Notes under the pieces: model-generated | Databases searched by the model: none | The model's input: only the letters and a program-made list of their open reading frames with translations | What the model was told of the DNA's origin: nothing | Part shown: positions 1-40,609 of the stretch, piece after piece | How positions within the stretch are numbered: position 1 is the stretch's first letter | How the letters are laid out: each line of letters opens with the position of its first letter | NCBI GenBank assembly: GCA_020429395.1 | Contig: JAGQLL010000016.1 | Span: 1 to 40,609 of the forward strand | Length of the DNA stretch: 40,609 nt | Direction: 5' to 3' | Source: Candidatus Dojkabacteria bacterium | GTDB lineage: Bacteria; Patescibacteriota; Dojkabacteria; B142; OLB20 | Translations under genes and position numbers: made by a program

Positions 1-323
1 ATTGTATTTGAGTACTCTTCTGCTTTTTGGTAGAAATGATTAATTTTATCCGAAACCGAATCTTTCGCTTGTAATAACCCCGCAAATGAACCGTAAGTAG
101 CGACTTTAGTAAGAATGTTTTCATATAATACTATCGCTTTGTTTAATTCATTCGGTGTCAACCCCCCTTTTAAAATTTTGCCTCTGTATTTTTTTTCAAA
201 ATTACTAGATTTTGTTTCAATTTCTTCTAAGTCTGCTTCGATTTGGGGATCATCCATCCCTTTATAGAGGTTGTCTAAATTCCAAACTACTCCTTTTGCT
301 AGATTTAATTCTGATTTCTTCAT
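1..323 (-). CDS. Oligoendopeptidase F-like (M3 family) peptidase, N-terminal part
   Basis: The reading frame starts at an ATG (321-323, minus strand) and stays open to the window edge, so about 107 N-terminal residues are visible. It begins MKKSELNLAKGVVWNLDNLY and continues with a WNLDNLYKGMDDP segment and an EKKYRGKI segment, the usual opening of M3-family oligoendopeptidase F (the 'W-L-LY-DP' start and the helical lobe). The HEXXH zinc site lies outside the window, so activity cannot be judged. The family cleaves short peptides in the cytoplasm. It lies 35 bp downstream of the CAP-domain gene on the same strand and may share its transcript. Confidence 0.72.
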   Translation of the reverse strand, partial: MKKSELNLAKGVVWNLDNLYKGMDDPQIEADLEEIETKSSNFEKKYRGKILKGGLTPNELNKAIVLYENILTKVATYGSFAGLLQAKDSVSDKINHFYQKAEEYSNT

Positions 324-358
324 TCGAAAATTATTAATTTCAGAATTATAACAGAATG

Positions 359-1051
359 TTAATTTTCACTTCCAAAGTGAATTACAGCAAGGCATGTATT
401 TGTGTATGAGGAGATATTTATCTCACATAAGTATGCGAACCCCATTTGTTGGTTTCTTTCGTCGAGCATTGCTTTGTTATGACTAGGGCTTTCTTTCCAA
501 CCTCGAATGATCGATGAGCTTGAATAATAGTTTACAGCAAGATTTTCAGATGCGTATTTAAATTTATATCCAGCATCACTTATAAAAGACCAAGGGTTTC
601 CATGATCAAAATAATTATTATCAACCATGTGTTTAGCTTTGTTTGTTGAACTAGTCTCTAACCTATAATCTACGTATATCTCGTTTAAACCTTTTGATTT
701 CCTATATTCGTTTATCATTGAGTAAATTTCACTTTTGTTTATTGAGATAGGGGTGTTCGCAACAACAGAATTCGTGGATTTTGTAGTAGAGTTATTTTTT
801 ACTTGTGCCGAGATAGGTCGAGTATTTATTGGAGTGGGTGTAAGTGTAACAGAATTATATATTCCAAGTATTTCGGGTGTTGGAGTTACTTCTCCAGTAA
901 AAATTATTGGATTATTAGATGAGATATTTGCATAGGTATCAACTTTTGATTGATAGAATTTTACAAGGGAGGTCGTAAGTCCAAGTGTAAAAATATATAA
1001 AAGCATGAATACTATTATTATCTTCTTCTTTTTCCTATGGTCTATATACAT
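359..1051 (-). CDS. Membrane-anchored CAP/SCP-domain protein
   Basis: 230 residues. A basic N-terminus (HRKKKKIIIV) precedes one hydrophobic segment at about residues 10-31, which makes it a signal anchor or signal peptide. A Thr/Ser/Pro/Asn-rich linker follows to about residue 100, then a CAP domain. The domain starts EIYSMINEYRKSKGL and carries the family hallmarks NYFDHGNPW, SENLA and WKESPSHNKAML, with the His/Glu pairs expected in bacterial SCP-like proteins. Bacterial CAP proteins are extracytoplasmic and mostly of unknown function. The gene follows the DUF1653 gene by 5 bp, so the two are probably co-transcribed. Confidence 0.87.
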   Translation of the reverse strand: MYIDHRKKKKIIIVFMLLYIFTLGLTTSLVKFYQSKVDTYANISSNNPIIFTGEVTPTPEILGIYNSVTLTPTPINTRPISAQVKNNSTTKSTNSVVANTPISINKSEIYSMINEYRKSKGLNEIYVDYRLETSSTNKAKHMVDNNYFDHGNPWSFISDAGYKFKYASENLAVNYYSSSSIIRGWKESPSHNKAMLDERNQQMGFAYLCEINISSYTNTCLAVIHFGSEN

Positions 1052-1056
1052 TAAAA

Positions 1057-1281
1057 CTATTTCTCTGAAATAAATTTGAATCTAGGAACCTTTTTACCAT
1101 TAACTTCAACATCATCCATAAACATTTCCAATGGTCTTAACCACATCTGGGAAGTCTCGTTTTCGTAGAGAGATATGTATACAACTAATGGCTCTAGTGT
1201 TTCGCTGTGCTTGGCTATTCCTAATGCCAAGTACTTTTTGCCTTTAACATGGCGATAATATCCGGGTACGAATTTTTTCAT
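1057..1281 (-). CDS. DUF1653 family protein
   Basis: 74 residues, about the normal length of this single-domain family. The opening PGYYRHVKGKKYLALGIAKHSE, the central LVVYISLYE and the W-RPLEMF segment match DUF1653 as I know it, a small beta-rich domain of unknown function found widely in bacteria. No signal peptide or membrane segment is visible. It is the first gene of a minus-strand run with the CAP-domain gene (5 bp gap) and then the M3 peptidase. The family assignment is from recognition of the motif pattern, not from a search. Confidence 0.75.
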   Translation of the reverse strand: MKKFVPGYYRHVKGKKYLALGIAKHSETLEPLVVYISLYENETSQMWLRPLEMFMDDVEVNGKKVPRFKFISEK

Positions 1282-1383
1282 CTGGAATGTGTAATATTTA
1301 ATATTATACTCATATATGTAGTCTTAACAAAACCTTACTTTTAAATTTCGACTGTGATAACATCAATTAATTAATATATTCTC

Positions 1384-2400
1384 TTGGTAACTCTAGTTAG
1401 CGACAGGAATTCATACTTAAAAGACTCTCAAGAGTACGAATTGAACTTTATACAGTCATGGGAATGGGGAGAAGTAAAAAAACCTAACTGGGAACCCCTA
1501 CGAATTAAAATTGATAATTACCCTGTCACAGTTCTATTGAAAAAACTTCCATTGATAAATGCGAAATTTGGATATATTCCACGTGCATTAGGCTCGGCTA
1601 AACATATAGAAAAGTATCTGCCAATTCTTGAAAAATATTTAAAGAACGAAATCGGACTGAGTCATGTAATTCTAGAACCAAATTCGACCAACTTGAATGT
1701 AAAAGACGCTTTAGTTGACTTAGGTTGGATTCAATCTGGTCATACTATACAACCACAAAACAGCAATATTATTTCATTAGTTGAAGGTGAGGAAGTTGTT
1801 TTTGCTCGAATGTCCGGTAATTACCGTAAAAAGATACGAAGGGCTATGAAGCATGGGTGTGAAATTGAAATCTTGTCTTACGCGAATGATGTTGATGCCA
1901 TTGAGAGGTTTTATAAAATTATGGATGAAATCTATCATAGGACCAAATTCATTATGTCCGGAAAAGATTACTTCGAGAAGATTTGGAACACGTTTGGTCC
2001 ATTAAACAATGCCAAGATTCTGGTCGTGAAATACGAGGGCAATGATGTCGGTTCTATAATGTATCTGTATGATGAAAATGTAGCATATGAGCTTTACGGT
2101 GGGACTGGACAGGCAGGCAGATCTATAATGGCTAATTACTTACTAAAATGGGAAGGCATAAAACATGCAATTGAAATGGGTAAAAAATCTTATGATCAGT
2201 GGGGAGTGGCACCCAAAGTTGATGGCGTCTATGACCCAAAACATCCACTAGCCAATATCTCTCAGTTTAAATCGGGTTTTGGTGGTGAAGATGTTGAATT
2301 TCTTCCACAATTTATAAAAGTGTTCAATCCCCTAGCCTATCGTTTTTATAAAATTGGTCTGTTGTTGAACAGATTAAAGTTGTTAATTAAGAAAGCATAG
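1384..2400 (+). CDS. FemAB-type peptidoglycan bridge aminoacyltransferase
   Basis: 338 residues, typical for the FemABX family. These enzymes use aminoacyl-tRNA to add residues to the peptide cross-bridge of lipid II on the cytoplasmic face of the membrane. The sequence opens with SYLKDSQEYELNFIQSWEWG, has FGYIPRALG, the MSGNYRKKIRRAMKHG segment (typical of the duplicated GNAT fold) and a second GNAT half ending in YDQWGVAPK and FKSGFGGE, the classic FemAB C-terminal signature. The start is a TTG at 1384; an in-frame stop lies just upstream and there is no convincing Shine-Dalgarno site. It is transcribed away from the CAP/DUF1653 genes. Confidence 0.87.
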   Translation: MVTLVSDRNSYLKDSQEYELNFIQSWEWGEVKKPNWEPLRIKIDNYPVTVLLKKLPLINAKFGYIPRALGSAKHIEKYLPILEKYLKNEIGLSHVILEPNSTNLNVKDALVDLGWIQSGHTIQPQNSNIISLVEGEEVVFARMSGNYRKKIRRAMKHGCEIEILSYANDVDAIERFYKIMDEIYHRTKFIMSGKDYFEKIWNTFGPLNNAKILVVKYEGNDVGSIMYLYDENVAYELYGGTGQAGRSIMANYLLKWEGIKHAIEMGKKSYDQWGVAPKVDGVYDPKHPLANISQFKSGFGGEDVEFLPQFIKVFNPLAYRFYKIGLLLNRLKLLIKKA

Positions 2401-2533
2401 TTACTTGCTTATAATTGAATTTGTGTAAGTGTTGATTCCTTCAATATTAAAAATCATCAAAATTAATAACTTGATGTATAATTAGTATATAAGATGCCTT
2501 TGTTTACGGTTCTTAAATAAATAGTAAGAAATT

Positions 2534-3382
2534 ATGCAGGAACTCAACGCATTCAACTTATTACCAGACAATCTGATGCCGGTAGTATCGCTTCAGCCTA
2601 ATGCTTATGAAGAGCTTAAAAGGAGAATTAGTAAAATTCCTACTGCTTTGGGGATTAATTATGGTGCTTTCCAGCAAGAATTTGTTGAATTATTTTGGGA
2701 ACCACCAGCTTCGGGTTTTGATTCGAGAACAGTTGATGTTTTATATTACTCGTTAATGTTGGCGTACGATAGAATTGCAGGATTGACCATTCATCCACAA
2801 GTTGCAAAGTTCTTACCATCATATTTTTCATTCGACGTCTCATCTATTCATGAAGCTGCTCAAAGAGAGGAAGAAAAGACGCATATTTTATTAGGTAGTT
2901 TGACACCTTATAGTACCTTGGCACATGAAAAAGCAGTTGAGTTTTTATTTGGAAGCTCAGCAAATGCTATTCATTTTGATATTGGAAGTGTCCAGTTAAC
3001 CTCACCAGTGCTAAAATCATCACCTTCGTTCCAGGCTGATGCAAGACAACTACCCTTATCACCGAATTCGGTTATTACTTTTTGGAGTAATAATTTATTT
3101 GGAGAATTTGGCAGAAGTATAAAGGAAAAGATTGCAGTGTTTTCGGAACTGGATAGGACGTTGTCTACGGGTGGCGCATTCTTGGGTGTGGAAACTACAG
3201 AAAACACAAATTTAGCTATTGATTTTTTCAAATCACATGCTTATGAAACAAGTGTAAAACCAGCGTTATGTTACACTTCCGCAAGTCAAGAAGAAGATTT
3301 TTTACTGCGAGGAAAAAGCAATTTTAAAGTTGAAACGAATTACGATGGCTATTTCTCTTTTATGGTTACGAAATTGAATTAA
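2534..3382 (+). CDS. Unassigned protein, possible class I methyltransferase-like fold
   Basis: 282 residues, no membrane segment. I do not recognise a family with certainty. The second half has a class I SAM-methyltransferase-like layout: an FDIGS strand-loop near residue 150, then ADARQLPLS, the usual acidic-loop position ('D-A-LPF'), then a strand with NNLFGEF and a helix leading to DRTLSTGGAFLGVET, which resembles the 'L-PGG-L' motif after strand 5. The glycine-rich motif I is not clear, so it may be degenerate. An ATG at 2534 follows an AT-rich leader that contains a TATAAT at 2477-2482. It is probably a stand-alone gene. Confidence 0.5.
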   Translation: MQELNAFNLLPDNLMPVVSLQPNAYEELKRRISKIPTALGINYGAFQQEFVELFWEPPASGFDSRTVDVLYYSLMLAYDRIAGLTIHPQVAKFLPSYFSFDVSSIHEAAQREEEKTHILLGSLTPYSTLAHEKAVEFLFGSSANAIHFDIGSVQLTSPVLKSSPSFQADARQLPLSPNSVITFWSNNLFGEFGRSIKEKIAVFSELDRTLSTGGAFLGVETTENTNLAIDFFKSHAYETSVKPALCYTSASQEEDFLLRGKSNFKVETNYDGYFSFMVTKLN

Positions 3383-3427
3383 CAGATGATATCAGAAATG
3401 AATACTAAATATAAATTTGATTAAAAT

Positions 3428-4180
3428 CTATCTTCGACTCGTAACCAAACCGGCATATGTTTGGTCAATTGGCATTATTTCAATATTATCAATATTTACT
3501 CTCATAGGCTGTTCAATAATCCATTTGATAGTATTTGCGATATCTATCGCCTGCAAAGCTCTTGTTTTTTCATAGACTTGCTTTGCTTTTTCGCTATCTC
3601 CTTTAAATCTGACAATTGAGAATTCTGTTTCTGCTGCTCCTGGTTCTATATTGCTTACTTTTATATCTGTTCCAGCCAGATCTGCTCTTAAATTTCTGGA
3701 GAATTGTCTAACAAATGCTTTTGTTGCGCCATATACATTGCCTTTTGGATAGGGAGCGCTACCAGAAACTGAGCCAATATTTATGATCAAGCCGGCATTT
3801 CTTACTTTCATAGTTTTTAGTGCGAAATTAGTACAGTAAACAAGTCCTTTATTGTTTGTGTCTATCATTTTCTCCCAATCATCCAAATCTGAATTTTGTG
3901 CTAAGTCGAGTCCTGCTGCTAAACCTGCGTTATTAATTAATACATCAATATTCTTGAAATTAGCTGGAAGATTATTGAAAAGTTTCTCTACCTCTCCCCT
4001 TTTAGTTACGTCAGTTTGTTGAATATGAACTTCGGTTTTTAATTCCTTCTTAAGTTTTTCTAATTTGTCTTTTCTGCGAGCTATAAGAATTAATTTATAT
4101 CCACTTTCTGATAACAGTTTGGCAGTCGCTTCTCCAAATCCAGATGATGCGCCTGTGATGAGTACTGTTTTAGTTTCCAT
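3428..4180 (-). CDS. Short-chain dehydrogenase/reductase (classical SDR)
   Basis: 250 residues, standard classical SDR length. The N-terminal cofactor motif TGASSGFGEATA (TGxxxGxG) begins at about residue 10. An Arg-rich segment after strand 2 (IARRKDK) favours NADP(H). The structural NNAG motif (INNAGLAAG) and the catalytic YxxxK (VYGATKAF, preceded by the catalytic Ser in NIGSVSG) are all intact. The sequence resembles the YdfG-like group of 3-hydroxy acid/serine dehydrogenases, but the substrate cannot be fixed from sequence. It lies 68 bp downstream of the MFS gene on the same strand. Confidence 0.92.
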   Translation of the reverse strand: METKTVLITGASSGFGEATAKLLSESGYKLILIARRKDKLEKLKKELKTEVHIQQTDVTKRGEVEKLFNNLPANFKNIDVLINNAGLAAGLDLAQNSDLDDWEKMIDTNNKGLVYCTNFALKTMKVRNAGLIINIGSVSGSAPYPKGNVYGATKAFVRQFSRNLRADLAGTDIKVSNIEPGAAETEFSIVRFKGDSEKAKQVYEKTRALQAIDIANTIKWIIEQPMRVNIDNIEIMPIDQTYAGLVTSRR

Positions 4181-4248
4181 AGGTTACATATTGTAAGTTT
4201 TAATAACACAATTTTATCATAACAAAGATTGACACGACATTAATCAAA

Positions 4249-5427
4249 TTAAACAGTTATTATAGGGGTATCATCCATATGCTTTTGAACTAGATATAAT
4301 TGCCAAGAGATTATGATTATTATTAATCCAGCTAAAATCCAAACGCTCCCAACTCCATAAGTATCTGCAATGAAACCGACTGACAATATTGAAATAATCT
4401 TGCCGATACCGCTAAGAAATGACAAAAAGGAAAACATAGATGCTCTATCAACTTGAATAATTTTATTAATTACAATTTGCGATAATACTCCGTAAATATT
4501 AATAAAAAAGCTTTGTCCTAACACGCATATTATTGCGAATGTGCTACCGATAAATACACCTGCAAATATGACAAATATTGAATGTATAAGAAATGATAAC
4601 CAAAATGCGGTTTTAATAATTTTCAACTTGTAGGCAACGACATTCCCAAGTATTCCTACAATACTTGCTAGTGCAAATACAAAGCCGATATTATTTTGTC
4701 CTGCTGATAATTCAATTAATTTAATCCAAAACAAATCAATAGCAGTTTTGGTAATACCCCACAGAAATTCTGAACTGGCTTGATAAACTACCGCCTTTGA
4801 ACTTCGTAGTTGCCTCAAAACAGATGCCGAACCAACTCTGATAAAGTCTAGGCTATAACCAGAATATTCTTGTATTTTTTTAATTTCTTTAATTCCAAAA
4901 ATTAGAATTGTAATGATTAATAATTTGAAAAGAAAATCAAATAAGTAAAATGTCCGTAGATCAATAATTTGAGTTGCCCAGATAGTTATAATGGGGACGA
5001 TTATATTGGCAATATTCTGTATTAAATTTCTGATTGTAAGGAAGCTTTTTAAATCAGAACTAAATGTTTCATAAGCGAGCGCATCAAATGCCCCTGATAT
5101 GAAAGCAAAGCCGATTCCATAAAATACGCCGGCAATAAATAATATCGGATAGCTTGTGGTTAGGAAAAATATTAATGGTGCTATTGTTAAAGCTAAGGTA
5201 CCTATAATTACTGCCTTTTTATACCCATATTTGTCTGCAAAAAAGCCAGAAGGTAACTCCACAAAGAATTGCGTAATAAACAAGGGTAAATCTAACAACG
5301 TGGCCATCGTATACGACAGATTCAATACGTTTGTTAAATAAAGAAAATAAGTTGTGAATAACATCGAATTGGTTACGTTAAACAGCCCGCTTACCAAGTA
5401 GATGTTGTGTATCTTTTTTAATGCCAT
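4249..5427 (-). CDS. MFS family permease
   Basis: 392 residues with about 12 hydrophobic segments and a basic cytoplasmic loop between segments 2 and 3 (ADKYGYKKA, the 'G-x3-D-x-x-G-x-R/K' type MFS loop-2 motif, here FFADKYGYKKA). The larger central loop around residues 180-210 is charged, as expected between the two six-helix halves. The substrate is unknown; this divergent type is often annotated as a drug or sugar efflux permease. It is the first gene of a minus-strand pair with the SDR gene. It is the last clearly chromosomal gene before the noncoding stretch at the left edge of the island. Confidence 0.87.
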   Translation of the reverse strand: MALKKIHNIYLVSGLFNVTNSMLFTTYFLYLTNVLNLSYTMATLLDLPLFITQFFVELPSGFFADKYGYKKAVIIGTLALTIAPLIFFLTTSYPILFIAGVFYGIGFAFISGAFDALAYETFSSDLKSFLTIRNLIQNIANIIVPIITIWATQIIDLRTFYLFDFLFKLLIITILIFGIKEIKKIQEYSGYSLDFIRVGSASVLRQLRSSKAVVYQASSEFLWGITKTAIDLFWIKLIELSAGQNNIGFVFALASIVGILGNVVAYKLKIIKTAFWLSFLIHSIFVIFAGVFIGSTFAIICVLGQSFFINIYGVLSQIVINKIIQVDRASMFSFLSFLSGIGKIISILSVGFIADTYGVGSVWILAGLIIIIISWQLYLVQKHMDDTPIITV

Positions 5428-5775
5428 TTCAAAATTAATAGATATATAAAATCAAGATCCAAAAAGACTGGATACAAGAAATAACTATTAATTTGAAACT
5501 TAAAGCTTGGGGAACTGTATGAAGCTATGAAATATTAAACGCAAGTTAAGTCCTGTACTTAAGCAGTCTTAAATTTTGTGTTTGAAATATTGTTCATTAC
5601 AGTATTAATTAGATGGGATATTATACTATGGGATTGTTGGGTTTGCAAAGGATGATAAAGATACGTGTAGCTTTCAAGCAGCAGCAGTTATCTAATCTTT
5701 GATAAATCTTGGTATAGGATTATTGGTTGAAATTAGAAAACATAGGTTTGAAAATTGACGGAGTACCTCATGACT

Positions 5776-5830
5776 GTTCCCGACAACAGTAAAGTTCGTC
5801 ATCACTTCGTTCGACTCACTAACTGTTTCG
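5776..5830. repeat. Border repeat copy A (55 bp, structured)
   Basis: 55 bp unit, 39 of 55 bases identical to copy B 70 bp downstream. Bases 5785-5790 (AACAGT) pair perfectly with 5822-5827 (ACTGTT). It contains the shared family blocks GTAAAGTTCG and CTCACTAAC. Together with copies B, C and D it forms a short interspersed repeat family found only at the two island edges in this window. Confidence 0.7.
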
Positions 5831-5845
5831 TAACAACGTCAGGTT

Positions 5846-5900
5846 GCTCCCGACAGTTGTAAGGTTCAACTTTACTACGTTCGTTTCACCAACAACTTCG
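5846..5900. repeat. Border repeat copy B (55 bp, structured)
   Basis: 55 bp unit of identical length to copy A. Its stem arms 5855-5860 (AGTTGT) and 5892-5897 (ACAACT) also pair perfectly, although three of the six positions on each side differ from copy A. These are three compensatory changes, so pairing has been kept under selection or by copying from a structured parent. Its end runs directly into the tRNA-Ser 3'-end copy. Confidence 0.7.
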
Positions 5901-5915
5901 GAGAGGACAGGATTC
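5899..5915 (-). repeat. 17-bp copy of the tRNA-Ser 3' end (candidate att site)
   Basis: CGGAGAGGACAGGATTC is identical to 29760-29776, which is the discriminator base, the 3' acceptor strand and the 3' strand of the T arm of tRNA-Ser(UGA) read on the minus strand. The CCA-encoding bases and the T loop are not shared. A chance match of this particular 17-mer in 40 kb is very unlikely. Duplication of a tRNA 3' end is the usual footprint of site-specific integration, so this is the candidate left attachment site. Confidence 0.7.
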
Positions 5916-5935
5916 ACCCTTCGGGTATAGTTCAG

Positions 5936-5984
5936 GTAAGTTCGCAATCTCATTTCATTCGTTGCTCACTAACCCTTCACTTAC
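5936..5984. repeat. Border repeat copy D (divergent)
   Basis: It contains the two family blocks GTAAGTTCGC (5936-5945) and GCTCACTAACC (5964-5974), both also found identically in copy C at the other island edge. A 6 bp stem GTAAGT/ACTTAC (5936-5941 with 5979-5984) closes the unit. The spacing between blocks differs from copies A to C, so it is related but diverged. Confidence 0.55.
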
Positions 5985-6050
5985 GAACCGTCGGTTCTCA
6001 TCCAAGTCCTTCCAAATTTTTACAACCTTCCGACTATGTCGGAAGCTTAT

Positions 6051-6086
6051 AAAAACGGGACATCCGAGTCTGGAACCAGATGACCC
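6051..6086 (-). terminator. Probable intrinsic terminator of the PIN-like gene
   Basis: Read on the minus strand, a GGG-x-CATC arm (6086 downward) pairs with GATG-x-CCC, and an inner TCTGG-TT-CCAGA stem fills the loop; a G and then a run of five T follow (6055-6051). It lies 65 bp beyond the stop codon of the minus-strand gene at 6151-7413. The long internally paired hairpin is larger than a simple terminator, so a second structural role is possible. Confidence 0.5.
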
Positions 6087-6150
6087 TGTTTGATTATATA
6101 CAAAATGAGACAAATGAGACACATAAAAAAGGAGTATCAATCTAACAGTT

Positions 6151-7413
6151 TTACTTATCATACATGGTTGTATATGGTTGCCCATAATCCTCTCCATAGA
6201 CTTCTTTTACTTTATTTAAGTGTCTTTTTGATGCACTTGCTTCTATATTATCGAGGTATTCAAAAAATCCTTTGAAATCATTGGCTGAATAGAATTTATC
6301 AGAGAGCCCAAGTTTAAGAATCTTATCACCCTCCTTAATATTCTGTTTGAAGGCATTATCAATAAATAATACGTCGCAATAAGGAGTAAATGCTGAAATG
6401 AATGCCATATCATTTGATGTACCCATATTCGGCAATCGAGTTCTCCCACCATGAGCTGCTTGGTTGGCCAGACCTGCTGCTAGCATAGAATAATTTATTA
6501 CGAATGGAATTTGTGTTGCTTGTTCTGATTGAAAAAATTCTGCTAGCTTAGTAAATACCTCTTCCTCCTTTATTTTGCCACTTTGTCTCAGAATGCCACC
6601 TAAATGAATTATAAGAACATCTTTTTCTGAAAAGACAAGATTTGATATTCCGCTAAGGGAATATCCTAATACTGATTTTAAATACATTTGCCAGTAAGCG
6701 GGTCCATAAGCATTCTTTTCTTCATTAAACCAATCCATAAACGTCTTTTGGGTTTCTGTTTTCCATCTATTGAAAACCTTGGCTAATTCTAAAGAAGAGA
6801 CATCTCTTGTCATCTTAAGTTCCTGAATATAATCTGTCCGATCATTGCTGAATTCAATACTTACCCGAATTGTGTCTTGCCATCCATTTAAGTTTCCATG
6901 AACAACGTTGTGTATAGTAATAGGCTCAACTTTTACACCCAACCATTTTGTAAATGCTTCGTAGAATTGGTACCGAATTATTGTATCGATGTTATAAAAC
7001 ACTACTCCATTACCTAAATGTTCATACATTTGTTTGAGGTCTTTAAAAACCGGTGTCACTATGGATTCGTGTTCATGAACTTGTGAATAAGGACAAATAA
7101 TCAATTGCAGTTTTACAAGTCGATCCAATTTTTCAAACATCACCTTCCATTCATTTTGGATTTGAGTTTGCTTTTTAGGATCTGTGGTTCTTATAGATTT
7201 CATCATATTACTGATTGCCATTTGGTCTAGGTAAATAATCTTCTTTTTAATATCAGGTAATTTATATGATTCAGAATGCATACAATTATTGCATCGCCTA
7301 ACAAAACTTCTTCTATTAATCATAAGTCTGCCATATACGTCTTCTCCACATTTAGGGCATTTAATAAAAGGTTTACTTACAAACATTTCAGGTGTGATTT
7401 TCAGTTTCTTCAT
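6151..7413 (-). CDS. Zinc-ribbon PIN-like nuclease domain protein
   Basis: 420 residues. The N-terminus has a four-cysteine zinc ribbon (C19, C22, C41, C44). It is followed directly by a hydrophobic strand and Asp in IIYLDQMAISN (D63), a conserved acidic pair around E114/E116, and near the C-terminus SNDMAF (D335) and CDVLFIDN (D347, D352). This order of acidic residues at strand ends fits a PIN-fold ribonuclease with a long helical insertion, but the match is distant. PIN domains cut RNA in toxin-antitoxin and defence settings. No antitoxin-sized partner adjoins it; it is divergent from the HNH/restriction operon and may share its control region. Confidence 0.6.
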   Translation of the reverse strand: MKKLKITPEMFVSKPFIKCPKCGEDVYGRLMINRRSFVRRCNNCMHSESYKLPDIKKKIIYLDQMAISNMMKSIRTTDPKKQTQIQNEWKVMFEKLDRLVKLQLIICPYSQVHEHESIVTPVFKDLKQMYEHLGNGVVFYNIDTIIRYQFYEAFTKWLGVKVEPITIHNVVHGNLNGWQDTIRVSIEFSNDRTDYIQELKMTRDVSSLELAKVFNRWKTETQKTFMDWFNEEKNAYGPAYWQMYLKSVLGYSLSGISNLVFSEKDVLIIHLGGILRQSGKIKEEEVFTKLAEFFQSEQATQIPFVINYSMLAAGLANQAAHGGRTRLPNMGTSNDMAFISAFTPYCDVLFIDNAFKQNIKEGDKILKLGLSDKFYSANDFKGFFEYLDNIEASASKRHLNKVKEVYGEDYGQPYTTMYDK

Positions 7414-7435
7414 AATACTTTGGATGCTGTAATTA

Positions 7436-7491
7436 TTGCATGGTAATTGCGTCTATTTTGTTATATTATATACCACAGATTACTGATAATC
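7436..7491 (+). promoter_or_regulatory. Probable promoter/operator of the HNH-XRE-hsd operon
   Basis: The gap between the divergent genes holds TTGCGT (7447-7452), 16 bases, then TATACC (7469-7474) as a possible -35/-10 pair. A TATTAT also overlaps this region. Just downstream is a 5+5 bp palindrome GATTA-CTGA-TAATC (7478-7491), a plausible site for the XRE protein encoded in the operon. Placing the promoter here requires translation to start after about 7480. Confidence 0.35.
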
Positions 7492-7496
7492 TATTG

Positions 7497-8621
7497 ATGA
7501 ATATGCTAGATATAAATATTGATAAAAGTAAATTTGAGCAACAATTTGATAGATTTATCAGATATGTTCTAAGTACCTCCAGTGAAACTCACTTCCTTTC
7601 TTTCTCCTCAAACGAAACAACCAGTAAACAAGAGGGATATAAATTGGATGTTTATGAGGAAGCAAAACAAAACCTCTCATATAAAAAATGGATCGAGTCA
7701 GATATTGGCACTGGGAGAATTCATGGGGATTCTGTAAAAGCTTTGCGAATAAGTGGTAATAAAAACAATCTTGTTGATTGGAGGCTCATTGATAGATATG
7801 CAAATAAAGAAATACTGAAGACCGATCTTAGTGATTTAGAAGGGACTATATTCAACCTGTTCAATAATATTCAAGAAGAATCGGTGTTATTTGGACAATT
7901 GGTAGAAAGTATAGGAGCTAATTACAGCTTAATCGCATACTTCTTTTTTATAAAAGACAAACAACGGTTCCTTCCTATTAGTACCAATAGGTTTGATAAA
8001 GCATTTCAATTGATTGGAATTGAAGAATTTAGTACAACTCAGCATTGTACTTGGGACAATTATCAAACATACAATCTAATTGTTGAAGAAGTACAGTCTT
8101 TACTCAATGAAAAGATTAAAGGGGAAGTATATTTACTAGATGCTCATTCATTCCTATGGATGATATCCGGAGATTTAGAGTCTGATCTTAAACCTGAATT
8201 TAAAGATTTCCAATGGAGAAATCCTGATGTATCTACAGTTAAGCGAGAAATTTTGCAACGCCAAGGTCAAGAAGTCTTTAGGAAGAAGCTATTACAATAC
8301 TGGAAAAATAAATGCTCAGTAACTAAATTAGACTATGATTCACTATTAGTTGCCTCACACATCAAACCTTGGAAAGACTCTACTGATCAAGAAAGATTTG
8401 ATGTTCATAATGGTTTACTATTAACCCCCAACTTAGATAAGTTATTTGATAAGGGATTGATCTCATTTGCTTCTGATGGACAAATATTAATATCGAGTAA
8501 ACTTAGCGATACTCAGAAGAAACTTTTGGGACTGGATAATACTTTGAGAATAGATGATTTAGAAATTGCTCATTCCTACTACCTTGAATACCACAGAAAC
8601 AATATTTTTATGAAATCATGA
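7497..8621 (+). CDS. HNH endonuclease (restriction-type)
   Basis: About 374 residues from the ATG at 7497 (7503 is equally possible). The frame is open up to an ATG at 7440, but that would add a hydrophobic stretch overlapping the probable promoter and leave 26 bp to the divergent gene. The C-terminal third carries an HNH_2-type core: a Cys in NKCSVTK, SHIKPW (first His), then DVHNGLLLTPNLDKLFDKG (HN and the metal-binding side), followed by a typical GLISF tail. The N-terminal two thirds match no family I know and may be a recognition domain. It overlaps the XRE gene by 4 bp, tying it to the type I system. Confidence 0.8.
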   Translation: MNMLDINIDKSKFEQQFDRFIRYVLSTSSETHFLSFSSNETTSKQEGYKLDVYEEAKQNLSYKKWIESDIGTGRIHGDSVKALRISGNKNNLVDWRLIDRYANKEILKTDLSDLEGTIFNLFNNIQEESVLFGQLVESIGANYSLIAYFFFIKDKQRFLPISTNRFDKAFQLIGIEEFSTTQHCTWDNYQTYNLIVEEVQSLLNEKIKGEVYLLDAHSFLWMISGDLESDLKPEFKDFQWRNPDVSTVKREILQRQGQEVFRKKLLQYWKNKCSVTKLDYDSLLVASHIKPWKDSTDQERFDVHNGLLLTPNLDKLFDKGLISFASDGQILISSKLSDTQKKLLGLDNTLRIDDLEIAHSYYLEYHRNNIFMKS

Positions 8622-8836
8622 TGGAAACAATAGGAGATAAAATTAGGAAATTAATCAAAGATAAGGAAATGACTCAGGAGGAGTTGGCTAGAAAGGCTGA
8701 TATACCCTACTCAACATTGATAAAAATTATTAGTGGCAATGTAGATAATCCTACAATAAGGACAATTCAGAAACTTGCAGTTGCCCTAGATGTATCCGTA
8801 GATGAATTATTAACGACAATTAGAACAAAAACATGA
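8618..8836 (+). CDS. Small XRE/Cro-type regulator, possible controller protein
   Basis: 72 residues, almost entirely one helix-turn-helix domain of the Cro/C1 type: IGDKIRKLIKDKEMTQEELARKADIPYSTLIKIISGNVDNPTIRTIQKLA spans it, with the Q-EELA turn and the N-P-T loop before the last helix. Its start overlaps the HNH stop (ATGA) and its stop overlaps the hsdR start (ATGA). Small XRE proteins embedded in restriction operons often act as controller (C) proteins that time nuclease expression; that role is inference. The palindrome at 7478-7491 is a candidate operator. Confidence 0.88.
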   Translation: MMETIGDKIRKLIKDKEMTQEELARKADIPYSTLIKIISGNVDNPTIRTIQKLAVALDVSVDELLTTIRTKT

Positions 8837-11646
8837 ATATCAGTGAAGCACAAACTAGGCAAGAGATAATTGATAAGCGATTATTAAAGTCAGGATGGAA
8901 TGTGAACAATCCATCTCAGGTCACATCCGAATTAGATATTTGGGTGGGGCTTCCAGAAGATATTTCTTCTGAGAATATTACTGAATTTAGTGGTCACCAA
9001 TTTGCAGATTATGTATTACTTGGGGATGATGGTAAACCAATGGCTGTGGTTGAGGCTAAGAAAACCTCAAAAGACGCAAGAATCGGGCAAGAACAGGCGA
9101 AGCAATACGCTGAAAATATCCAAAAGAATACTGGTGGTGATATGCCCTTTGTATTCTACACAAATGGTTATGATATCTATTTCTGGGATACACAAAAATA
9201 TCCACCGAGAAAAGTTTATGGTTTTCCCACTAAGCAGGATTTAGAAAGACTCTCCTTCTTACGAAAACATGAAAAACCATTATCCCACGAGTTAATTAAT
9301 CGTGAAATCTCAGGAAGGCCTTATCAAATTGAAGCTATTCGAAGTTTTTTTGAGTCAATTGAAAAAGGAAAAAGAAAAGCACTTTTTGTTATGGCAACAG
9401 GAACAGGTAAAACCAGAACATGCGTTTCGATGGTTGATGTATTGATGCGAACAAACAGAGTTCAGAAAGTCTTGTTTTTGGTTGATAGGATAGCTCTCAG
9501 AAATCAGGCTTTGGATGCCTTTAAAGAGTTTTTACCAAATGCTCCCTTTTATCCAAAAGTTGGAGAAAGAGAGATAGTACTTGATAGGCATGTCTATGCA
9601 ATGACATATCCAACAATTCTTAATATTATTCAGAATAAGGACTGTAAACTAAGTCCTTATTTTTTTGATCTTATTGTAGCGGATGAGAGTCATAGATCAA
9701 TTTACAATATATATAAAAATATATTCGATTATTTTGATTGTTTACAAATTGGGCTTACTGCAACCCCAAAAGATGTAGTTGAACATAATACATTTCATTT
9801 ATTTCAGTGTGAAGATGGATTACCAACTTATGCGTATTCATATGAGGAGGCAATAAATAACAATCCCCCCTACTTATCAGATTTTGAAGTATTTAAAATT
9901 AAAACTAAATTTCAGAAAGAAGGAATTAGGAAAAATAATATAACTCTTGGTGAGCAGAAAAAACTATTGGCAGACGGGCAAGAACCTGAGGAAATAAACT
10001 TTGAAGGAACTGATCTTGAAAAAAAAGTTACAAATAAAGGTACAAATGCCTTGATTGTTCAGGAGTTTATGGAGGAATGTATCAAGGATGATAGCGGAAC
10101 CTTACCTGGTAAAACTATTTTCTTTGCTATGACAATGAAACATGCACGAAGACTTGAAGATGTATTTAACAACTTATACCCAGAACATAAAGGTAATATT
10201 GCAAAAGTTATTGTTTCAGATGATCCGCGCGTTTATGGAAAAGGTGGATTATTAGATCAATTTATAAATTATGACTTTCCCAGGATAGCAATCAGTGTTG
10301 ATATGCTTGATACGGGGATTGATTGTAGGGAGCTTGTAAATCTTGTTTTTGCAAAACCAGTTTTTTCATATACAAAGTTTTGGCAAATGATTGGTAGAGG
10401 AACAAGACTTCTTGAACCCAAGAAGATGAAGCCGTGGTGTACTAAAAAAGACAAGTTCCTCATTATGGATTGTTGGGATAACTTCGATTATTTTCAAATG
10501 AACCCAAGAGGTAAAACCGAGAAGTTAACTAAACCTATTCCAGTAAAATTATTTGAAACTAGAATTGACAAATTAAACTATGCTAGAGAAATCGGAGAAG
10601 AATTACTAATAAATAAAATTGTCGAATTGATTAGGGGTGATATTGAGAAGCTTCCTGAAAATAATGTAGTTGTTCTCGAAGCTAAATCGAAGATTGAAAA
10701 GGTAAATGATGCTTTTTGGAAAAAGATCGACAACGATAAAATCTTATTCCTTCAAAAAGAAATAGCCCCGCTAATGCGAACACGAACAGGTGAAGATTTT
10801 AAGGCAATGAGCTTTGAATTAAAAATTCTAAAATATTCTATTTTGAAATTAGCAAACAATCCCGAATTTGATAAGAAAAAAGAAACGCTTGAAGAAGCCA
10901 TTATTGAAATGGTTGATGATTTACCATTAACTATTGAAAAGGTTGCCCGTCATGCCGACATTATTGGTGATGTATTGCGCTACAATTATTTACAAAAAGC
11001 CGATGAGGATGCTCTTGATAGGCTTATTGATGAGGTAGCCCCTTTAATGAAATATAGAGAGGAAGGCATTAAACCAGATCAAACAGTACTAGATCTTAAA
11101 GATGCTACTATTGAAAAGCAATATATTAAATTTGGCCCTTCTCACGAAAGGTTAACAATACAGAAATATCGAGAAAAGGTTGAAGCTTTAATTAAAAAAC
11201 TTGAAGAAGAAAATGAAACTTTAAAAAAGATTAAGCTCGGTGAGCAAGTTACCGGAGAAGAAATCGAAGAACTGTCGGATAAATTAGGTGAATACGAACC
11301 ATACCCGACAGAAGAGAATCTTCAAAAAGCTTATGACGCTAGGAAGGTACAGTTTCTAGATTTGATTAAATATATTATGGGTATTGGCAGTTTGGTTACT
11401 TTCTCGGATAAGGTTAGCGAAGCTTTTGCAGAATTTATTGCCGAACACAACAACATGAATGTTAAACAAATTCAATTTTTGCAAACATTACAGAACTACA
11501 TAATCGAAAATGGAACTCTTGAAAAGAAGGATTTAGTAAAAGAGCCATTTACAAAAATACATGAGAATGGAATTTTGGGGTTGTTCCACCCAAAACTTCG
11601 CGAAGAAATCTTATCTCTAACACAAGGATTATTAAACTATGCTTAA
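8833..11646 (+). CDS. hsdR: Type I restriction enzyme R subunit (EcoEI-like)
   Basis: 937 residues, full length. The N-terminal nuclease domain shows the PD-(D/E)XK residues D59 and E74-A-K76. The superfamily 2 helicase/translocase follows with ATGTGKT (188-194), DESH (284-287), a TATP motif and the late motif IGRGTR. The C-terminal third is helical with charged coils, as in EcoEI-type HsdR, and contacts the methylase core. HsdR translocates DNA and cuts it far from unmethylated sites. Its first codon overlaps the XRE stop and its end overlaps hsdM by 8 bp, giving translational coupling. All catalytic motifs are intact. Confidence 0.95.
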   Translation: MNISEAQTRQEIIDKRLLKSGWNVNNPSQVTSELDIWVGLPEDISSENITEFSGHQFADYVLLGDDGKPMAVVEAKKTSKDARIGQEQAKQYAENIQKNTGGDMPFVFYTNGYDIYFWDTQKYPPRKVYGFPTKQDLERLSFLRKHEKPLSHELINREISGRPYQIEAIRSFFESIEKGKRKALFVMATGTGKTRTCVSMVDVLMRTNRVQKVLFLVDRIALRNQALDAFKEFLPNAPFYPKVGEREIVLDRHVYAMTYPTILNIIQNKDCKLSPYFFDLIVADESHRSIYNIYKNIFDYFDCLQIGLTATPKDVVEHNTFHLFQCEDGLPTYAYSYEEAINNNPPYLSDFEVFKIKTKFQKEGIRKNNITLGEQKKLLADGQEPEEINFEGTDLEKKVTNKGTNALIVQEFMEECIKDDSGTLPGKTIFFAMTMKHARRLEDVFNNLYPEHKGNIAKVIVSDDPRVYGKGGLLDQFINYDFPRIAISVDMLDTGIDCRELVNLVFAKPVFSYTKFWQMIGRGTRLLEPKKMKPWCTKKDKFLIMDCWDNFDYFQMNPRGKTEKLTKPIPVKLFETRIDKLNYAREIGEELLINKIVELIRGDIEKLPENNVVVLEAKSKIEKVNDAFWKKIDNDKILFLQKEIAPLMRTRTGEDFKAMSFELKILKYSILKLANNPEFDKKKETLEEAIIEMVDDLPLTIEKVARHADIIGDVLRYNYLQKADEDALDRLIDEVAPLMKYREEGIKPDQTVLDLKDATIEKQYIKFGPSHERLTIQKYREKVEALIKKLEEENETLKKIKLGEQVTGEEIEELSDKLGEYEPYPTEENLQKAYDARKVQFLDLIKYIMGIGSLVTFSDKVSEAFAEFIAEHNNMNVKQIQFLQTLQNYIIENGTLEKKDLVKEPFTKIHENGILGLFHPKLREEILSLTQGLLNYA

Positions 11647-13156
11647 TACAACAATAAAATCACAAGTAGGGAGATTATGGGATAAGTTTTGGTCAGGAGG
11701 TATTAGTAATCCCCTTTCTGCAATTGAACAGATTTCCTACCTATTATTTATGAAACGCCTTGACGAATTAGATAAAAAGAAACAGCTTGATTCTGAATTT
11801 ACAGGAGAAGGCTACATGTCAATATTTGCTGGTGAAAACGAACAAATGAAATGGAGTTTTTTCAAACAGAGGGAAGGTGGAGAAATGCTCACCCATGTTC
11901 AGACTAAAGTTTTCCCATTTTTAAAGACTCTGGGTGCAGAAGGAAGTTCTTTCGCAAAACACATGAGTAATGCTGTCTTTATTATTTCTAAACCTTCCCT
12001 ACTTGTTGAAGCAGTAGGAATTATTGATGAAATATTTAATGAAATTTCAAAGCAAGAATCAGAGGGCCAAGGTTTTCAAGATACTCAGGGTGATTTGTAT
12101 GAATATTTGTTATCTGAAATAACAAGTGCTGGTAAACTCGGTCAATTCAGGACTCCAAGACACATTATTCAACTTATTTGCGAACTTGTAGATCCTAAAC
12201 TAGGTGACACAATCTGTGATCCTGCATGTGGTACAGGAGGTTTTTTGCTTGGTGCTTATCAACACATACTAACCGCTTTCACAAGCAAAGAACATCTTCA
12301 AATGGATGAAAATGGTTTAACAAGAGGTACACTTGGAGATAAGTTAACAGATGATAGGCAATGGACACTACTAAAAGAGAAGACTTTCTACGGATACGAT
12401 ATGGATGAAACCATGGTAAGAATTGGCTTAATGAATCTAATGATGCATGGATTAACCAATCCTAATATCTCCCAGAAAGATACACTCTCGAAAAAATATG
12501 ATGAGGACAATACTTTCGATGTCGTAATGGCGAACCCTCCCTTCAAAGGTAGTATTGATAAGGGGGATATTAATGAATCACTGTCTTTACCTACAACTAA
12601 AACTGAACTATTATTCATAAACAGAATTATCAAATCATTAAAGGTAGGAGGTAGAGCTGGGGTAATTGTTCCTGATGGTGTCTTGTTTGGTTCAAGTAAT
12701 GCTCACAAAATGGCTCGTAAAATGCTACTTAATGATTGCGAACTACAAGGAGTCATCTCAATGCCAAGTGGTGTCTTTAAGCCTTATGCAGGTGTTAGTA
12801 CGGCGATATTGGTGTTTGTTAAAGGTGGGGAAACCGAAAAAGTTTGGTTTTACGATATGAAATCTGATGGTTATAGCTTGGACGATAAAAGGACAAAATT
12901 AAAAGATAGTGATTTACCCGATATCGTTACGAGATGGCAAACAAGAAAAGATCAAACAGAAAATAATCGTAAAAGCCAATTCTTCTATGTAGAGAAGCAA
13001 TTGATTGAAGATAATAATTTTGACTTGAGTATCAATCGCTATAAAGAAATGGAATATGAAGAGGTGAAATACGAGGATCCCAAGGTAATTATAGAAAAAA
13101 TTGAAACTTTGGAACAAGAAATAGTTGCTGGACTTAGTGATTTAAAGAATTTGTAG
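11639..13156 (+). CDS. hsdM: Type I restriction-modification methyltransferase subunit
   Basis: 505 residues. An HsdM N-terminal helical domain (to about residue 135) is followed by an N6-adenine methyltransferase. SAM-binding motif I is DPACGTGG (194-201) and catalytic motif IV is NPPF (299-302). GQFRTPRHI just before motif I is the typical HsdM lead-in. It methylates adenine at the site read by HsdS, and in the R2M2S complex it also licenses restriction. It overlaps hsdR by 8 bp and ends 2 bp before hsdS. All key residues are present, so the modification arm looks active. Confidence 0.96.
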   Translation: MLNTTIKSQVGRLWDKFWSGGISNPLSAIEQISYLLFMKRLDELDKKKQLDSEFTGEGYMSIFAGENEQMKWSFFKQREGGEMLTHVQTKVFPFLKTLGAEGSSFAKHMSNAVFIISKPSLLVEAVGIIDEIFNEISKQESEGQGFQDTQGDLYEYLLSEITSAGKLGQFRTPRHIIQLICELVDPKLGDTICDPACGTGGFLLGAYQHILTAFTSKEHLQMDENGLTRGTLGDKLTDDRQWTLLKEKTFYGYDMDETMVRIGLMNLMMHGLTNPNISQKDTLSKKYDEDNTFDVVMANPPFKGSIDKGDINESLSLPTTKTELLFINRIIKSLKVGGRAGVIVPDGVLFGSSNAHKMARKMLLNDCELQGVISMPSGVFKPYAGVSTAILVFVKGGETEKVWFYDMKSDGYSLDDKRTKLKDSDLPDIVTRWQTRKDQTENNRKSQFFYVEKQLIEDNNFDLSINRYKEMEYEEVKYEDPKVIIEKIETLEQEIVAGLSDLKNL

Positions 13157-13158
13157 TT

Positions 13159-14298
13159 ATGAAATCAGTATCAATAACGGAAGCGGTCAAAATAAACAAC
13201 CAACATGTTAAACCTTTTGACGGAGAAAAGGATTATATGGCAACTGGAGGACTTATAGGGACGGAAATAAATACTGAAAAAGTAACATATAAAACAAAGC
13301 CGAGCCGAGCTGACCTCTTGGTTTGCAAAAATCAGTTAATAGTTGCACGAATGAAGGGAACAGTTAAGGTTCTGTTAATTGATGAAAGTAATTGTAATTT
13401 GATCGTCTCCACAGGATTTCTGGTTTTAGATGTCCAAGATGGCTGGCATCCAGGTTTTTTATATCATTTTTTCGTGTCAAAATATTTTCAAGATCAAAAA
13501 GATAAGCTTTCTATTGGAGCTACACAAAAAGCTATTAATAATGAGAAGTTTAAAGAAATTCTTATTCCAGAATTATCATACGAAGAACAAAAACGTATTG
13601 TTTCAATCTTGGATAAAGCAAATAAATTAATTGAGAAAAGAAAGGAAGCAATTGAATTACTTGATGAATATTTAAAATCGGTGTTTTTAGATATGTTTGG
13701 TGATCCTGTAACAAATCCAAGAAAATTTAAAATTGAGAAATTAGAGAATATGATTAATTTTATGACAAGCGGATCGAGGGGCTGGGCTAAATATTATTCT
13801 GAAAAGGGTGACATTTTTTTACGAATTCAAAATGTGGGTAAAAACTTGTTAATTAGCAGTGAATTAAACTACGTAAATCCTCCAGAGAATTCTGAAAGCA
13901 AAAGAACCAGAGTTATGAAAGGTGACGTTCTAATTAGCATTACTGCAGATCTAGGAAGAACTGCCGTTATAAATGATAAATTCGTTGGTTCGTTTATTAG
14001 TCAACATTTGGCACTTTTGAGATTAAAGAAAGATTACTTACCTGAATATGTATCCGAATTCTTAGCTTCAACGGGAGGTAAAAAGCAGATTGAAAAACTT
14101 AATAAAGGTGGCACAAAGGCTGGACTGAATTTTAATGACATTCGATCACTACAAGTTCCGGTTCCACCAATAGAATATCAAAACAAGTATCTTCATCTAA
14201 GAGAAAAAGTAATGTTATTAAAGGATTCGATGTATGCTCAAGAAAGAAAACTCGAATTACAATACTTTTCGATAATGAATAAAGAATTTAATAGATAA
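13159..14298 (+). CDS. hsdS: Type I restriction specificity subunit
   Basis: 379 residues with two target-recognition domains (about 1-138 and 178-330), each followed by a helical spacer. The central conserved helix runs from EEQKRIVSILDKANKLIEK to LLDEYLKSVFLDMFGDP and the distal one closes the protein. The SIGATQKAINNEKFKEILIP segment in TRD1 and GGTKAGLNFNDIRSLQVPVPP in TRD2 are the matching domain ends. The two domains define a bipartite target, which cannot be predicted. No frameshift or inverted second hsdS was seen nearby, so phase variation is not indicated here. Confidence 0.94.
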   Translation: MKSVSITEAVKINNQHVKPFDGEKDYMATGGLIGTEINTEKVTYKTKPSRADLLVCKNQLIVARMKGTVKVLLIDESNCNLIVSTGFLVLDVQDGWHPGFLYHFFVSKYFQDQKDKLSIGATQKAINNEKFKEILIPELSYEEQKRIVSILDKANKLIEKRKEAIELLDEYLKSVFLDMFGDPVTNPRKFKIEKLENMINFMTSGSRGWAKYYSEKGDIFLRIQNVGKNLLISSELNYVNPPENSESKRTRVMKGDVLISITADLGRTAVINDKFVGSFISQHLALLRLKKDYLPEYVSEFLASTGGKKQIEKLNKGGTKAGLNFNDIRSLQVPVPPIEYQNKYLHLREKVMLLKDSMYAQERKLELQYFSIMNKEFNR

Positions 14299-14408
14299 GT
14301 CAAAAAGTAAAACCTTATAAAGATACAAAAAGGATAAACAGAGTTATGTATTTCAACAATAAATGAATAAGTGCTTTAATAATTAGTTTGGATTTATAAT
14401 TTTAATAA

Positions 14409-15032
14409 ATGAAATACGAAAGAAATAAAGCTTTAATTATTGAACAAGTTATAAATATTGCCAGAATTGATAGTAGTAAATCTTTTTTGAAGATATTTAT
14501 TGACTCAAGCAGTCTTAAAGACATAGATCCGGACGATATACTTGGGATTCTCAATCAATTCCAGAATGATGGAAAACTGAAAATTGGTAAAACTTTCTTT
14601 GGTAATCAACTCAATATCAAAGGACCTTGGGATTTAATTAAGGAGCAAAGGCATTACATTGAGGTAGGAAGAATCGAAATCGAATACTTTGAAGAAGAAT
14701 TTCTAAAGCTTAGTCACTTAATTGGAGATGCATCACAAAGTACTGGTGATAAAGAGTTTTTTATCCTTTATACAAGTGATAGAAGAATTCTACTGAATGG
14801 GAAAATTGAAATAGCTCAACCAGACTTCAATAGTGAAAATGATTTAGTATTTAAATATCTATATGAAAGATCCGGTAGAGAAATTCCCCTCTCTGAGCTT
14901 AAAAGCAAAATACATATGAGAAAGCCTATCGACAAAGTCCTAACTAATCTAGGCTTTGTTAAAGGTTTACGAAGTGCTTTCTTTGATGTCAATAAAACCA
15001 CTATAAAATTTAAAAAGAAGGTTGTTTTATAA
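14409..15032 (+). CDS. Unknown protein with probable C-terminal winged helix
   Basis: 207 residues, no membrane segment. I do not recognise the family. The C-terminal part (about 140-207) has FILYTSDRRILLNGKIEIAQ followed by a helix-rich stretch and a strand-pair end (SAFFDVNKTTIKFKK), a pattern like the winged-helix-type small proteins common in Patescibacteria genomes; this is a weak resemblance. The N-terminal half is helical and charged. It lies 110 bp after hsdS and 88 bp before the ParB-methyltransferase gene, at the join between the restriction and the phage-like modules, with no overlaps to either. Confidence 0.6.
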   Translation: MKYERNKALIIEQVINIARIDSSKSFLKIFIDSSSLKDIDPDDILGILNQFQNDGKLKIGKTFFGNQLNIKGPWDLIKEQRHYIEVGRIEIEYFEEEFLKLSHLIGDASQSTGDKEFFILYTSDRRILLNGKIEIAQPDFNSENDLVFKYLYERSGREIPLSELKSKIHMRKPIDKVLTNLGFVKGLRSAFFDVNKTTIKFKKKVVL

Positions 15033-15120
15033 CACCTTTCATCTCCTTTCACATCCTTTACAACGACTATAAATACGTAGACATATATTCTGTATGTATA
15101 TATTTATTAATTTATAGAAA

Positions 15121-16449
15121 ATGAAGGATAAACTCCAAACAGTCTATGTCAAAATATCAGACCTTAAATCAGCCGACTATAACCCACGCAAATGGGACGA
15201 GAAACAATTAAAGGACCTCAAAACTAGTATAAAAAAGTTCGGAATTGTTGATCCTGCAATTGTTAACTCCGCAGAAAATCGCAAGAACATAGTAATTGGA
15301 GGCCATATGCGCATCGAAGCAGCTAAAGCTTTGGGTATTAAAGAAATGCCTATTGTGTATCTTGATATTCCTGAGTTGGAGAAAGAAAAAGAGTTAAACC
15401 TTAGGTTAAACAAAAATCAAGGCGAATTTGACTTCACCCTTCTTACTAATTTTGCCGAAGAGTTCCTCTCTGATATTGGTTTCAATTCAGAGGAATTAGA
15501 TCTTATCTTTGATATGGAAATTGATAATCCCGAAATATTTGATCTTAAAAAAGAGCTTGATAAGCTAGATATCAAGAAAGTAGAGATTCAAAAAGGAGAT
15601 ATCTGGAGGTTAGGAAATAATAGATTAATGTGTGGTGATTCTACAATTAATAGAGATGTTATGAAGTTGATGGATGGAGAAAAAGCAGATATGTGCTTTA
15701 CAGACCCACCCTACCTTTTAGACTATCTCAAAGGGAAAAAGAAACATGGCAAACCTGTTGAAGGTTTTGGTGCCAAACGTAATAGGAAGTATTTAGAAAC
15801 AGATGTTTTACCAGATAACTTTACAGAAGAGTGGATGGGTAATATTGCCAAGATAGCTAAGGATAACTTTCATATCATCGTTTACGAAAACTGGAAGAAT
15901 ATTAGAACAATTTGGGGAGAAATGGAAAAGTATTGGAAAGTAAAAAATATGATAGTCTGGCATTTACCAAATCGTAATCAAGGATTCGCAGCGAAGTATA
16001 AATTTTTCTCTAAGCATGATATTGCAATGGTGGGTTCAAGTGAAGCAATTGAACAGCTGAATATAAAGAAGGAGGAAGATTTACTACAGAACGAATACGA
16101 GACAGCGATATTTGCTACTGCTGGTAAACCACATTGGGAAAGTTATAAAAAAGGCAAAAAGATACAGCCTACTGATTTTATTGAATATAAAGCATCCGAT
16201 GAAAAGAGTTCTGGGCAAGGGATAATTTTTGGCACTAAACCTACAGAGATCCTAATCCCCTACATCAAAGTTTTGACCAAACGTGATGATCTAATCATAG
16301 AACCTTTTGGAGGAAGTGGTTCGACATTAATCGCTGCAACTAAGATGAAAAGACGTTGTAACATAATGGAGAAATCTCCTGTTTATTCCGAAGTTATCAA
16401 GAAACGATGGGAAAAATATACTGGTGAGAAAGGAGTAAGAATATCATGA
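15121..16449 (+). CDS. ParB-domain DNA methyltransferase (phage-type)
   Basis: 442 residues. The N-terminal ParB/Srx-like domain (about 8-100) contains NPRKW, the VIGGHMRIEAAKALG box and LNLRLNKN. A class beta-type DNA methyltransferase follows, with catalytic motif IV DPPY (195-198) ahead of the SAM-binding motif EPFGGSGST near residue 395. This order marks the N4-cytosine/N6-adenine group. Such ParB-MTase fusions are usual in phages and mobile elements next to terminase genes, as here, where it overlaps the small terminase by 4 bp. It may protect the element's DNA from restriction or mark it for packaging; the target site is unknown. Confidence 0.9.
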   Translation: MKDKLQTVYVKISDLKSADYNPRKWDEKQLKDLKTSIKKFGIVDPAIVNSAENRKNIVIGGHMRIEAAKALGIKEMPIVYLDIPELEKEKELNLRLNKNQGEFDFTLLTNFAEEFLSDIGFNSEELDLIFDMEIDNPEIFDLKKELDKLDIKKVEIQKGDIWRLGNNRLMCGDSTINRDVMKLMDGEKADMCFTDPPYLLDYLKGKKKHGKPVEGFGAKRNRKYLETDVLPDNFTEEWMGNIAKIAKDNFHIIVYENWKNIRTIWGEMEKYWKVKNMIVWHLPNRNQGFAAKYKFFSKHDIAMVGSSEAIEQLNIKKEEDLLQNEYETAIFATAGKPHWESYKKGKKIQPTDFIEYKASDEKSSGQGIIFGTKPTEILIPYIKVLTKRDDLIIEPFGGSGSTLIAATKMKRRCNIMEKSPVYSEVIKKRWEKYTGEKGVRIS

Positions 16450-16853
16450 AAACAAATTATAAAAACGAACTAATTGAACAATTAAGAAAAACACCGATAA
16501 TAGAAGTCGCTTGTAAGAAAACTGGAATTGGTAGGGCTACATTCTATCGTTGGCGAAATAAGGATCCGAAATTTGCCGAAGAAACTGATTTGGCAATTCA
16601 AGAAGGCTCACAATTAGTTAATGATATGGCAGAAAGTCAATTGATCAATGCGATCAAAGATGGGAATTTAACGGGCATTATCTTTTGGCTAAAGAATCAC
16701 CATAGACAATATTCGCCTAAACTAGAGGTTACAACAAAAAATGTGGATTTACCTTTAACAGAAGATCAAAAAGAATTAATACGGAAGTCTTTATCCATGG
16801 CTTTTGCTAATGATTCGAGTATGCGTGAGGAGGTTCGAGATGACAGGAAATGA
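16446..16853 (+). CDS. Helix-turn-helix protein, probable small terminase subunit
   Basis: 135 residues. The N-terminal 45 residues form a helix-turn-helix (PIIEVACKKTGIGRATFYRW), followed by a helical oligomerisation-like part with EGSQLVNDMAESQLINAIKDGN and the IFWLKNHHR end. This arrangement is typical of small terminase-like proteins such as the phBC6A51 group. Small terminases recognise the DNA end to be packaged and hand it to the large subunit. It overlaps the methyltransferase by 4 bp and the large terminase start lies within its end, as in phage packaging operons. Confidence 0.8.
   Translation: MKTNYKNELIEQLRKTPIIEVACKKTGIGRATFYRWRNKDPKFAEETDLAIQEGSQLVNDMAESQLINAIKDGNLTGIIFWLKNHHRQYSPKLEVTTKNVDLPLTEDQKELIRKSLSMAFANDSSMREEVRDDRK
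16829..16842 (+). promoter_or_regulatory. Strong Shine-Dalgarno site fixing the large terminase start
   Basis: AGGAGG at 16829-16834 lies five bases before the ATG at 16840. The frame is open from 16804, but no ribosome site precedes that position, so 16840 is the start. A full AGGAGG is unusual in this window, where most genes lack a clear site; this could reflect the foreign origin of the terminase module. Confidence 0.75.
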
Positions 16854-18300
16854 AATCGAAGGTCTGATAACGCCTGATGTGATACTTAAAATTTTGTCAG
16901 ACCGTGTTGCTCGGATAGCTATCACAAGTCAAAGTCATTACTGGTTCTTTCACTTGTATTTCCATGAGCATGTAAAGTACCCCACAGCCCAATTTCAAAA
17001 GGAAATGTTTGTAATTACTGAAGATGACGATGTCAAAATGGCAATTATTGTGGCATTTCGTGGATCAGCAAAGTCAACAATTATGACTATGTCATTTCCA
17101 TTATGGGCTGTGTTAGGTAGACTTCAAAAGAAATGTGTTGTAATAATTTCGCAAACTCAGCAACAAGCAAGAACGCACTTTGCTAATCTTAAACGGGAAC
17201 TTGAGGCAAATGATCTACTGAGGGGTGATTTAGGTCCTTTCGAAGAAGCTTCAGATGAATGGGGATCGTATTCAATTGTGATCCCTAAGTTCAACGCACG
17301 ATTAGTAGCTGCTTCAAGCGAACAAAGCATAAGAGGTATTAGACATGGGTCACATCGCCCAGACCTAATTATTTGCGATGATGTGGAGGATATTACTTCG
17401 GTAAAAACTAAAGAAGCACGGGATCGAGCTTACACATGGCTCACAGGTGATATCTTCCCGCTTGGAGATAAGAATACTAAAACAATAATAATCGGGAACC
17501 TATTACATGAGGATTCATTATTAATGCGATTGCGAAAAAATATTGAATTGAGGAATATAGATGCGATTTATAAACAATATCCTCTCGTCTGTGAGGATAA
17601 TCGCATAATGTGGCCAGGTAAATTCACAAGCTTGGAAGAAATATTAACATTAGAAAAATCTATTGGAAATGATAAAGCATGGCAGAGAGAGTTTATGCTA
17701 AGAATTGTTCCAGAAGATGATCAATTAGTACTTCCAGAATGGATCACTTATTACGACGAACTTCCTAAAAGTACGAAAGATTACAGATACACAATAATGG
17801 CTATTGATTTAGCAATATCTACAAGTGCATCAGCCGATTTTACAGCTATCGTTACTGCTCATGTGTATGGGAATCTAGATACACTGAAGGTATACATTCT
17901 ACCTAATCCAGTCAACCGAAAAATGGATTACCCGACTACCCTAGCTGAAATTAAAGAATTATCTCGAATTAAGTATTTCGGTTACCATTTGCCCAAAGTT
18001 TTAATTGAAGAAGTTGGTTATCAAGCATCAATAATTCAGCAATTACATAAAGAGAATTTCAATGTTAAGGGATTCAAAGTACATGGAAGTGATAAGCGTG
18101 CTAGGCTTAATTCAGTCACCCCAATGATTAGATTTGCTCAAGTACTTTTCCCAAGAGATACTTGTAAAGAATTGGTTCATCAATTAGTATACTTCGGCAC
18201 TGAGAATCATGACGATTTAGTTGATGCTTTCTCAATGCTTCTATTGGAGGTGATCGCAAAAGATCAACCCCCTATAGTCTTTTATAAGGACCTATACTAG
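16840..18300 (+). CDS. Large terminase-like ATPase/nuclease
   Basis: 486 residues from the ATG with the AGGAGG site. The N-terminal packaging ATPase shows FRGSAKST (Walker A, about 74-80) and LIICDDVED (Walker B, about 176-182). The C-terminal RNase H-like nuclease shows AIDLAIS (D323), LIEEVGY and NHDDLVDAFSM near the end, so all three acidic clusters are present. In phages this motor cuts concatemers and pumps DNA into the capsid. No portal, capsid or tail gene follows; the next gene is a recombinase 34 bp away. It may belong to a reduced prophage, a satellite, or an element that reuses the motor for another purpose. Confidence 0.9.
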   Translation: MTGNEIEGLITPDVILKILSDRVARIAITSQSHYWFFHLYFHEHVKYPTAQFQKEMFVITEDDDVKMAIIVAFRGSAKSTIMTMSFPLWAVLGRLQKKCVVIISQTQQQARTHFANLKRELEANDLLRGDLGPFEEASDEWGSYSIVIPKFNARLVAASSEQSIRGIRHGSHRPDLIICDDVEDITSVKTKEARDRAYTWLTGDIFPLGDKNTKTIIIGNLLHEDSLLMRLRKNIELRNIDAIYKQYPLVCEDNRIMWPGKFTSLEEILTLEKSIGNDKAWQREFMLRIVPEDDQLVLPEWITYYDELPKSTKDYRYTIMAIDLAISTSASADFTAIVTAHVYGNLDTLKVYILPNPVNRKMDYPTTLAEIKELSRIKYFGYHLPKVLIEEVGYQASIIQQLHKENFNVKGFKVHGSDKRARLNSVTPMIRFAQVLFPRDTCKELVHQLVYFGTENHDDLVDAFSMLLLEVIAKDQPPIVFYKDLY

Positions 18301-18334
18301 ACTTCTTGAGAAGGTCGCGGTATCGTCCTTGTAG

Positions 18335-19651
18335 ATGAAAACCAACGAAAATACAATACAATACTGTCTCTATGCTCGTAAGTCCTCAGAATCAGACGAA
18401 AAACAAGCAATGAGCATTGATGGTCAGCTTAGAGAAATGGAAGAGTTGGCAAAACGAGAAAGAATTGAGGTGGTAGAAGTAATTACCGAAAGCCATTCAG
18501 CTAAAGAAACTGGGCAAAGAGATAAATTTAACTATATGGTCGAGAACATTGCCCAAGGCAAATATAACGCAATAATTACATGGGCACCTGATAGAATCTC
18601 AAGAAATGCTGGTGATTTAGGACGAATTGTGGACTTAATGGATCAAGGCAAACTGCTTTGCATTAAAACTCATTCGCAAACATTCAGTAACAACCCGAAC
18701 GAAAAGTTTTTACTAATGATTCTATGCTCGCAGGCAAAGTTGGAAAATGATAATAGAGGTATCAATGTTAAGCGAGGTCTGAAGAATAAATGTAGCATCG
18801 GCATTAGACCTGGAGTTGCTCCGATTGGTTATATAAATACAATCAAGGCTAATCGAATTGCAACAGTAGATCTAGATCCTGAGCGCGCAGAAATTATAAG
18901 AGAAATGTTTTATAAAGTAGCGAATCAAGGCTTCTCTGGTAGGATGATTAAAAGATGGTTAGATAGCGAAGGATTCAAGACCAGAAATAACTGTGGACTC
19001 ACATTAGGTAGAATTTATGCCACACTTAACAATCCTTTCTATTACGGCGAATTCAAATATGGTACTAAATGGTACAAAGGTAGTCACAAACCACTAGTTA
19101 CAAAATATATTTACGATAAGGTACAAATTCAGCTTGAGGTAGTTCCGAGACAATGGAATAAACAAGTTTTCCCCTTTAAAAAGCTATGCAAGTGTGGAAG
19201 CTGTGGCGGAAGTGTAACTGCTGAAGTTAAATATCGTAGAACTAAGAAAGGGATGATCAACACGCACATATACTATCATTGTAATCGGATTCGGGATTAT
19301 AAATGTAAAGAGCCTTATATTACAGAAGAAGAGTTGATTAAACAGCTAATAATTCTCCTTCCAGAATTAAAATTAGATACGAAATATTTATGGCAAGAAT
19401 TCGATGAAGAGATTAGAAGATTAAATCACTTGAAAGGCATAATTTATAATCACCAAGAAGCAAATATCCAGCTTACTCCACATAATATTAATATGTTGAA
19501 ATCTGATGAATTAAGTCAGGAAGAATATTTAATGCTACAAGGTTATTTCCTTCATATTCTTCAGTTTGGAACTCCAGAGGAAAGATTAAAAATATTGGCA
19601 GGTATTAATTCTAAATTGGAGCTTAAGAATCGACAGTTACTTCTCATTTAA
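18335..19651 (+). CDS. Large serine recombinase
   Basis: 438 residues. The N-terminal resolvase-type domain has YARKS with the nucleophile Ser17, SIDGQ and WAPDRISRN with the catalytic arginines. The recombinase domain (about 165-260) includes GYI-NTIKAN and LNNPFYYGEF. A zinc ribbon then carries CGSCGG and a later C-x8-C pair (HCNRIRDYKC). A short charged C-terminal region follows. Large serine recombinases integrate and excise phages and elements at short att cores. It is 34 bp downstream of the large terminase gene, and the small gap contains an imperfect inverted repeat. Its own target need not be the tRNA-Ser gene. Confidence 0.95.
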   Translation: MKTNENTIQYCLYARKSSESDEKQAMSIDGQLREMEELAKRERIEVVEVITESHSAKETGQRDKFNYMVENIAQGKYNAIITWAPDRISRNAGDLGRIVDLMDQGKLLCIKTHSQTFSNNPNEKFLLMILCSQAKLENDNRGINVKRGLKNKCSIGIRPGVAPIGYINTIKANRIATVDLDPERAEIIREMFYKVANQGFSGRMIKRWLDSEGFKTRNNCGLTLGRIYATLNNPFYYGEFKYGTKWYKGSHKPLVTKYIYDKVQIQLEVVPRQWNKQVFPFKKLCKCGSCGGSVTAEVKYRRTKKGMINTHIYYHCNRIRDYKCKEPYITEEELIKQLIILLPELKLDTKYLWQEFDEEIRRLNHLKGIIYNHQEANIQLTPHNINMLKSDELSQEEYLMLQGYFLHILQFGTPEERLKILAGINSKLELKNRQLLLI

Positions 19652-19661
19652 TACAAAGCTC

Positions 19662-20273
19662 TCAATATATGTAAAATATTCCCACTATAATTAATTTGTT
19701 TTTTGTCATGATTCTGAAATGAAATGTGTTTTCAATGGTTGCAATCATCTTCAAAATATCGTCCTCTTCGTCGATAGGATTTACAATTGAAAAACTGACA
19801 ACATAATCTTCGCTTGGTAATTTATATTTGTATTTCGGATTTCTCATTATCGGTCTCCCTGACAGATGGTAGAGAATAACACTTGATAAATTTTTCCATT
19901 CAGAATCTGATGTAAACATAGCATTATCTACCCTATGTTCATTAAAAAACATTATTAGCTCATTTCTTAAAATCTTAAATGAAAAGACACTTTTGTTAAA
20001 TGCATAGATTATTTCCTTATCTGTAACTCCCTCTTTTCCTTTATAAATTAGCCAGACATCGGAAAGTGCATCAAGAAGATCTCTACAAAAAATTGATCTG
20101 TCAACATTTATATGGCTTGACCAATCGCAAAAAAAGTATAGTAATTTATATTTTGACTTTGTTCCATTATCATCAATTACATTGCGAATGTTAGAAAACA
20201 TAGAAGAAATTGTATTGGAATCAATAGTTTTTCTCTCTACAATTTCCTTCAGGTTGTTAATATATTTACTCAT
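19662..20273 (-). CDS. Unknown protein
   Basis: 203 residues with no recognisable family. The predicted protein is mixed helical, with an internal aromatic-rich core (LLYFFCDWSSHIN) and a C-terminal beta-like stretch ending in hydrophobic residues. No signal peptide or catalytic motif is seen. It faces the recombinase gene tail to tail with 10 bp between stops. It and the next minus-strand gene lie between the recombinase and the Mrr-like nuclease, the usual location of small defence or immunity genes in islands, but nothing in the sequence proves such a role. Confidence 0.6.
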   Translation of the reverse strand: MSKYINNLKEIVERKTIDSNTISSMFSNIRNVIDDNGTKSKYKLLYFFCDWSSHINVDRSIFCRDLLDALSDVWLIYKGKEGVTDKEIIYAFNKSVFSFKILRNELIMFFNEHRVDNAMFTSDSEWKNLSSVILYHLSGRPIMRNPKYKYKLPSEDYVVSFSIVNPIDEEDDILKMIATIENTFHFRIMTKNKLIIVGIFYIY

Positions 20274-20416
20274 AATAAAGGTATTTATTAGATTCTAGAT
20301 TTATAACTCTTGGAGACAACAATAAACCCGCATTAGTATTTTTTTAACATATAATTGATACCTATGGACCAGAGCGTTAAGTGATACTTCCTTTTCAAGA
20401 GAATGTTACTTCGTAC

Positions 20417-20914
20417 TCAGTAACTAAAGGTATCTCCAGAAAGATATTTGTTCAATTTATCGTGAAGATACTTTTTATAATGCGAGAATTTCATTGCATC
20501 TCTTTCCAATTCCTCAGCAAATGCTATGTATTTATCCAATTCGAAGTAAATCGGAGGCTTTATGATTAAGTGATCCTCTTTATTCTCAGAAATATACGCT
20601 AAATCAAATTCAGATAATTCTTCTTCAGGTTCTGGTGGCATAGCAGATTGATGATCCCAAAACTTTTCCCATACAATATCATCACCAATTATTCTCGTAG
20701 AAACATATAATCCACCACATCCCATCACTTCGCAACCACAACAGATAATGCCATATGTGTTGTCTACCTGACAACTTGCCAGTAGAGCAGCAATATCATA
20801 GATATAGTCTGCTGTAAAACCTTCAAATTTTACCCTATATCCATGTTCATAATATGTATCTGGTAATATTTCATACGAAAGCTCATGGTATTTCTTTTGT
20901 GTTTTCTTATCCAT
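20417..20914 (-). CDS. Unknown cysteine-containing protein
   Basis: 165 residues, soluble and acidic. Residues about 55-75 hold a compact Cys/Gly patch (CCGCEVMGCGGLYVS) followed by IVWEKFWDH. The C-x-x-C-like clustering suggests a small metal site or a redox-sensitive loop. I know similar Gly-Cys patches in uncharacterised bacterial proteins but cannot name a family. The C-terminal half is helical and charged. It lies about 140 bp upstream of the other unknown gene on the same strand, so the two may share a transcript. Confidence 0.6.
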   Translation of the reverse strand: MDKKTQKKYHELSYEILPDTYYEHGYRVKFEGFTADYIYDIAALLASCQVDNTYGIICCGCEVMGCGGLYVSTRIIGDDIVWEKFWDHQSAMPPEPEEELSEFDLAYISENKEDHLIIKPPIYFELDKYIAFAEELERDAMKFSHYKKYLHDKLNKYLSGDTFSY

Positions 20915-21022
20915 TGGAATATGTAAATTATCATGGGAAGATTATACAACAAATCGTTAATTTTAAAGACTATACGTGAGATTGAAACCACAAGCTTTTT
21001 TCTGAACGTGAGGTTATCGTAC

Positions 21023-21691
21023 TTAAACTCCTTTTGAAAATTTACAATCTGGATAGTTGGAACAGCCTTTGAACTTACCAAATTTACCCACCTTAGGCAC
21101 TAAATGCCCCCCACAATTCGGGCATAAGTCCGAAATTGCTTCTTTAGTGTCAATATCTGTCTTGTTTTCCGCAATCTTTATTAGTTTAATAAGCTTGAAA
21201 CCGTCAATCAGTTCAATTGGTTTTCCTTCCGCAAATCGTTCAGCTTCTTGAGAGAATATATTTGTTGTAATAAATATCCCTTTCCCATTAGATAGGTTAT
21301 GTGTTAATGCTCCATAGAAATCTCTGACATCATGCACGGACACTGTGTTTGTATTATATCTTTTACACTGGATGAGTGATTTTACCCCATTCTTTTCAGC
21401 TATCACATCCACACCTCCGTCATAACTACCACCATTAATCCTAGTTGAATATCCCAATTTAGAGTATAAATGCCCAATATATTCTTCAAACTCATTTGGC
21501 TTTAACTGTTTTAACCAATCTAGCATCTGCCGCTCATTTAGCCAATGATTCTGGAATTTAAACTTTCTATTGCTAACCATAATTCTAAAACCTTTTTTAA
21601 TTAGAACTAAAATGATAGAAATAGCAATAAACCCAAACGCGACATAAAAAAGCGGGCTGAAAGCTTCAAACCATTGGAGTGTAGTTAACAT
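21023..21691 (-). CDS. Membrane-anchored Mrr-like restriction endonuclease with zinc ribbon
   Basis: 222 residues in three parts: an N-terminal membrane helix (about 12-32), an Mrr catalytic domain (about 50-160) and a C-terminal topoisomerase-type C4 zinc ribbon. The nuclease core shows ELEEYIG-like FEEYIGHLY, GGSYDGGVDVIAEKNG and LIQCKRY, giving the Asp and Gln-x-Lys of the PD-(D/E)XK site. The ribbon carries CPNCGGHLV and CSNYPDC. Mrr-family nucleases cut modified DNA; membrane anchoring is known in some members of the family and could place the enzyme where foreign DNA enters. It stands alone between unknown genes and the nucleotide cluster. Confidence 0.87.
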   Translation of the reverse strand: MLTTLQWFEAFSPLFYVAFGFIAISIILVLIKKGFRIMVSNRKFKFQNHWLNERQMLDWLKQLKPNEFEEYIGHLYSKLGYSTRINGGSYDGGVDVIAEKNGVKSLIQCKRYNTNTVSVHDVRDFYGALTHNLSNGKGIFITTNIFSQEAERFAEGKPIELIDGFKLIKLIKIAENKTDIDTKEAISDLCPNCGGHLVPKVGKFGKFKGCSNYPDCKFSKGV

Positions 21692-21880
21692 ATAAGTTCA
21701 ATAATAGTACATAGTTAAACGAATTATACTTCATATTAATAAGAATATTAACTAAACAAAATATCCTATTGTGGAAAAAAGATGACTGACTACAACTTGA
21801 TATTACTACAGATTCTATCTCAATACCTTTCAAGAAATAGTCATTCTATAGTAAAATATTGCAAATTATTAAATATTTAT

Positions 21881-22339
21881 ATGGCTGACAAATCAATTCG
21901 ACCAAGTGTTGTTATAGTTAAAGAAGGAAAAATCTTAGTTCTTAAGAGCAAGTATTCATCTGGAGAATTTTATCTTCTACCAGGTGGAAAGATTGAAAAT
22001 ATGGAAACTACTGTTGAAACTGCAATTCGTGAAGTAAAAGAAGAAACTAATTATGATATTTCAATAAAAAAACTACTATATTTACAAGAGTGGATTGATA
22101 AGATAAGAGCCAAGAATGTTATGTATATGGTATTTCTGGGTGAGATAAATAGCGGTAGCGAGACACATCTGAATGATCCATGGTTAAAGGAAGGAAAAAT
22201 TGAAGGAATTGAGTGGAAAAGTGTAGAAGAATTAAAAGACGAAGAATTTCATCCTAAGGCAATTTTACCTATGCTTGAGGAAGACATTAAGAATGAGTTT
22301 AAAAACGATGCTATCTATATTGATCCAGAAATTAGCTAG
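21881..22339 (+). CDS. Nudix hydrolase (plus-strand partner of the cluster)
   Basis: About 152 residues from the ATG at 21881 (MADKSIRPS). The frame is open to an ATG at 21782, but the extra 33 residues do not look like part of the Nudix fold and overlap promoter-like AT-rich sequence. The Nudix box is intact (GGKIENMETT-AIREVKEETNY) with the usual final Gly replaced by Asn, which is tolerated in the family. These enzymes hydrolyse nucleoside diphosphates linked to another group. Its stop codon overlaps the last codons of the convergent kinase-like gene by 4 bp, so the two ends are locked together. Confidence 0.88.
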   Translation: MADKSIRPSVVIVKEGKILVLKSKYSSGEFYLLPGGKIENMETTVETAIREVKEETNYDISIKKLLYLQEWIDKIRAKNVMYMVFLGEINSGSETHLNDPWLKEGKIEGIEWKSVEELKDEEFHPKAILPMLEEDIKNEFKNDAIYIDPEIS

Positions 22340-23091
22340 CTTATGAGAACTCGTTGTATTTCATCTGCAATAGTTTGAGGCATTGATTCACTATCCTTAT
22401 TCACATAATATGCCAAATTTATTGGTATTGTGCTGTTAGAAAATCCAATAGCATATTCACGGGCGTAATTCCTTGTCATTGTATATTCTTCTTCTACCAA
22501 TTCTCTTGGTTTTGATCTCTTTTTACTGCTATCCCCCTGTTTTCTTTCCATCAATTCATCTACAGTACCTGCCTCTATTAAGACTACAGATAGTCCGATT
22601 CCTCTCTGATCTAGTTCAAAAGCTAATCGTTGTCGCAAATCCATCCTCATACCAGGTATCCATGGCTCATTAATAGCTCTAAGGGTCTCAGAGGTGATAG
22701 TAAAGTGTGTGTCATAGATAAGTGGAGACCTAGTATGGTTTGATATTTAATCAATCAGAAGTTGAAAGGATTTATCTTCATATAATCGCATATCTCCTTT
22801 AAAGAACTCCTTTCGTTGATCGTCTGCTACTCCTGCAACTTGACAGAGTAAGTTTCCAGAATTAATTACCTTAGCACCATTAAGATTAACTAGTTCGTTA
22901 ACGATTGTGGTTTTCCCTGTACCTGAACATCCTCCTATAAGTATCATATGATTTGAATATTCTGATGAGTCAATCTCGGTCCTTTTGTAATATTGACCAA
23001 TTGAGGCATCTTGTGGAGCCCATAATGAAAACCGTTCGATATTTGAGAAGGGCGTATCGGGTTGTTCTACAATATCTTCTTTTATTGTCAT
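22336..23091 (-). pseudogene. Archaeal-type adenylate kinase-like gene broken by one in-frame TAA
   Basis: A single frame of 252 codons is interrupted only by TAA at 22749-22747 (codon 115). Before the stop is a P-loop (GGCSGTGKTT, 53-62), then VINSGN and an Asp/Arg-rich helix. After it, still in frame, comes SPLIYDTHFTITS (D127-T-H129), IEAGTVDELMERK and a C-terminal helix, as in the archaeal AdkA-type adenylate kinases. Homology on both sides shows one gene. Without readthrough the product is a fragment. TAA is one base from GAA, CAA, AAA or TTA. It is the last gene of the operon and overlaps the preceding gene by 4 bp. Confidence 0.82.
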
Positions 23092-23591
23092 TGCTCCTCT
23101 ACAATTGGGTTAACTAATTCAATAAACTCTTCACAATATTCAGCATGTGGTCTCACATGATCATAATTTCTATAGAATCTGAGATTAGGATGAACCATCT
23201 CTGCCATCGCCTGAAATGATGGTTCTCCAGTTTCTTTGCAAACAACCCTTGTGTCAAGTCCCATAATATTGCAACTCTCAAGATATGGACAAAAGTTGTG
23301 AGATTCAATTCTAATCTTAGTAGGAGAGATTCTTTCCATAACAATATCATTCGGATCCAGTTGCATATGATCAAAGTAGATTATATTAAATGCTACTTCC
23401 TCTGGTGATAATCCATTATATTTTTCAATCAAACTAGGACCATGCTCTAACATCCATTTTCTCTTCTTAGCTATTCGTTCCTGATTTACCCTCTCAATTT
23501 CCAAAGGATCATCATTCACACTACTAAGAGTCTGCATTTTCTTTTGAATTGCTGCCCATTCATCGTCTGAGTAAAGTCGTATCTCTTGCAT
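23088..23591 (-). CDS. Unknown four-cysteine protein of the nucleotide cluster
   Basis: 167 residues, no family I can name. Residues 1-60 are helical and basic/acidic. Residues 92-153 hold conserved-looking cysteines: C101 and C107 in FCPYLESCNIMG, C118 in VVCKETG, and C153 after H149 in HAEYC. Four cysteines plus a His could bind zinc or an iron-sulfur cluster. Some resemblance to the L-2-amino-thiazoline-4-carboxylate hydrolase-type proteins is possible but unsure. It sits between the kinase/ParB fusion (5 bp gap) and the broken kinase (4 bp overlap), in an operon that also encodes a radical SAM enzyme. Confidence 0.75.
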   Translation of the reverse strand: MQEIRLYSDDEWAAIQKKMQTLSSVNDDPLEIERVNQERIAKKRKWMLEHGPSLIEKYNGLSPEEVAFNIIYFDHMQLDPNDIVMERISPTKIRIESHNFCPYLESCNIMGLDTRVVCKETGEPSFQAMAEMVHPNLRFYRNYDHVRPHAEYCEEFIELVNPIVEEQ

Positions 23592-23596
23592 AGAAT

Positions 23597-24511
23597 TTAT
23601 TTAAAAGTAAAATCTGCTAACCTTGTTAAAGATAGTTGATTAAATTCATCAGCAGTCATAGGCACTCTTCTTATAAACGCCTTTGCACTTACCAGTTTAA
23701 TTAGATGATGTGCATAAGCCCTATGCCTTCCATCTTCAACCAAATCAACTGAAGAATCATCCTCTTGATTAATCATTCTATGAACAATTAATGGGCGAAC
23801 CTTTCGCTCTGCCTCAATATCTTGTACATATCTTTGTGCTGTTGATGGGTACACTTTAGCCTCCCAACTTACTTGTAGATCAGCAACCCTTACATCTTCT
23901 AATAGTAAGTCTGAGTCAAAAAGAGCCCCGTAACATTCTTCAAGAGTATCATCAATACTTTCATTTGTTGTGTCTACCACTACACATTCGCAACCTAAAC
24001 TAAACATTAATTCTCTATATCTTTGCTTCATTGTTTCATACTGATCTCTTGATTCTAAAGCGGCTTTTTCAAGACGAGATAGTTTTTTTCTAGACTGTGC
24101 TATTGTTAAAACTTCATCATACGATCTTTCAAATAACAAAATTCCTTTAGGCATTATAAAGTTCTCCTGCATTTCTTGCTGGGAAGGAAGTGGAGTACCA
24201 TTAATTATATTTCCATAATAGAGAATGCTTGGAAAATATCTATCTTGTATTACTAGATTCAGAGGAAGATTTTTACTTGTTTTATCTAAAGCATACAGAC
24301 CTTTAAAGTACATCTCTTTATAAGCTGGACTTAATTCACCAATAGAAACAGACTGTATTCCTGATTGTAATGTCGGATCCATGAACTCATGATTATACTG
24401 GCCTGGAATTGGACCATCATTAACGGATTTTTGAGAAAGTAATTTTGAGATTGTAGTTTTTCCAGTAAAATCTAACCCTTCTACTAGTGCATAAGGAACT
24501 TCATTACTCAT
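23597..24511 (-). CDS. Thymidylate kinase-like / ParB-like fusion protein
   Basis: 304 residues. Residues 1-200 resemble thymidylate kinase: VEGLDFTGKTT (P-loop, T16-T20) and QDRYFPS (D90-R91, the DR-Y motif of dTMP kinases), then a lid-like helical part. Residues about 215-285 form a ParB/sulfiredoxin-like domain with YPSTAQRYV, VRPLIVHRM and VEDGRHRAYA (D260-R264). The fusion of a nucleotide kinase to a ParB-like domain is unusual; ParB-fold domains bind CTP and some (SerK/Srx-like) act as kinases, so it could process or sense a nucleotide. It overlaps the Nudix gene by 1 bp and starts 5 bp upstream of the four-cysteine gene. Confidence 0.8.
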   Translation of the reverse strand: MSNEVPYALVEGLDFTGKTTISKLLSQKSVNDGPIPGQYNHEFMDPTLQSGIQSVSIGELSPAYKEMYFKGLYALDKTSKNLPLNLVIQDRYFPSILYYGNIINGTPLPSQQEMQENFIMPKGILLFERSYDEVLTIAQSRKKLSRLEKAALESRDQYETMKQRYRELMFSLGCECVVVDTTNESIDDTLEECYGALFDSDLLLEDVRVADLQVSWEAKVYPSTAQRYVQDIEAERKVRPLIVHRMINQEDDSSVDLVEDGRHRAYAHHLIKLVSAKAFIRRVPMTADEFNQLSLTRLADFTFK

Positions 24512-25029
24512 TATAGATTTCTTTTATAAGTTAAATTAATTTGGGACTGCGTATTATTTATTAAAAATTTTAGAATCTTATCATTTTCAAATTTCATTTT
24601 TGGCGGATTCTGTATATCACACCATTCCACATCATCTACTTCATCAGATTTAAGAACTATGTCACCCAAATAATTAATAACTTCGATAATATAGCCACTG
24701 CTTTCAAGTTTAACTATTCCCTCTACACAGTAAAGATTCTTTATCTTTGAAATTATTTTTGAATTAATAATTTGTATACCTAGCTCTTCCTTCATTTCTC
24801 GTTCCAAACCTTTCTTGTAAGATTCCTTTATTGAAATATCACCACCTGGTAAACAAAGGTTATTCTTCGACTTACTTTTCTTTCTTCTGATCAATAGTAC
24901 TTTTTCATTTTGTTTGATAATTGCTATCACATGACCTTTCAACTTTTCTCGGACGAATTTATGTCTATAATTCTCTATATCCTCCTTGTCCAGTTCAAGT
25001 GTTAATGTTATAGACTTATTTACAATCAT
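24511..25029 (-). CDS. Nudix hydrolase of the nucleotide operon
   Basis: 172 residues. The Nudix box is complete: GGDISIKESYKKGLEREMKEELGI (G-x5-E-x7-RE-x2-EE-x-G), after an IIKQNEKVLLIRRKKSK strand. The N-terminal 30 residues lie before the fold proper. The C-terminal VEWCDIQNPPK segment is a typical substrate-side strand. The enzyme would hydrolyse a nucleoside diphosphate derivative; the substrate is unknown. It overlaps radical SAM by 4 bp and the kinase/ParB fusion by 1 bp, so its level is tied to both. Confidence 0.9.
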   Translation of the reverse strand: MIVNKSITLTLELDKEDIENYRHKFVREKLKGHVIAIIKQNEKVLLIRRKKSKSKNNLCLPGGDISIKESYKKGLEREMKEELGIQIINSKIISKIKNLYCVEGIVKLESSGYIIEVINYLGDIVLKSDEVDDVEWCDIQNPPKMKFENDKILKFLINNTQSQINLTYKRNL

Positions 25030-26207
25030 TTAAAATATCCTTCCTTTGCTTCGTTATCTAATGCATTTCGATTACAACACTTGCAGAGTAACCCTTCAAA
25101 ATCATGACTTTGATATACATCTTGTAATTTACCAGCTGCTTCTATTAAATAGCCCACACCAGGAGCTTTTTTCCCTTGATAAATTGATCCAGGTGTTGGA
25201 TGAAATACGTTAAAAGCAGGAGCTACACCTCGGGCTGCTAGATAATCCCATCCTTCAAACATACTTTCAAGAGGTTCTAAGCCACCAACAAAAGTGGTAT
25301 ATGTACCATTTTTAAATACACCTGCTGCGTACTCTAAAGCGGCTATCATATTATCTCTTCCATAAGATTCATCCTTACCTGGACATACTTCCTTAAATAG
25401 TGCTGGATCCCAAACCTCAAGGTTAAATGAAATATGGTTCATTCCTGCTGCATATGCTTCATCAATTAAAGATAGATCTCTTGGAGGCATAGTTATTAAA
25501 TTTCCATCGATTCTTCTACCAAGTGTATCTGATGCTGCCTTAACAGCCTCGATATACTCTCTAAACTCATCATCATGATTCCATATACTTCCACCTGAAA
25601 ATTGAATGTGGTGAAGGTGATCACCTGTTTCTTGGATTGTTGATAATAGAGCCCTTACCATATCAGAGTTCTTATATTGCTCAGTCTCTCCGTATCGATT
25701 TTGAGTAGCCTTTAATGAACAGAATTTACAAGGTTGTGCACCTTCCCAATATGTACAAGTTTCTCGCATAAAAAACGAAACAGCTCCCATTCCGAGGGTA
25801 ACCCCTATTCTTTTTGCAGGGATTCCTTTAACTACCTCTCTATCATAATATTCAGGTCTGTCATGAAAACCAACACCTGTAATTCTTTTCCCATCGTAAT
25901 TTAGGGCAAACCCTTCATCCTCAGCAGCAATTTCCCATGGAGATTCATCTCTCCAATGTGTTCCTACTACAATATCATCTCCAAGTATTAATTCTTGAGG
26001 TACAGTTACTATTTTTGTGAAATCAGAACTATTATAGCTTCTAATTTTCTCTTTTACCTTTGACCCCACTGGTAATAAAGCACTTTCATGAAATCGCATG
26101 CCTTGCGAGAGAAGAGCAAGCTTAACATGAGCTGGATTAGAGAGATCGAGCTTTTCTACATCTGGGTCTTTTTCATACCCACCAGTTATCTCAATTAAAT
26201 CTACCAT
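25026..26207 (-). CDS. Radical SAM enzyme with CX8CX2C cluster motif
   Basis: 393 residues. After a 150-residue N-terminal extension comes the iron-sulfur motif CTYWEGAQPCKFC (C151, C160, C163), spaced CX8CX2C instead of the usual CX3CX2C. A GGSIW SAM-binding segment follows (FSGGS), then the barrel strands with ISFNLEVWD and GRDNMIAALEYA, and the C-terminal VFHPTPGS. The C-terminus adds a CKCC tetrad-like motif (GLLCKCCNRN). Radical SAM enzymes carry out methylation, thiolation, isomerisation or ring chemistry. It lies 2 bp from the HAD gene and overlaps the Nudix gene by 4 bp, placing it at the heart of the operon. Confidence 0.87.
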   Translation of the reverse strand: MVDLIEITGGYEKDPDVEKLDLSNPAHVKLALLSQGMRFHESALLPVGSKVKEKIRSYNSSDFTKIVTVPQELILGDDIVVGTHWRDESPWEIAAEDEGFALNYDGKRITGVGFHDRPEYYDREVVKGIPAKRIGVTLGMGAVSFFMRETCTYWEGAQPCKFCSLKATQNRYGETEQYKNSDMVRALLSTIQETGDHLHHIQFSGGSIWNHDDEFREYIEAVKAASDTLGRRIDGNLITMPPRDLSLIDEAYAAGMNHISFNLEVWDPALFKEVCPGKDESYGRDNMIAALEYAAGVFKNGTYTTFVGGLEPLESMFEGWDYLAARGVAPAFNVFHPTPGSIYQGKKAPGVGYLIEAAGKLQDVYQSHDFEGLLCKCCNRNALDNEAKEGYFK

Positions 26208-26209
26208 TG

Positions 26210-26923
26210 TTAAAAGTTAATAAAGTTATTTAAAATATATTCAGGAACTTCTGATAATACTGTTCCTGTAGAATCTTCCTCATCTAATTGTTTGATTTTG
26301 ATTACCTTGTCAATACCTGCCATCCTTGCTCCCTCAATGTCATTCTTTTCATCATTCCCAATAAATAGACATTCATTTTTTTTAATATGATATTTACTCA
26401 AAACAAGATCAAAAAATTTCGCATTTGGCTTTCTTACGCCAAAATCAACTGAAAAACCATAAAAATTGAAGTATTTTAAAATATCAAACTGAATCATGGC
26501 TGCGATTGAATACTGAGAATCTATTCCGAAAGGCGAGTTCGACAGTATTCCTAATTTATATGTTTTGCTTAGTTTTGATAGTACCTCATGTGTATTAGGG
26601 TCTAAATAAAGGGAATCAAAGTACTTTGAGGAAAAAATATGAATAATGTCTTTTGTGATTTTTTTATTTAAACCATAGATTTCAGAAAGACTAGAACCTA
26701 AATTATCTATATGAATCTCAATATCATTCTTATACTTTTTAATTCTGAGTTTATTAATTTCATTTTTAATATCTTTAAATTTAATTTGGCTCACACCTCT
26801 CTTATTCAGGTAGTCCAACACCTCATTAATACAATAATTAGATTCATTCTCTATATCTCCTGTAAGAGCTCTATCTCTAAAGTATAATAATGTCTCACCT
26901 AAATCAAAAATGATAGTTTTCAT
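26210..26923 (-). CDS. HAD-superfamily hydrolase
   Basis: 237 residues. Motif I is IIFDLGETLLY, where the second Asp of DxDxT is Gly, a variant common in uncharacterised HAD proteins. Motif II is the Ser in GILSNSP, motif III the Lys in GVRKPNAKFF, and motif IV FIGNDEKNDIEGARMAG. The helical cap between motifs I and II (about 20-100) marks a subfamily I protein. It would act on a phosphate ester, plausibly a nucleotide or sugar phosphate, but the loss of the acid/base Asp makes activity less certain. It overlaps the phosphoribosyltransferase-like gene by 4 bp. Confidence 0.88.
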   Translation of the reverse strand: MKTIIFDLGETLLYFRDRALTGDIENESNYCINEVLDYLNKRGVSQIKFKDIKNEINKLRIKKYKNDIEIHIDNLGSSLSEIYGLNKKITKDIIHIFSSKYFDSLYLDPNTHEVLSKLSKTYKLGILSNSPFGIDSQYSIAAMIQFDILKYFNFYGFSVDFGVRKPNAKFFDLVLSKYHIKKNECLFIGNDEKNDIEGARMAGIDKVIKIKQLDEEDSTGTVLSEVPEYILNNFINF

Positions 26924-27837
26924 AAATTTAGTGATTCTCTAATTAAATTAAAATACCAACCCTCTTTATTGAAATTTACATCCTTACTATTGAACAATTT
27001 ATTGTTAATTATGAAGTAGTCACTTAATCGAATACTAGACTCTGTCTTTGGAAAAAGAGCAACAGTCTTAGAGTCAGCAATGAAATCTTTTAGATATTTC
27101 AAAGTATTACCAGTATATGACCTGTCAATAATTATTGGCCTATCTATATCTTCCTTTGTTAGGTTTGAAATGAAATTTTTATCTAGTGGTGCTTTCCTGT
27201 ATTGTTCATATGGATCGTGTGAATGATGATATTCAGTTAAGCATAAATTTTTGTTTTTTGTGGTATTGTAAAAACCGCGGAGAAAAGGTATCCCTGAATG
27301 TGCGACAAAAATATAACTATTTCCAAGTTCAGCAACTTCGTTCCAGACAGATCCTTCACGTGCATAATTTCCTGAATAAAGTTTAAATTTATCTTCAAAA
27401 CCTTTTCTAGGTCCATACTTACTGTAATCTTTTTTAAATGTTTCGAGGATTGATGAATTTTTACATTCAACAACTTTCATTAGGTTAAGTTTTTGCTTTT
27501 GTTTCTTTATGCCTAATTCGCTTATTGCTTCGAATAGGATCTGATTTCTAATTGATCTAAGTATTGTTATATCATTTGAGACGAGGCGTATCTCAAATTC
27601 TGTGTGCTCAACTATTTCTACTGAAGCAAAATCAAATTCTTTTAGCAGTCGATTAATATTGGTTTGAATCCACACCCATATTTTAAAAATATCTTCTATA
27701 TCAACTCTGTCTAATTCTTGTGGTATGTCAGATATATCAATGATACTCAACTCTGGTAATCTATTCCCTTGAGAATCATAGAAACCAAATCTATTGTGTA
27801 CAGCACTCCATACTTTTTGAATCTGTTCTGACATCAT
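26920..27837 (-). CDS. Phosphoribosyltransferase-like protein
   Basis: 305 residues. The C-terminal half contains two loops of the PRTase fold: IFVAHSGIPFLRGFYN (177-191), like the pyrophosphate loop, and PIIIDRSYTGNTLKYLKDFI (234-253), like the PRPP-binding loop with the usual acidic pair reduced to D-R. The N-terminal 170 residues match nothing I know and may bind the base or a partner. If active, it would move a ribose-phosphate to or from a base. It overlaps the adenylate-kinase-like and HAD genes by 4 bp each, so the three are translated in strict order. Confidence 0.72.
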   Translation of the reverse strand: MMSEQIQKVWSAVHNRFGFYDSQGNRLPELSIIDISDIPQELDRVDIEDIFKIWVWIQTNINRLLKEFDFASVEIVEHTEFEIRLVSNDITILRSIRNQILFEAISELGIKKQKQKLNLMKVVECKNSSILETFKKDYSKYGPRKGFEDKFKLYSGNYAREGSVWNEVAELGNSYIFVAHSGIPFLRGFYNTTKNKNLCLTEYHHSHDPYEQYRKAPLDKNFISNLTKEDIDRPIIIDRSYTGNTLKYLKDFIADSKTVALFPKTESSIRLSDYFIINNKLFNSKDVNFNKEGWYFNLIRESLNL

Positions 27838-28481
27838 TTGTTATTAATAAAATCAACGGGTAGTTCTTCTCCAACTCGTTTTATTTCTATTATCCGACTT
27901 ACATCAACTGCTAACTCCATCGGTTCTCTTGACTCTGTATTTAAAGTAACCAGTCCTTCACCAGAATTATAATAATCCACTAATTCATTATTGGTGATTC
28001 TAAAACCATCAAGTAAATTCAGACCATTAAGTCCATCAGGTCTATTCTCAAGCTTATGCCTTTGTTCGATTCTTGTTACTAAAGTTTTATCGTCACAAAT
28101 TAAATGTATATTTAACATTCTGATATTTAAACCAAGCTCCCTAACCCTTGTGTCAAAATCTTTTGCTTGGCGAATTGTCTTTATCGATCCTGGAAGAATA
28201 AATGAACTAGATTTGTCTAAATTGAAGGTAAGTTCTCCAACAAGAATACTGGTCATTAAGTCATCTGGTAAATGTTCACCATTTCTATAATTGGTTTCGA
28301 AAGGTTTTAAGATTGAAGAGTAACGCTGAGAGTAAGGATTAGGAATATTTTCAGTAAAGCATGCTCTTAATATTTCGCCAGTTGAAATGACATGAAAATC
28401 AAACTCAGAAGCTAATTGATGGGCAAGTGTGGATTTTCCTACTCCAGGTAATCCAAATAAATTTATAATAATTGGTTGCAT
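27834..28481 (-). CDS. Adenylate kinase-like nucleotide kinase with altered substrate loop
   Basis: 215 residues, normal adenylate kinase length. The P-loop GLPGVGKST (10-18) and the ISTGEILR segment (33-39) match adenylate kinase. However, the NMP-binding FILDGFPRT is replaced by FILPGSIKT (94-102), which loses the Asp, Phe-Pro and Arg that contact the substrate phosphate. The R-x-DG end and the YYNSGEGL C-terminus are kept. It may therefore phosphorylate a different nucleotide or none. It is the first gene of the eight-gene operon, directly behind the palindromic promoter, and ends in a 4 bp overlap. Confidence 0.85.
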   Translation of the reverse strand: MQPIIINLFGLPGVGKSTLAHQLASEFDFHVISTGEILRACFTENIPNPYSQRYSSILKPFETNYRNGEHLPDDLMTSILVGELTFNLDKSSSFILPGSIKTIRQAKDFDTRVRELGLNIRMLNIHLICDDKTLVTRIEQRHKLENRPDGLNGLNLLDGFRITNNELVDYYNSGEGLVTLNTESREPMELAVDVSRIIEIKRVGEELPVDFINNK

Positions 28482-28493
28482 GGTTTATATTAA

Positions 28494-28517
28494 CTATGCA
28501 CACGTAAGTGTGCATAG
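28494..28517. promoter_or_regulatory. Perfect 10+10 bp palindrome, probable operator
   Basis: CTATGCACAC (28494-28503) and its exact reverse complement (28508-28517) are separated by 4 bases. The palindrome begins right after the -10 box of the minus-strand promoter and covers the expected transcription start, 13 bp before the first gene. A repressor bound here would block the operon. As RNA it would also make a 5' hairpin. The adjacent ribbon-helix-helix protein is the obvious candidate binder. Confidence 0.85.
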
Positions 28518-28546
28518 ATTATATTATACTGTCAGAATACAGTCAA
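28518..28546 (-). promoter_or_regulatory. Near-consensus promoter of the nucleotide operon
   Basis: On the minus strand, TTGACT (28546-28541) is followed by exactly 17 bases and TATAAT (28523-28518). A second overlapping TATAAT begins five bases earlier but would give a 12-base spacer, so the downstream one is preferred. This is the best sigma70-type promoter in the window. Such a strong promoter usually needs repression, which the adjoining palindrome would supply. Confidence 0.8.
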
Positions 28547-28566
28547 CACTAGGAGTATGCTATAAT
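28528..28566 (+). promoter_or_regulatory. Regulator promoter with a second inverted repeat
   Basis: TGCTATAAT (28558-28566) is a complete extended -10 box on the plus strand, 32 bp before the regulator ATG; no good -35 is seen. ACTGT-CAGAAT-ACAGT (28528-28543) is a 5+5 bp inverted repeat between the two divergent promoters and overlaps the other promoter's spacer. It could be a second site through which the regulator controls both directions. Confidence 0.5.
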
Positions 28567-28598
28567 TTGATATATAGAAAAGTTATTTGATTAATAGT

Positions 28599-29159
28599 AT
28601 GAAGGTATTTCTTTCAGCAATTATTGAAGATAAAAAAAGGGTGGGTATCTTTAACTCCTTAAAAGAAGAAATTAGCCAAAATCATAGCTTAGAAGCTAGA
28701 TCTAAAAAGCAATCTACCCAATCAGAATCAACAAAGTCAGGTATTACAAAGAAAGCAATAATCACCTCCGATTGTTGCATATTCGAAGTAACAACTCAGG
28801 ATATTGACTTAGGATATCAGATATACCTATCATTGCAAAAAAGTAAGCCAACTTTAGTCCTGATGGATAAAAAATTCGGAGATCCTTCAGATATATTCAT
28901 TGGATTTGACTCAAAATATCTTATCGCTAAAAATTATTCTAATAATCACGACTTGAGACTAATTGTCTCAAAATTTCTCAAAGAAAGTAATATAGAAAGT
29001 CGAGTTCGTTTTCACCTAGTGGTCGATAAGAGTCTAGATGATTATATTGAATGGGCAAGTACTGAATATAAGATAACTAAAACAGATGTTATAAAAAACT
29101 CACTACAAAATACCTTAGCAAACGACAGAAAGTATCGATTACTCAATGATAATAGCTAA
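28599..29159 (+). CDS. Deoxyribosyltransferase-like sensor fused to ribbon-helix-helix DNA-binding domain
   Basis: 186 residues from the ATG at 28599; an upstream TTG in frame is less likely. Residues 1-128 resemble nucleoside 2-deoxyribosyltransferase/DNPH1 proteins: MKVFLSAII start, CCIFEVTTQD (59-68), DLGYQIYLSLQKSKPTLVL (70-88). The catalytic Glu expected at the 'GxE' position is Gln (Q74), so it probably binds but does not cleave a nucleotide. Residues about 135-181 look like a ribbon-helix-helix domain (RVRFHLVVDKSL strand, then two helices). I infer a nucleotide-responsive repressor of the divergent operon through the palindrome at 28494-28517. Confidence 0.7.
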   Translation: MKVFLSAIIEDKKRVGIFNSLKEEISQNHSLEARSKKQSTQSESTKSGITKKAIITSDCCIFEVTTQDIDLGYQIYLSLQKSKPTLVLMDKKFGDPSDIFIGFDSKYLIAKNYSNNHDLRLIVSKFLKESNIESRVRFHLVVDKSLDDYIEWASTEYKITKTDVIKNSLQNTLANDRKYRLLNDNS

Positions 29160-29756
29160 ACACCCAGAGATACCGTTCACTCAATAAGATTAGTTAGATT
29201 AATCCAATTTCTTTATATTTGACCTGATTGGACTAATCGTACACCATCCTTCTCTATTTATTTTGTATTTTCTTCCTTTCTAATATCTCTATCTCATTTT
29301 ATTTCTTCTGGACGATCTAATCGATCAAAACTAAGTCCACTTAGCTCTTTGCTACTAAATAGTTATTGTTCCAAGGGCAAGCAAACCTTAATGAGTTGTA
29401 ATAGAATTTATTTTTTAATTATGAATTTTGTGTGTCCTCATATTCAACAGTCCTATTTTTAAAATGATACTATTTAATCCAATTAAAATTTGATTGTTTC
29501 TAATCTAATAAGATAAATAGAGAACTATTATTGCGAATATCCACAAACCAAATATAGGACATATTAATATAATATCAAAAATCATAATCACAACATAAAA
29601 GCTTAGAACCAAGCGACTATCGAATTTACACGATTCGAGCCCTTTTAGGCGGTTTTGGAGGATTATAGGGACTTCACGAATTATCGCAAGCCCTAGAACT
29701 AGAGGAGAAAGCGATATAAAGGCAGGGGGACGAGTCTTGTCAGAACATTGCAATTC
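29160..29756. other. Gene-free stretch between the regulator and tRNA-Ser
   Basis: 597 bases with no credible gene; the one longer frame here continues through the tRNA gene. Shortly after the regulator stop there is an inverted repeat, GATTAATCCAAT (29197-29208) with ATTGGACTAATC (29227-29238), 12 bp with one mismatch and an 18-base loop, possibly a terminator-like or processing hairpin though no T-run follows directly. The rest is AT-rich without other clear signals. It forms the inner right margin of the island. Confidence 0.6.
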
Positions 29757-29844
29757 TGGCGGAGAGGACAGGATTCGAACCTGCGGTCCCTTGCGGAACA
29801 CTGGTTTTCAAGACCAGCTCATTAGACCACTCTGACACCTCTCC
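29757..29844 (-). tRNA. tRNA-Ser (anticodon UGA), CCA encoded
   Basis: 88 bases on the minus strand. The acceptor stem is GGAGAGG/CCTCTCC (7 bp), the anticodon stem CTGGT/ACCAG encloses the loop CTTGAAA with anticodon TGA (UCA codons), the variable arm is long (TTCC-GCAA-GGGA) as in class II tRNAs, and the T arm carries GTTCGAAT. The discriminator is G and CCA is encoded (29759-29757). Its 3' end and its 5' half are duplicated elsewhere in the window, which points to use as an integration site. It appears intact and functional. Confidence 0.97.
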
Positions 29845-29904
29845 ATATTAAATTGTAACACTTTGGTTTTTCCCTCTCCGCTATGCTACGAGGGACTAAT
29901 TCGC

Positions 29905-29931
29905 GTAAGTTCGCCTAGTGGCTCACTAACC
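29905..29931. repeat. Border repeat copy C
   Basis: GTAAGTTCGC (29905-29914) and GCTCACTAACC (29921-29931) are identical to the two blocks of copy D at the opposite island edge, but with a 6-base spacer instead of 18. It directly precedes the duplicated tRNA-Ser 5' half, as copies B and D flank the tRNA 3'-end copy on the left. Confidence 0.55.
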
Positions 29932-29941
29932 GCTCATTGAG

Positions 29942-29977
29942 CAAGACCAGCTCATTAGACCACTCTGACACCTCTCC
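29942..29977 (-). pseudogene. Duplicated 5' half of tRNA-Ser
   Basis: 36 bases identical to 29809-29844: the 5' acceptor strand, D arm and anticodon 5' strand, ending inside the anticodon loop. Similarity continues past the 5' end (ATATTA against AATATTA), so upstream sequence was copied too. It is not a functional tRNA. A break in the anticodon loop is a common crossover position for tRNA-directed integrases. With the 3'-end copy at 5899-5915 it could be the other half of an original gene that the island split. Confidence 0.85.
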
Positions 29978-30030
29978 AATATTATTCTTTTTTTAAAGAT
30001 TCAAAGTCTACTCCAAAGTGACTCTGCTTG

Positions 30031-30067
30031 CCCTTCGAAACCCTGACTTGATCAGGGGGAAGAAGGG
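30031..30067. repeat. Nested double-stem palindrome
   Basis: CCCTTC (30031-30036) pairs with GAAGGG (30062-30067), and inside it CCCTGA (30041-30046) pairs with TCAGGG (30052-30057), with symmetrical 4-base internal loops and a 5-base tip. All 12 pairs are perfect. No T-run follows on either strand, so it is not a simple terminator; it looks like a small palindromic element of the REP type. Confidence 0.6.
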
Positions 30068-30219
30068 ACACTTCTCCATTTACCCCACAAAAGTGGGAAT
30101 CAATTTGGCAAGTATAATTATAACAGTGTTTTTCACATATAAACAATTAAGTAACATGTGATAAATTTGAATAAATATCGGAAAGGTTACTACATTGATT
30201 AAGTTTACTACAGATATTC

Positions 30220-32244
30220 CTATAAAAGATAAATCTGTTTCCTTAAGTATGCGTGTCTCAGTCTCATTATTAAATCACCAAGATTTGGATCAATAATACC
30301 CATCTTGCTAAGTCTTTCATCAATAATCCTCTCTATTACTCCCGGGTCATTTTGATCTGCGACCATTTGAGAACTTGTGCTCCAGTCTTTTCCAGGCATG
30401 TATTCGTGTTCTAGATACAATATCATTTCCTTTATATCTCTTTCACTCAGTAAATTCTCGAATTCACCCCAATTCCCCATTTTATTACTCATATAATATA
30501 GCAACTTGTCTTTTCCATTTTCTAGTTTATTAATTTCTATTCTAAGTGTTTCAACATTTCTCAAAGCATTTATTCCTTCAATAGCCCCAATTGCTGAAGG
30601 ATGTGTTGATTGGTAATCAAGCAATAGTCTCTGATTGACATAATTTGTAAGTGTCTCTAGATTATTCAATTTTGCTCCATTAAATTCTCCTAGAAGTGCA
30701 CTGTTCTGTTCTAAAAGCCTTTGATCTAAGTTTGTAGCATATTCAGTTTCTGGATCTATATCTAGTCCAACCACCTCATTCAACCACAGAAATACATCTG
30801 TATATCCATCAATTGTAGCTAGATTTGCAGCTTTATATATTATTTCCTGCATATCAACTGAATATTTATACAACTCCCTATCCGGAGTCATACTCCTACC
30901 TGTGTATTCAATTCTTGTGTTATTTGTTTTTCCTTTGGCAGGTTCTGGATCACCATTCCTATTGCTCTCTAAAATAAGTAGTAATTTCTCTAAACCAATA
31001 GAAACCCGAAGTCTTGCATCTCCGTGAGTGTTTGGCATTACTAACTCTTGGATTAGAGTTGCTAAGCCTGCACGATCTGGATGTATAGATTGTCCTTCCA
31101 GCATCCTACATACAATCGTATCTCTAAGATTCCTATCAGGTTCAAGCATATCAGCGGGAGAGGCAGTAAGCATAACTTGGTTTAGAACATGTCTTGCATC
31201 AGCAACTTTCTTTCCTTCAATAAGTACGTCCTGTCCGAAAGTATGCCCTCCACTATAAGTTAATCCGTCTACCAACGTTCTGAAATAGATCATCAAGTTA
31301 GCAGTACTCTTTAAAATATTTGGAGATACAAATCCAGTTTTTTTATCAGCTTCTACATTAATTGATACGTGTCCTGCGTTCATTAACCAATGACTTAAAT
31401 CCTTTACTTGATCTAACATTCCTTCTAATCCTCCTTCAAATCCATTTCCTTTAGCAATTCTATCCCAGTTTTCTTTTGTCTCTGCTGGAACAAGTTTTAA
31501 ATTTTCTTCCATCATAATGGCAAGTTGATGGGAAAGAAAATCTACATATACAGCATATTTTGAAGGATCTCCGATTTTCAACGATCTAATTTGTTGTATT
31601 CTAAGGTCTGGAGATGTACCTGCTAGGTTAACCAAGGCGTCTTTGTTTTCGGCTTCTACCATCACTTCCCTAAGAAGTTCATGCGTCGCTAGCATCAATT
31701 CTGCAGTATCAGAGACTGGTGGATCTATCCCTAGCTCTCTCTGACATGCCATTAATTCATAAATCCCGTTTACAACTATTCCAAGTACTTCATCATTAAA
31801 GTTTTCAACCTTGTTTTCTAAAGAAAGGTTAAACTCAATTTCCGGTCCTATTGTTTTAGTTTCTGGATCAAGATTATGTTTTATATTCCAATCAGCTAAT
31901 TCTTTTTCTTTGTCAGTAACCTCAGAGGCACTATCAGTTGGGTTCAACATAAGTACAGAGACCTCACTTTCTTGGAAAGCTTCTGGATCTTTTTGTACAT
32001 TTACTTCAACCACTTCACCGGAGGCATCTTTTTTGGTTACTCTCCTCCATTTTCTATCTGGGACTAGGACAGTATACTCAGTTCCTGCAAGTACACCTTC
32101 ACCTTCTCTAACTATTAATGACAATACAGCCGAACCGTTAAGATTGCCATCAAGGTCTCTACCAGGTGTGGTTTGTACGGTACCAAATTCTGAAAGTGTA
32201 TCTATAAGTTCTCTGTAAGTCATAAGATCACCTTCTTTTTTCAT
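30220..32244 (-). CDS. Large protein, possible glutamate-cysteine ligase-like fold
   Basis: About 674 residues. The frame is open from 32337, but a terminator hairpin lies inside that extension. The ATG at 32244 follows GGAG with a 5-base spacer; the ATG at 32223 after AAGGTGATC is also credible. Weak signs of the GCS/glutamine-synthetase catalytic fold are GPEIEFNLS near the N-terminal third, NAGHVSINVEADK, SGGHTFGQD and NNTRIEYTGRSMTPD, in the order of metal- and ATP-binding strands. The N-terminal 100 residues and the helical C-terminal 250 have no known match. It is soluble. No glutathione-pathway neighbour is present, so the substrate is open. Confidence 0.6.
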   Translation of the reverse strand: MKKEGDLMTYRELIDTLSEFGTVQTTPGRDLDGNLNGSAVLSLIVREGEGVLAGTEYTVLVPDRKWRRVTKKDASGEVVEVNVQKDPEAFQESEVSVLMLNPTDSASEVTDKEKELADWNIKHNLDPETKTIGPEIEFNLSLENKVENFNDEVLGIVVNGIYELMACQRELGIDPPVSDTAELMLATHELLREVMVEAENKDALVNLAGTSPDLRIQQIRSLKIGDPSKYAVYVDFLSHQLAIMMEENLKLVPAETKENWDRIAKGNGFEGGLEGMLDQVKDLSHWLMNAGHVSINVEADKKTGFVSPNILKSTANLMIYFRTLVDGLTYSGGHTFGQDVLIEGKKVADARHVLNQVMLTASPADMLEPDRNLRDTIVCRMLEGQSIHPDRAGLATLIQELVMPNTHGDARLRVSIGLEKLLLILESNRNGDPEPAKGKTNNTRIEYTGRSMTPDRELYKYSVDMQEIIYKAANLATIDGYTDVFLWLNEVVGLDIDPETEYATNLDQRLLEQNSALLGEFNGAKLNNLETLTNYVNQRLLLDYQSTHPSAIGAIEGINALRNVETLRIEINKLENGKDKLLYYMSNKMGNWGEFENLLSERDIKEMILYLEHEYMPGKDWSTSSQMVADQNDPGVIERIIDERLSKMGIIDPNLGDLIMRLRHAYLRKQIYLL

Positions 32245-32300
32245 TGTCTCTCCATTTAGTAGTGGAGTGGTTCCTTCTGTGCTCATTTGATTATAAAAAC

Positions 32301-32321
32301 AAAAAAACCGCCTTTCGGCGG
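32301..32321 (-). terminator. Intrinsic terminator upstream of the large gene
   Basis: On the minus strand, CCGCC-GAAA-GGCGG (32321-32308) is followed by seven T (32307-32301). It lies 160 bp after the aquaporin stop and 57 bp before the preferred start of the large gene. It would end the M20-aquaporin transcript, or act as an attenuator in the large gene's leader. Confidence 0.87.
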
Positions 32322-32480
32322 GATAAATAATTTTCATTCATATCATCCTACGCCGAATTAACGGTTGGTAAAGAGGATAATAATAAATGAACTGTTGTAA
32401 TACATTTTTTTAGTTTAATCAAAAACTTTTGGAATTCTAGCACGATATATCTAATCTGACAATAAAAGATTTTTCTTTTT

Positions 32481-33095
32481 TTATTCTTTTTTATTGGAGA
32501 ATAATTTATAAAGTTGGAATCCAGCTACTGCACCTAATAAATCAATAAATACATAAACTGCAGATGAAACCCCTAAACCTAACATTACGGCTGGATTTAG
32601 AAATGCACCTGCTCCGAAAAGTGAAGCAATTGCTAAACCAATTAACAAAGAACCTCCTATAACTACTCCGTACAATTCGTCATCAACAGCCTTATGAACA
32701 ACCGCAGAAATACCAAAAGTGAAAATCAACATACCCAGAAATTCACCAAATAAAGCTGAATTTTCAGTAGAGAATGTTATCTCGGAAGATAACTCCAAGA
32801 GATTTGATAAATAGAACGCAGAAGCACCTCCTAGAAGCTGTGCCATCAGATAGGTAAATGCTTGTTTAGCATCGATTTTCTTGAGTGAAAAAATCCCCAA
32901 AGTTACTCCGGGATTAAGGTGGGAACCTGAGATACTTCCAATTGTATACACGAAAATTAGTAATGTTAGTGAAGCTAAAATTGCAGTAGAAACACTGAAG
33001 TCTCCTGAAATTGAAGTTATAACTACAATTGTAAGAATAAAAGTTCCGAAATATTCAGCAAAATATTTCTTTAAGTTTTTAGTATCTATTTCCAT
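32481..33095 (-). CDS. Aquaporin/MIP family channel
   Basis: 204 residues from the ATG at 33095 (MEIDTKNLKKYFAEYFGTF), which matches the usual MIP start; the frame extends upstream to 33143 into the M20 gene. Six hydrophobic segments surround the two pore loops: LNPGVTLG (the first NPA box reads NPG) and LNPAVMLG (canonical). The E in AEYFGTF and the GSISGSHLNPG context are typical. An NPG box is uncommon and could alter selectivity between water and small solutes. It follows the M20 peptidase gene by 25 bp and ends before the terminator at 32301-32321. Confidence 0.92.
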   Translation of the reverse strand: MEIDTKNLKKYFAEYFGTFILTIVVITSISGDFSVSTAILASLTLLIFVYTIGSISGSHLNPGVTLGIFSLKKIDAKQAFTYLMAQLLGGASAFYLSNLLELSSEITFSTENSALFGEFLGMLIFTFGISAVVHKAVDDELYGVVIGGSLLIGLAIASLFGAGAFLNPAVMLGLGVSSAVYVFIDLLGAVAGFQLYKLFSNKKE

Positions 33096-33120
33096 TTTAT
33101 TTGCTTGATAAAAAATAATA

Positions 33121-34266
33121 TTAATTGTATAGAATGTTTTCAATAAGCTTGATCGAGAGATCTACAGAAGGATCGAAAGTATTCAAATACAAAAATTCAT
33201 TTTTAGTATGTTCTCCATTACCTATTGGACCAAGATAATCAATGCAGGCAATGTTGGGATTGAAAGCAGTAAGTCTGTTCATATCGGATGCTCCTCCTTT
33301 GTGTACTGCACCTATTTCTATTCCTAGTTCCATACCTGCTTTTTTAGCCAAACCAAACAACTTCTTATTCTGCTCTGTCTCTTCTACAGGATATCCATTT
33401 ACTTTGTTAATTATTTCTAATTGTATCTTCTTATCATAAGGTTTGATTTTCTCTATAGCTTTTTTTACACGATTATATTCCTCTCTTGTCTCAATTCTGA
33501 GATCTACAACTATTTCTGCTTCAGGGGCTAAAATATTTAATGCTTGTCCACCATTAAATTTGCCAATATTGATGGTTGTTCCTTTTTCATAATCAGAGAA
33601 ATTTAATATGTCCTGAGCCTGTGAAATTAGCTCATGGATAGTACTGTGCCTTTGATCCCGATTACTCAATACTCCAGAATGACCACCTGGACCAGTGGCT
33701 TTAATAGAGTAAGCCAAGATCCCTTTGCGTTTGGTAACTAGTAATTTCTGTTTTATATCAGGAATTTTATCTATACTCCCCTCCCCTTCATAAACTAGCA
33801 GATTATCTATCCTCTCAGAAATAGTCTCAAAGTCAGGATAAGTTGAAGTTAAAAAATGTTCTTCTTCACTAGTAAACAATAAGTTAATATTTTTTAACAA
33901 CTTTTTCTTATGTAATTCTTTGACCGCTTCTAGGATTACCAATACCCCTGCTTTCATATCGGCAGTTCCGGGACCGAACAGTTTGTCTTCGGATAATTTA
34001 ATATCAAAGTCGGAAATATCAGGATAAACAATATCTAAGTGTCCGGTCAGTGTTATTGATTTCGAGTTTGTATCCCAATTCTTTGACTTTCCAAATAATA
34101 TGGGAGCGAGATCTTTGTTTGTGGATTCGTACGACTCCCAGGTAATTGGAATATATTTTAAATATTCTTTTACAAACTCCTGAGCTCTAATTACCTCATT
34201 TCTCTTAAACGCATAAGAATCAATTTTTATAAATTCGATCAATTTTTCTATGAGTACCTTTTTCAT
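33121..34266 (-). CDS. M20 family zinc peptidase/deacylase
   Basis: 381 residues. The zinc ligands and catalytic residues of the M20/ArgE/DapE family are in place: TGHLDIV (H76, D78), GTADMKAG (D103), the general-base pair in TSEEEH (E134, E135), and a late His in GNGEHTKNE. The GPGGHSGV segment opens the dimerisation lobe. The protein is cytoplasmic with no signal. M20 enzymes cut peptides, acetyl-amino acids or related amides, and the exact substrate is unknown. It is the first gene of a minus-strand pair with the aquaporin. Confidence 0.93.
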   Translation of the reverse strand: MKKVLIEKLIEFIKIDSYAFKRNEVIRAQEFVKEYLKYIPITWESYESTNKDLAPILFGKSKNWDTNSKSITLTGHLDIVYPDISDFDIKLSEDKLFGPGTADMKAGVLVILEAVKELHKKKLLKNINLLFTSEEEHFLTSTYPDFETISERIDNLLVYEGEGSIDKIPDIKQKLLVTKRKGILAYSIKATGPGGHSGVLSNRDQRHSTIHELISQAQDILNFSDYEKGTTINIGKFNGGQALNILAPEAEIVVDLRIETREEYNRVKKAIEKIKPYDKKIQLEIINKVNGYPVEETEQNKKLFGLAKKAGMELGIEIGAVHKGGASDMNRLTAFNPNIACIDYLGPIGNGEHTKNEFLYLNTFDPSVDLSIKLIENILYN

Positions 34267-34400
34267 TTGCTTGTTTTTAATTAATTGATTTTACAAGAAA
34301 TAGTTAAATCTGCCTATAATTTTAATAAATAACAAATTTTTGGTTGTTCTACTCATTGTTAAAATACTGCTATAATAGTCTATCTTTGATTTTGAATAAA

Positions 34401-37364
34401 ATGAAATATAAGTCCAAAGTGACGCCGAAGAAGCGTTCTCGTAAGGTGAATCCTTCACGGATTAAAACTTACTCTAGTCAAAACTGGCTTAAACAATCTA
34501 AAGCAGGAAGTAGAAAATCTAAAAAGAAAAAAAGAATCACAAGCAAGCGAGTTAAAAAGATTTTATATATCTTCCTTTTATTTGTTGTTGTTTCCTGTTT
34601 TGTTGGATTGATTGCGGTTCTTACATACGTTCAGTCATTGACTGAAGATTTACCAAGTCCAGATAAGCCATTTGGACCAAAAAATTCTGCGAGTGAAATT
34701 TATGATCGTAATGGAAAACTTCTCTATAGAGTATTTGCAGATCAAAATGCAGACCCTGTAAAAATTGAAGAAGTTCCCGAATTGCTTAAATGGTCATTCC
34801 TTGCTGCTGAAGATATTGACTTTTATGATCATCCAGGAGTTGATATACCAGGAGTTATAAGATGTGGATTGAGATATGCCACAGATGGTAGTGAGACATG
34901 TGGTGCGAGTACAGTTACACAACAGCTTATCAAACAGACTGCACTGACAAATGAAAGAAAGATAGAAAGGAAAGTGAAGGAAATTATACTTGCACTTCAG
35001 ATTGAGCAAGATAGAGATAAAGATGAGATTTTGGAAATGTATCTCACAATTGCACCCGAAGGAAGTAATGTTTATGGTGTAACTTCCGCTTCTAAGTTCT
35101 ATTTTGATAAAGAGCTCAAGGATTTAAATTTGGCAGAGATGGCTATTATAGCTTCTATTCCTCAAGATCCAACCAGGCTCTCCCCTACAAAATCCGCCAA
35201 TCCAGAAGAAGCGAAAGTCAAAGTTAAAGCGAGACAAGAATATGTCTTGAACCAACTTGAGAAATACATGGATAAGATAAACAAAGAGATAAAGGAATCC
35301 ACTGGAGAAGAAAATGTATTGACCAAAGAAATGATTGATGAAGCGAGAGGTTTTGAGTTGGCTTACAAAGAGCCAAGATTCGAGATTAAGGCTCCTCATT
35401 TTGTGTTTTTTGCTCAAAAATTACTTCAAAATAGACCTTATAACAACGGAGAACCGTTTACATTGAATGAACTTGAAACTCAAGGATTGAGAATCTACAC
35501 AACACTTGATTCTGATTATCAACAAATAGCTGAGGAACAAGTAAAAGTTGGTGTGGATACTTACGGAAAGCAATATGGAGCATCAAATGCATCCCTAGTA
35601 TCTTTGAATCCAAAGACTGGTGAGATTTTAGCAATGGTTGGCTCATATGACTTTTTTGGCGCAGAATCACCCGAGGGTTGTACAGTTGGTTTAGATTGTA
35701 GATTTGAACCGAAAGTTAATATTTCGGACACATTACAATCTTACGGATCTTCTATGAAAAGTATGGTCTACTACAAAGCTATCATGGACAAGGTTGTATT
35801 CACTGGCTCAGTAATACCAGATGTACCAATTCAAATCGGAAATTATAAACCTAAAAACTATGAAGGAGGCTTTATTGGCCTAAATACGGTTCGTCATCAT
35901 TTAGTGGAGTCTAGAAATATTCCTGCTATAGAAATGATTCAGGCCGTAGGTGTCGAGAACTTCATCGCAGAGATGAAAAAATGGGGCTACACCACATTCA
36001 CAAATCCTGAAGGATACGGACCTGCTGTTTCTGTAGGAGGAGCCGACATAAAGCTAATTGAGCATGCACAGGCTTATGGCGTCCTTGCAAATGCAGGTAA
36101 CTTTACTCCCTACGAAGCAATATTGAAAATTGAAGACAAATCTGGAGAGATATTATACGAACATAAAGCAGAGTCAACTTTGGTAGCTGATCCGAGAGGC
36201 GTATATCTAGTGAATCACATGCTTAATGGTAAAAACAAAGGTCCTGGAGTAAGTTGGGACGGTCGTGATATTGCTGGTAAAACAGGGACCTCTGAAGGAC
36301 AAAGAGAGACATTGTTTGCCACTTATACTCCAGAAATTGTTGCTGTTGGTTGGCTAGGTAATAACAATAACGAAGGAATGCGTTATGGAGCTTCAGGTCT
36401 TACCTCCGCCAAACCTTGGGTCTCTGAGTTCGTGAAAAGAATTGGTGACTCAATTCCAAAAACTGAATTCCCTCGCCCAGAAGGAATTGAATTTAGTAAT
36501 GCAAGTTGTAAAATTAATGACAAGTTTGGATGCGAAAATTACAAGGGAGACTTAGCTATTACTGGCTTCAAGGTCCCAGCATATGTAGAGTTCCAAGAAG
36601 TTGAGGTATGTACGGACCAAACAGATAAACTTGCAAGAGAAATCGATATAAAAGTCGGTCAATCTACAAAGTTAAATGCAGCCAAATACACCATGCCGGT
36701 CAAAGATTTACAGGTTTTTCTTGATAATTATTTGAAAGGAAGTGATAATTTTTTCACAATTCCAACTGAGTACTGCACAATAAATCGTAATCCTAATGGT
36801 GTATCCGAACCGTGGGCAAATATTACATCCCCCGCTTCAGGTGCAATCTTATCAAAAGATCTTGTTATTGCCTATGAAGCATTTTCACCTGATAGTGAGG
36901 TAGATAGAGTTGAATTTTATTTAGATAATACCCTATTGGGTAAATCAACTAATGCAGCGGGCAGTGCAAATTTTGATATCAGTTCCCAAACACCTGGTAG
37001 TAGGACTCTTAAACTTGTGGTTTTTGATAAAGCAGGTAAGAATGGTACTACAAGCATACCTGTTGAAATCATAGGCGTCTTAAATATCACTTCTCCGGCA
37101 AATAATGCAGAAGTAAAAAAAGGAGATTTTGTTGATGTTACTTTCAATTACACAGGAGGAACAATGAACCAAATTTCTTTAATAGTCGATGATAAAGTAG
37201 TTACACAATGTTCTACTACTAAATGCACATGGGAAGTAAAAAATGATCCGGGTGATGTTAAATTAAAAGTGCGAGGCAAAAAAGCTGGAGAAACAATTGA
37301 ATCAAAAACTATCACAATAAAAGTAAAAGCTGGTGCTGTAGTACCAACAATTATTCCAGATTAA
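34401..37364 (+). CDS. Class A penicillin-binding protein with C-terminal Ig-like domains
   Basis: 987 residues from the ATG at 34401; an upstream TTG in frame is unlikely. A very basic cytoplasmic tail (to about residue 50) precedes one membrane helix. The GT51 glycosyltransferase has EDIDFYDHPGVD and GASTVTQQL. The transpeptidase has SSMK (S-x-x-K), SRN (S-x-N) and KTGTSE, so both catalytic centres look active. After about residue 800 come two Ig-like/bacterial surface domains (PWANITSPASG and LNITSPANNAEV starts). It builds peptidoglycan outside the membrane. It converges on pheT with 4 bp between stops. Confidence 0.95.
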   Translation: MKYKSKVTPKKRSRKVNPSRIKTYSSQNWLKQSKAGSRKSKKKKRITSKRVKKILYIFLLFVVVSCFVGLIAVLTYVQSLTEDLPSPDKPFGPKNSASEIYDRNGKLLYRVFADQNADPVKIEEVPELLKWSFLAAEDIDFYDHPGVDIPGVIRCGLRYATDGSETCGASTVTQQLIKQTALTNERKIERKVKEIILALQIEQDRDKDEILEMYLTIAPEGSNVYGVTSASKFYFDKELKDLNLAEMAIIASIPQDPTRLSPTKSANPEEAKVKVKARQEYVLNQLEKYMDKINKEIKESTGEENVLTKEMIDEARGFELAYKEPRFEIKAPHFVFFAQKLLQNRPYNNGEPFTLNELETQGLRIYTTLDSDYQQIAEEQVKVGVDTYGKQYGASNASLVSLNPKTGEILAMVGSYDFFGAESPEGCTVGLDCRFEPKVNISDTLQSYGSSMKSMVYYKAIMDKVVFTGSVIPDVPIQIGNYKPKNYEGGFIGLNTVRHHLVESRNIPAIEMIQAVGVENFIAEMKKWGYTTFTNPEGYGPAVSVGGADIKLIEHAQAYGVLANAGNFTPYEAILKIEDKSGEILYEHKAESTLVADPRGVYLVNHMLNGKNKGPGVSWDGRDIAGKTGTSEGQRETLFATYTPEIVAVGWLGNNNNEGMRYGASGLTSAKPWVSEFVKRIGDSIPKTEFPRPEGIEFSNASCKINDKFGCENYKGDLAITGFKVPAYVEFQEVEVCTDQTDKLAREIDIKVGQSTKLNAAKYTMPVKDLQVFLDNYLKGSDNFFTIPTEYCTINRNPNGVSEPWANITSPASGAILSKDLVIAYEAFSPDSEVDRVEFYLDNTLLGKSTNAAGSANFDISSQTPGSRTLKLVVFDKAGKNGTTSIPVEIIGVLNITSPANNAEVKKGDFVDVTFNYTGGTMNQISLIVDDKVVTQCSTTKCTWEVKNDPGDVKLKVRGKKAGETIESKTITIKVKAGAVVPTIIPD

Positions 37365-37368
37365 TATA

Positions 37369-39807
37369 TTACGAAGTTCTTAGTTTCAAGCTTAACTTTG
37401 ACTGTAGTTCTTTTGCAATAAAAGTTTCTAGCTTGTCGACTTCGCTATCCGTAAGTGTCTTCTCTACACTTGAGAATGTTAATGTTATAGTATAGCTATT
37501 CTCCCCTTTCTCATTGGTGTAAGTATCTTTAAGAACTACATCTTTAAGTAATTCTATATCAAGGTTTTTTATTGTTTTTTCAATATTTGAATAGTTCACA
37601 TTTGTAGGAATCCAAAAACTAAGATCTCTATTTGTGTCAGGGAAACTCGGAAGTGATTTGTAAGCTCTTTGATTATCCACGAAGGGTAATAGCTTATCTA
37701 AGTTAAGTTCTAATACCGAAACTTTACCTTGTAGTTCGTTATTAAAGATAACCTCTGGGTGCATTAAACCAATATTCCCAATGTGTTCGTCATTGAGAAA
37801 AACTTCTGAAGACTGGTAAGGATGAAATGTTTTCGAATATTTATTTCCAGAAGAAATGACTTTATATTCGAAAGTTATATCTAATAATTTAGATAAATAT
37901 TCAGTTATACCTTTTATATCTAGGAATGGAATAGGTGCATCATCTTTATGATTAATTGCAATTGAAATTGTCCATGGTTGTATATGAATTCCTTCTTTGT
38001 CGTGTTTTTTATCTACAATTCGATTAATCTCAAAGATTTTTAAGTCGAGATTTTTTGGTTGGTTTTTCTTTATGATACTAACCATACTAGGTATTAGTGA
38101 GTTTCTTACGTATTTTAGTTCTGGTGCCAACGGGTTCGATAACTTCAAGTTATATGTAGGTTTTAAATTTGATTTGGTTATATCCAATTCAGAGATAAAA
38201 CTGTATGTCTTTACCTCTGTATAACCAAGTGCACTTAAAGAATTTGTGAATAGTCTGAATAATTCACTCAAATTATATTTTTTTGCAGGTGTAAGATCTT
38301 TCTCTGGAAGTTTAGGCACTATATTTTTAAATCCATAGATTCGGGCAACCTCCTCGACTAAGTCTTCTTTTATATTTATATCTTTTCGGAATGACGGAAT
38401 AACAAAGGTTAAAAGTGTCTGAGTCTCTAGATTTGGCTCAGATCCGTCTGAGTTTTCCTGTTCTAACAAGTTAATTTGCAGTCTTTCCAATAGATCGATG
38501 ATTTCATACTTTGTAAAATCTGTAGAGAGTAATCTATTAATCATTTTAACTTCTAACTCAACCTTCTTTTGTATGGTTGGCTCTGGGTAATAATCATATA
38601 ATTCATCTGCTACCTCCCCTCCAGTAAGATCAGATATTAGTGTGTATGCGTTTCGGATTGTTGATACTGTAAGATTCTCATCTAAACCTTTTTCAAATCT
38701 TGTACTTGCTTCTGAGCGTAGTCCTAATTGCCTAGAACTTCTTCGGATATTGTACATATCGAAATTAGCTGCCTCTAATATGATTGTAGTTGTTTCAGTT
38801 GAAATTTGAGAATTGTAACCCCCCATAATACCCGCAATATCTTCAACTGACTTTTCGTCAGCTATTACTACAGTTGTGTTATCGAGATTTCTTTCAACCC
38901 CATCTAGTGTTTTAACCTTTTCATTATTTTTGGCTTTTCGGACAATTAACTTATTACCAATAAGTTTGTCATAGTTATATGCGTGTAGTGGTTGTCCTTT
39001 GTCTAACATAACGAAGTTAGTGATATCCACAACATTATTAATAGACCTTTCCCCTACTGAACTTAATCTAGCTTTAAGCCACAATGGAGAATCTTTTACA
39101 GTCAAATTTTCAACTAACAAAGCACTAAATCTTTTACATAAGTCTTTGCCAACTGAAATTTCAATATCAATTTTTTTATCGGAGCCATTTGGAAGAATTG
39201 ACTCAGGAGCAGTTGTATCTTCGAGAAAGTCGATTGCAAGGATTGCTGAGAGTTCTCTTGCGATACCTGTATGTGAGAAACAATCACCTCTATGAGAAAG
39301 TGATTTATTTTCGATTTCATATACCCAATCTTTTAACAATTCGGTTAAATCTTCACCAACAGGTATATTCTCTTCTAAAATCATAATCCCTGAGTGGTCG
39401 TCTCCAATACCAAGTTCTCTTTCAGAACAAATCATCCCATTGGACTCTACCCCACGAATAGTAGTCGTATTAATATCAATTGTTTCGCCTTTTGTATCTG
39501 CATAAACTCTACCACCTGATAAACAAACTGCGACCTTTATTTTTTCCCTAACATTTGGAGCACCACATACTACTTGAATGCGATTGTCTCCGTCTGTAGT
39601 AACTTGGCAGATGCTCAGCTTATCACTATTTTCATGTTTCTTGGTTTCGATGACTTCTCCTACAACAATACTGGATAAATCCTGTCTGACGGGAATAATT
39701 TGTTCCACTTCGGCGAGACTAGTTGTCAATGATTCGGCTATTGCTTCAGTTGAAAATTTATCAATTTCTGGGAGATAATTTTTAAGCCATTTATGTGATA
39801 TAAGCAT
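37369..39807 (-). CDS. pheT: Phenylalanine-tRNA ligase beta subunit
   Basis: 812 residues, full length. The order of domains is that of bacterial PheT: a tRNA-binding EMAP/OB-like domain (about 40-150, VVGEVIETKKHENSDKL and CGAPNVR), the B3/B4 editing domain (HRGDCFSHTGIARELSA, NNVVDITNFVMLDKGQPLHAY), the B5 domain (KYEIIDLLERLQI), the catalytic-like core (IPSFRKDINIKEDLVEEVARIYGF) and a C-terminal anticodon-binding ferredoxin-like domain (SLPSFPDTNRDLSFW). It pairs with PheS to charge tRNA-Phe. It lies 15 bp downstream of pheS, the normal pheST order. Confidence 0.97.
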   Translation of the reverse strand: MLISHKWLKNYLPEIDKFSTEAIAESLTTSLAEVEQIIPVRQDLSSIVVGEVIETKKHENSDKLSICQVTTDGDNRIQVVCGAPNVREKIKVAVCLSGGRVYADTKGETIDINTTTIRGVESNGMICSERELGIGDDHSGIMILEENIPVGEDLTELLKDWVYEIENKSLSHRGDCFSHTGIARELSAILAIDFLEDTTAPESILPNGSDKKIDIEISVGKDLCKRFSALLVENLTVKDSPLWLKARLSSVGERSINNVVDITNFVMLDKGQPLHAYNYDKLIGNKLIVRKAKNNEKVKTLDGVERNLDNTTVVIADEKSVEDIAGIMGGYNSQISTETTTIILEAANFDMYNIRRSSRQLGLRSEASTRFEKGLDENLTVSTIRNAYTLISDLTGGEVADELYDYYPEPTIQKKVELEVKMINRLLSTDFTKYEIIDLLERLQINLLEQENSDGSEPNLETQTLLTFVIPSFRKDINIKEDLVEEVARIYGFKNIVPKLPEKDLTPAKKYNLSELFRLFTNSLSALGYTEVKTYSFISELDITKSNLKPTYNLKLSNPLAPELKYVRNSLIPSMVSIIKKNQPKNLDLKIFEINRIVDKKHDKEGIHIQPWTISIAINHKDDAPIPFLDIKGITEYLSKLLDITFEYKVISSGNKYSKTFHPYQSSEVFLNDEHIGNIGLMHPEVIFNNELQGKVSVLELNLDKLLPFVDNQRAYKSLPSFPDTNRDLSFWIPTNVNYSNIEKTIKNLDIELLKDVVLKDTYTNEKGENSYTITLTFSSVEKTLTDSEVDKLETFIAKELQSKLSLKLRTS

Positions 39808-39822
39808 ATTTACGTAATAATT

Positions 39823-40609
39823 CTAAAATTGTTTAAGAAAATCAAACTTTCCACTATAGAAATGTCTTATATCTTCAATGTTATATTTCAACATCACTAA
39901 TCTTTCCAAACCAAAACCCCAAGCAAAACCACTATATACATCACTATCTATTCCTCCCATTTTTAAGACATTTGGGTGTATCATTCCACAGCCTAGAATT
40001 TCAAGCCATCCAGTACCTTTGCAAACGTTGCAACCTTTGCCGTCACATAAGATACATGTTAATGACATCATTCCCCCGGGTTCGACAAATGGGAAGAAGT
40101 CTGGAGTAAATTTCACCTCAACATCTTTTTCATAAAACTCGCTGAAAAAGGTCTTTAGTGTTGCGAGCATATTATTCAAGGTTACGTTCTTGTCTACATA
40201 CACACCTTCGACTTGTGTAAATGTATGCTCGTGTCTTGCGTCTGTAGCTTCATGGCGAAAACATCTTCCAGGGACAATAACTCTAATTGGGGTCTTGAAT
40301 TCCTTTAGGATTCGATTTTGCATTGAAGATGTGTGGGTAATCGCTATATGTTCGTCTTCTGTCCAAAATGTGTCCCAATTATCTCTAGCAGGATGTCCTT
40401 CTGGTAAATTCACTGCCGTAAAATTATGATAATCATCATCGATTTCATAAGGATAGATAATATCGAATCCCATTCTTTGGAAAATATCTTCAGTTTTCCA
40501 TTGCATCTGTGTTACTGGGTGAATGTGTCCGATTTGAGGCTCATAAACAGGTAGTGTTACATCAATTTTTTCTTTGTCCGAAATCTTGCTGTGTTTGATC
40601 TTTAACAAT
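39823..40609 (-). CDS. pheS: Phenylalanine-tRNA ligase alpha subunit, 5' end outside the window
   Basis: 262 residues are visible; the frame is still open at the window edge, and PheS is normally about 330-350 residues, so the N-terminal coiled coil is missing. The class II core shows VTLPVYEPQIGHIHPVTQ, PGRCFRHEATDARHEHTF (motif 2 with the R-x-E/H-rich loop), FFPFVEPG and GFAWGFGLERLVML (motif 3). A zinc-knuckle-like insertion, CILCDGKGCNVCKGTGW, lies before LEILGCGMIHP; this is known from other bacterial PheS proteins. It is followed by pheT after 15 bp. Confidence 0.96.
   Translation of the reverse strand, partial: LLKIKHSKISDKEKIDVTLPVYEPQIGHIHPVTQMQWKTEDIFQRMGFDIIYPYEIDDDYHNFTAVNLPEGHPARDNWDTFWTEDEHIAITHTSSMQNRILKEFKTPIRVIVPGRCFRHEATDARHEHTFTQVEGVYVDKNVTLNNMLATLKTFFSEFYEKDVEVKFTPDFFPFVEPGGMMSLTCILCDGKGCNVCKGTGWLEILGCGMIHPNVLKMGGIDSDVYSGFAWGFGLERLVMLKYNIEDIRHFYSGKFDFLKQF

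Follow-up and report, generated by a model that had tools for sequence, protein, structure and literature searches.

A compact operon of nucleotide-related enzymes with a predicted nucleotide-responsive regulator in a Dojkabacteria genome

Organization of the operon and its promoter region

The window analyzed here is a stretch of 40,609 nucleotides from Candidatus Dojkabacteria bacterium (contig JAGQLL010000016.1), in which eight minus-strand genes (28481–22336) are gathered with a Nudix gene that converges on them and a divergent gene for a predicted regulator. This gathering had been proposed in a first-pass annotation of the DNA, and all the genes named there were recovered in place. The features of the locus are:

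27834..28481, minus strand: adenylate-kinase-like NMP kinase, heading the operon (PF00406, 5.4e-16; P-loop GLPGVGKS)
26920..27837, minus strand: putative phosphoribosyltransferase (PRTase; motif IIIDRSYTGNTL)
26210..26923, minus strand: HAD-IA phosphatase, CTE7/YjjG-like (PF13419, 5e-15; TIGR02253, 2.6e-25; TIGR02254, 4.6e-18)
25026..26207, minus strand: radical SAM enzyme, CX8CX2C (NF045502, 3.4e-86)
24511..25029, minus strand: Nudix hydrolase (PF00293, 4.1e-14)
23597..24511, minus strand: dTMP-kinase-like protein, possible ParB-like tail (EDGRHR; PF02223, 1.4e-9; TIGR00041, 3e-13)
23088..23591, minus strand: orphan protein with no significant family
22336..23091, minus strand: archaeal-type adenylate kinase (AdkA-like), interrupted (NF003122, 5.4e-10 on read-through)
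21782..22339, plus strand: convergent Nudix hydrolase (PF00293, 7.4e-15)
28587..29159, plus strand: divergent regulator, DNPH1/nucleoside-2-deoxyribosyltransferase-like domain and RHH-like tail (family profile against DNPH1/Rcl)
28518..28546, minus strand: predicted sigma-70-type operon promoter (TTGACT-17-TATAAT, 11/12)
28494..28517, no strand: 24-bp palindrome CTATGCACACGTAAGTGTGCATAG, candidate operator (10-bp perfect arms)

The successive junctions among the eight operon genes are −4, −4, +2, −4, −1, +5, and −4 nt; hence, as earlier supposed, they form one tightly packed unit, the end of which is overlapped by the convergent Nudix gene by 4 nt. The source organism is an uncultured, ultra-small relative of Candidatus Dojkabacteria, from a candidate phylum.

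The predicted operon promoter ranks first among 31 sites; the region contains no more such sites than do shuffles. Directly downstream of its −10 element, and covering the expected transcription start, lies the 24-bp palindrome, which was reached by none of 100 shuffles and is a candidate operator. Related regulator genes are not preceded by this same palindrome. On the plus strand the palindrome is scored as a terminator-like hairpin as well, and a role at the RNA level is therefore possible.

Kinases, hydrolases, and the putative phosphoribosyltransferase

The product of the first operon gene additionally matches TIGR01351 (6.7e-19), under the curated cut-off. By family profiles, the HAD protein, which has a homolog in the related locus L005, is nearest to the CTE7 subfamily and the YjjG nucleotidases, with both TIGRFAM matches (TIGR02253 and TIGR02254) under cut-off. 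YjjG is a non-canonical pyrimidine nucleotidase. In the protein first read as a dTMP-kinase/ParB fusion, the kinase part held up (PF02223) but the ParB-like tail (PF24392, E 0.025) is below threshold; the protein had no match in viral contigs, plasmids, or phages. The archaeal-type adenylate kinase does belong to that family (NF003122), but its gene is split by a single in-frame TAA at 22747–22749, being either a pseudogene or the site of a sequence error. The orphan, previously described as a four-Cys protein, has no relative in 86 genomes of the class, viral contigs, or plasmids. These last three genes were found in no related locus.

The call of a PRTase-like protein fared less evenly. In its favor, the protein contains a PRPP-loop-like motif, and the IID..xTG loop is kept across three homologs (28–30% identity to the L005 protein and 24% to that of L014); the L005 and L014 genes likewise adjoin one for a radical SAM enzyme. 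Confirmation was not obtained from other tests: there was no Pfam match, no fold match with Foldseek (the AF2 model being weak, with a pLDDT of 54.6), an empty hhalign profile comparison, and pairwise scores equal to those of shuffles at best. Searches of plasmids and phages also gave no match. In view of the negative profile, fold, and pairwise tests, we lowered the assignment to a putative phosphoribosyltransferase, made on the motif.

A radical SAM clade with recurring nucleotide-related neighbors

The radical SAM enzyme scores 289.4 bits against NF045502, past the curated cut-off of 125, and yields an AF2 model with a pLDDT of 87.6. It falls within a seven-member core clade (tree support 100/98) whose enzymes share a C-terminal RNxxDxE motif. 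Enzymes of the window type are very rare among the genomes of the class (2/86), and neither the radical SAM enzyme nor the PRTase-like protein has a relative in viral contigs. Klebsiella plasmid matches were rejected as clade members, being annotated as MSMEG_0568 (Nit1C type).

In six of the seven core-clade members the radical SAM gene adjoins a proven or putative PRTase, and genes for Nudix, dTMP-kinase-like, or phosphatase proteins also recur nearby, often as non-orthologous replacements. The gene orders are HAD-CYTH-PRTase-like-rSAM in L005; MATE-PRTase-like-IMPase-rSAM-dTMP-kinase-like in L014 (Pseudomonas GM21); rSAM-xanthine-type PRTase-GT2 in L015 (Burkholderia) and L023 (Pyxidicoccus); rSAM-PRTase in L016; and B12-rSAM-rSAM-Nudix in L008 (Agrobacterium). 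Within the 0.93 Mb of sequence fetched, the strict PRPP motif occurs only at the core-clade loci L015, L016, and L023. The radical SAM gene is thus seen amid nucleotide enzymes in unrelated bacteria, which answers the concern that this adjacency might be unique to one genome. Since the kinases of the window and GM21 are similar only around the P-loop, and the Nudix proteins of the window and Agrobacterium gave no alignment, the recurrence is partly by class of activity rather than by descent.

A degenerate DNPH1-like domain in the divergent regulator

Although the window regulator by itself has no Pfam match, its family shows homology to the DNPH1/nucleoside 2-deoxyribosyltransferase superfamily: PF05014 (Nuc_deoxyrib_tr) is found in 17 of 23 members, and the family profile aligns over almost its full length (positions 3–145) with DNPH1/Rcl, the 2'-deoxynucleoside 5'-phosphate N-hydrolase, in the PDB (2.6e-16). 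Unlike DNPH1, the regulator bears an added C-terminal RHH-like tail, and neither of the catalytic residues Asp80 and Glu104 (human numbering) is present at the aligned position: glutamine occupies the column of the catalytic glutamate, and the aspartate is lost, the window protein having Ile-Thr-Lys around that column. The same glutamate-to-glutamine change, E104Q, is the inactivating mutation used in crystallizing human DNPH1 with its substrate (PMC10603095). The regulator is predicted to be a sensor and not an enzyme. The RHH-like tail was detected weakly (RHH_3 in 1 of 23 members, 0.0082; TTHA0139, E 0.057). The start codon is most likely the ATG at 28599 and not the TTG at 28587, because the relatives of the regulator start there.

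Such relatives are present in 33 of the 86 genomes of the class, more than a third, and genes for nucleotide-pool-cleaning hydrolases (Nudix, MazG, Ham1, or Maf) are more frequent in positions adjacent to them than in distal ones (9/40 versus 6/167; p=3e-4, post hoc). Of the earlier proposals, that of a nucleotide-sensing repressor is the best supported: a domain resembling nucleotide enzymes is joined to an RHH-like tail, and the gene lies beside an operator-like palindrome. Literature searching found nothing relevant on such a fusion.

Comparison with known systems

No pathway with the gene set of the window has been described in the literature searched. Prokaryotic viperin operons also place a radical SAM gene next to NMP-kinase-like genes, as in the window. 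However, viperin has a CX3CX2C motif in place of CX8CX2C, and viperin identity was rejected with NF038283 (E 0.055; 12.6 bits against a curated cut-off of 180). A broad radical SAM family, the CX8CX2C motif, and PGK motifs are common to the window enzyme and NitD/MSMEG_0568 of the Nit1C cyanide-assimilation cluster (PMC6368324). Membership in this group was also rejected: the TIGR04043 match (1e-20) reaches 73.9 bits against a cut-off of 303.7, and in the tree the window enzyme does not fall in the group that contains NitD, NitD itself being outside the core clade. The NitD neighbors, namely nitrilase, AIR-synthase-like, GNAT, glycosyltransferase, and flavin oxidoreductase genes, are absent from the window operon.

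The tubercidin (tub)/toyocamycin systems of Streptomyces resemble the window in combining a radical SAM enzyme, a PRPP-dependent PRTase (putative in the window), and a phosphate-removing hydrolase, with TubG being a Nudix protein; tub also includes a transporter gene (PMC6112128), as does the GM21 relative of the window operon in the form of MATE. In contrast, the window operon lacks the GTP cyclohydrolase I, CPH4 synthase, GMP reductase, and UbiD decarboxylase of tub (PMC6112128), and adds NMP kinases. A 7-deazapurine pathway was rejected, as Pfam and NCBIfam searches found no GTP cyclohydrolase I, QueD-type CPH4 synthase, or QueE-type CDG synthase in the operon. Dephosphorylating enzymes like those of 7-deazapurine pathways are present (HAD and Nudix), with the putative PRTase recognized by its motif only.

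A proposed pathway and its alternatives

We judge it an evenly poised question whether the locus is a laterally acquired operon for the synthesis or processing of an unusual nucleotide, with derepression brought about by a (deoxy)nucleotide ligand. The recurring gathering of radical SAM and nucleotide enzymes speaks for the synthesis or turnover of such a compound, as first suggested, but the PRTase is identified by motif only and three genes were found in no related locus. We infer a reaction order in which a nucleobase or nucleotide would be altered by the radical SAM enzyme, a base would be coupled with ribose-5-phosphate by the PRTase-like protein, and the NMP kinases, Nudix, and HAD phosphatase would determine how far the product is phosphorylated. 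The divergent protein might act as a dimeric repressor, its RHH-like tail occupying the palindrome at the transcription start until a ligand, possibly a (deoxy)nucleoside monophosphate bound without cleavage by the DNPH1-like half, frees it.

More tentatively, this could be a new pathway for an unusual nucleotide or nucleoside, uniting, across several phyla, an uncharacterized radical SAM clade with two apparently unrelated PRTase types, and controlled by a dead-DNPH1-like sensor/RHH regulator used widely in Dojkabacteria for nucleotide-pool genes. If so, an ultra-small candidate-phylum bacterium would possess a dedicated pathway for a novel nucleotide, and, through the radical SAM clade, the same chemistry would be indicated for Pseudomonas, Burkholderia, and Pyxidicoccus, culturable bacteria in which it is open to testing. 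The DNPH1-like/RHH proteins would for their part represent a novel type of regulator responding to nucleotides, in which an enzyme fold has become a sensor through the very change that crystallographers use for substrate trapping.

An unlikely though serious competitor is a salvage or pool-cleaning operon, in which foreign or damaged nucleotides would be removed or recycled by the Nudix, HAD, kinase, and PRTase proteins, the radical SAM enzyme would provide a repair step, and no new end product would arise. It would suit the Nudix, MazG, Ham1, and Maf neighbors of the regulator relatives, the affinity of the HAD protein to CTE7 and YjjG, and the role of DNPH1 itself as a nucleotide-pool sanitizer (PMC10603095), but it leaves unexplained the three NMP kinases and the radical SAM-PRTase clusters with a MATE exporter (L014) or glycosyltransferase (L015/L023). 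Least probable to us is a nucleotide-based defense or stress-signaling module on a mobile element. The neighborhood does include a type I restriction system, an Mrr-like nuclease, terminase-like genes, and a serine recombinase, and Ter systems have a predicted metabolite branch in which PRTases and HAD phosphoesterases, comparable to the putative PRTase and the HAD protein of the window, would make nucleoside signals (PMC7824862). However, no Ter gene was seen among the genes searched, the operon has radical SAM and kinase genes instead and no effector-like gene, and PADLOC matches were to generic P-loop and Nudix proteins only; with no defense family convincingly matched, the defense role initially floated, like those in DNA/RNA modification and signaling, found no backing. 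Only slightly less improbable is the view that the nucleotide genes form a decaying or chance set within a mobile island and lack a joint pathway, to which the in-frame stop in the last gene, the three orphan genes, the nearby mobile-element genes, and the great rarity among relatives would all be congenial. In an empty-site comparison, the flanking 705-aa protein had no relative in three sister genomes. Against a chance assembly stand the start/stop overlaps throughout the operon, the location of the palindrome at the promoter, and the radical SAM-PRTase pairing repeated in other phyla.

Organization and gene content of the operon

The window, contig 10 of a draft genome (1.07 Mb, 88.5% complete), carries eight tightly packed genes on its minus strand (28481-22336; junctions -4, -4, +2, -4, -1, +5 and -4 nt), and the operon end shares a 4-nt overlap with a convergent Nudix gene. 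Family searches recovered an adenylate kinase, a HAD protein, a radical SAM enzyme, a Nudix protein, a dTMP kinase and an AdkA-type kinase, and gave no significant family for the gene at 26920-27837 or the 167-aa protein at 23088-23591. The gene coordinates and these searches confirm the nucleotide-chemistry cluster claimed in the first-pass annotation, with the correction that its last gene, coding for the AdkA-type (archaeal-type) adenylate kinase, holds one in-frame TAA (22747-22749; a pseudogene, strain variant or sequence error).

The radical SAM enzyme and its neighbors

The radical SAM protein displays a CX8CX2C motif and matches NF045502 with 289 bits (cut-off 125). Its AF2 model (pLDDT 87.6) resembles the radical SAM fold at large, including lipoyl synthase, HydE, ThiH and others (E ~1e-6, TM 0.4-0.6); hence, the structure does not allow a substrate to be named. 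Relatives are scarce: a phylum-wide sample of 380 genomes yielded 4 carriers, and the 86 class genomes yielded 2; one scan of genome contigs retrieved 15 related loci, and G281, a genome of the same order, has the same locus as Candidatus Dojkabacteria bacterium Bin_125. In a 21-protein radical SAM phylogeny, the window protein falls within a seven-member core clade (support 100/98), all seven members of which share a C-terminal RNxxDxE motif, whereas NitD of Nit1C is placed elsewhere.

Core-clade loci other than the window, with genes neighboring the radical SAM gene
L005/L013, Dojkabacteria Bin_125: HAD, CYTH and PRTase-like (overlapping genes, L005)
L008, Agrobacterium pusense plasmid: B12 radical SAM, Nudix
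L014, Pseudomonas sp. GM21: MATE exporter, PRTase-like, IMPase-family phosphatase, dTMP-kinase-like
L015 and L016, Burkholderia and Paraburkholderia: xanthine-type PRTase (both), GT2 glycosyltransferase (L015)
L023, Pyxidicoccus: xanthine-type PRTase, GT2 glycosyltransferase

A proven or putative phosphoribosyltransferase (PRTase) adjoins the radical SAM gene in six of the seven members; in the 0.93 Mb of sequence retrieved, only L015, L016 and L023 contain the strict PRPP motif. The window and L005 HADs align (3e-10), but similarity between the window and GM21 kinases is confined to the P-loop region, and no alignment was obtained between the Nudix proteins of the window and Agrobacterium. 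Thus, the proposed gathering of a radical SAM enzyme with nucleotide genes does recur, as a set of activities rather than as one inherited operon.

The window's own candidate, 26920-27837, is a putative PRTase: it shares IID-x-x-x-TG-type, PRPP-loop-like loops with two homologs, in keeping with the first-pass assignment, which drew no backing from Foldseek (no significant match for a poor AF2 model, pLDDT 54.6), hhalign against a true PRTase (probability 0.5%) or pairwise scores (no better than shuffles).

In L015, L016 and L023, the radical SAM-PRTase cassette lies near 10001-12900, with the GT2 gene next to it in L015 and L023. Its radical SAM is nearly identical in Burkholderia/Paraburkholderia and Pyxidicoccus (short tree branches), pointing to transfer between phyla. 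The GM21 locus (L014:244-6581) also encodes a 379-aa protein, nucleotidyltransferase-like by eye and with no significant family, alongside the exporter, PRTase-like, IMPase, radical SAM and dTMP-kinase-like genes; it looks like a small secreted-nucleoside cluster.

A putative regulator with a degenerate DNPH1-like domain and its candidate operator

The divergent putative regulator (28587-29159, plus strand) had no Pfam match by itself. However, a profile of this protein with 22 relatives from the class (n=23) matched DNPH1/Rcl structures over nearly the whole enzyme length (2.6e-16), and PF05014 was detected in 17 of the 23 members. The C-terminal part is tentatively assigned to the ribbon-helix-helix (RHH) fold. 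Human DNPH1 uses the catalytic residues Asp80 and Glu104, and its substrate was trapped with E104Q (PMC10603095). In the 23-member alignment, ten proteins, the window's among them, have Gln in the catalytic-Glu column. The catalytic Asp is gone from its column in every member (three have an Asp one position off). We infer from this degeneration that the sensor domain binds a nucleotide without cleaving it.

The family is multi-copy in the class (relatives L088-L107): 33 of 86 genomes have members, and the window genome has three. In 20 neighborhoods, Nudix, MazG-like, Ham1-like or Maf genes occupy 9/40 adjacent versus 6/167 distal positions (Fisher p = 3e-4), and Nudix by itself 5/40 versus 3/167 (p = 0.008), values that are a rough guide only, since the classes were picked post hoc, in part by eye, among loci that are related. 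The closest relatives of the window regulator (39, 38, 36 and 33% identity) all belong to the Nudix-linked group. A second set of copies, not Nudix-linked, lies at a recurring position close to two conserved genes, with a uracil-DNA glycosylase gene nearby in some genomes (L095, L098, L101).

Between the divergent genes lies the region's top promoter match, TTGACT-17-TATAAT (28546-28518, minus strand), in a match count not above chance. Directly downstream of its -10 is a 24-bp palindrome (28494-28517) with 10-bp perfect arms, reached by no shuffle; as it covers the expected transcription start, it fits a candidate repressor site. Palindromes at other regulators are different, or none is clear.

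Predicted pathway and alternatives

The operon would be a variant of the radical SAM plus PRTase nucleotide pathway, a kind already known. Its nearest known logic is that of the tubercidin pathway, which combines a radical SAM enzyme, a PRPP transferase and a Nudix protein (PMC6112128), but whose deazapurine-forming enzymes are absent from the window operon. The radical SAM enzyme would alter a base or nucleotide, coupling of base to ribose phosphate would fall to the PRTase-like enzyme, and kinases and hydrolases would set the phosphorylation state; the regulator may let go of the palindrome upon binding a (deoxy)nucleotide. The main rival to such a modifying pathway is a salvage or pool-cleaning operon; a role in defense or signaling is less probable and has no direct support. 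Literature searches, covering a minority of subscription papers, found neither a pathway with this gene set nor the regulator architecture, which appears undescribed.

Genomic surroundings

Mobile and defense genes, including one for an HNH protein, adjoin the operon (7440-21691):
8833-14298, type I restriction system
15121-16449, ParB-like/N4-N6 methylase fusion
16446-18300, terminase-like genes
18335-19651, serine recombinase
21023-21691, Mrr-like nuclease with zinc ribbon

Neither Pfam nor NCBIfam matches the 705-aa protein at 30220-32337, and a search of three same-family genomes found no relative. A 37-nt exact repeat (29809-29845 and 29942-29978) duplicates an end of the minus-strand tRNA-Ser gene (29757-29844), the kind of trace that integration into a tRNA gene leaves behind.

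Follow-up and report, generated by a model that had tools for sequence, protein, structure and literature searches.

The closest described precedents for the locus reported here come from ribbon-helix-helix (RHH) repressors and from nucleotide-acting enzymes. NikR is an RHH one-component repressor with a ligand domain that senses nickel, whereas CopG is without a sensor and recognises TGCA boxes that are spaced by about 9 bp. In regulators of the NrtR type a NUDIX domain is joined to a winged helix. CopG of pMV158 acts by auto-repression (PMC5717011). MilB and DNPH1/Rcl are hydroxymethyl-nucleotide or 2'-deoxynucleoside N-hydrolases of the PF05014 superfamily; the nucleophile of DNPH1 is Glu104, and the E104Q variant binds the substrate intact with no cleavage (PMC10603095, PMC12751057).

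The locus lies in a window of 40,609 nucleotides, the whole stretch of DNA that was analysed, from a Candidatus Dojkabacteria bacterium. Here, a perfect palindrome follows the promoter of an operon, and a regulator gene encoding a DNPH1/Rcl-like domain and a predicted C-terminal RHH segment runs divergent to the operon, both sharing a gap of 117 bp. The promoter, the palindrome, the layout, the divergent regulator, the words upstream of its relatives, their co-variation with the regulator, the neighbours of the relatives and the loss of a catalytic Glu are all read from the sequence. Like NikR and CopG, the system would combine an RHH segment (C- or N-terminal), symmetric half-sites and an operator over a promoter, and in relatives of the window regulator the site takes an autoregulation-like position; unlike them, its sensor is DNPH1-like and N-terminal, and the cores of the palindrome are spaced by 14 bp. 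The likeness to DNPH1/Rcl and MilB shows in a profile match that spans the first 140 residues (E 2e-16), but unlike DNPH1/Rcl the window protein has Gln in place of Glu104, a putative RHH fusion and a link to regulatory DNA. The parallel to NrtR is that a one-component regulator of nucleotide genes would use a nucleotide-acting enzyme fold for sensing, whereas the enzyme fold, the DNA-binding fold and the targets all differ. We consider it probable that the palindrome serves the divergent DNPH1-RHH regulator as its operator; this regulator would be a local repressor responsive to a non-canonical nucleotide.

On the minus strand, consensus scan and sequence place a -35 hexamer TTGACT at 28541-28546, from which the -10 hexamer TATAAT (28518-28523) is separated by the 17-nt spacer GTATTCTGACAGTATAA. 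The palindrome CTATGCACAC-TTAC-GTGTGCATAG, the predicted operator (28494-28517, minus strand), starts directly after TATAAT as a perfect 10-4-10 inverted repeat, and its end is followed by 12 nt and then by the ATG at 28481-28479. The promoter fits the sigma-70 type, whose TTGACA/TATAAT-like hexamers stand 16-18 nt apart, with an 11/12 hexamer match, a spacer of 17 and 37 nt from the end of the -10 to the ATG. It is the top of 45 sites found by the consensus scan in 22-36 kb and the sole site of at least 11/12 across the whole window. The first-pass annotation had described these hexamers with a 10+10 bp repeat and a 4-base spacer, and had called the promoter the strongest of the window; the elements are present exactly so on the minus strand, and the ranking holds as a statement on consensus match only. 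With a start about 7 nt past the -10, +1 is predicted near 28511, within the palindrome. The half-site word TGCACA occurs in both arms, at 28497-28502 on the plus strand and at 28509-28514 on the minus strand (TGTGCA on the plus strand), and an imperfect extension of the repeat (17-nt arms, 88%) reaches the -10 box. Two perfect repeats with arms of at least 9 bp and a loop of at most 8 are found in the window, and of these the palindrome alone has a loop of at most 4. It is single-copy in the 1.07-Mb genome, even at 3 mismatches, and the exact palindrome is absent from the viral contigs searched. A second, weaker dyad, ACTGT-N6-ACAGT, lies at 28528-28543, between the hexamers of this promoter, and may be due to chance.

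This promoter heads an eight- to nine-gene nucleotide-metabolism operon on the minus strand, whose frames overlap or almost touch from 28481 to 22747. Gene 1 (27834-28481) is adenylate-kinase-like (PF00406, E 5e-16). Gene 2 (26920-27837, 305 aa) is called phosphoribosyltransferase (PRTase)-like from the motif IIIDRSYTGNTL, recognized by eye only, and its product has no Pfam match and nothing credible in the PDB. It is followed by a HAD phosphatase (gene 3, 26210-26923), a radical SAM protein (gene 4, 25026-26207; NF045502, E 3e-86), a NUDIX hydrolase (gene 5, 24511-25029), a thymidylate-kinase-like protein with a C-terminal extension (gene 6, 23597-24511) and a protein of 167 aa with no assigned function (gene 7, 23088-23591). 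The last, gene 8(-9) at 22336-23091, is a second adenylate-kinase-like frame that matches NF003122 in two halves, and its in-frame TAA at 22747-22749 may mean that the gene is a pseudogene, that the sequence is in error or that the frames are two separate ones. Taken together, the gene set looks like one for the handling of a modified nucleotide. The C-terminal stretch of gene 6 (VEDGRHRAYAHHLI) resembles the ParB type by eye, an unusual fusion. Most genes of the operon (22336-28481), the first included, are without a clear Shine-Dalgarno sequence before the start codon. Beside the operon, positions 8618-19651 carry an XRE regulator, type I restriction-modification genes (by eye), a ParB-methyltransferase, a terminase large subunit and a serine integrase, and would represent a mobile or prophage-like island.

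The operon is rare among the 379 genomes of the phylum: the PRTase-like gene occurs in only one other of them, Candidatus Dojkabacteria Bin_125, which belongs to the same taxonomic order as the genome of the window and has a shorter set (L031 858-4453), with radical SAM, PRTase-like, CYTH-like (by eye) and HAD genes. No match to the PRTase-like protein was found in the viral contigs or plasmids searched. The radical SAM protein has many distant plasmid matches; the gene set is a different one in the two plasmid regions that were inspected. A flanking gene tried for synteny has no relative in the sister genome.

The regulator gene (28599-29159, plus strand) encodes 186 aa. Its open reading frame as listed begins at TTG 28587; since the relatives begin with MK, ATG 28599 is taken as the start. 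A possible extended -10 of this gene (TGCTATAAT, 28558-28566, plus strand) is seen directly, with no matching -35, and as the two promoters stand back to back, some coupling of operon and regulator is likely. Alone, the window regulator has no Pfam match. PF05014 is matched by 15 of the 20 family members (best E 2e-6), and in a PDB search with the 20-member family profile, rat Rcl/DNPH1 and further DNPH1 chains score E values of 2e-16 to 8e-15; via the family profile, profile similarity assigns the domain to the DNPH1/Rcl-like fold (PF05014 superfamily). The C-terminal 50 residues have a pattern, conserved in 20 relatives, like the strand-helix-helix segment of about 45 residues that marks RHH (CopG/Arc/MetJ-like) proteins. 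RHH_1 and RHH_3 match weakly in some relatives (best E 9e-4) and not in the window protein, whose RHH assignment rests on the relatives, and the PDB profile search gave no credible RHH match. A single-sequence structure prediction of the regulator reached a pLDDT of 38, too low for use.

Relatives of the regulator are present in 63 of the 379 phylum genomes, and further ones came from the class. No DNPH1-RHH protein was detected in viral contigs with the family alignment as query, nor in plasmids and phages with the paralog of the window's own genome as query. That paralog, a second close copy on contig C6 (L015 9225-10414), is divergent to a NUDIX gene and has two TGCACA words; it might cross-talk with the predicted operator in the window. 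In the tree, the window regulator sits on a long branch and does not fall within the close clade that has TGCACA.

The DNA upstream of the relatives' own genes bears on the palindrome. In the close group TGCACA is found there in 12/12, the element being typically TATGCACATATTGCACAT. The 1.3 kb of upstream DNA hold 22 copies, the remaining 39 kb of these loci 14, an enrichment with P about 1e-17 if the genes were independent, which, being related, they are not. The intermediate group has TRCACA in 10/11, in a TGTGTAGTCATTACACA-like element, and the distant group has the word in 1/19, as TACACA in L083. Nine close members carry a -35 box (TTGCAC; TTGTGT in L077) inside the element, then 17 bp and then TANNNT, so that in close relatives the putative element lies over the regulator's own predicted promoter, in a repressor-like layout. 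The window palindrome is made of two inverted copies of this family half-site. With a matrix built without the window, its arms rank third and fourth of about 81,000 positions; the two ranks above them are isolated sites inside genes, and no other pair in the window falls within 20 bp. One relative, L077, has the identical arm CTATGCACAC. The word also co-varies with the predicted DNA-reading strand of the RHH segment: RFH goes with TGCACA in 10/10, and members with RYN have TACACA in 7/7 (one of the seven also has TGTGCA). The window combines RFH with TGCACA. Its palindrome cores are convergent and 14 bp apart, those of the relatives being mostly 9 bp apart, and the regulator's own promoter in the window has no TGCACA word close by.

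These comparisons lend weight to two suggestions of the first-pass annotation, that the start site carries an operator of the repressor type and that the adjacent RHH protein binds it: TGCACA recurs upstream of the regulator's relatives and co-varies with the predicted DNA-reading strand. Its expectation that the same palindrome would precede homologous operons failed at the sole, partial one found, as the DNA upstream of the Bin_125 operon has no such palindrome. The half-site beside the regulator gene is conserved; the palindrome itself is not.

A position equivalent to E104 of human DNPH1 can be followed through the family. The window protein has Gln there, as do 10/12 close and 11/11 intermediate members (21/23 together), and 12/18 distant members have Glu; the window protein thus lacks the catalytic Glu of an active DNPH1-type N-hydrolase. 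As the catalytic Glu is replaced by Gln, we infer that the domain senses a nucleotide rather than hydrolysing it. The Asp80 position of DNPH1 is kept in the window protein. The Tyr24 position is Phe, as in MilB, where Phe goes with ribose. The phosphate-binding Ser98 position is Asp, which makes ligand binding uncertain, and given both replacements the ligand may not be hmdUMP. A distant branch (L014, L016, L053, L007 and similar) stands beside a Lon-like AAA gene, has retained the catalytic Glu in most members and is without the TGCACA element; perhaps it has a different function.

The gene neighbourhood was compared at 22 relatives, and in 22/22 the regulator gene is divergent to its left neighbour (at least 80 aa). 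In 13 of these 22 the neighbour is NUDIX; others match MazG, HD/YfbR and Ppx/GppA, further ones match Ham1, dUTPase_2 and YfbR below curated cut-offs, and 5'-nucleotidase genes are also among the divergent neighbours. The divergent nucleotide hydrolases therefore link the family to nucleotide-pool hydrolases, in keeping with what a DNPH1-like domain would lead one to expect.

Based on these data we propose a switch that would entail DNA binding, repression rather than activation, a ligand and induction. RHH dimers would occupy the two inverted TGCACA arms of 28494-28517, and the bound regulator would extend from about -6, where the -10 ends, to about +18, blocking the start by RNA polymerase. 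A non-canonical nucleotide or nucleoside held in the DNPH1-like domain would alter the affinity for DNA and turn the operon on; the ligand-bound regulator would let go and the near-consensus promoter would fire, the direction of the ligand effect being a guess.

Another repressor encoded elsewhere, for example of the TetR, LacI or XRE type, could be the one that uses the palindrome, since such dimers, too, would be well served by a symmetric site of 24 bp whose arms measure 10 bp, and the convergent 14-bp spacing is unlike that of the relatives. We regard this as unlikely: the arms hold the half-site of the adjacent regulator's own family, the single genomic copy fits a local regulator, and the gene of the DNPH1-RHH regulator is divergent and shares the gap. 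It is less plausible still that binding of the regulator to the palindrome activates the operon, or that the regulator controls its own gene only. The regulator's own promoter does lie in the same gap and in relatives the element sits at the regulator's promoter, yet a site spanning about -6 to +18 is one where binding blocks rather than helps, and an almost consensus promoter would presumably need no activator.

The repeat could also act as RNA or arise by chance. It might form a hairpin at the 5' end of the mRNA and stabilise or gate the transcript, and folded whole it is stable (-15.0 kcal/mol, z -4.8); however, +1 is predicted in the first arm, and from there only short stems form (-7.6 kcal/mol, z -1.7), no Rfam family is found at threshold, and the TGCACA words at relatives are left unexplained, so that we give a hairpin little credence. 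Even less can be said for a terminator of plus-strand transcripts, flagged on the plus strand by a scan that finds 6 such sites where 5.9 are expected by chance; no plausible plus-strand gene runs into it and its tail, ATTATATTAT, does not form a T tract. Coincidence of an AT-rich promoter with a random palindrome deserves the same low standing. Either element alone is unremarkable, as 2.85 promoter matches of 11/12 and 0.38 repeats (arm of at least 10, loop of at most 4) are expected per 40.6 kb, the length of the window, in first-order Markov sequence of the same composition. Together in the 117-bp divergent gap they are not unremarkable, however: a repeat with an arm of at least 10 in that gap has P about 1e-3, ATGCACA within a random 10-bp arm has P 4e-4, and the two coincide at the gene of the matching regulator. 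An operator for the divergent DNPH1-RHH regulator is thus the reading that we prefer.

The wider regulator family, with its putative dead DNPH1-like sensor, is a more interesting result than the proposed switch in the window. Patescibacteria have tiny genomes and, to our knowledge, few described transcription factors, and the pairing of DNPH1-like and RHH domains has no description in the literature searched, outside which most subscription journals lie. We put at about even the chances that these proteins form an undescribed Patescibacteria family of one-component repressors, in which a dead, substrate-trapping DNPH1-like sensor would respond to non-canonical nucleotides and control NUDIX, MazG, Ham1-like and 5'-nucleotidase genes via TGCACA/TACACA and, in the window, would drive a whole modified-nucleotide operon. 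If so, a regulator-operator code is predicted, with RFH reading TGCACA and RYN reading TACACA. The Glu-to-Gln replacement with which biochemists capture the substrates of DNPH1 would here have made a sensor out of an enzyme, and the cleaning of the nucleotide pool would be tied to a dedicated signal.

Follow-up and report, generated by a model that had tools for sequence, protein, structure and literature searches.

A DNPH1-like domain fused to a ribbon-helix-helix domain in Candidatus Dojkabacteria: a candidate nucleotide-sensing regulator beside a divergent kinase operon

To our knowledge, little is known on how Patescibacteria (CPR), with their genomes of about 1 Mb, sense anything. A gene in the 1.07-Mb draft genome of a member of Candidatus Dojkabacteria (WS6) raises the question whether an enzyme fold of nucleotide metabolism has become the sensor of a transcriptional regulator. 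The gene lies in a stretch of 40,609 nucleotides, called the window here, stands alone on its own strand and has a kinase gene as its divergent neighbor. The coordinates of all features are listed in Table 1.

Table 1. Features of the regulator gene, its intergenic region and the divergent operon (positions in the window).
Feature	Position	Strand	Basis or remark
NDT/DNPH1-like + RHH protein, 186 aa	28599–29159	+	ATG start at 28599; homolog comparison
N-terminal DNPH1/MilB-fold domain (predicted), residues 1–131	28599–28991	+	model and alignment; catalytic residues replaced: Y24>F4, D80>T50, S98>D68, E104>Q74 (human DNPH1 numbering)
Q74 codon, aligned with DNPH1 nucleophile Glu104	28818–28820	+	alignment
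C-terminal ribbon-helix-helix (RHH) domain (predicted): strand RFHLVV, helices ~144–157 and 161–175	29007–29156	+	model, Foldseek, profiles
Perfect palindrome CTATGCACAC-GTAA-GTGTGCATAG, 10-bp arms, proposed operator	28494–28517		half-site TATGCACA common to conserved repeats upstream of homologs
Sigma70-like promoter of divergent operon, TTGACT-17-TATAAT	28518–28546	-	best promoter match in region; -10 abuts palindrome
Extended -10 (TGC-TATAAT), probably part of the regulator's own promoter	28558–28566	+	read from sequence
Adenylate-kinase-like NMP kinase, first gene of proposed target operon	27834–28481	-	ADK E=5e-16
Remainder of divergent operon: 305-aa unknown, HAD phosphatase (CTE7/YjjG-like), variant radical SAM, NUDIX, dTMP-kinase-like, small ORFs	22747–27837	-	domain searches

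Fold of the two domains

A second in-frame start candidate, TTG at 28587, was not favored, because the N-termini of the homologs read M-K-[IV]. The predicted full-length model reached a pLDDT of 82, with low confidence around residues ~31–40. Its N-terminal part (residues 1–131, up to 134) has the Rossmann-like alpha/beta fold of NDTs and was superimposed best on human DNPH1 (Z 16.6, 2.1 Å, 124 residues), followed by the CMP and hmCMP N-glycosidases MilB (Z 16.1) and BcmB (Z 15.2), whereas the NDTs scored lower (Z 12.3–13.2). The NDT/DNPH1-like fold proposed in an earlier sequence-only reading was thus recovered, but the nearest enzymes are the DNPH1/MilB N-hydrolases and not Lactobacillus NDT. 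At the sequence level the family profile matched rat DNPH1 with E=2e-16. Nucleoside 2-deoxyribosyltransferases of the Lactobacillus type (PF05014) belong to the same superfamily and homologs of the window protein do match this model (e.g., L008, E=1.8e-13); the window protein itself lacks their nucleophile Glu and is too divergent for a direct match to PF05014.

The last ~50 residues, in which an RHH pattern had been noticed from the sequence, were modeled alone (pLDDT 88), and CopG, ORF56 and Arc took the first three places in the Foldseek search. Nearly all further matches listed were RHH proteins as well, including NikR, ParD and PutA. The single matches are weak (best Z ~6 over 45–53 residues, E-values of 0.4 or worse) because the domain is tiny (~45 residues), and the assignment is therefore based on how uniform the list is and on independent profile matches, namely of the C-terminal profile to TTHA0139 (E=0.002) and to a CopG-family protein (E=0.005); Pfam RHH_1 was matched by 6 of 20 family members. 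The modeled part has the beta-alpha-alpha fold of the RHH (MetJ/Arc) superfamily, and its strand shows the residue alternation of RHH proteins, so that the RHH pattern noticed earlier was borne out. As judged from these models, the window protein is a genuine two-domain protein with a DNPH1/MilB-like fold and an RHH domain, and the latter very probably binds DNA. CopG and Arc share the fold of the C-terminal 50 residues and small palindromic or repeated sites, but they stand alone, without a nucleotide-fold domain. In NikR and PutA, both with the RHH at the N-terminus, a second domain (sensor or enzyme) is likewise fused to the RHH and controls it, but the partner fold and the ligand are others.

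Loss of the catalytic residues and distribution of the family

For the comparison of active sites, 68 family proteins were aligned with rat DNPH1. Of these, 66 show the same fused two-domain architecture; they derive from several groups of Patescibacteria, and the window protein is at most 39% identical to any homolog over the matched part. In the window protein every catalytic and phosphate-contact position of DNPH1 that was checked is altered (F, E, gap, gap, T, D, D, Q), and none of Tyr24, Asp80 and Glu104, which mark a DNPH1 enzyme, is present. Q74 was indeed found at the position of the catalytic Glu, as had been read from the sequence. Asp80 is kept in none of the 66 fused proteins. Glu104 is lost in 43 of them: 22, among them the window protein, carry Gln and the remainder Leu, Asp, Tyr, Ile, Val or His. 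With Glu retained in 23 of 66 we rejected the exchange of Glu for Gln as a mark of the entire family, which is defined by the loss of Asp instead. The full set Y-D-S-G-E occurs only in the two aligned proteins without RHH, which stand alone, comprise 136 aa each and are DNPH1/NDT-like: G000:C48:6866-7291 (L120:4958-5368), encoded in the window's own genome, and the protein of G001:C4 (L121:5047-5457). By their residues these two are probably true enzymes. Fusion to the RHH thus goes along with loss of catalysis.

Within the Q clade the altered set Y-A-R-D-C-N-S-Q is almost invariant in most members, from Dojkabacteria, Doudnabacteria, WWE3, Saccharibacteria and Paceibacterota, as would be expected of a retained, non-catalytic binding site. 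In DNPH1 the exchange E104Q abolishes hydrolysis, and intact hmdUMP is still bound (PMC10603095; PMC12751057). The window protein resembles DNPH1/Rcl (2′-deoxynucleoside 5′-phosphate N-hydrolase 1) in the fold of its N-domain and, with Q74, this inactive, substrate-holding mutant; it differs from DNPH1, as from MilB and BcmB, by the replaced catalytic residues and the added RHH, and by residue content its N-domain is most likely non-catalytic. The pocket motif TRDW, conserved in the Q clade, is missing from the window protein; since its active-site set is also more divergent and the model is of low confidence around residues ~31–40, it may have a different ligand or have lost ligand binding.

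At least one homolog was found in 35 of 96 relatives by sequence search and in 36 of 85 members of the class by profile search. Across the sample of the phylum, 58 of 379 genomes carried homologs, a part of these matches being without RHH. Named matches belong to Dojkabacteria, WWE3, Saccharibacteria, Paceibacterota, Shapirobacteria and Doudnabacteria, and the window's own genome encodes two further RHH-fused homologs. A search for viral relatives found none, and phage and plasmid records gave no match. In two other Patescibacteria (L161:1501-2640 and L164:1501-2622) a DNPH1-like domain with Leu at the position of the catalytic Glu is joined to a domain resembling thymidylate kinase, and RHH is absent; here the inactive domain may act directly on an enzyme as its regulator. 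Our literature searches found no published description of an NDT/DNPH1-RHH regulator, although the survey of nucleotide conflict systems by Burroughs and Aravind lay outside their coverage and may hold an earlier mention.

Divergent genes, palindrome and upstream repeats

The 305-aa protein of the divergent operon (26920–27837, minus strand) had no significant match in Pfam, NCBIfam or the PDB. The distal end of the nucleotide-related cluster in the window further encodes a second NUDIX hydrolase (21782–22339, plus strand) and a protein with an Mrr-type restriction endonuclease domain and a topoisomerase zinc ribbon (21023–21691, minus strand). A 98-aa ORF at 29505–29801 (minus strand) overlaps the tRNA-Ser(tga) gene at 29757–29844 and is probably spurious.

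Genes in the Q-type portion of the tree almost always have a divergent partner. According to Pfam, 22 of the 26 partners act on nucleotides (16 NUDIX, two Ham1, one MazG, one dUTPase_2/MazG-like, one YfbR-like 5′-deoxynucleotidase and the adenylate-kinase-like protein of the window), counts which come from related loci and not from phylogenetically independent events. Genes of the E-type clade mostly lie between conserved convergent genes, and those of a third clade are often divergent to a gene of the glyoxalase fold. Inspection by eye placed eight NDT-RHH genes of a sister clade (L107, L108, L112, L114, L157, L159, L160, and L165) opposite a glyoxalase/VOC-fold gene, often with TACATA/TACGTA repeats upstream, and the divergent ORFs of L146 and L158, which neighbor NDT-RHH genes, appeared Ppx/GppA-like, apparently with an NDT-like segment.

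The palindrome between regulator and kinase gene was confirmed with perfect arms; when the 117 bp between the genes were shuffled, arms of at least 10 bp arose in 0.9% of cases. No second copy of the palindrome occurs in the 1.07-Mb genome when up to three mismatches are tolerated, and the pattern TATGCACA-N(0-20)-TGTGCATA has a single occurrence in the whole genome. With a half-site matrix made from the homologs, the window being left out, the two arms came third and fourth of ~81,200 positions, behind two sites in coding sequence. The half-sites are inverted in the palindrome, their TGCA cores being 14 bp apart, whereas in the Q clade the half-sites repeat in the same direction, at distances of 9 and 11 bp. 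The sequence-only reading had placed the palindrome beside the regulator gene; it lies at the start site of the kinase-Nudix operon and not in the regulator's own promoter, whose extended -10 is ~40 bp away, so that the likely target here is the divergent operon. Besides the palindrome, the genome-wide search for half-sites returned just three pairs of directly repeated TGCACA, of which one precedes the Q-type paralog encoded in the same genome; with so few pairs, control looks local. That the window protein binds the palindrome is, on these grounds, probable.

Upstream of the Q-type genes, TATGCACATnTTGCACAT matched 11–16 of 16 positions in 15/15 loci and is accompanied by a third, looser repeat. 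In this clade a TATGCACAT repeat covers the -35 box from which each regulator gene would itself be transcribed: the -35 hexamer is the second repeat, which reads TTGCAC (in one locus TTGTGT), and the -10, a TAnnnT hexamer, follows after exactly 17 bp in all 12 loci tested. The repeats of the Q clade thus overlie both this -35 box and the spacer behind it. Promoter-overlapping repeats, as of an autoregulated repressor, are hence present in the family; the window itself has only a shared half-site at a divergent promoter. Other clades carry other elements: TGTGTAGTCATTACACA palindromes in a sister clade, TACATA/TATGTA in the third clade (11/14, shuffled mean 4.4) and TATATA in the E clade (19/21, shuffled mean 8.8, confounded by overlap with ordinary -10 boxes). 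The related protein of L141/L145 is preceded by the palindrome TGTGTAT-GCG-ATACACA, at a distance to the ATG similar to that in the window. As candidate operator DNAs we propose the palindrome at 28494–28517 and TATGCACATATTGCACATAAGTTGCACAT.

Proposed regulation and alternative explanations

We infer, with a probability of roughly 0.6, that the window protein is an enzyme-derived, non-catalytic sensor of nucleotides or nucleosides and a one-component repressor of the divergent nucleotide operon, including its DNA binding, its binding of the palindrome, the class of the ligand and the direction of the response. The C-terminal RHH, as a dimer or higher oligomer, would bind the TGCA-centered half-sites of the palindrome directly downstream of the divergent -10 and would thereby block transcription of the operon for NMP kinase, HAD, radical SAM, NUDIX and dTMP-kinase-like proteins. 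The N-domain, which keeps the nucleotide N-glycosidase fold of the DNPH1/MilB group, would by its residues be unable to cut, as the nucleophile (Q74), the acid (T50), and the Tyr (F4) are lost, and its pocket probably still binds a nucleoside or nucleotide. Ligand binding would alter the arrangement of the RHH and release repression; a ligand of this type with relief of repression is somewhat favored. The earlier proposal that an enzyme fold has become a repressor responsive to a ligand, with ligand and repression still putative, gains support from the loss of residues along with RHH fusion, the conserved altered site of the Q clade, the promoter repeats and the nucleotide-handling neighbors. 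Against it we count that close orthologs for a comparison of the window operator are lacking (≤39% identity), that the half-site geometry is unlike that of the Q clade, that TRDW is missing and that the Q-clade neighbors are not independent. NrtR, a Nudix-derived winged-helix repressor, follows the same principle of an enzyme-derived nucleotide-binding domain as sensor, but an assignment to the NrtR family was rejected, as the window protein has an NDT/DNPH1 fold with RHH instead of Nudix with a winged helix.

The palindrome might have nothing to do with the protein and be a 5′ hairpin of the divergent kinase mRNA or the operator of another factor. It does lie in the predicted kinase 5′ leader, scans as a stem-loop and has a geometry unlike the direct repeats of the homologs; we consider this rather unlikely, however, since the 8-bp half-site is common to the homologs' operators, whose direct repeats cannot form hairpins, and the motif is rare in the genome. 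Nor do we expect that the N-domain is a mere dimerization scaffold without ligand and the RHH a constitutive autorepressor, which is an unlikely reading, although the window protein deviates from DNPH1 at every catalytic and phosphate-contact position checked and DNPH1 is a homodimer (PMC10603095), so that the fold could serve dimerization alone. A pure scaffold would not need the altered pocket YARDCNSQ, constant over several phyla, and the targets are consistently nucleotide enzymes.

A bifunctional, PutA-like protein, in which the N-domain still hydrolyzes or transfers nucleosides and the RHH autoregulates, is very improbable. The Glu104 kept in 23 of 66 fused relatives would speak for it, but Asp is found in no RHH-fused member, the same genome encodes a separate, catalytically intact protein, and we rejected it for the window protein on residue content, its nucleophile, acid and Tyr positions being occupied by Q, T and F, respectively. 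RHH domains are common in antitoxins, the C-terminal matches include TacA and ParD antitoxins, and one full-length homolog weakly matches TIR-like ThsB. A role as antitoxin or other component of a conflict system is nevertheless hardly credible, because no toxin-like partner lies beside the window gene, PADLOC gave no match for the protein and the Q-clade partners are nucleotide pyrophosphohydrolases; the absence of an adjacent co-transcribed toxin gene led us to reject a type II antitoxin.

In many bacteria with tiny genomes, relatives of the gene lie beside genes whose products remove damaged DNA precursors, which suggests that they form a novel family of nucleotide sensors. Tentatively, and with less confidence than for the window protein, we propose a widespread family of Patescibacteria repressors, whose naturally inactive DNPH1-type pocket, with Gln for Glu and without the Asp, would hold damaged or non-canonical nucleotides uncut and de-repress house-cleaning pyrophosphohydrolases (NUDIX, Ham1, MazG, YfbR) and nucleotide kinases, as a dedicated transcriptional alarm for damage to the nucleotide pool. 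The explanation supplies concrete candidates for operators, target genes and ligands. If it is true, evolution would have arrived at the very Glu-to-Gln exchange by which crystallographers trapped substrate in DNPH1, and several CPR groups would possess a previously undescribed transcription-factor family, in which the pocket of a nucleotide hydrolase became a sensor tied to the sanitation of the nucleotide pool.
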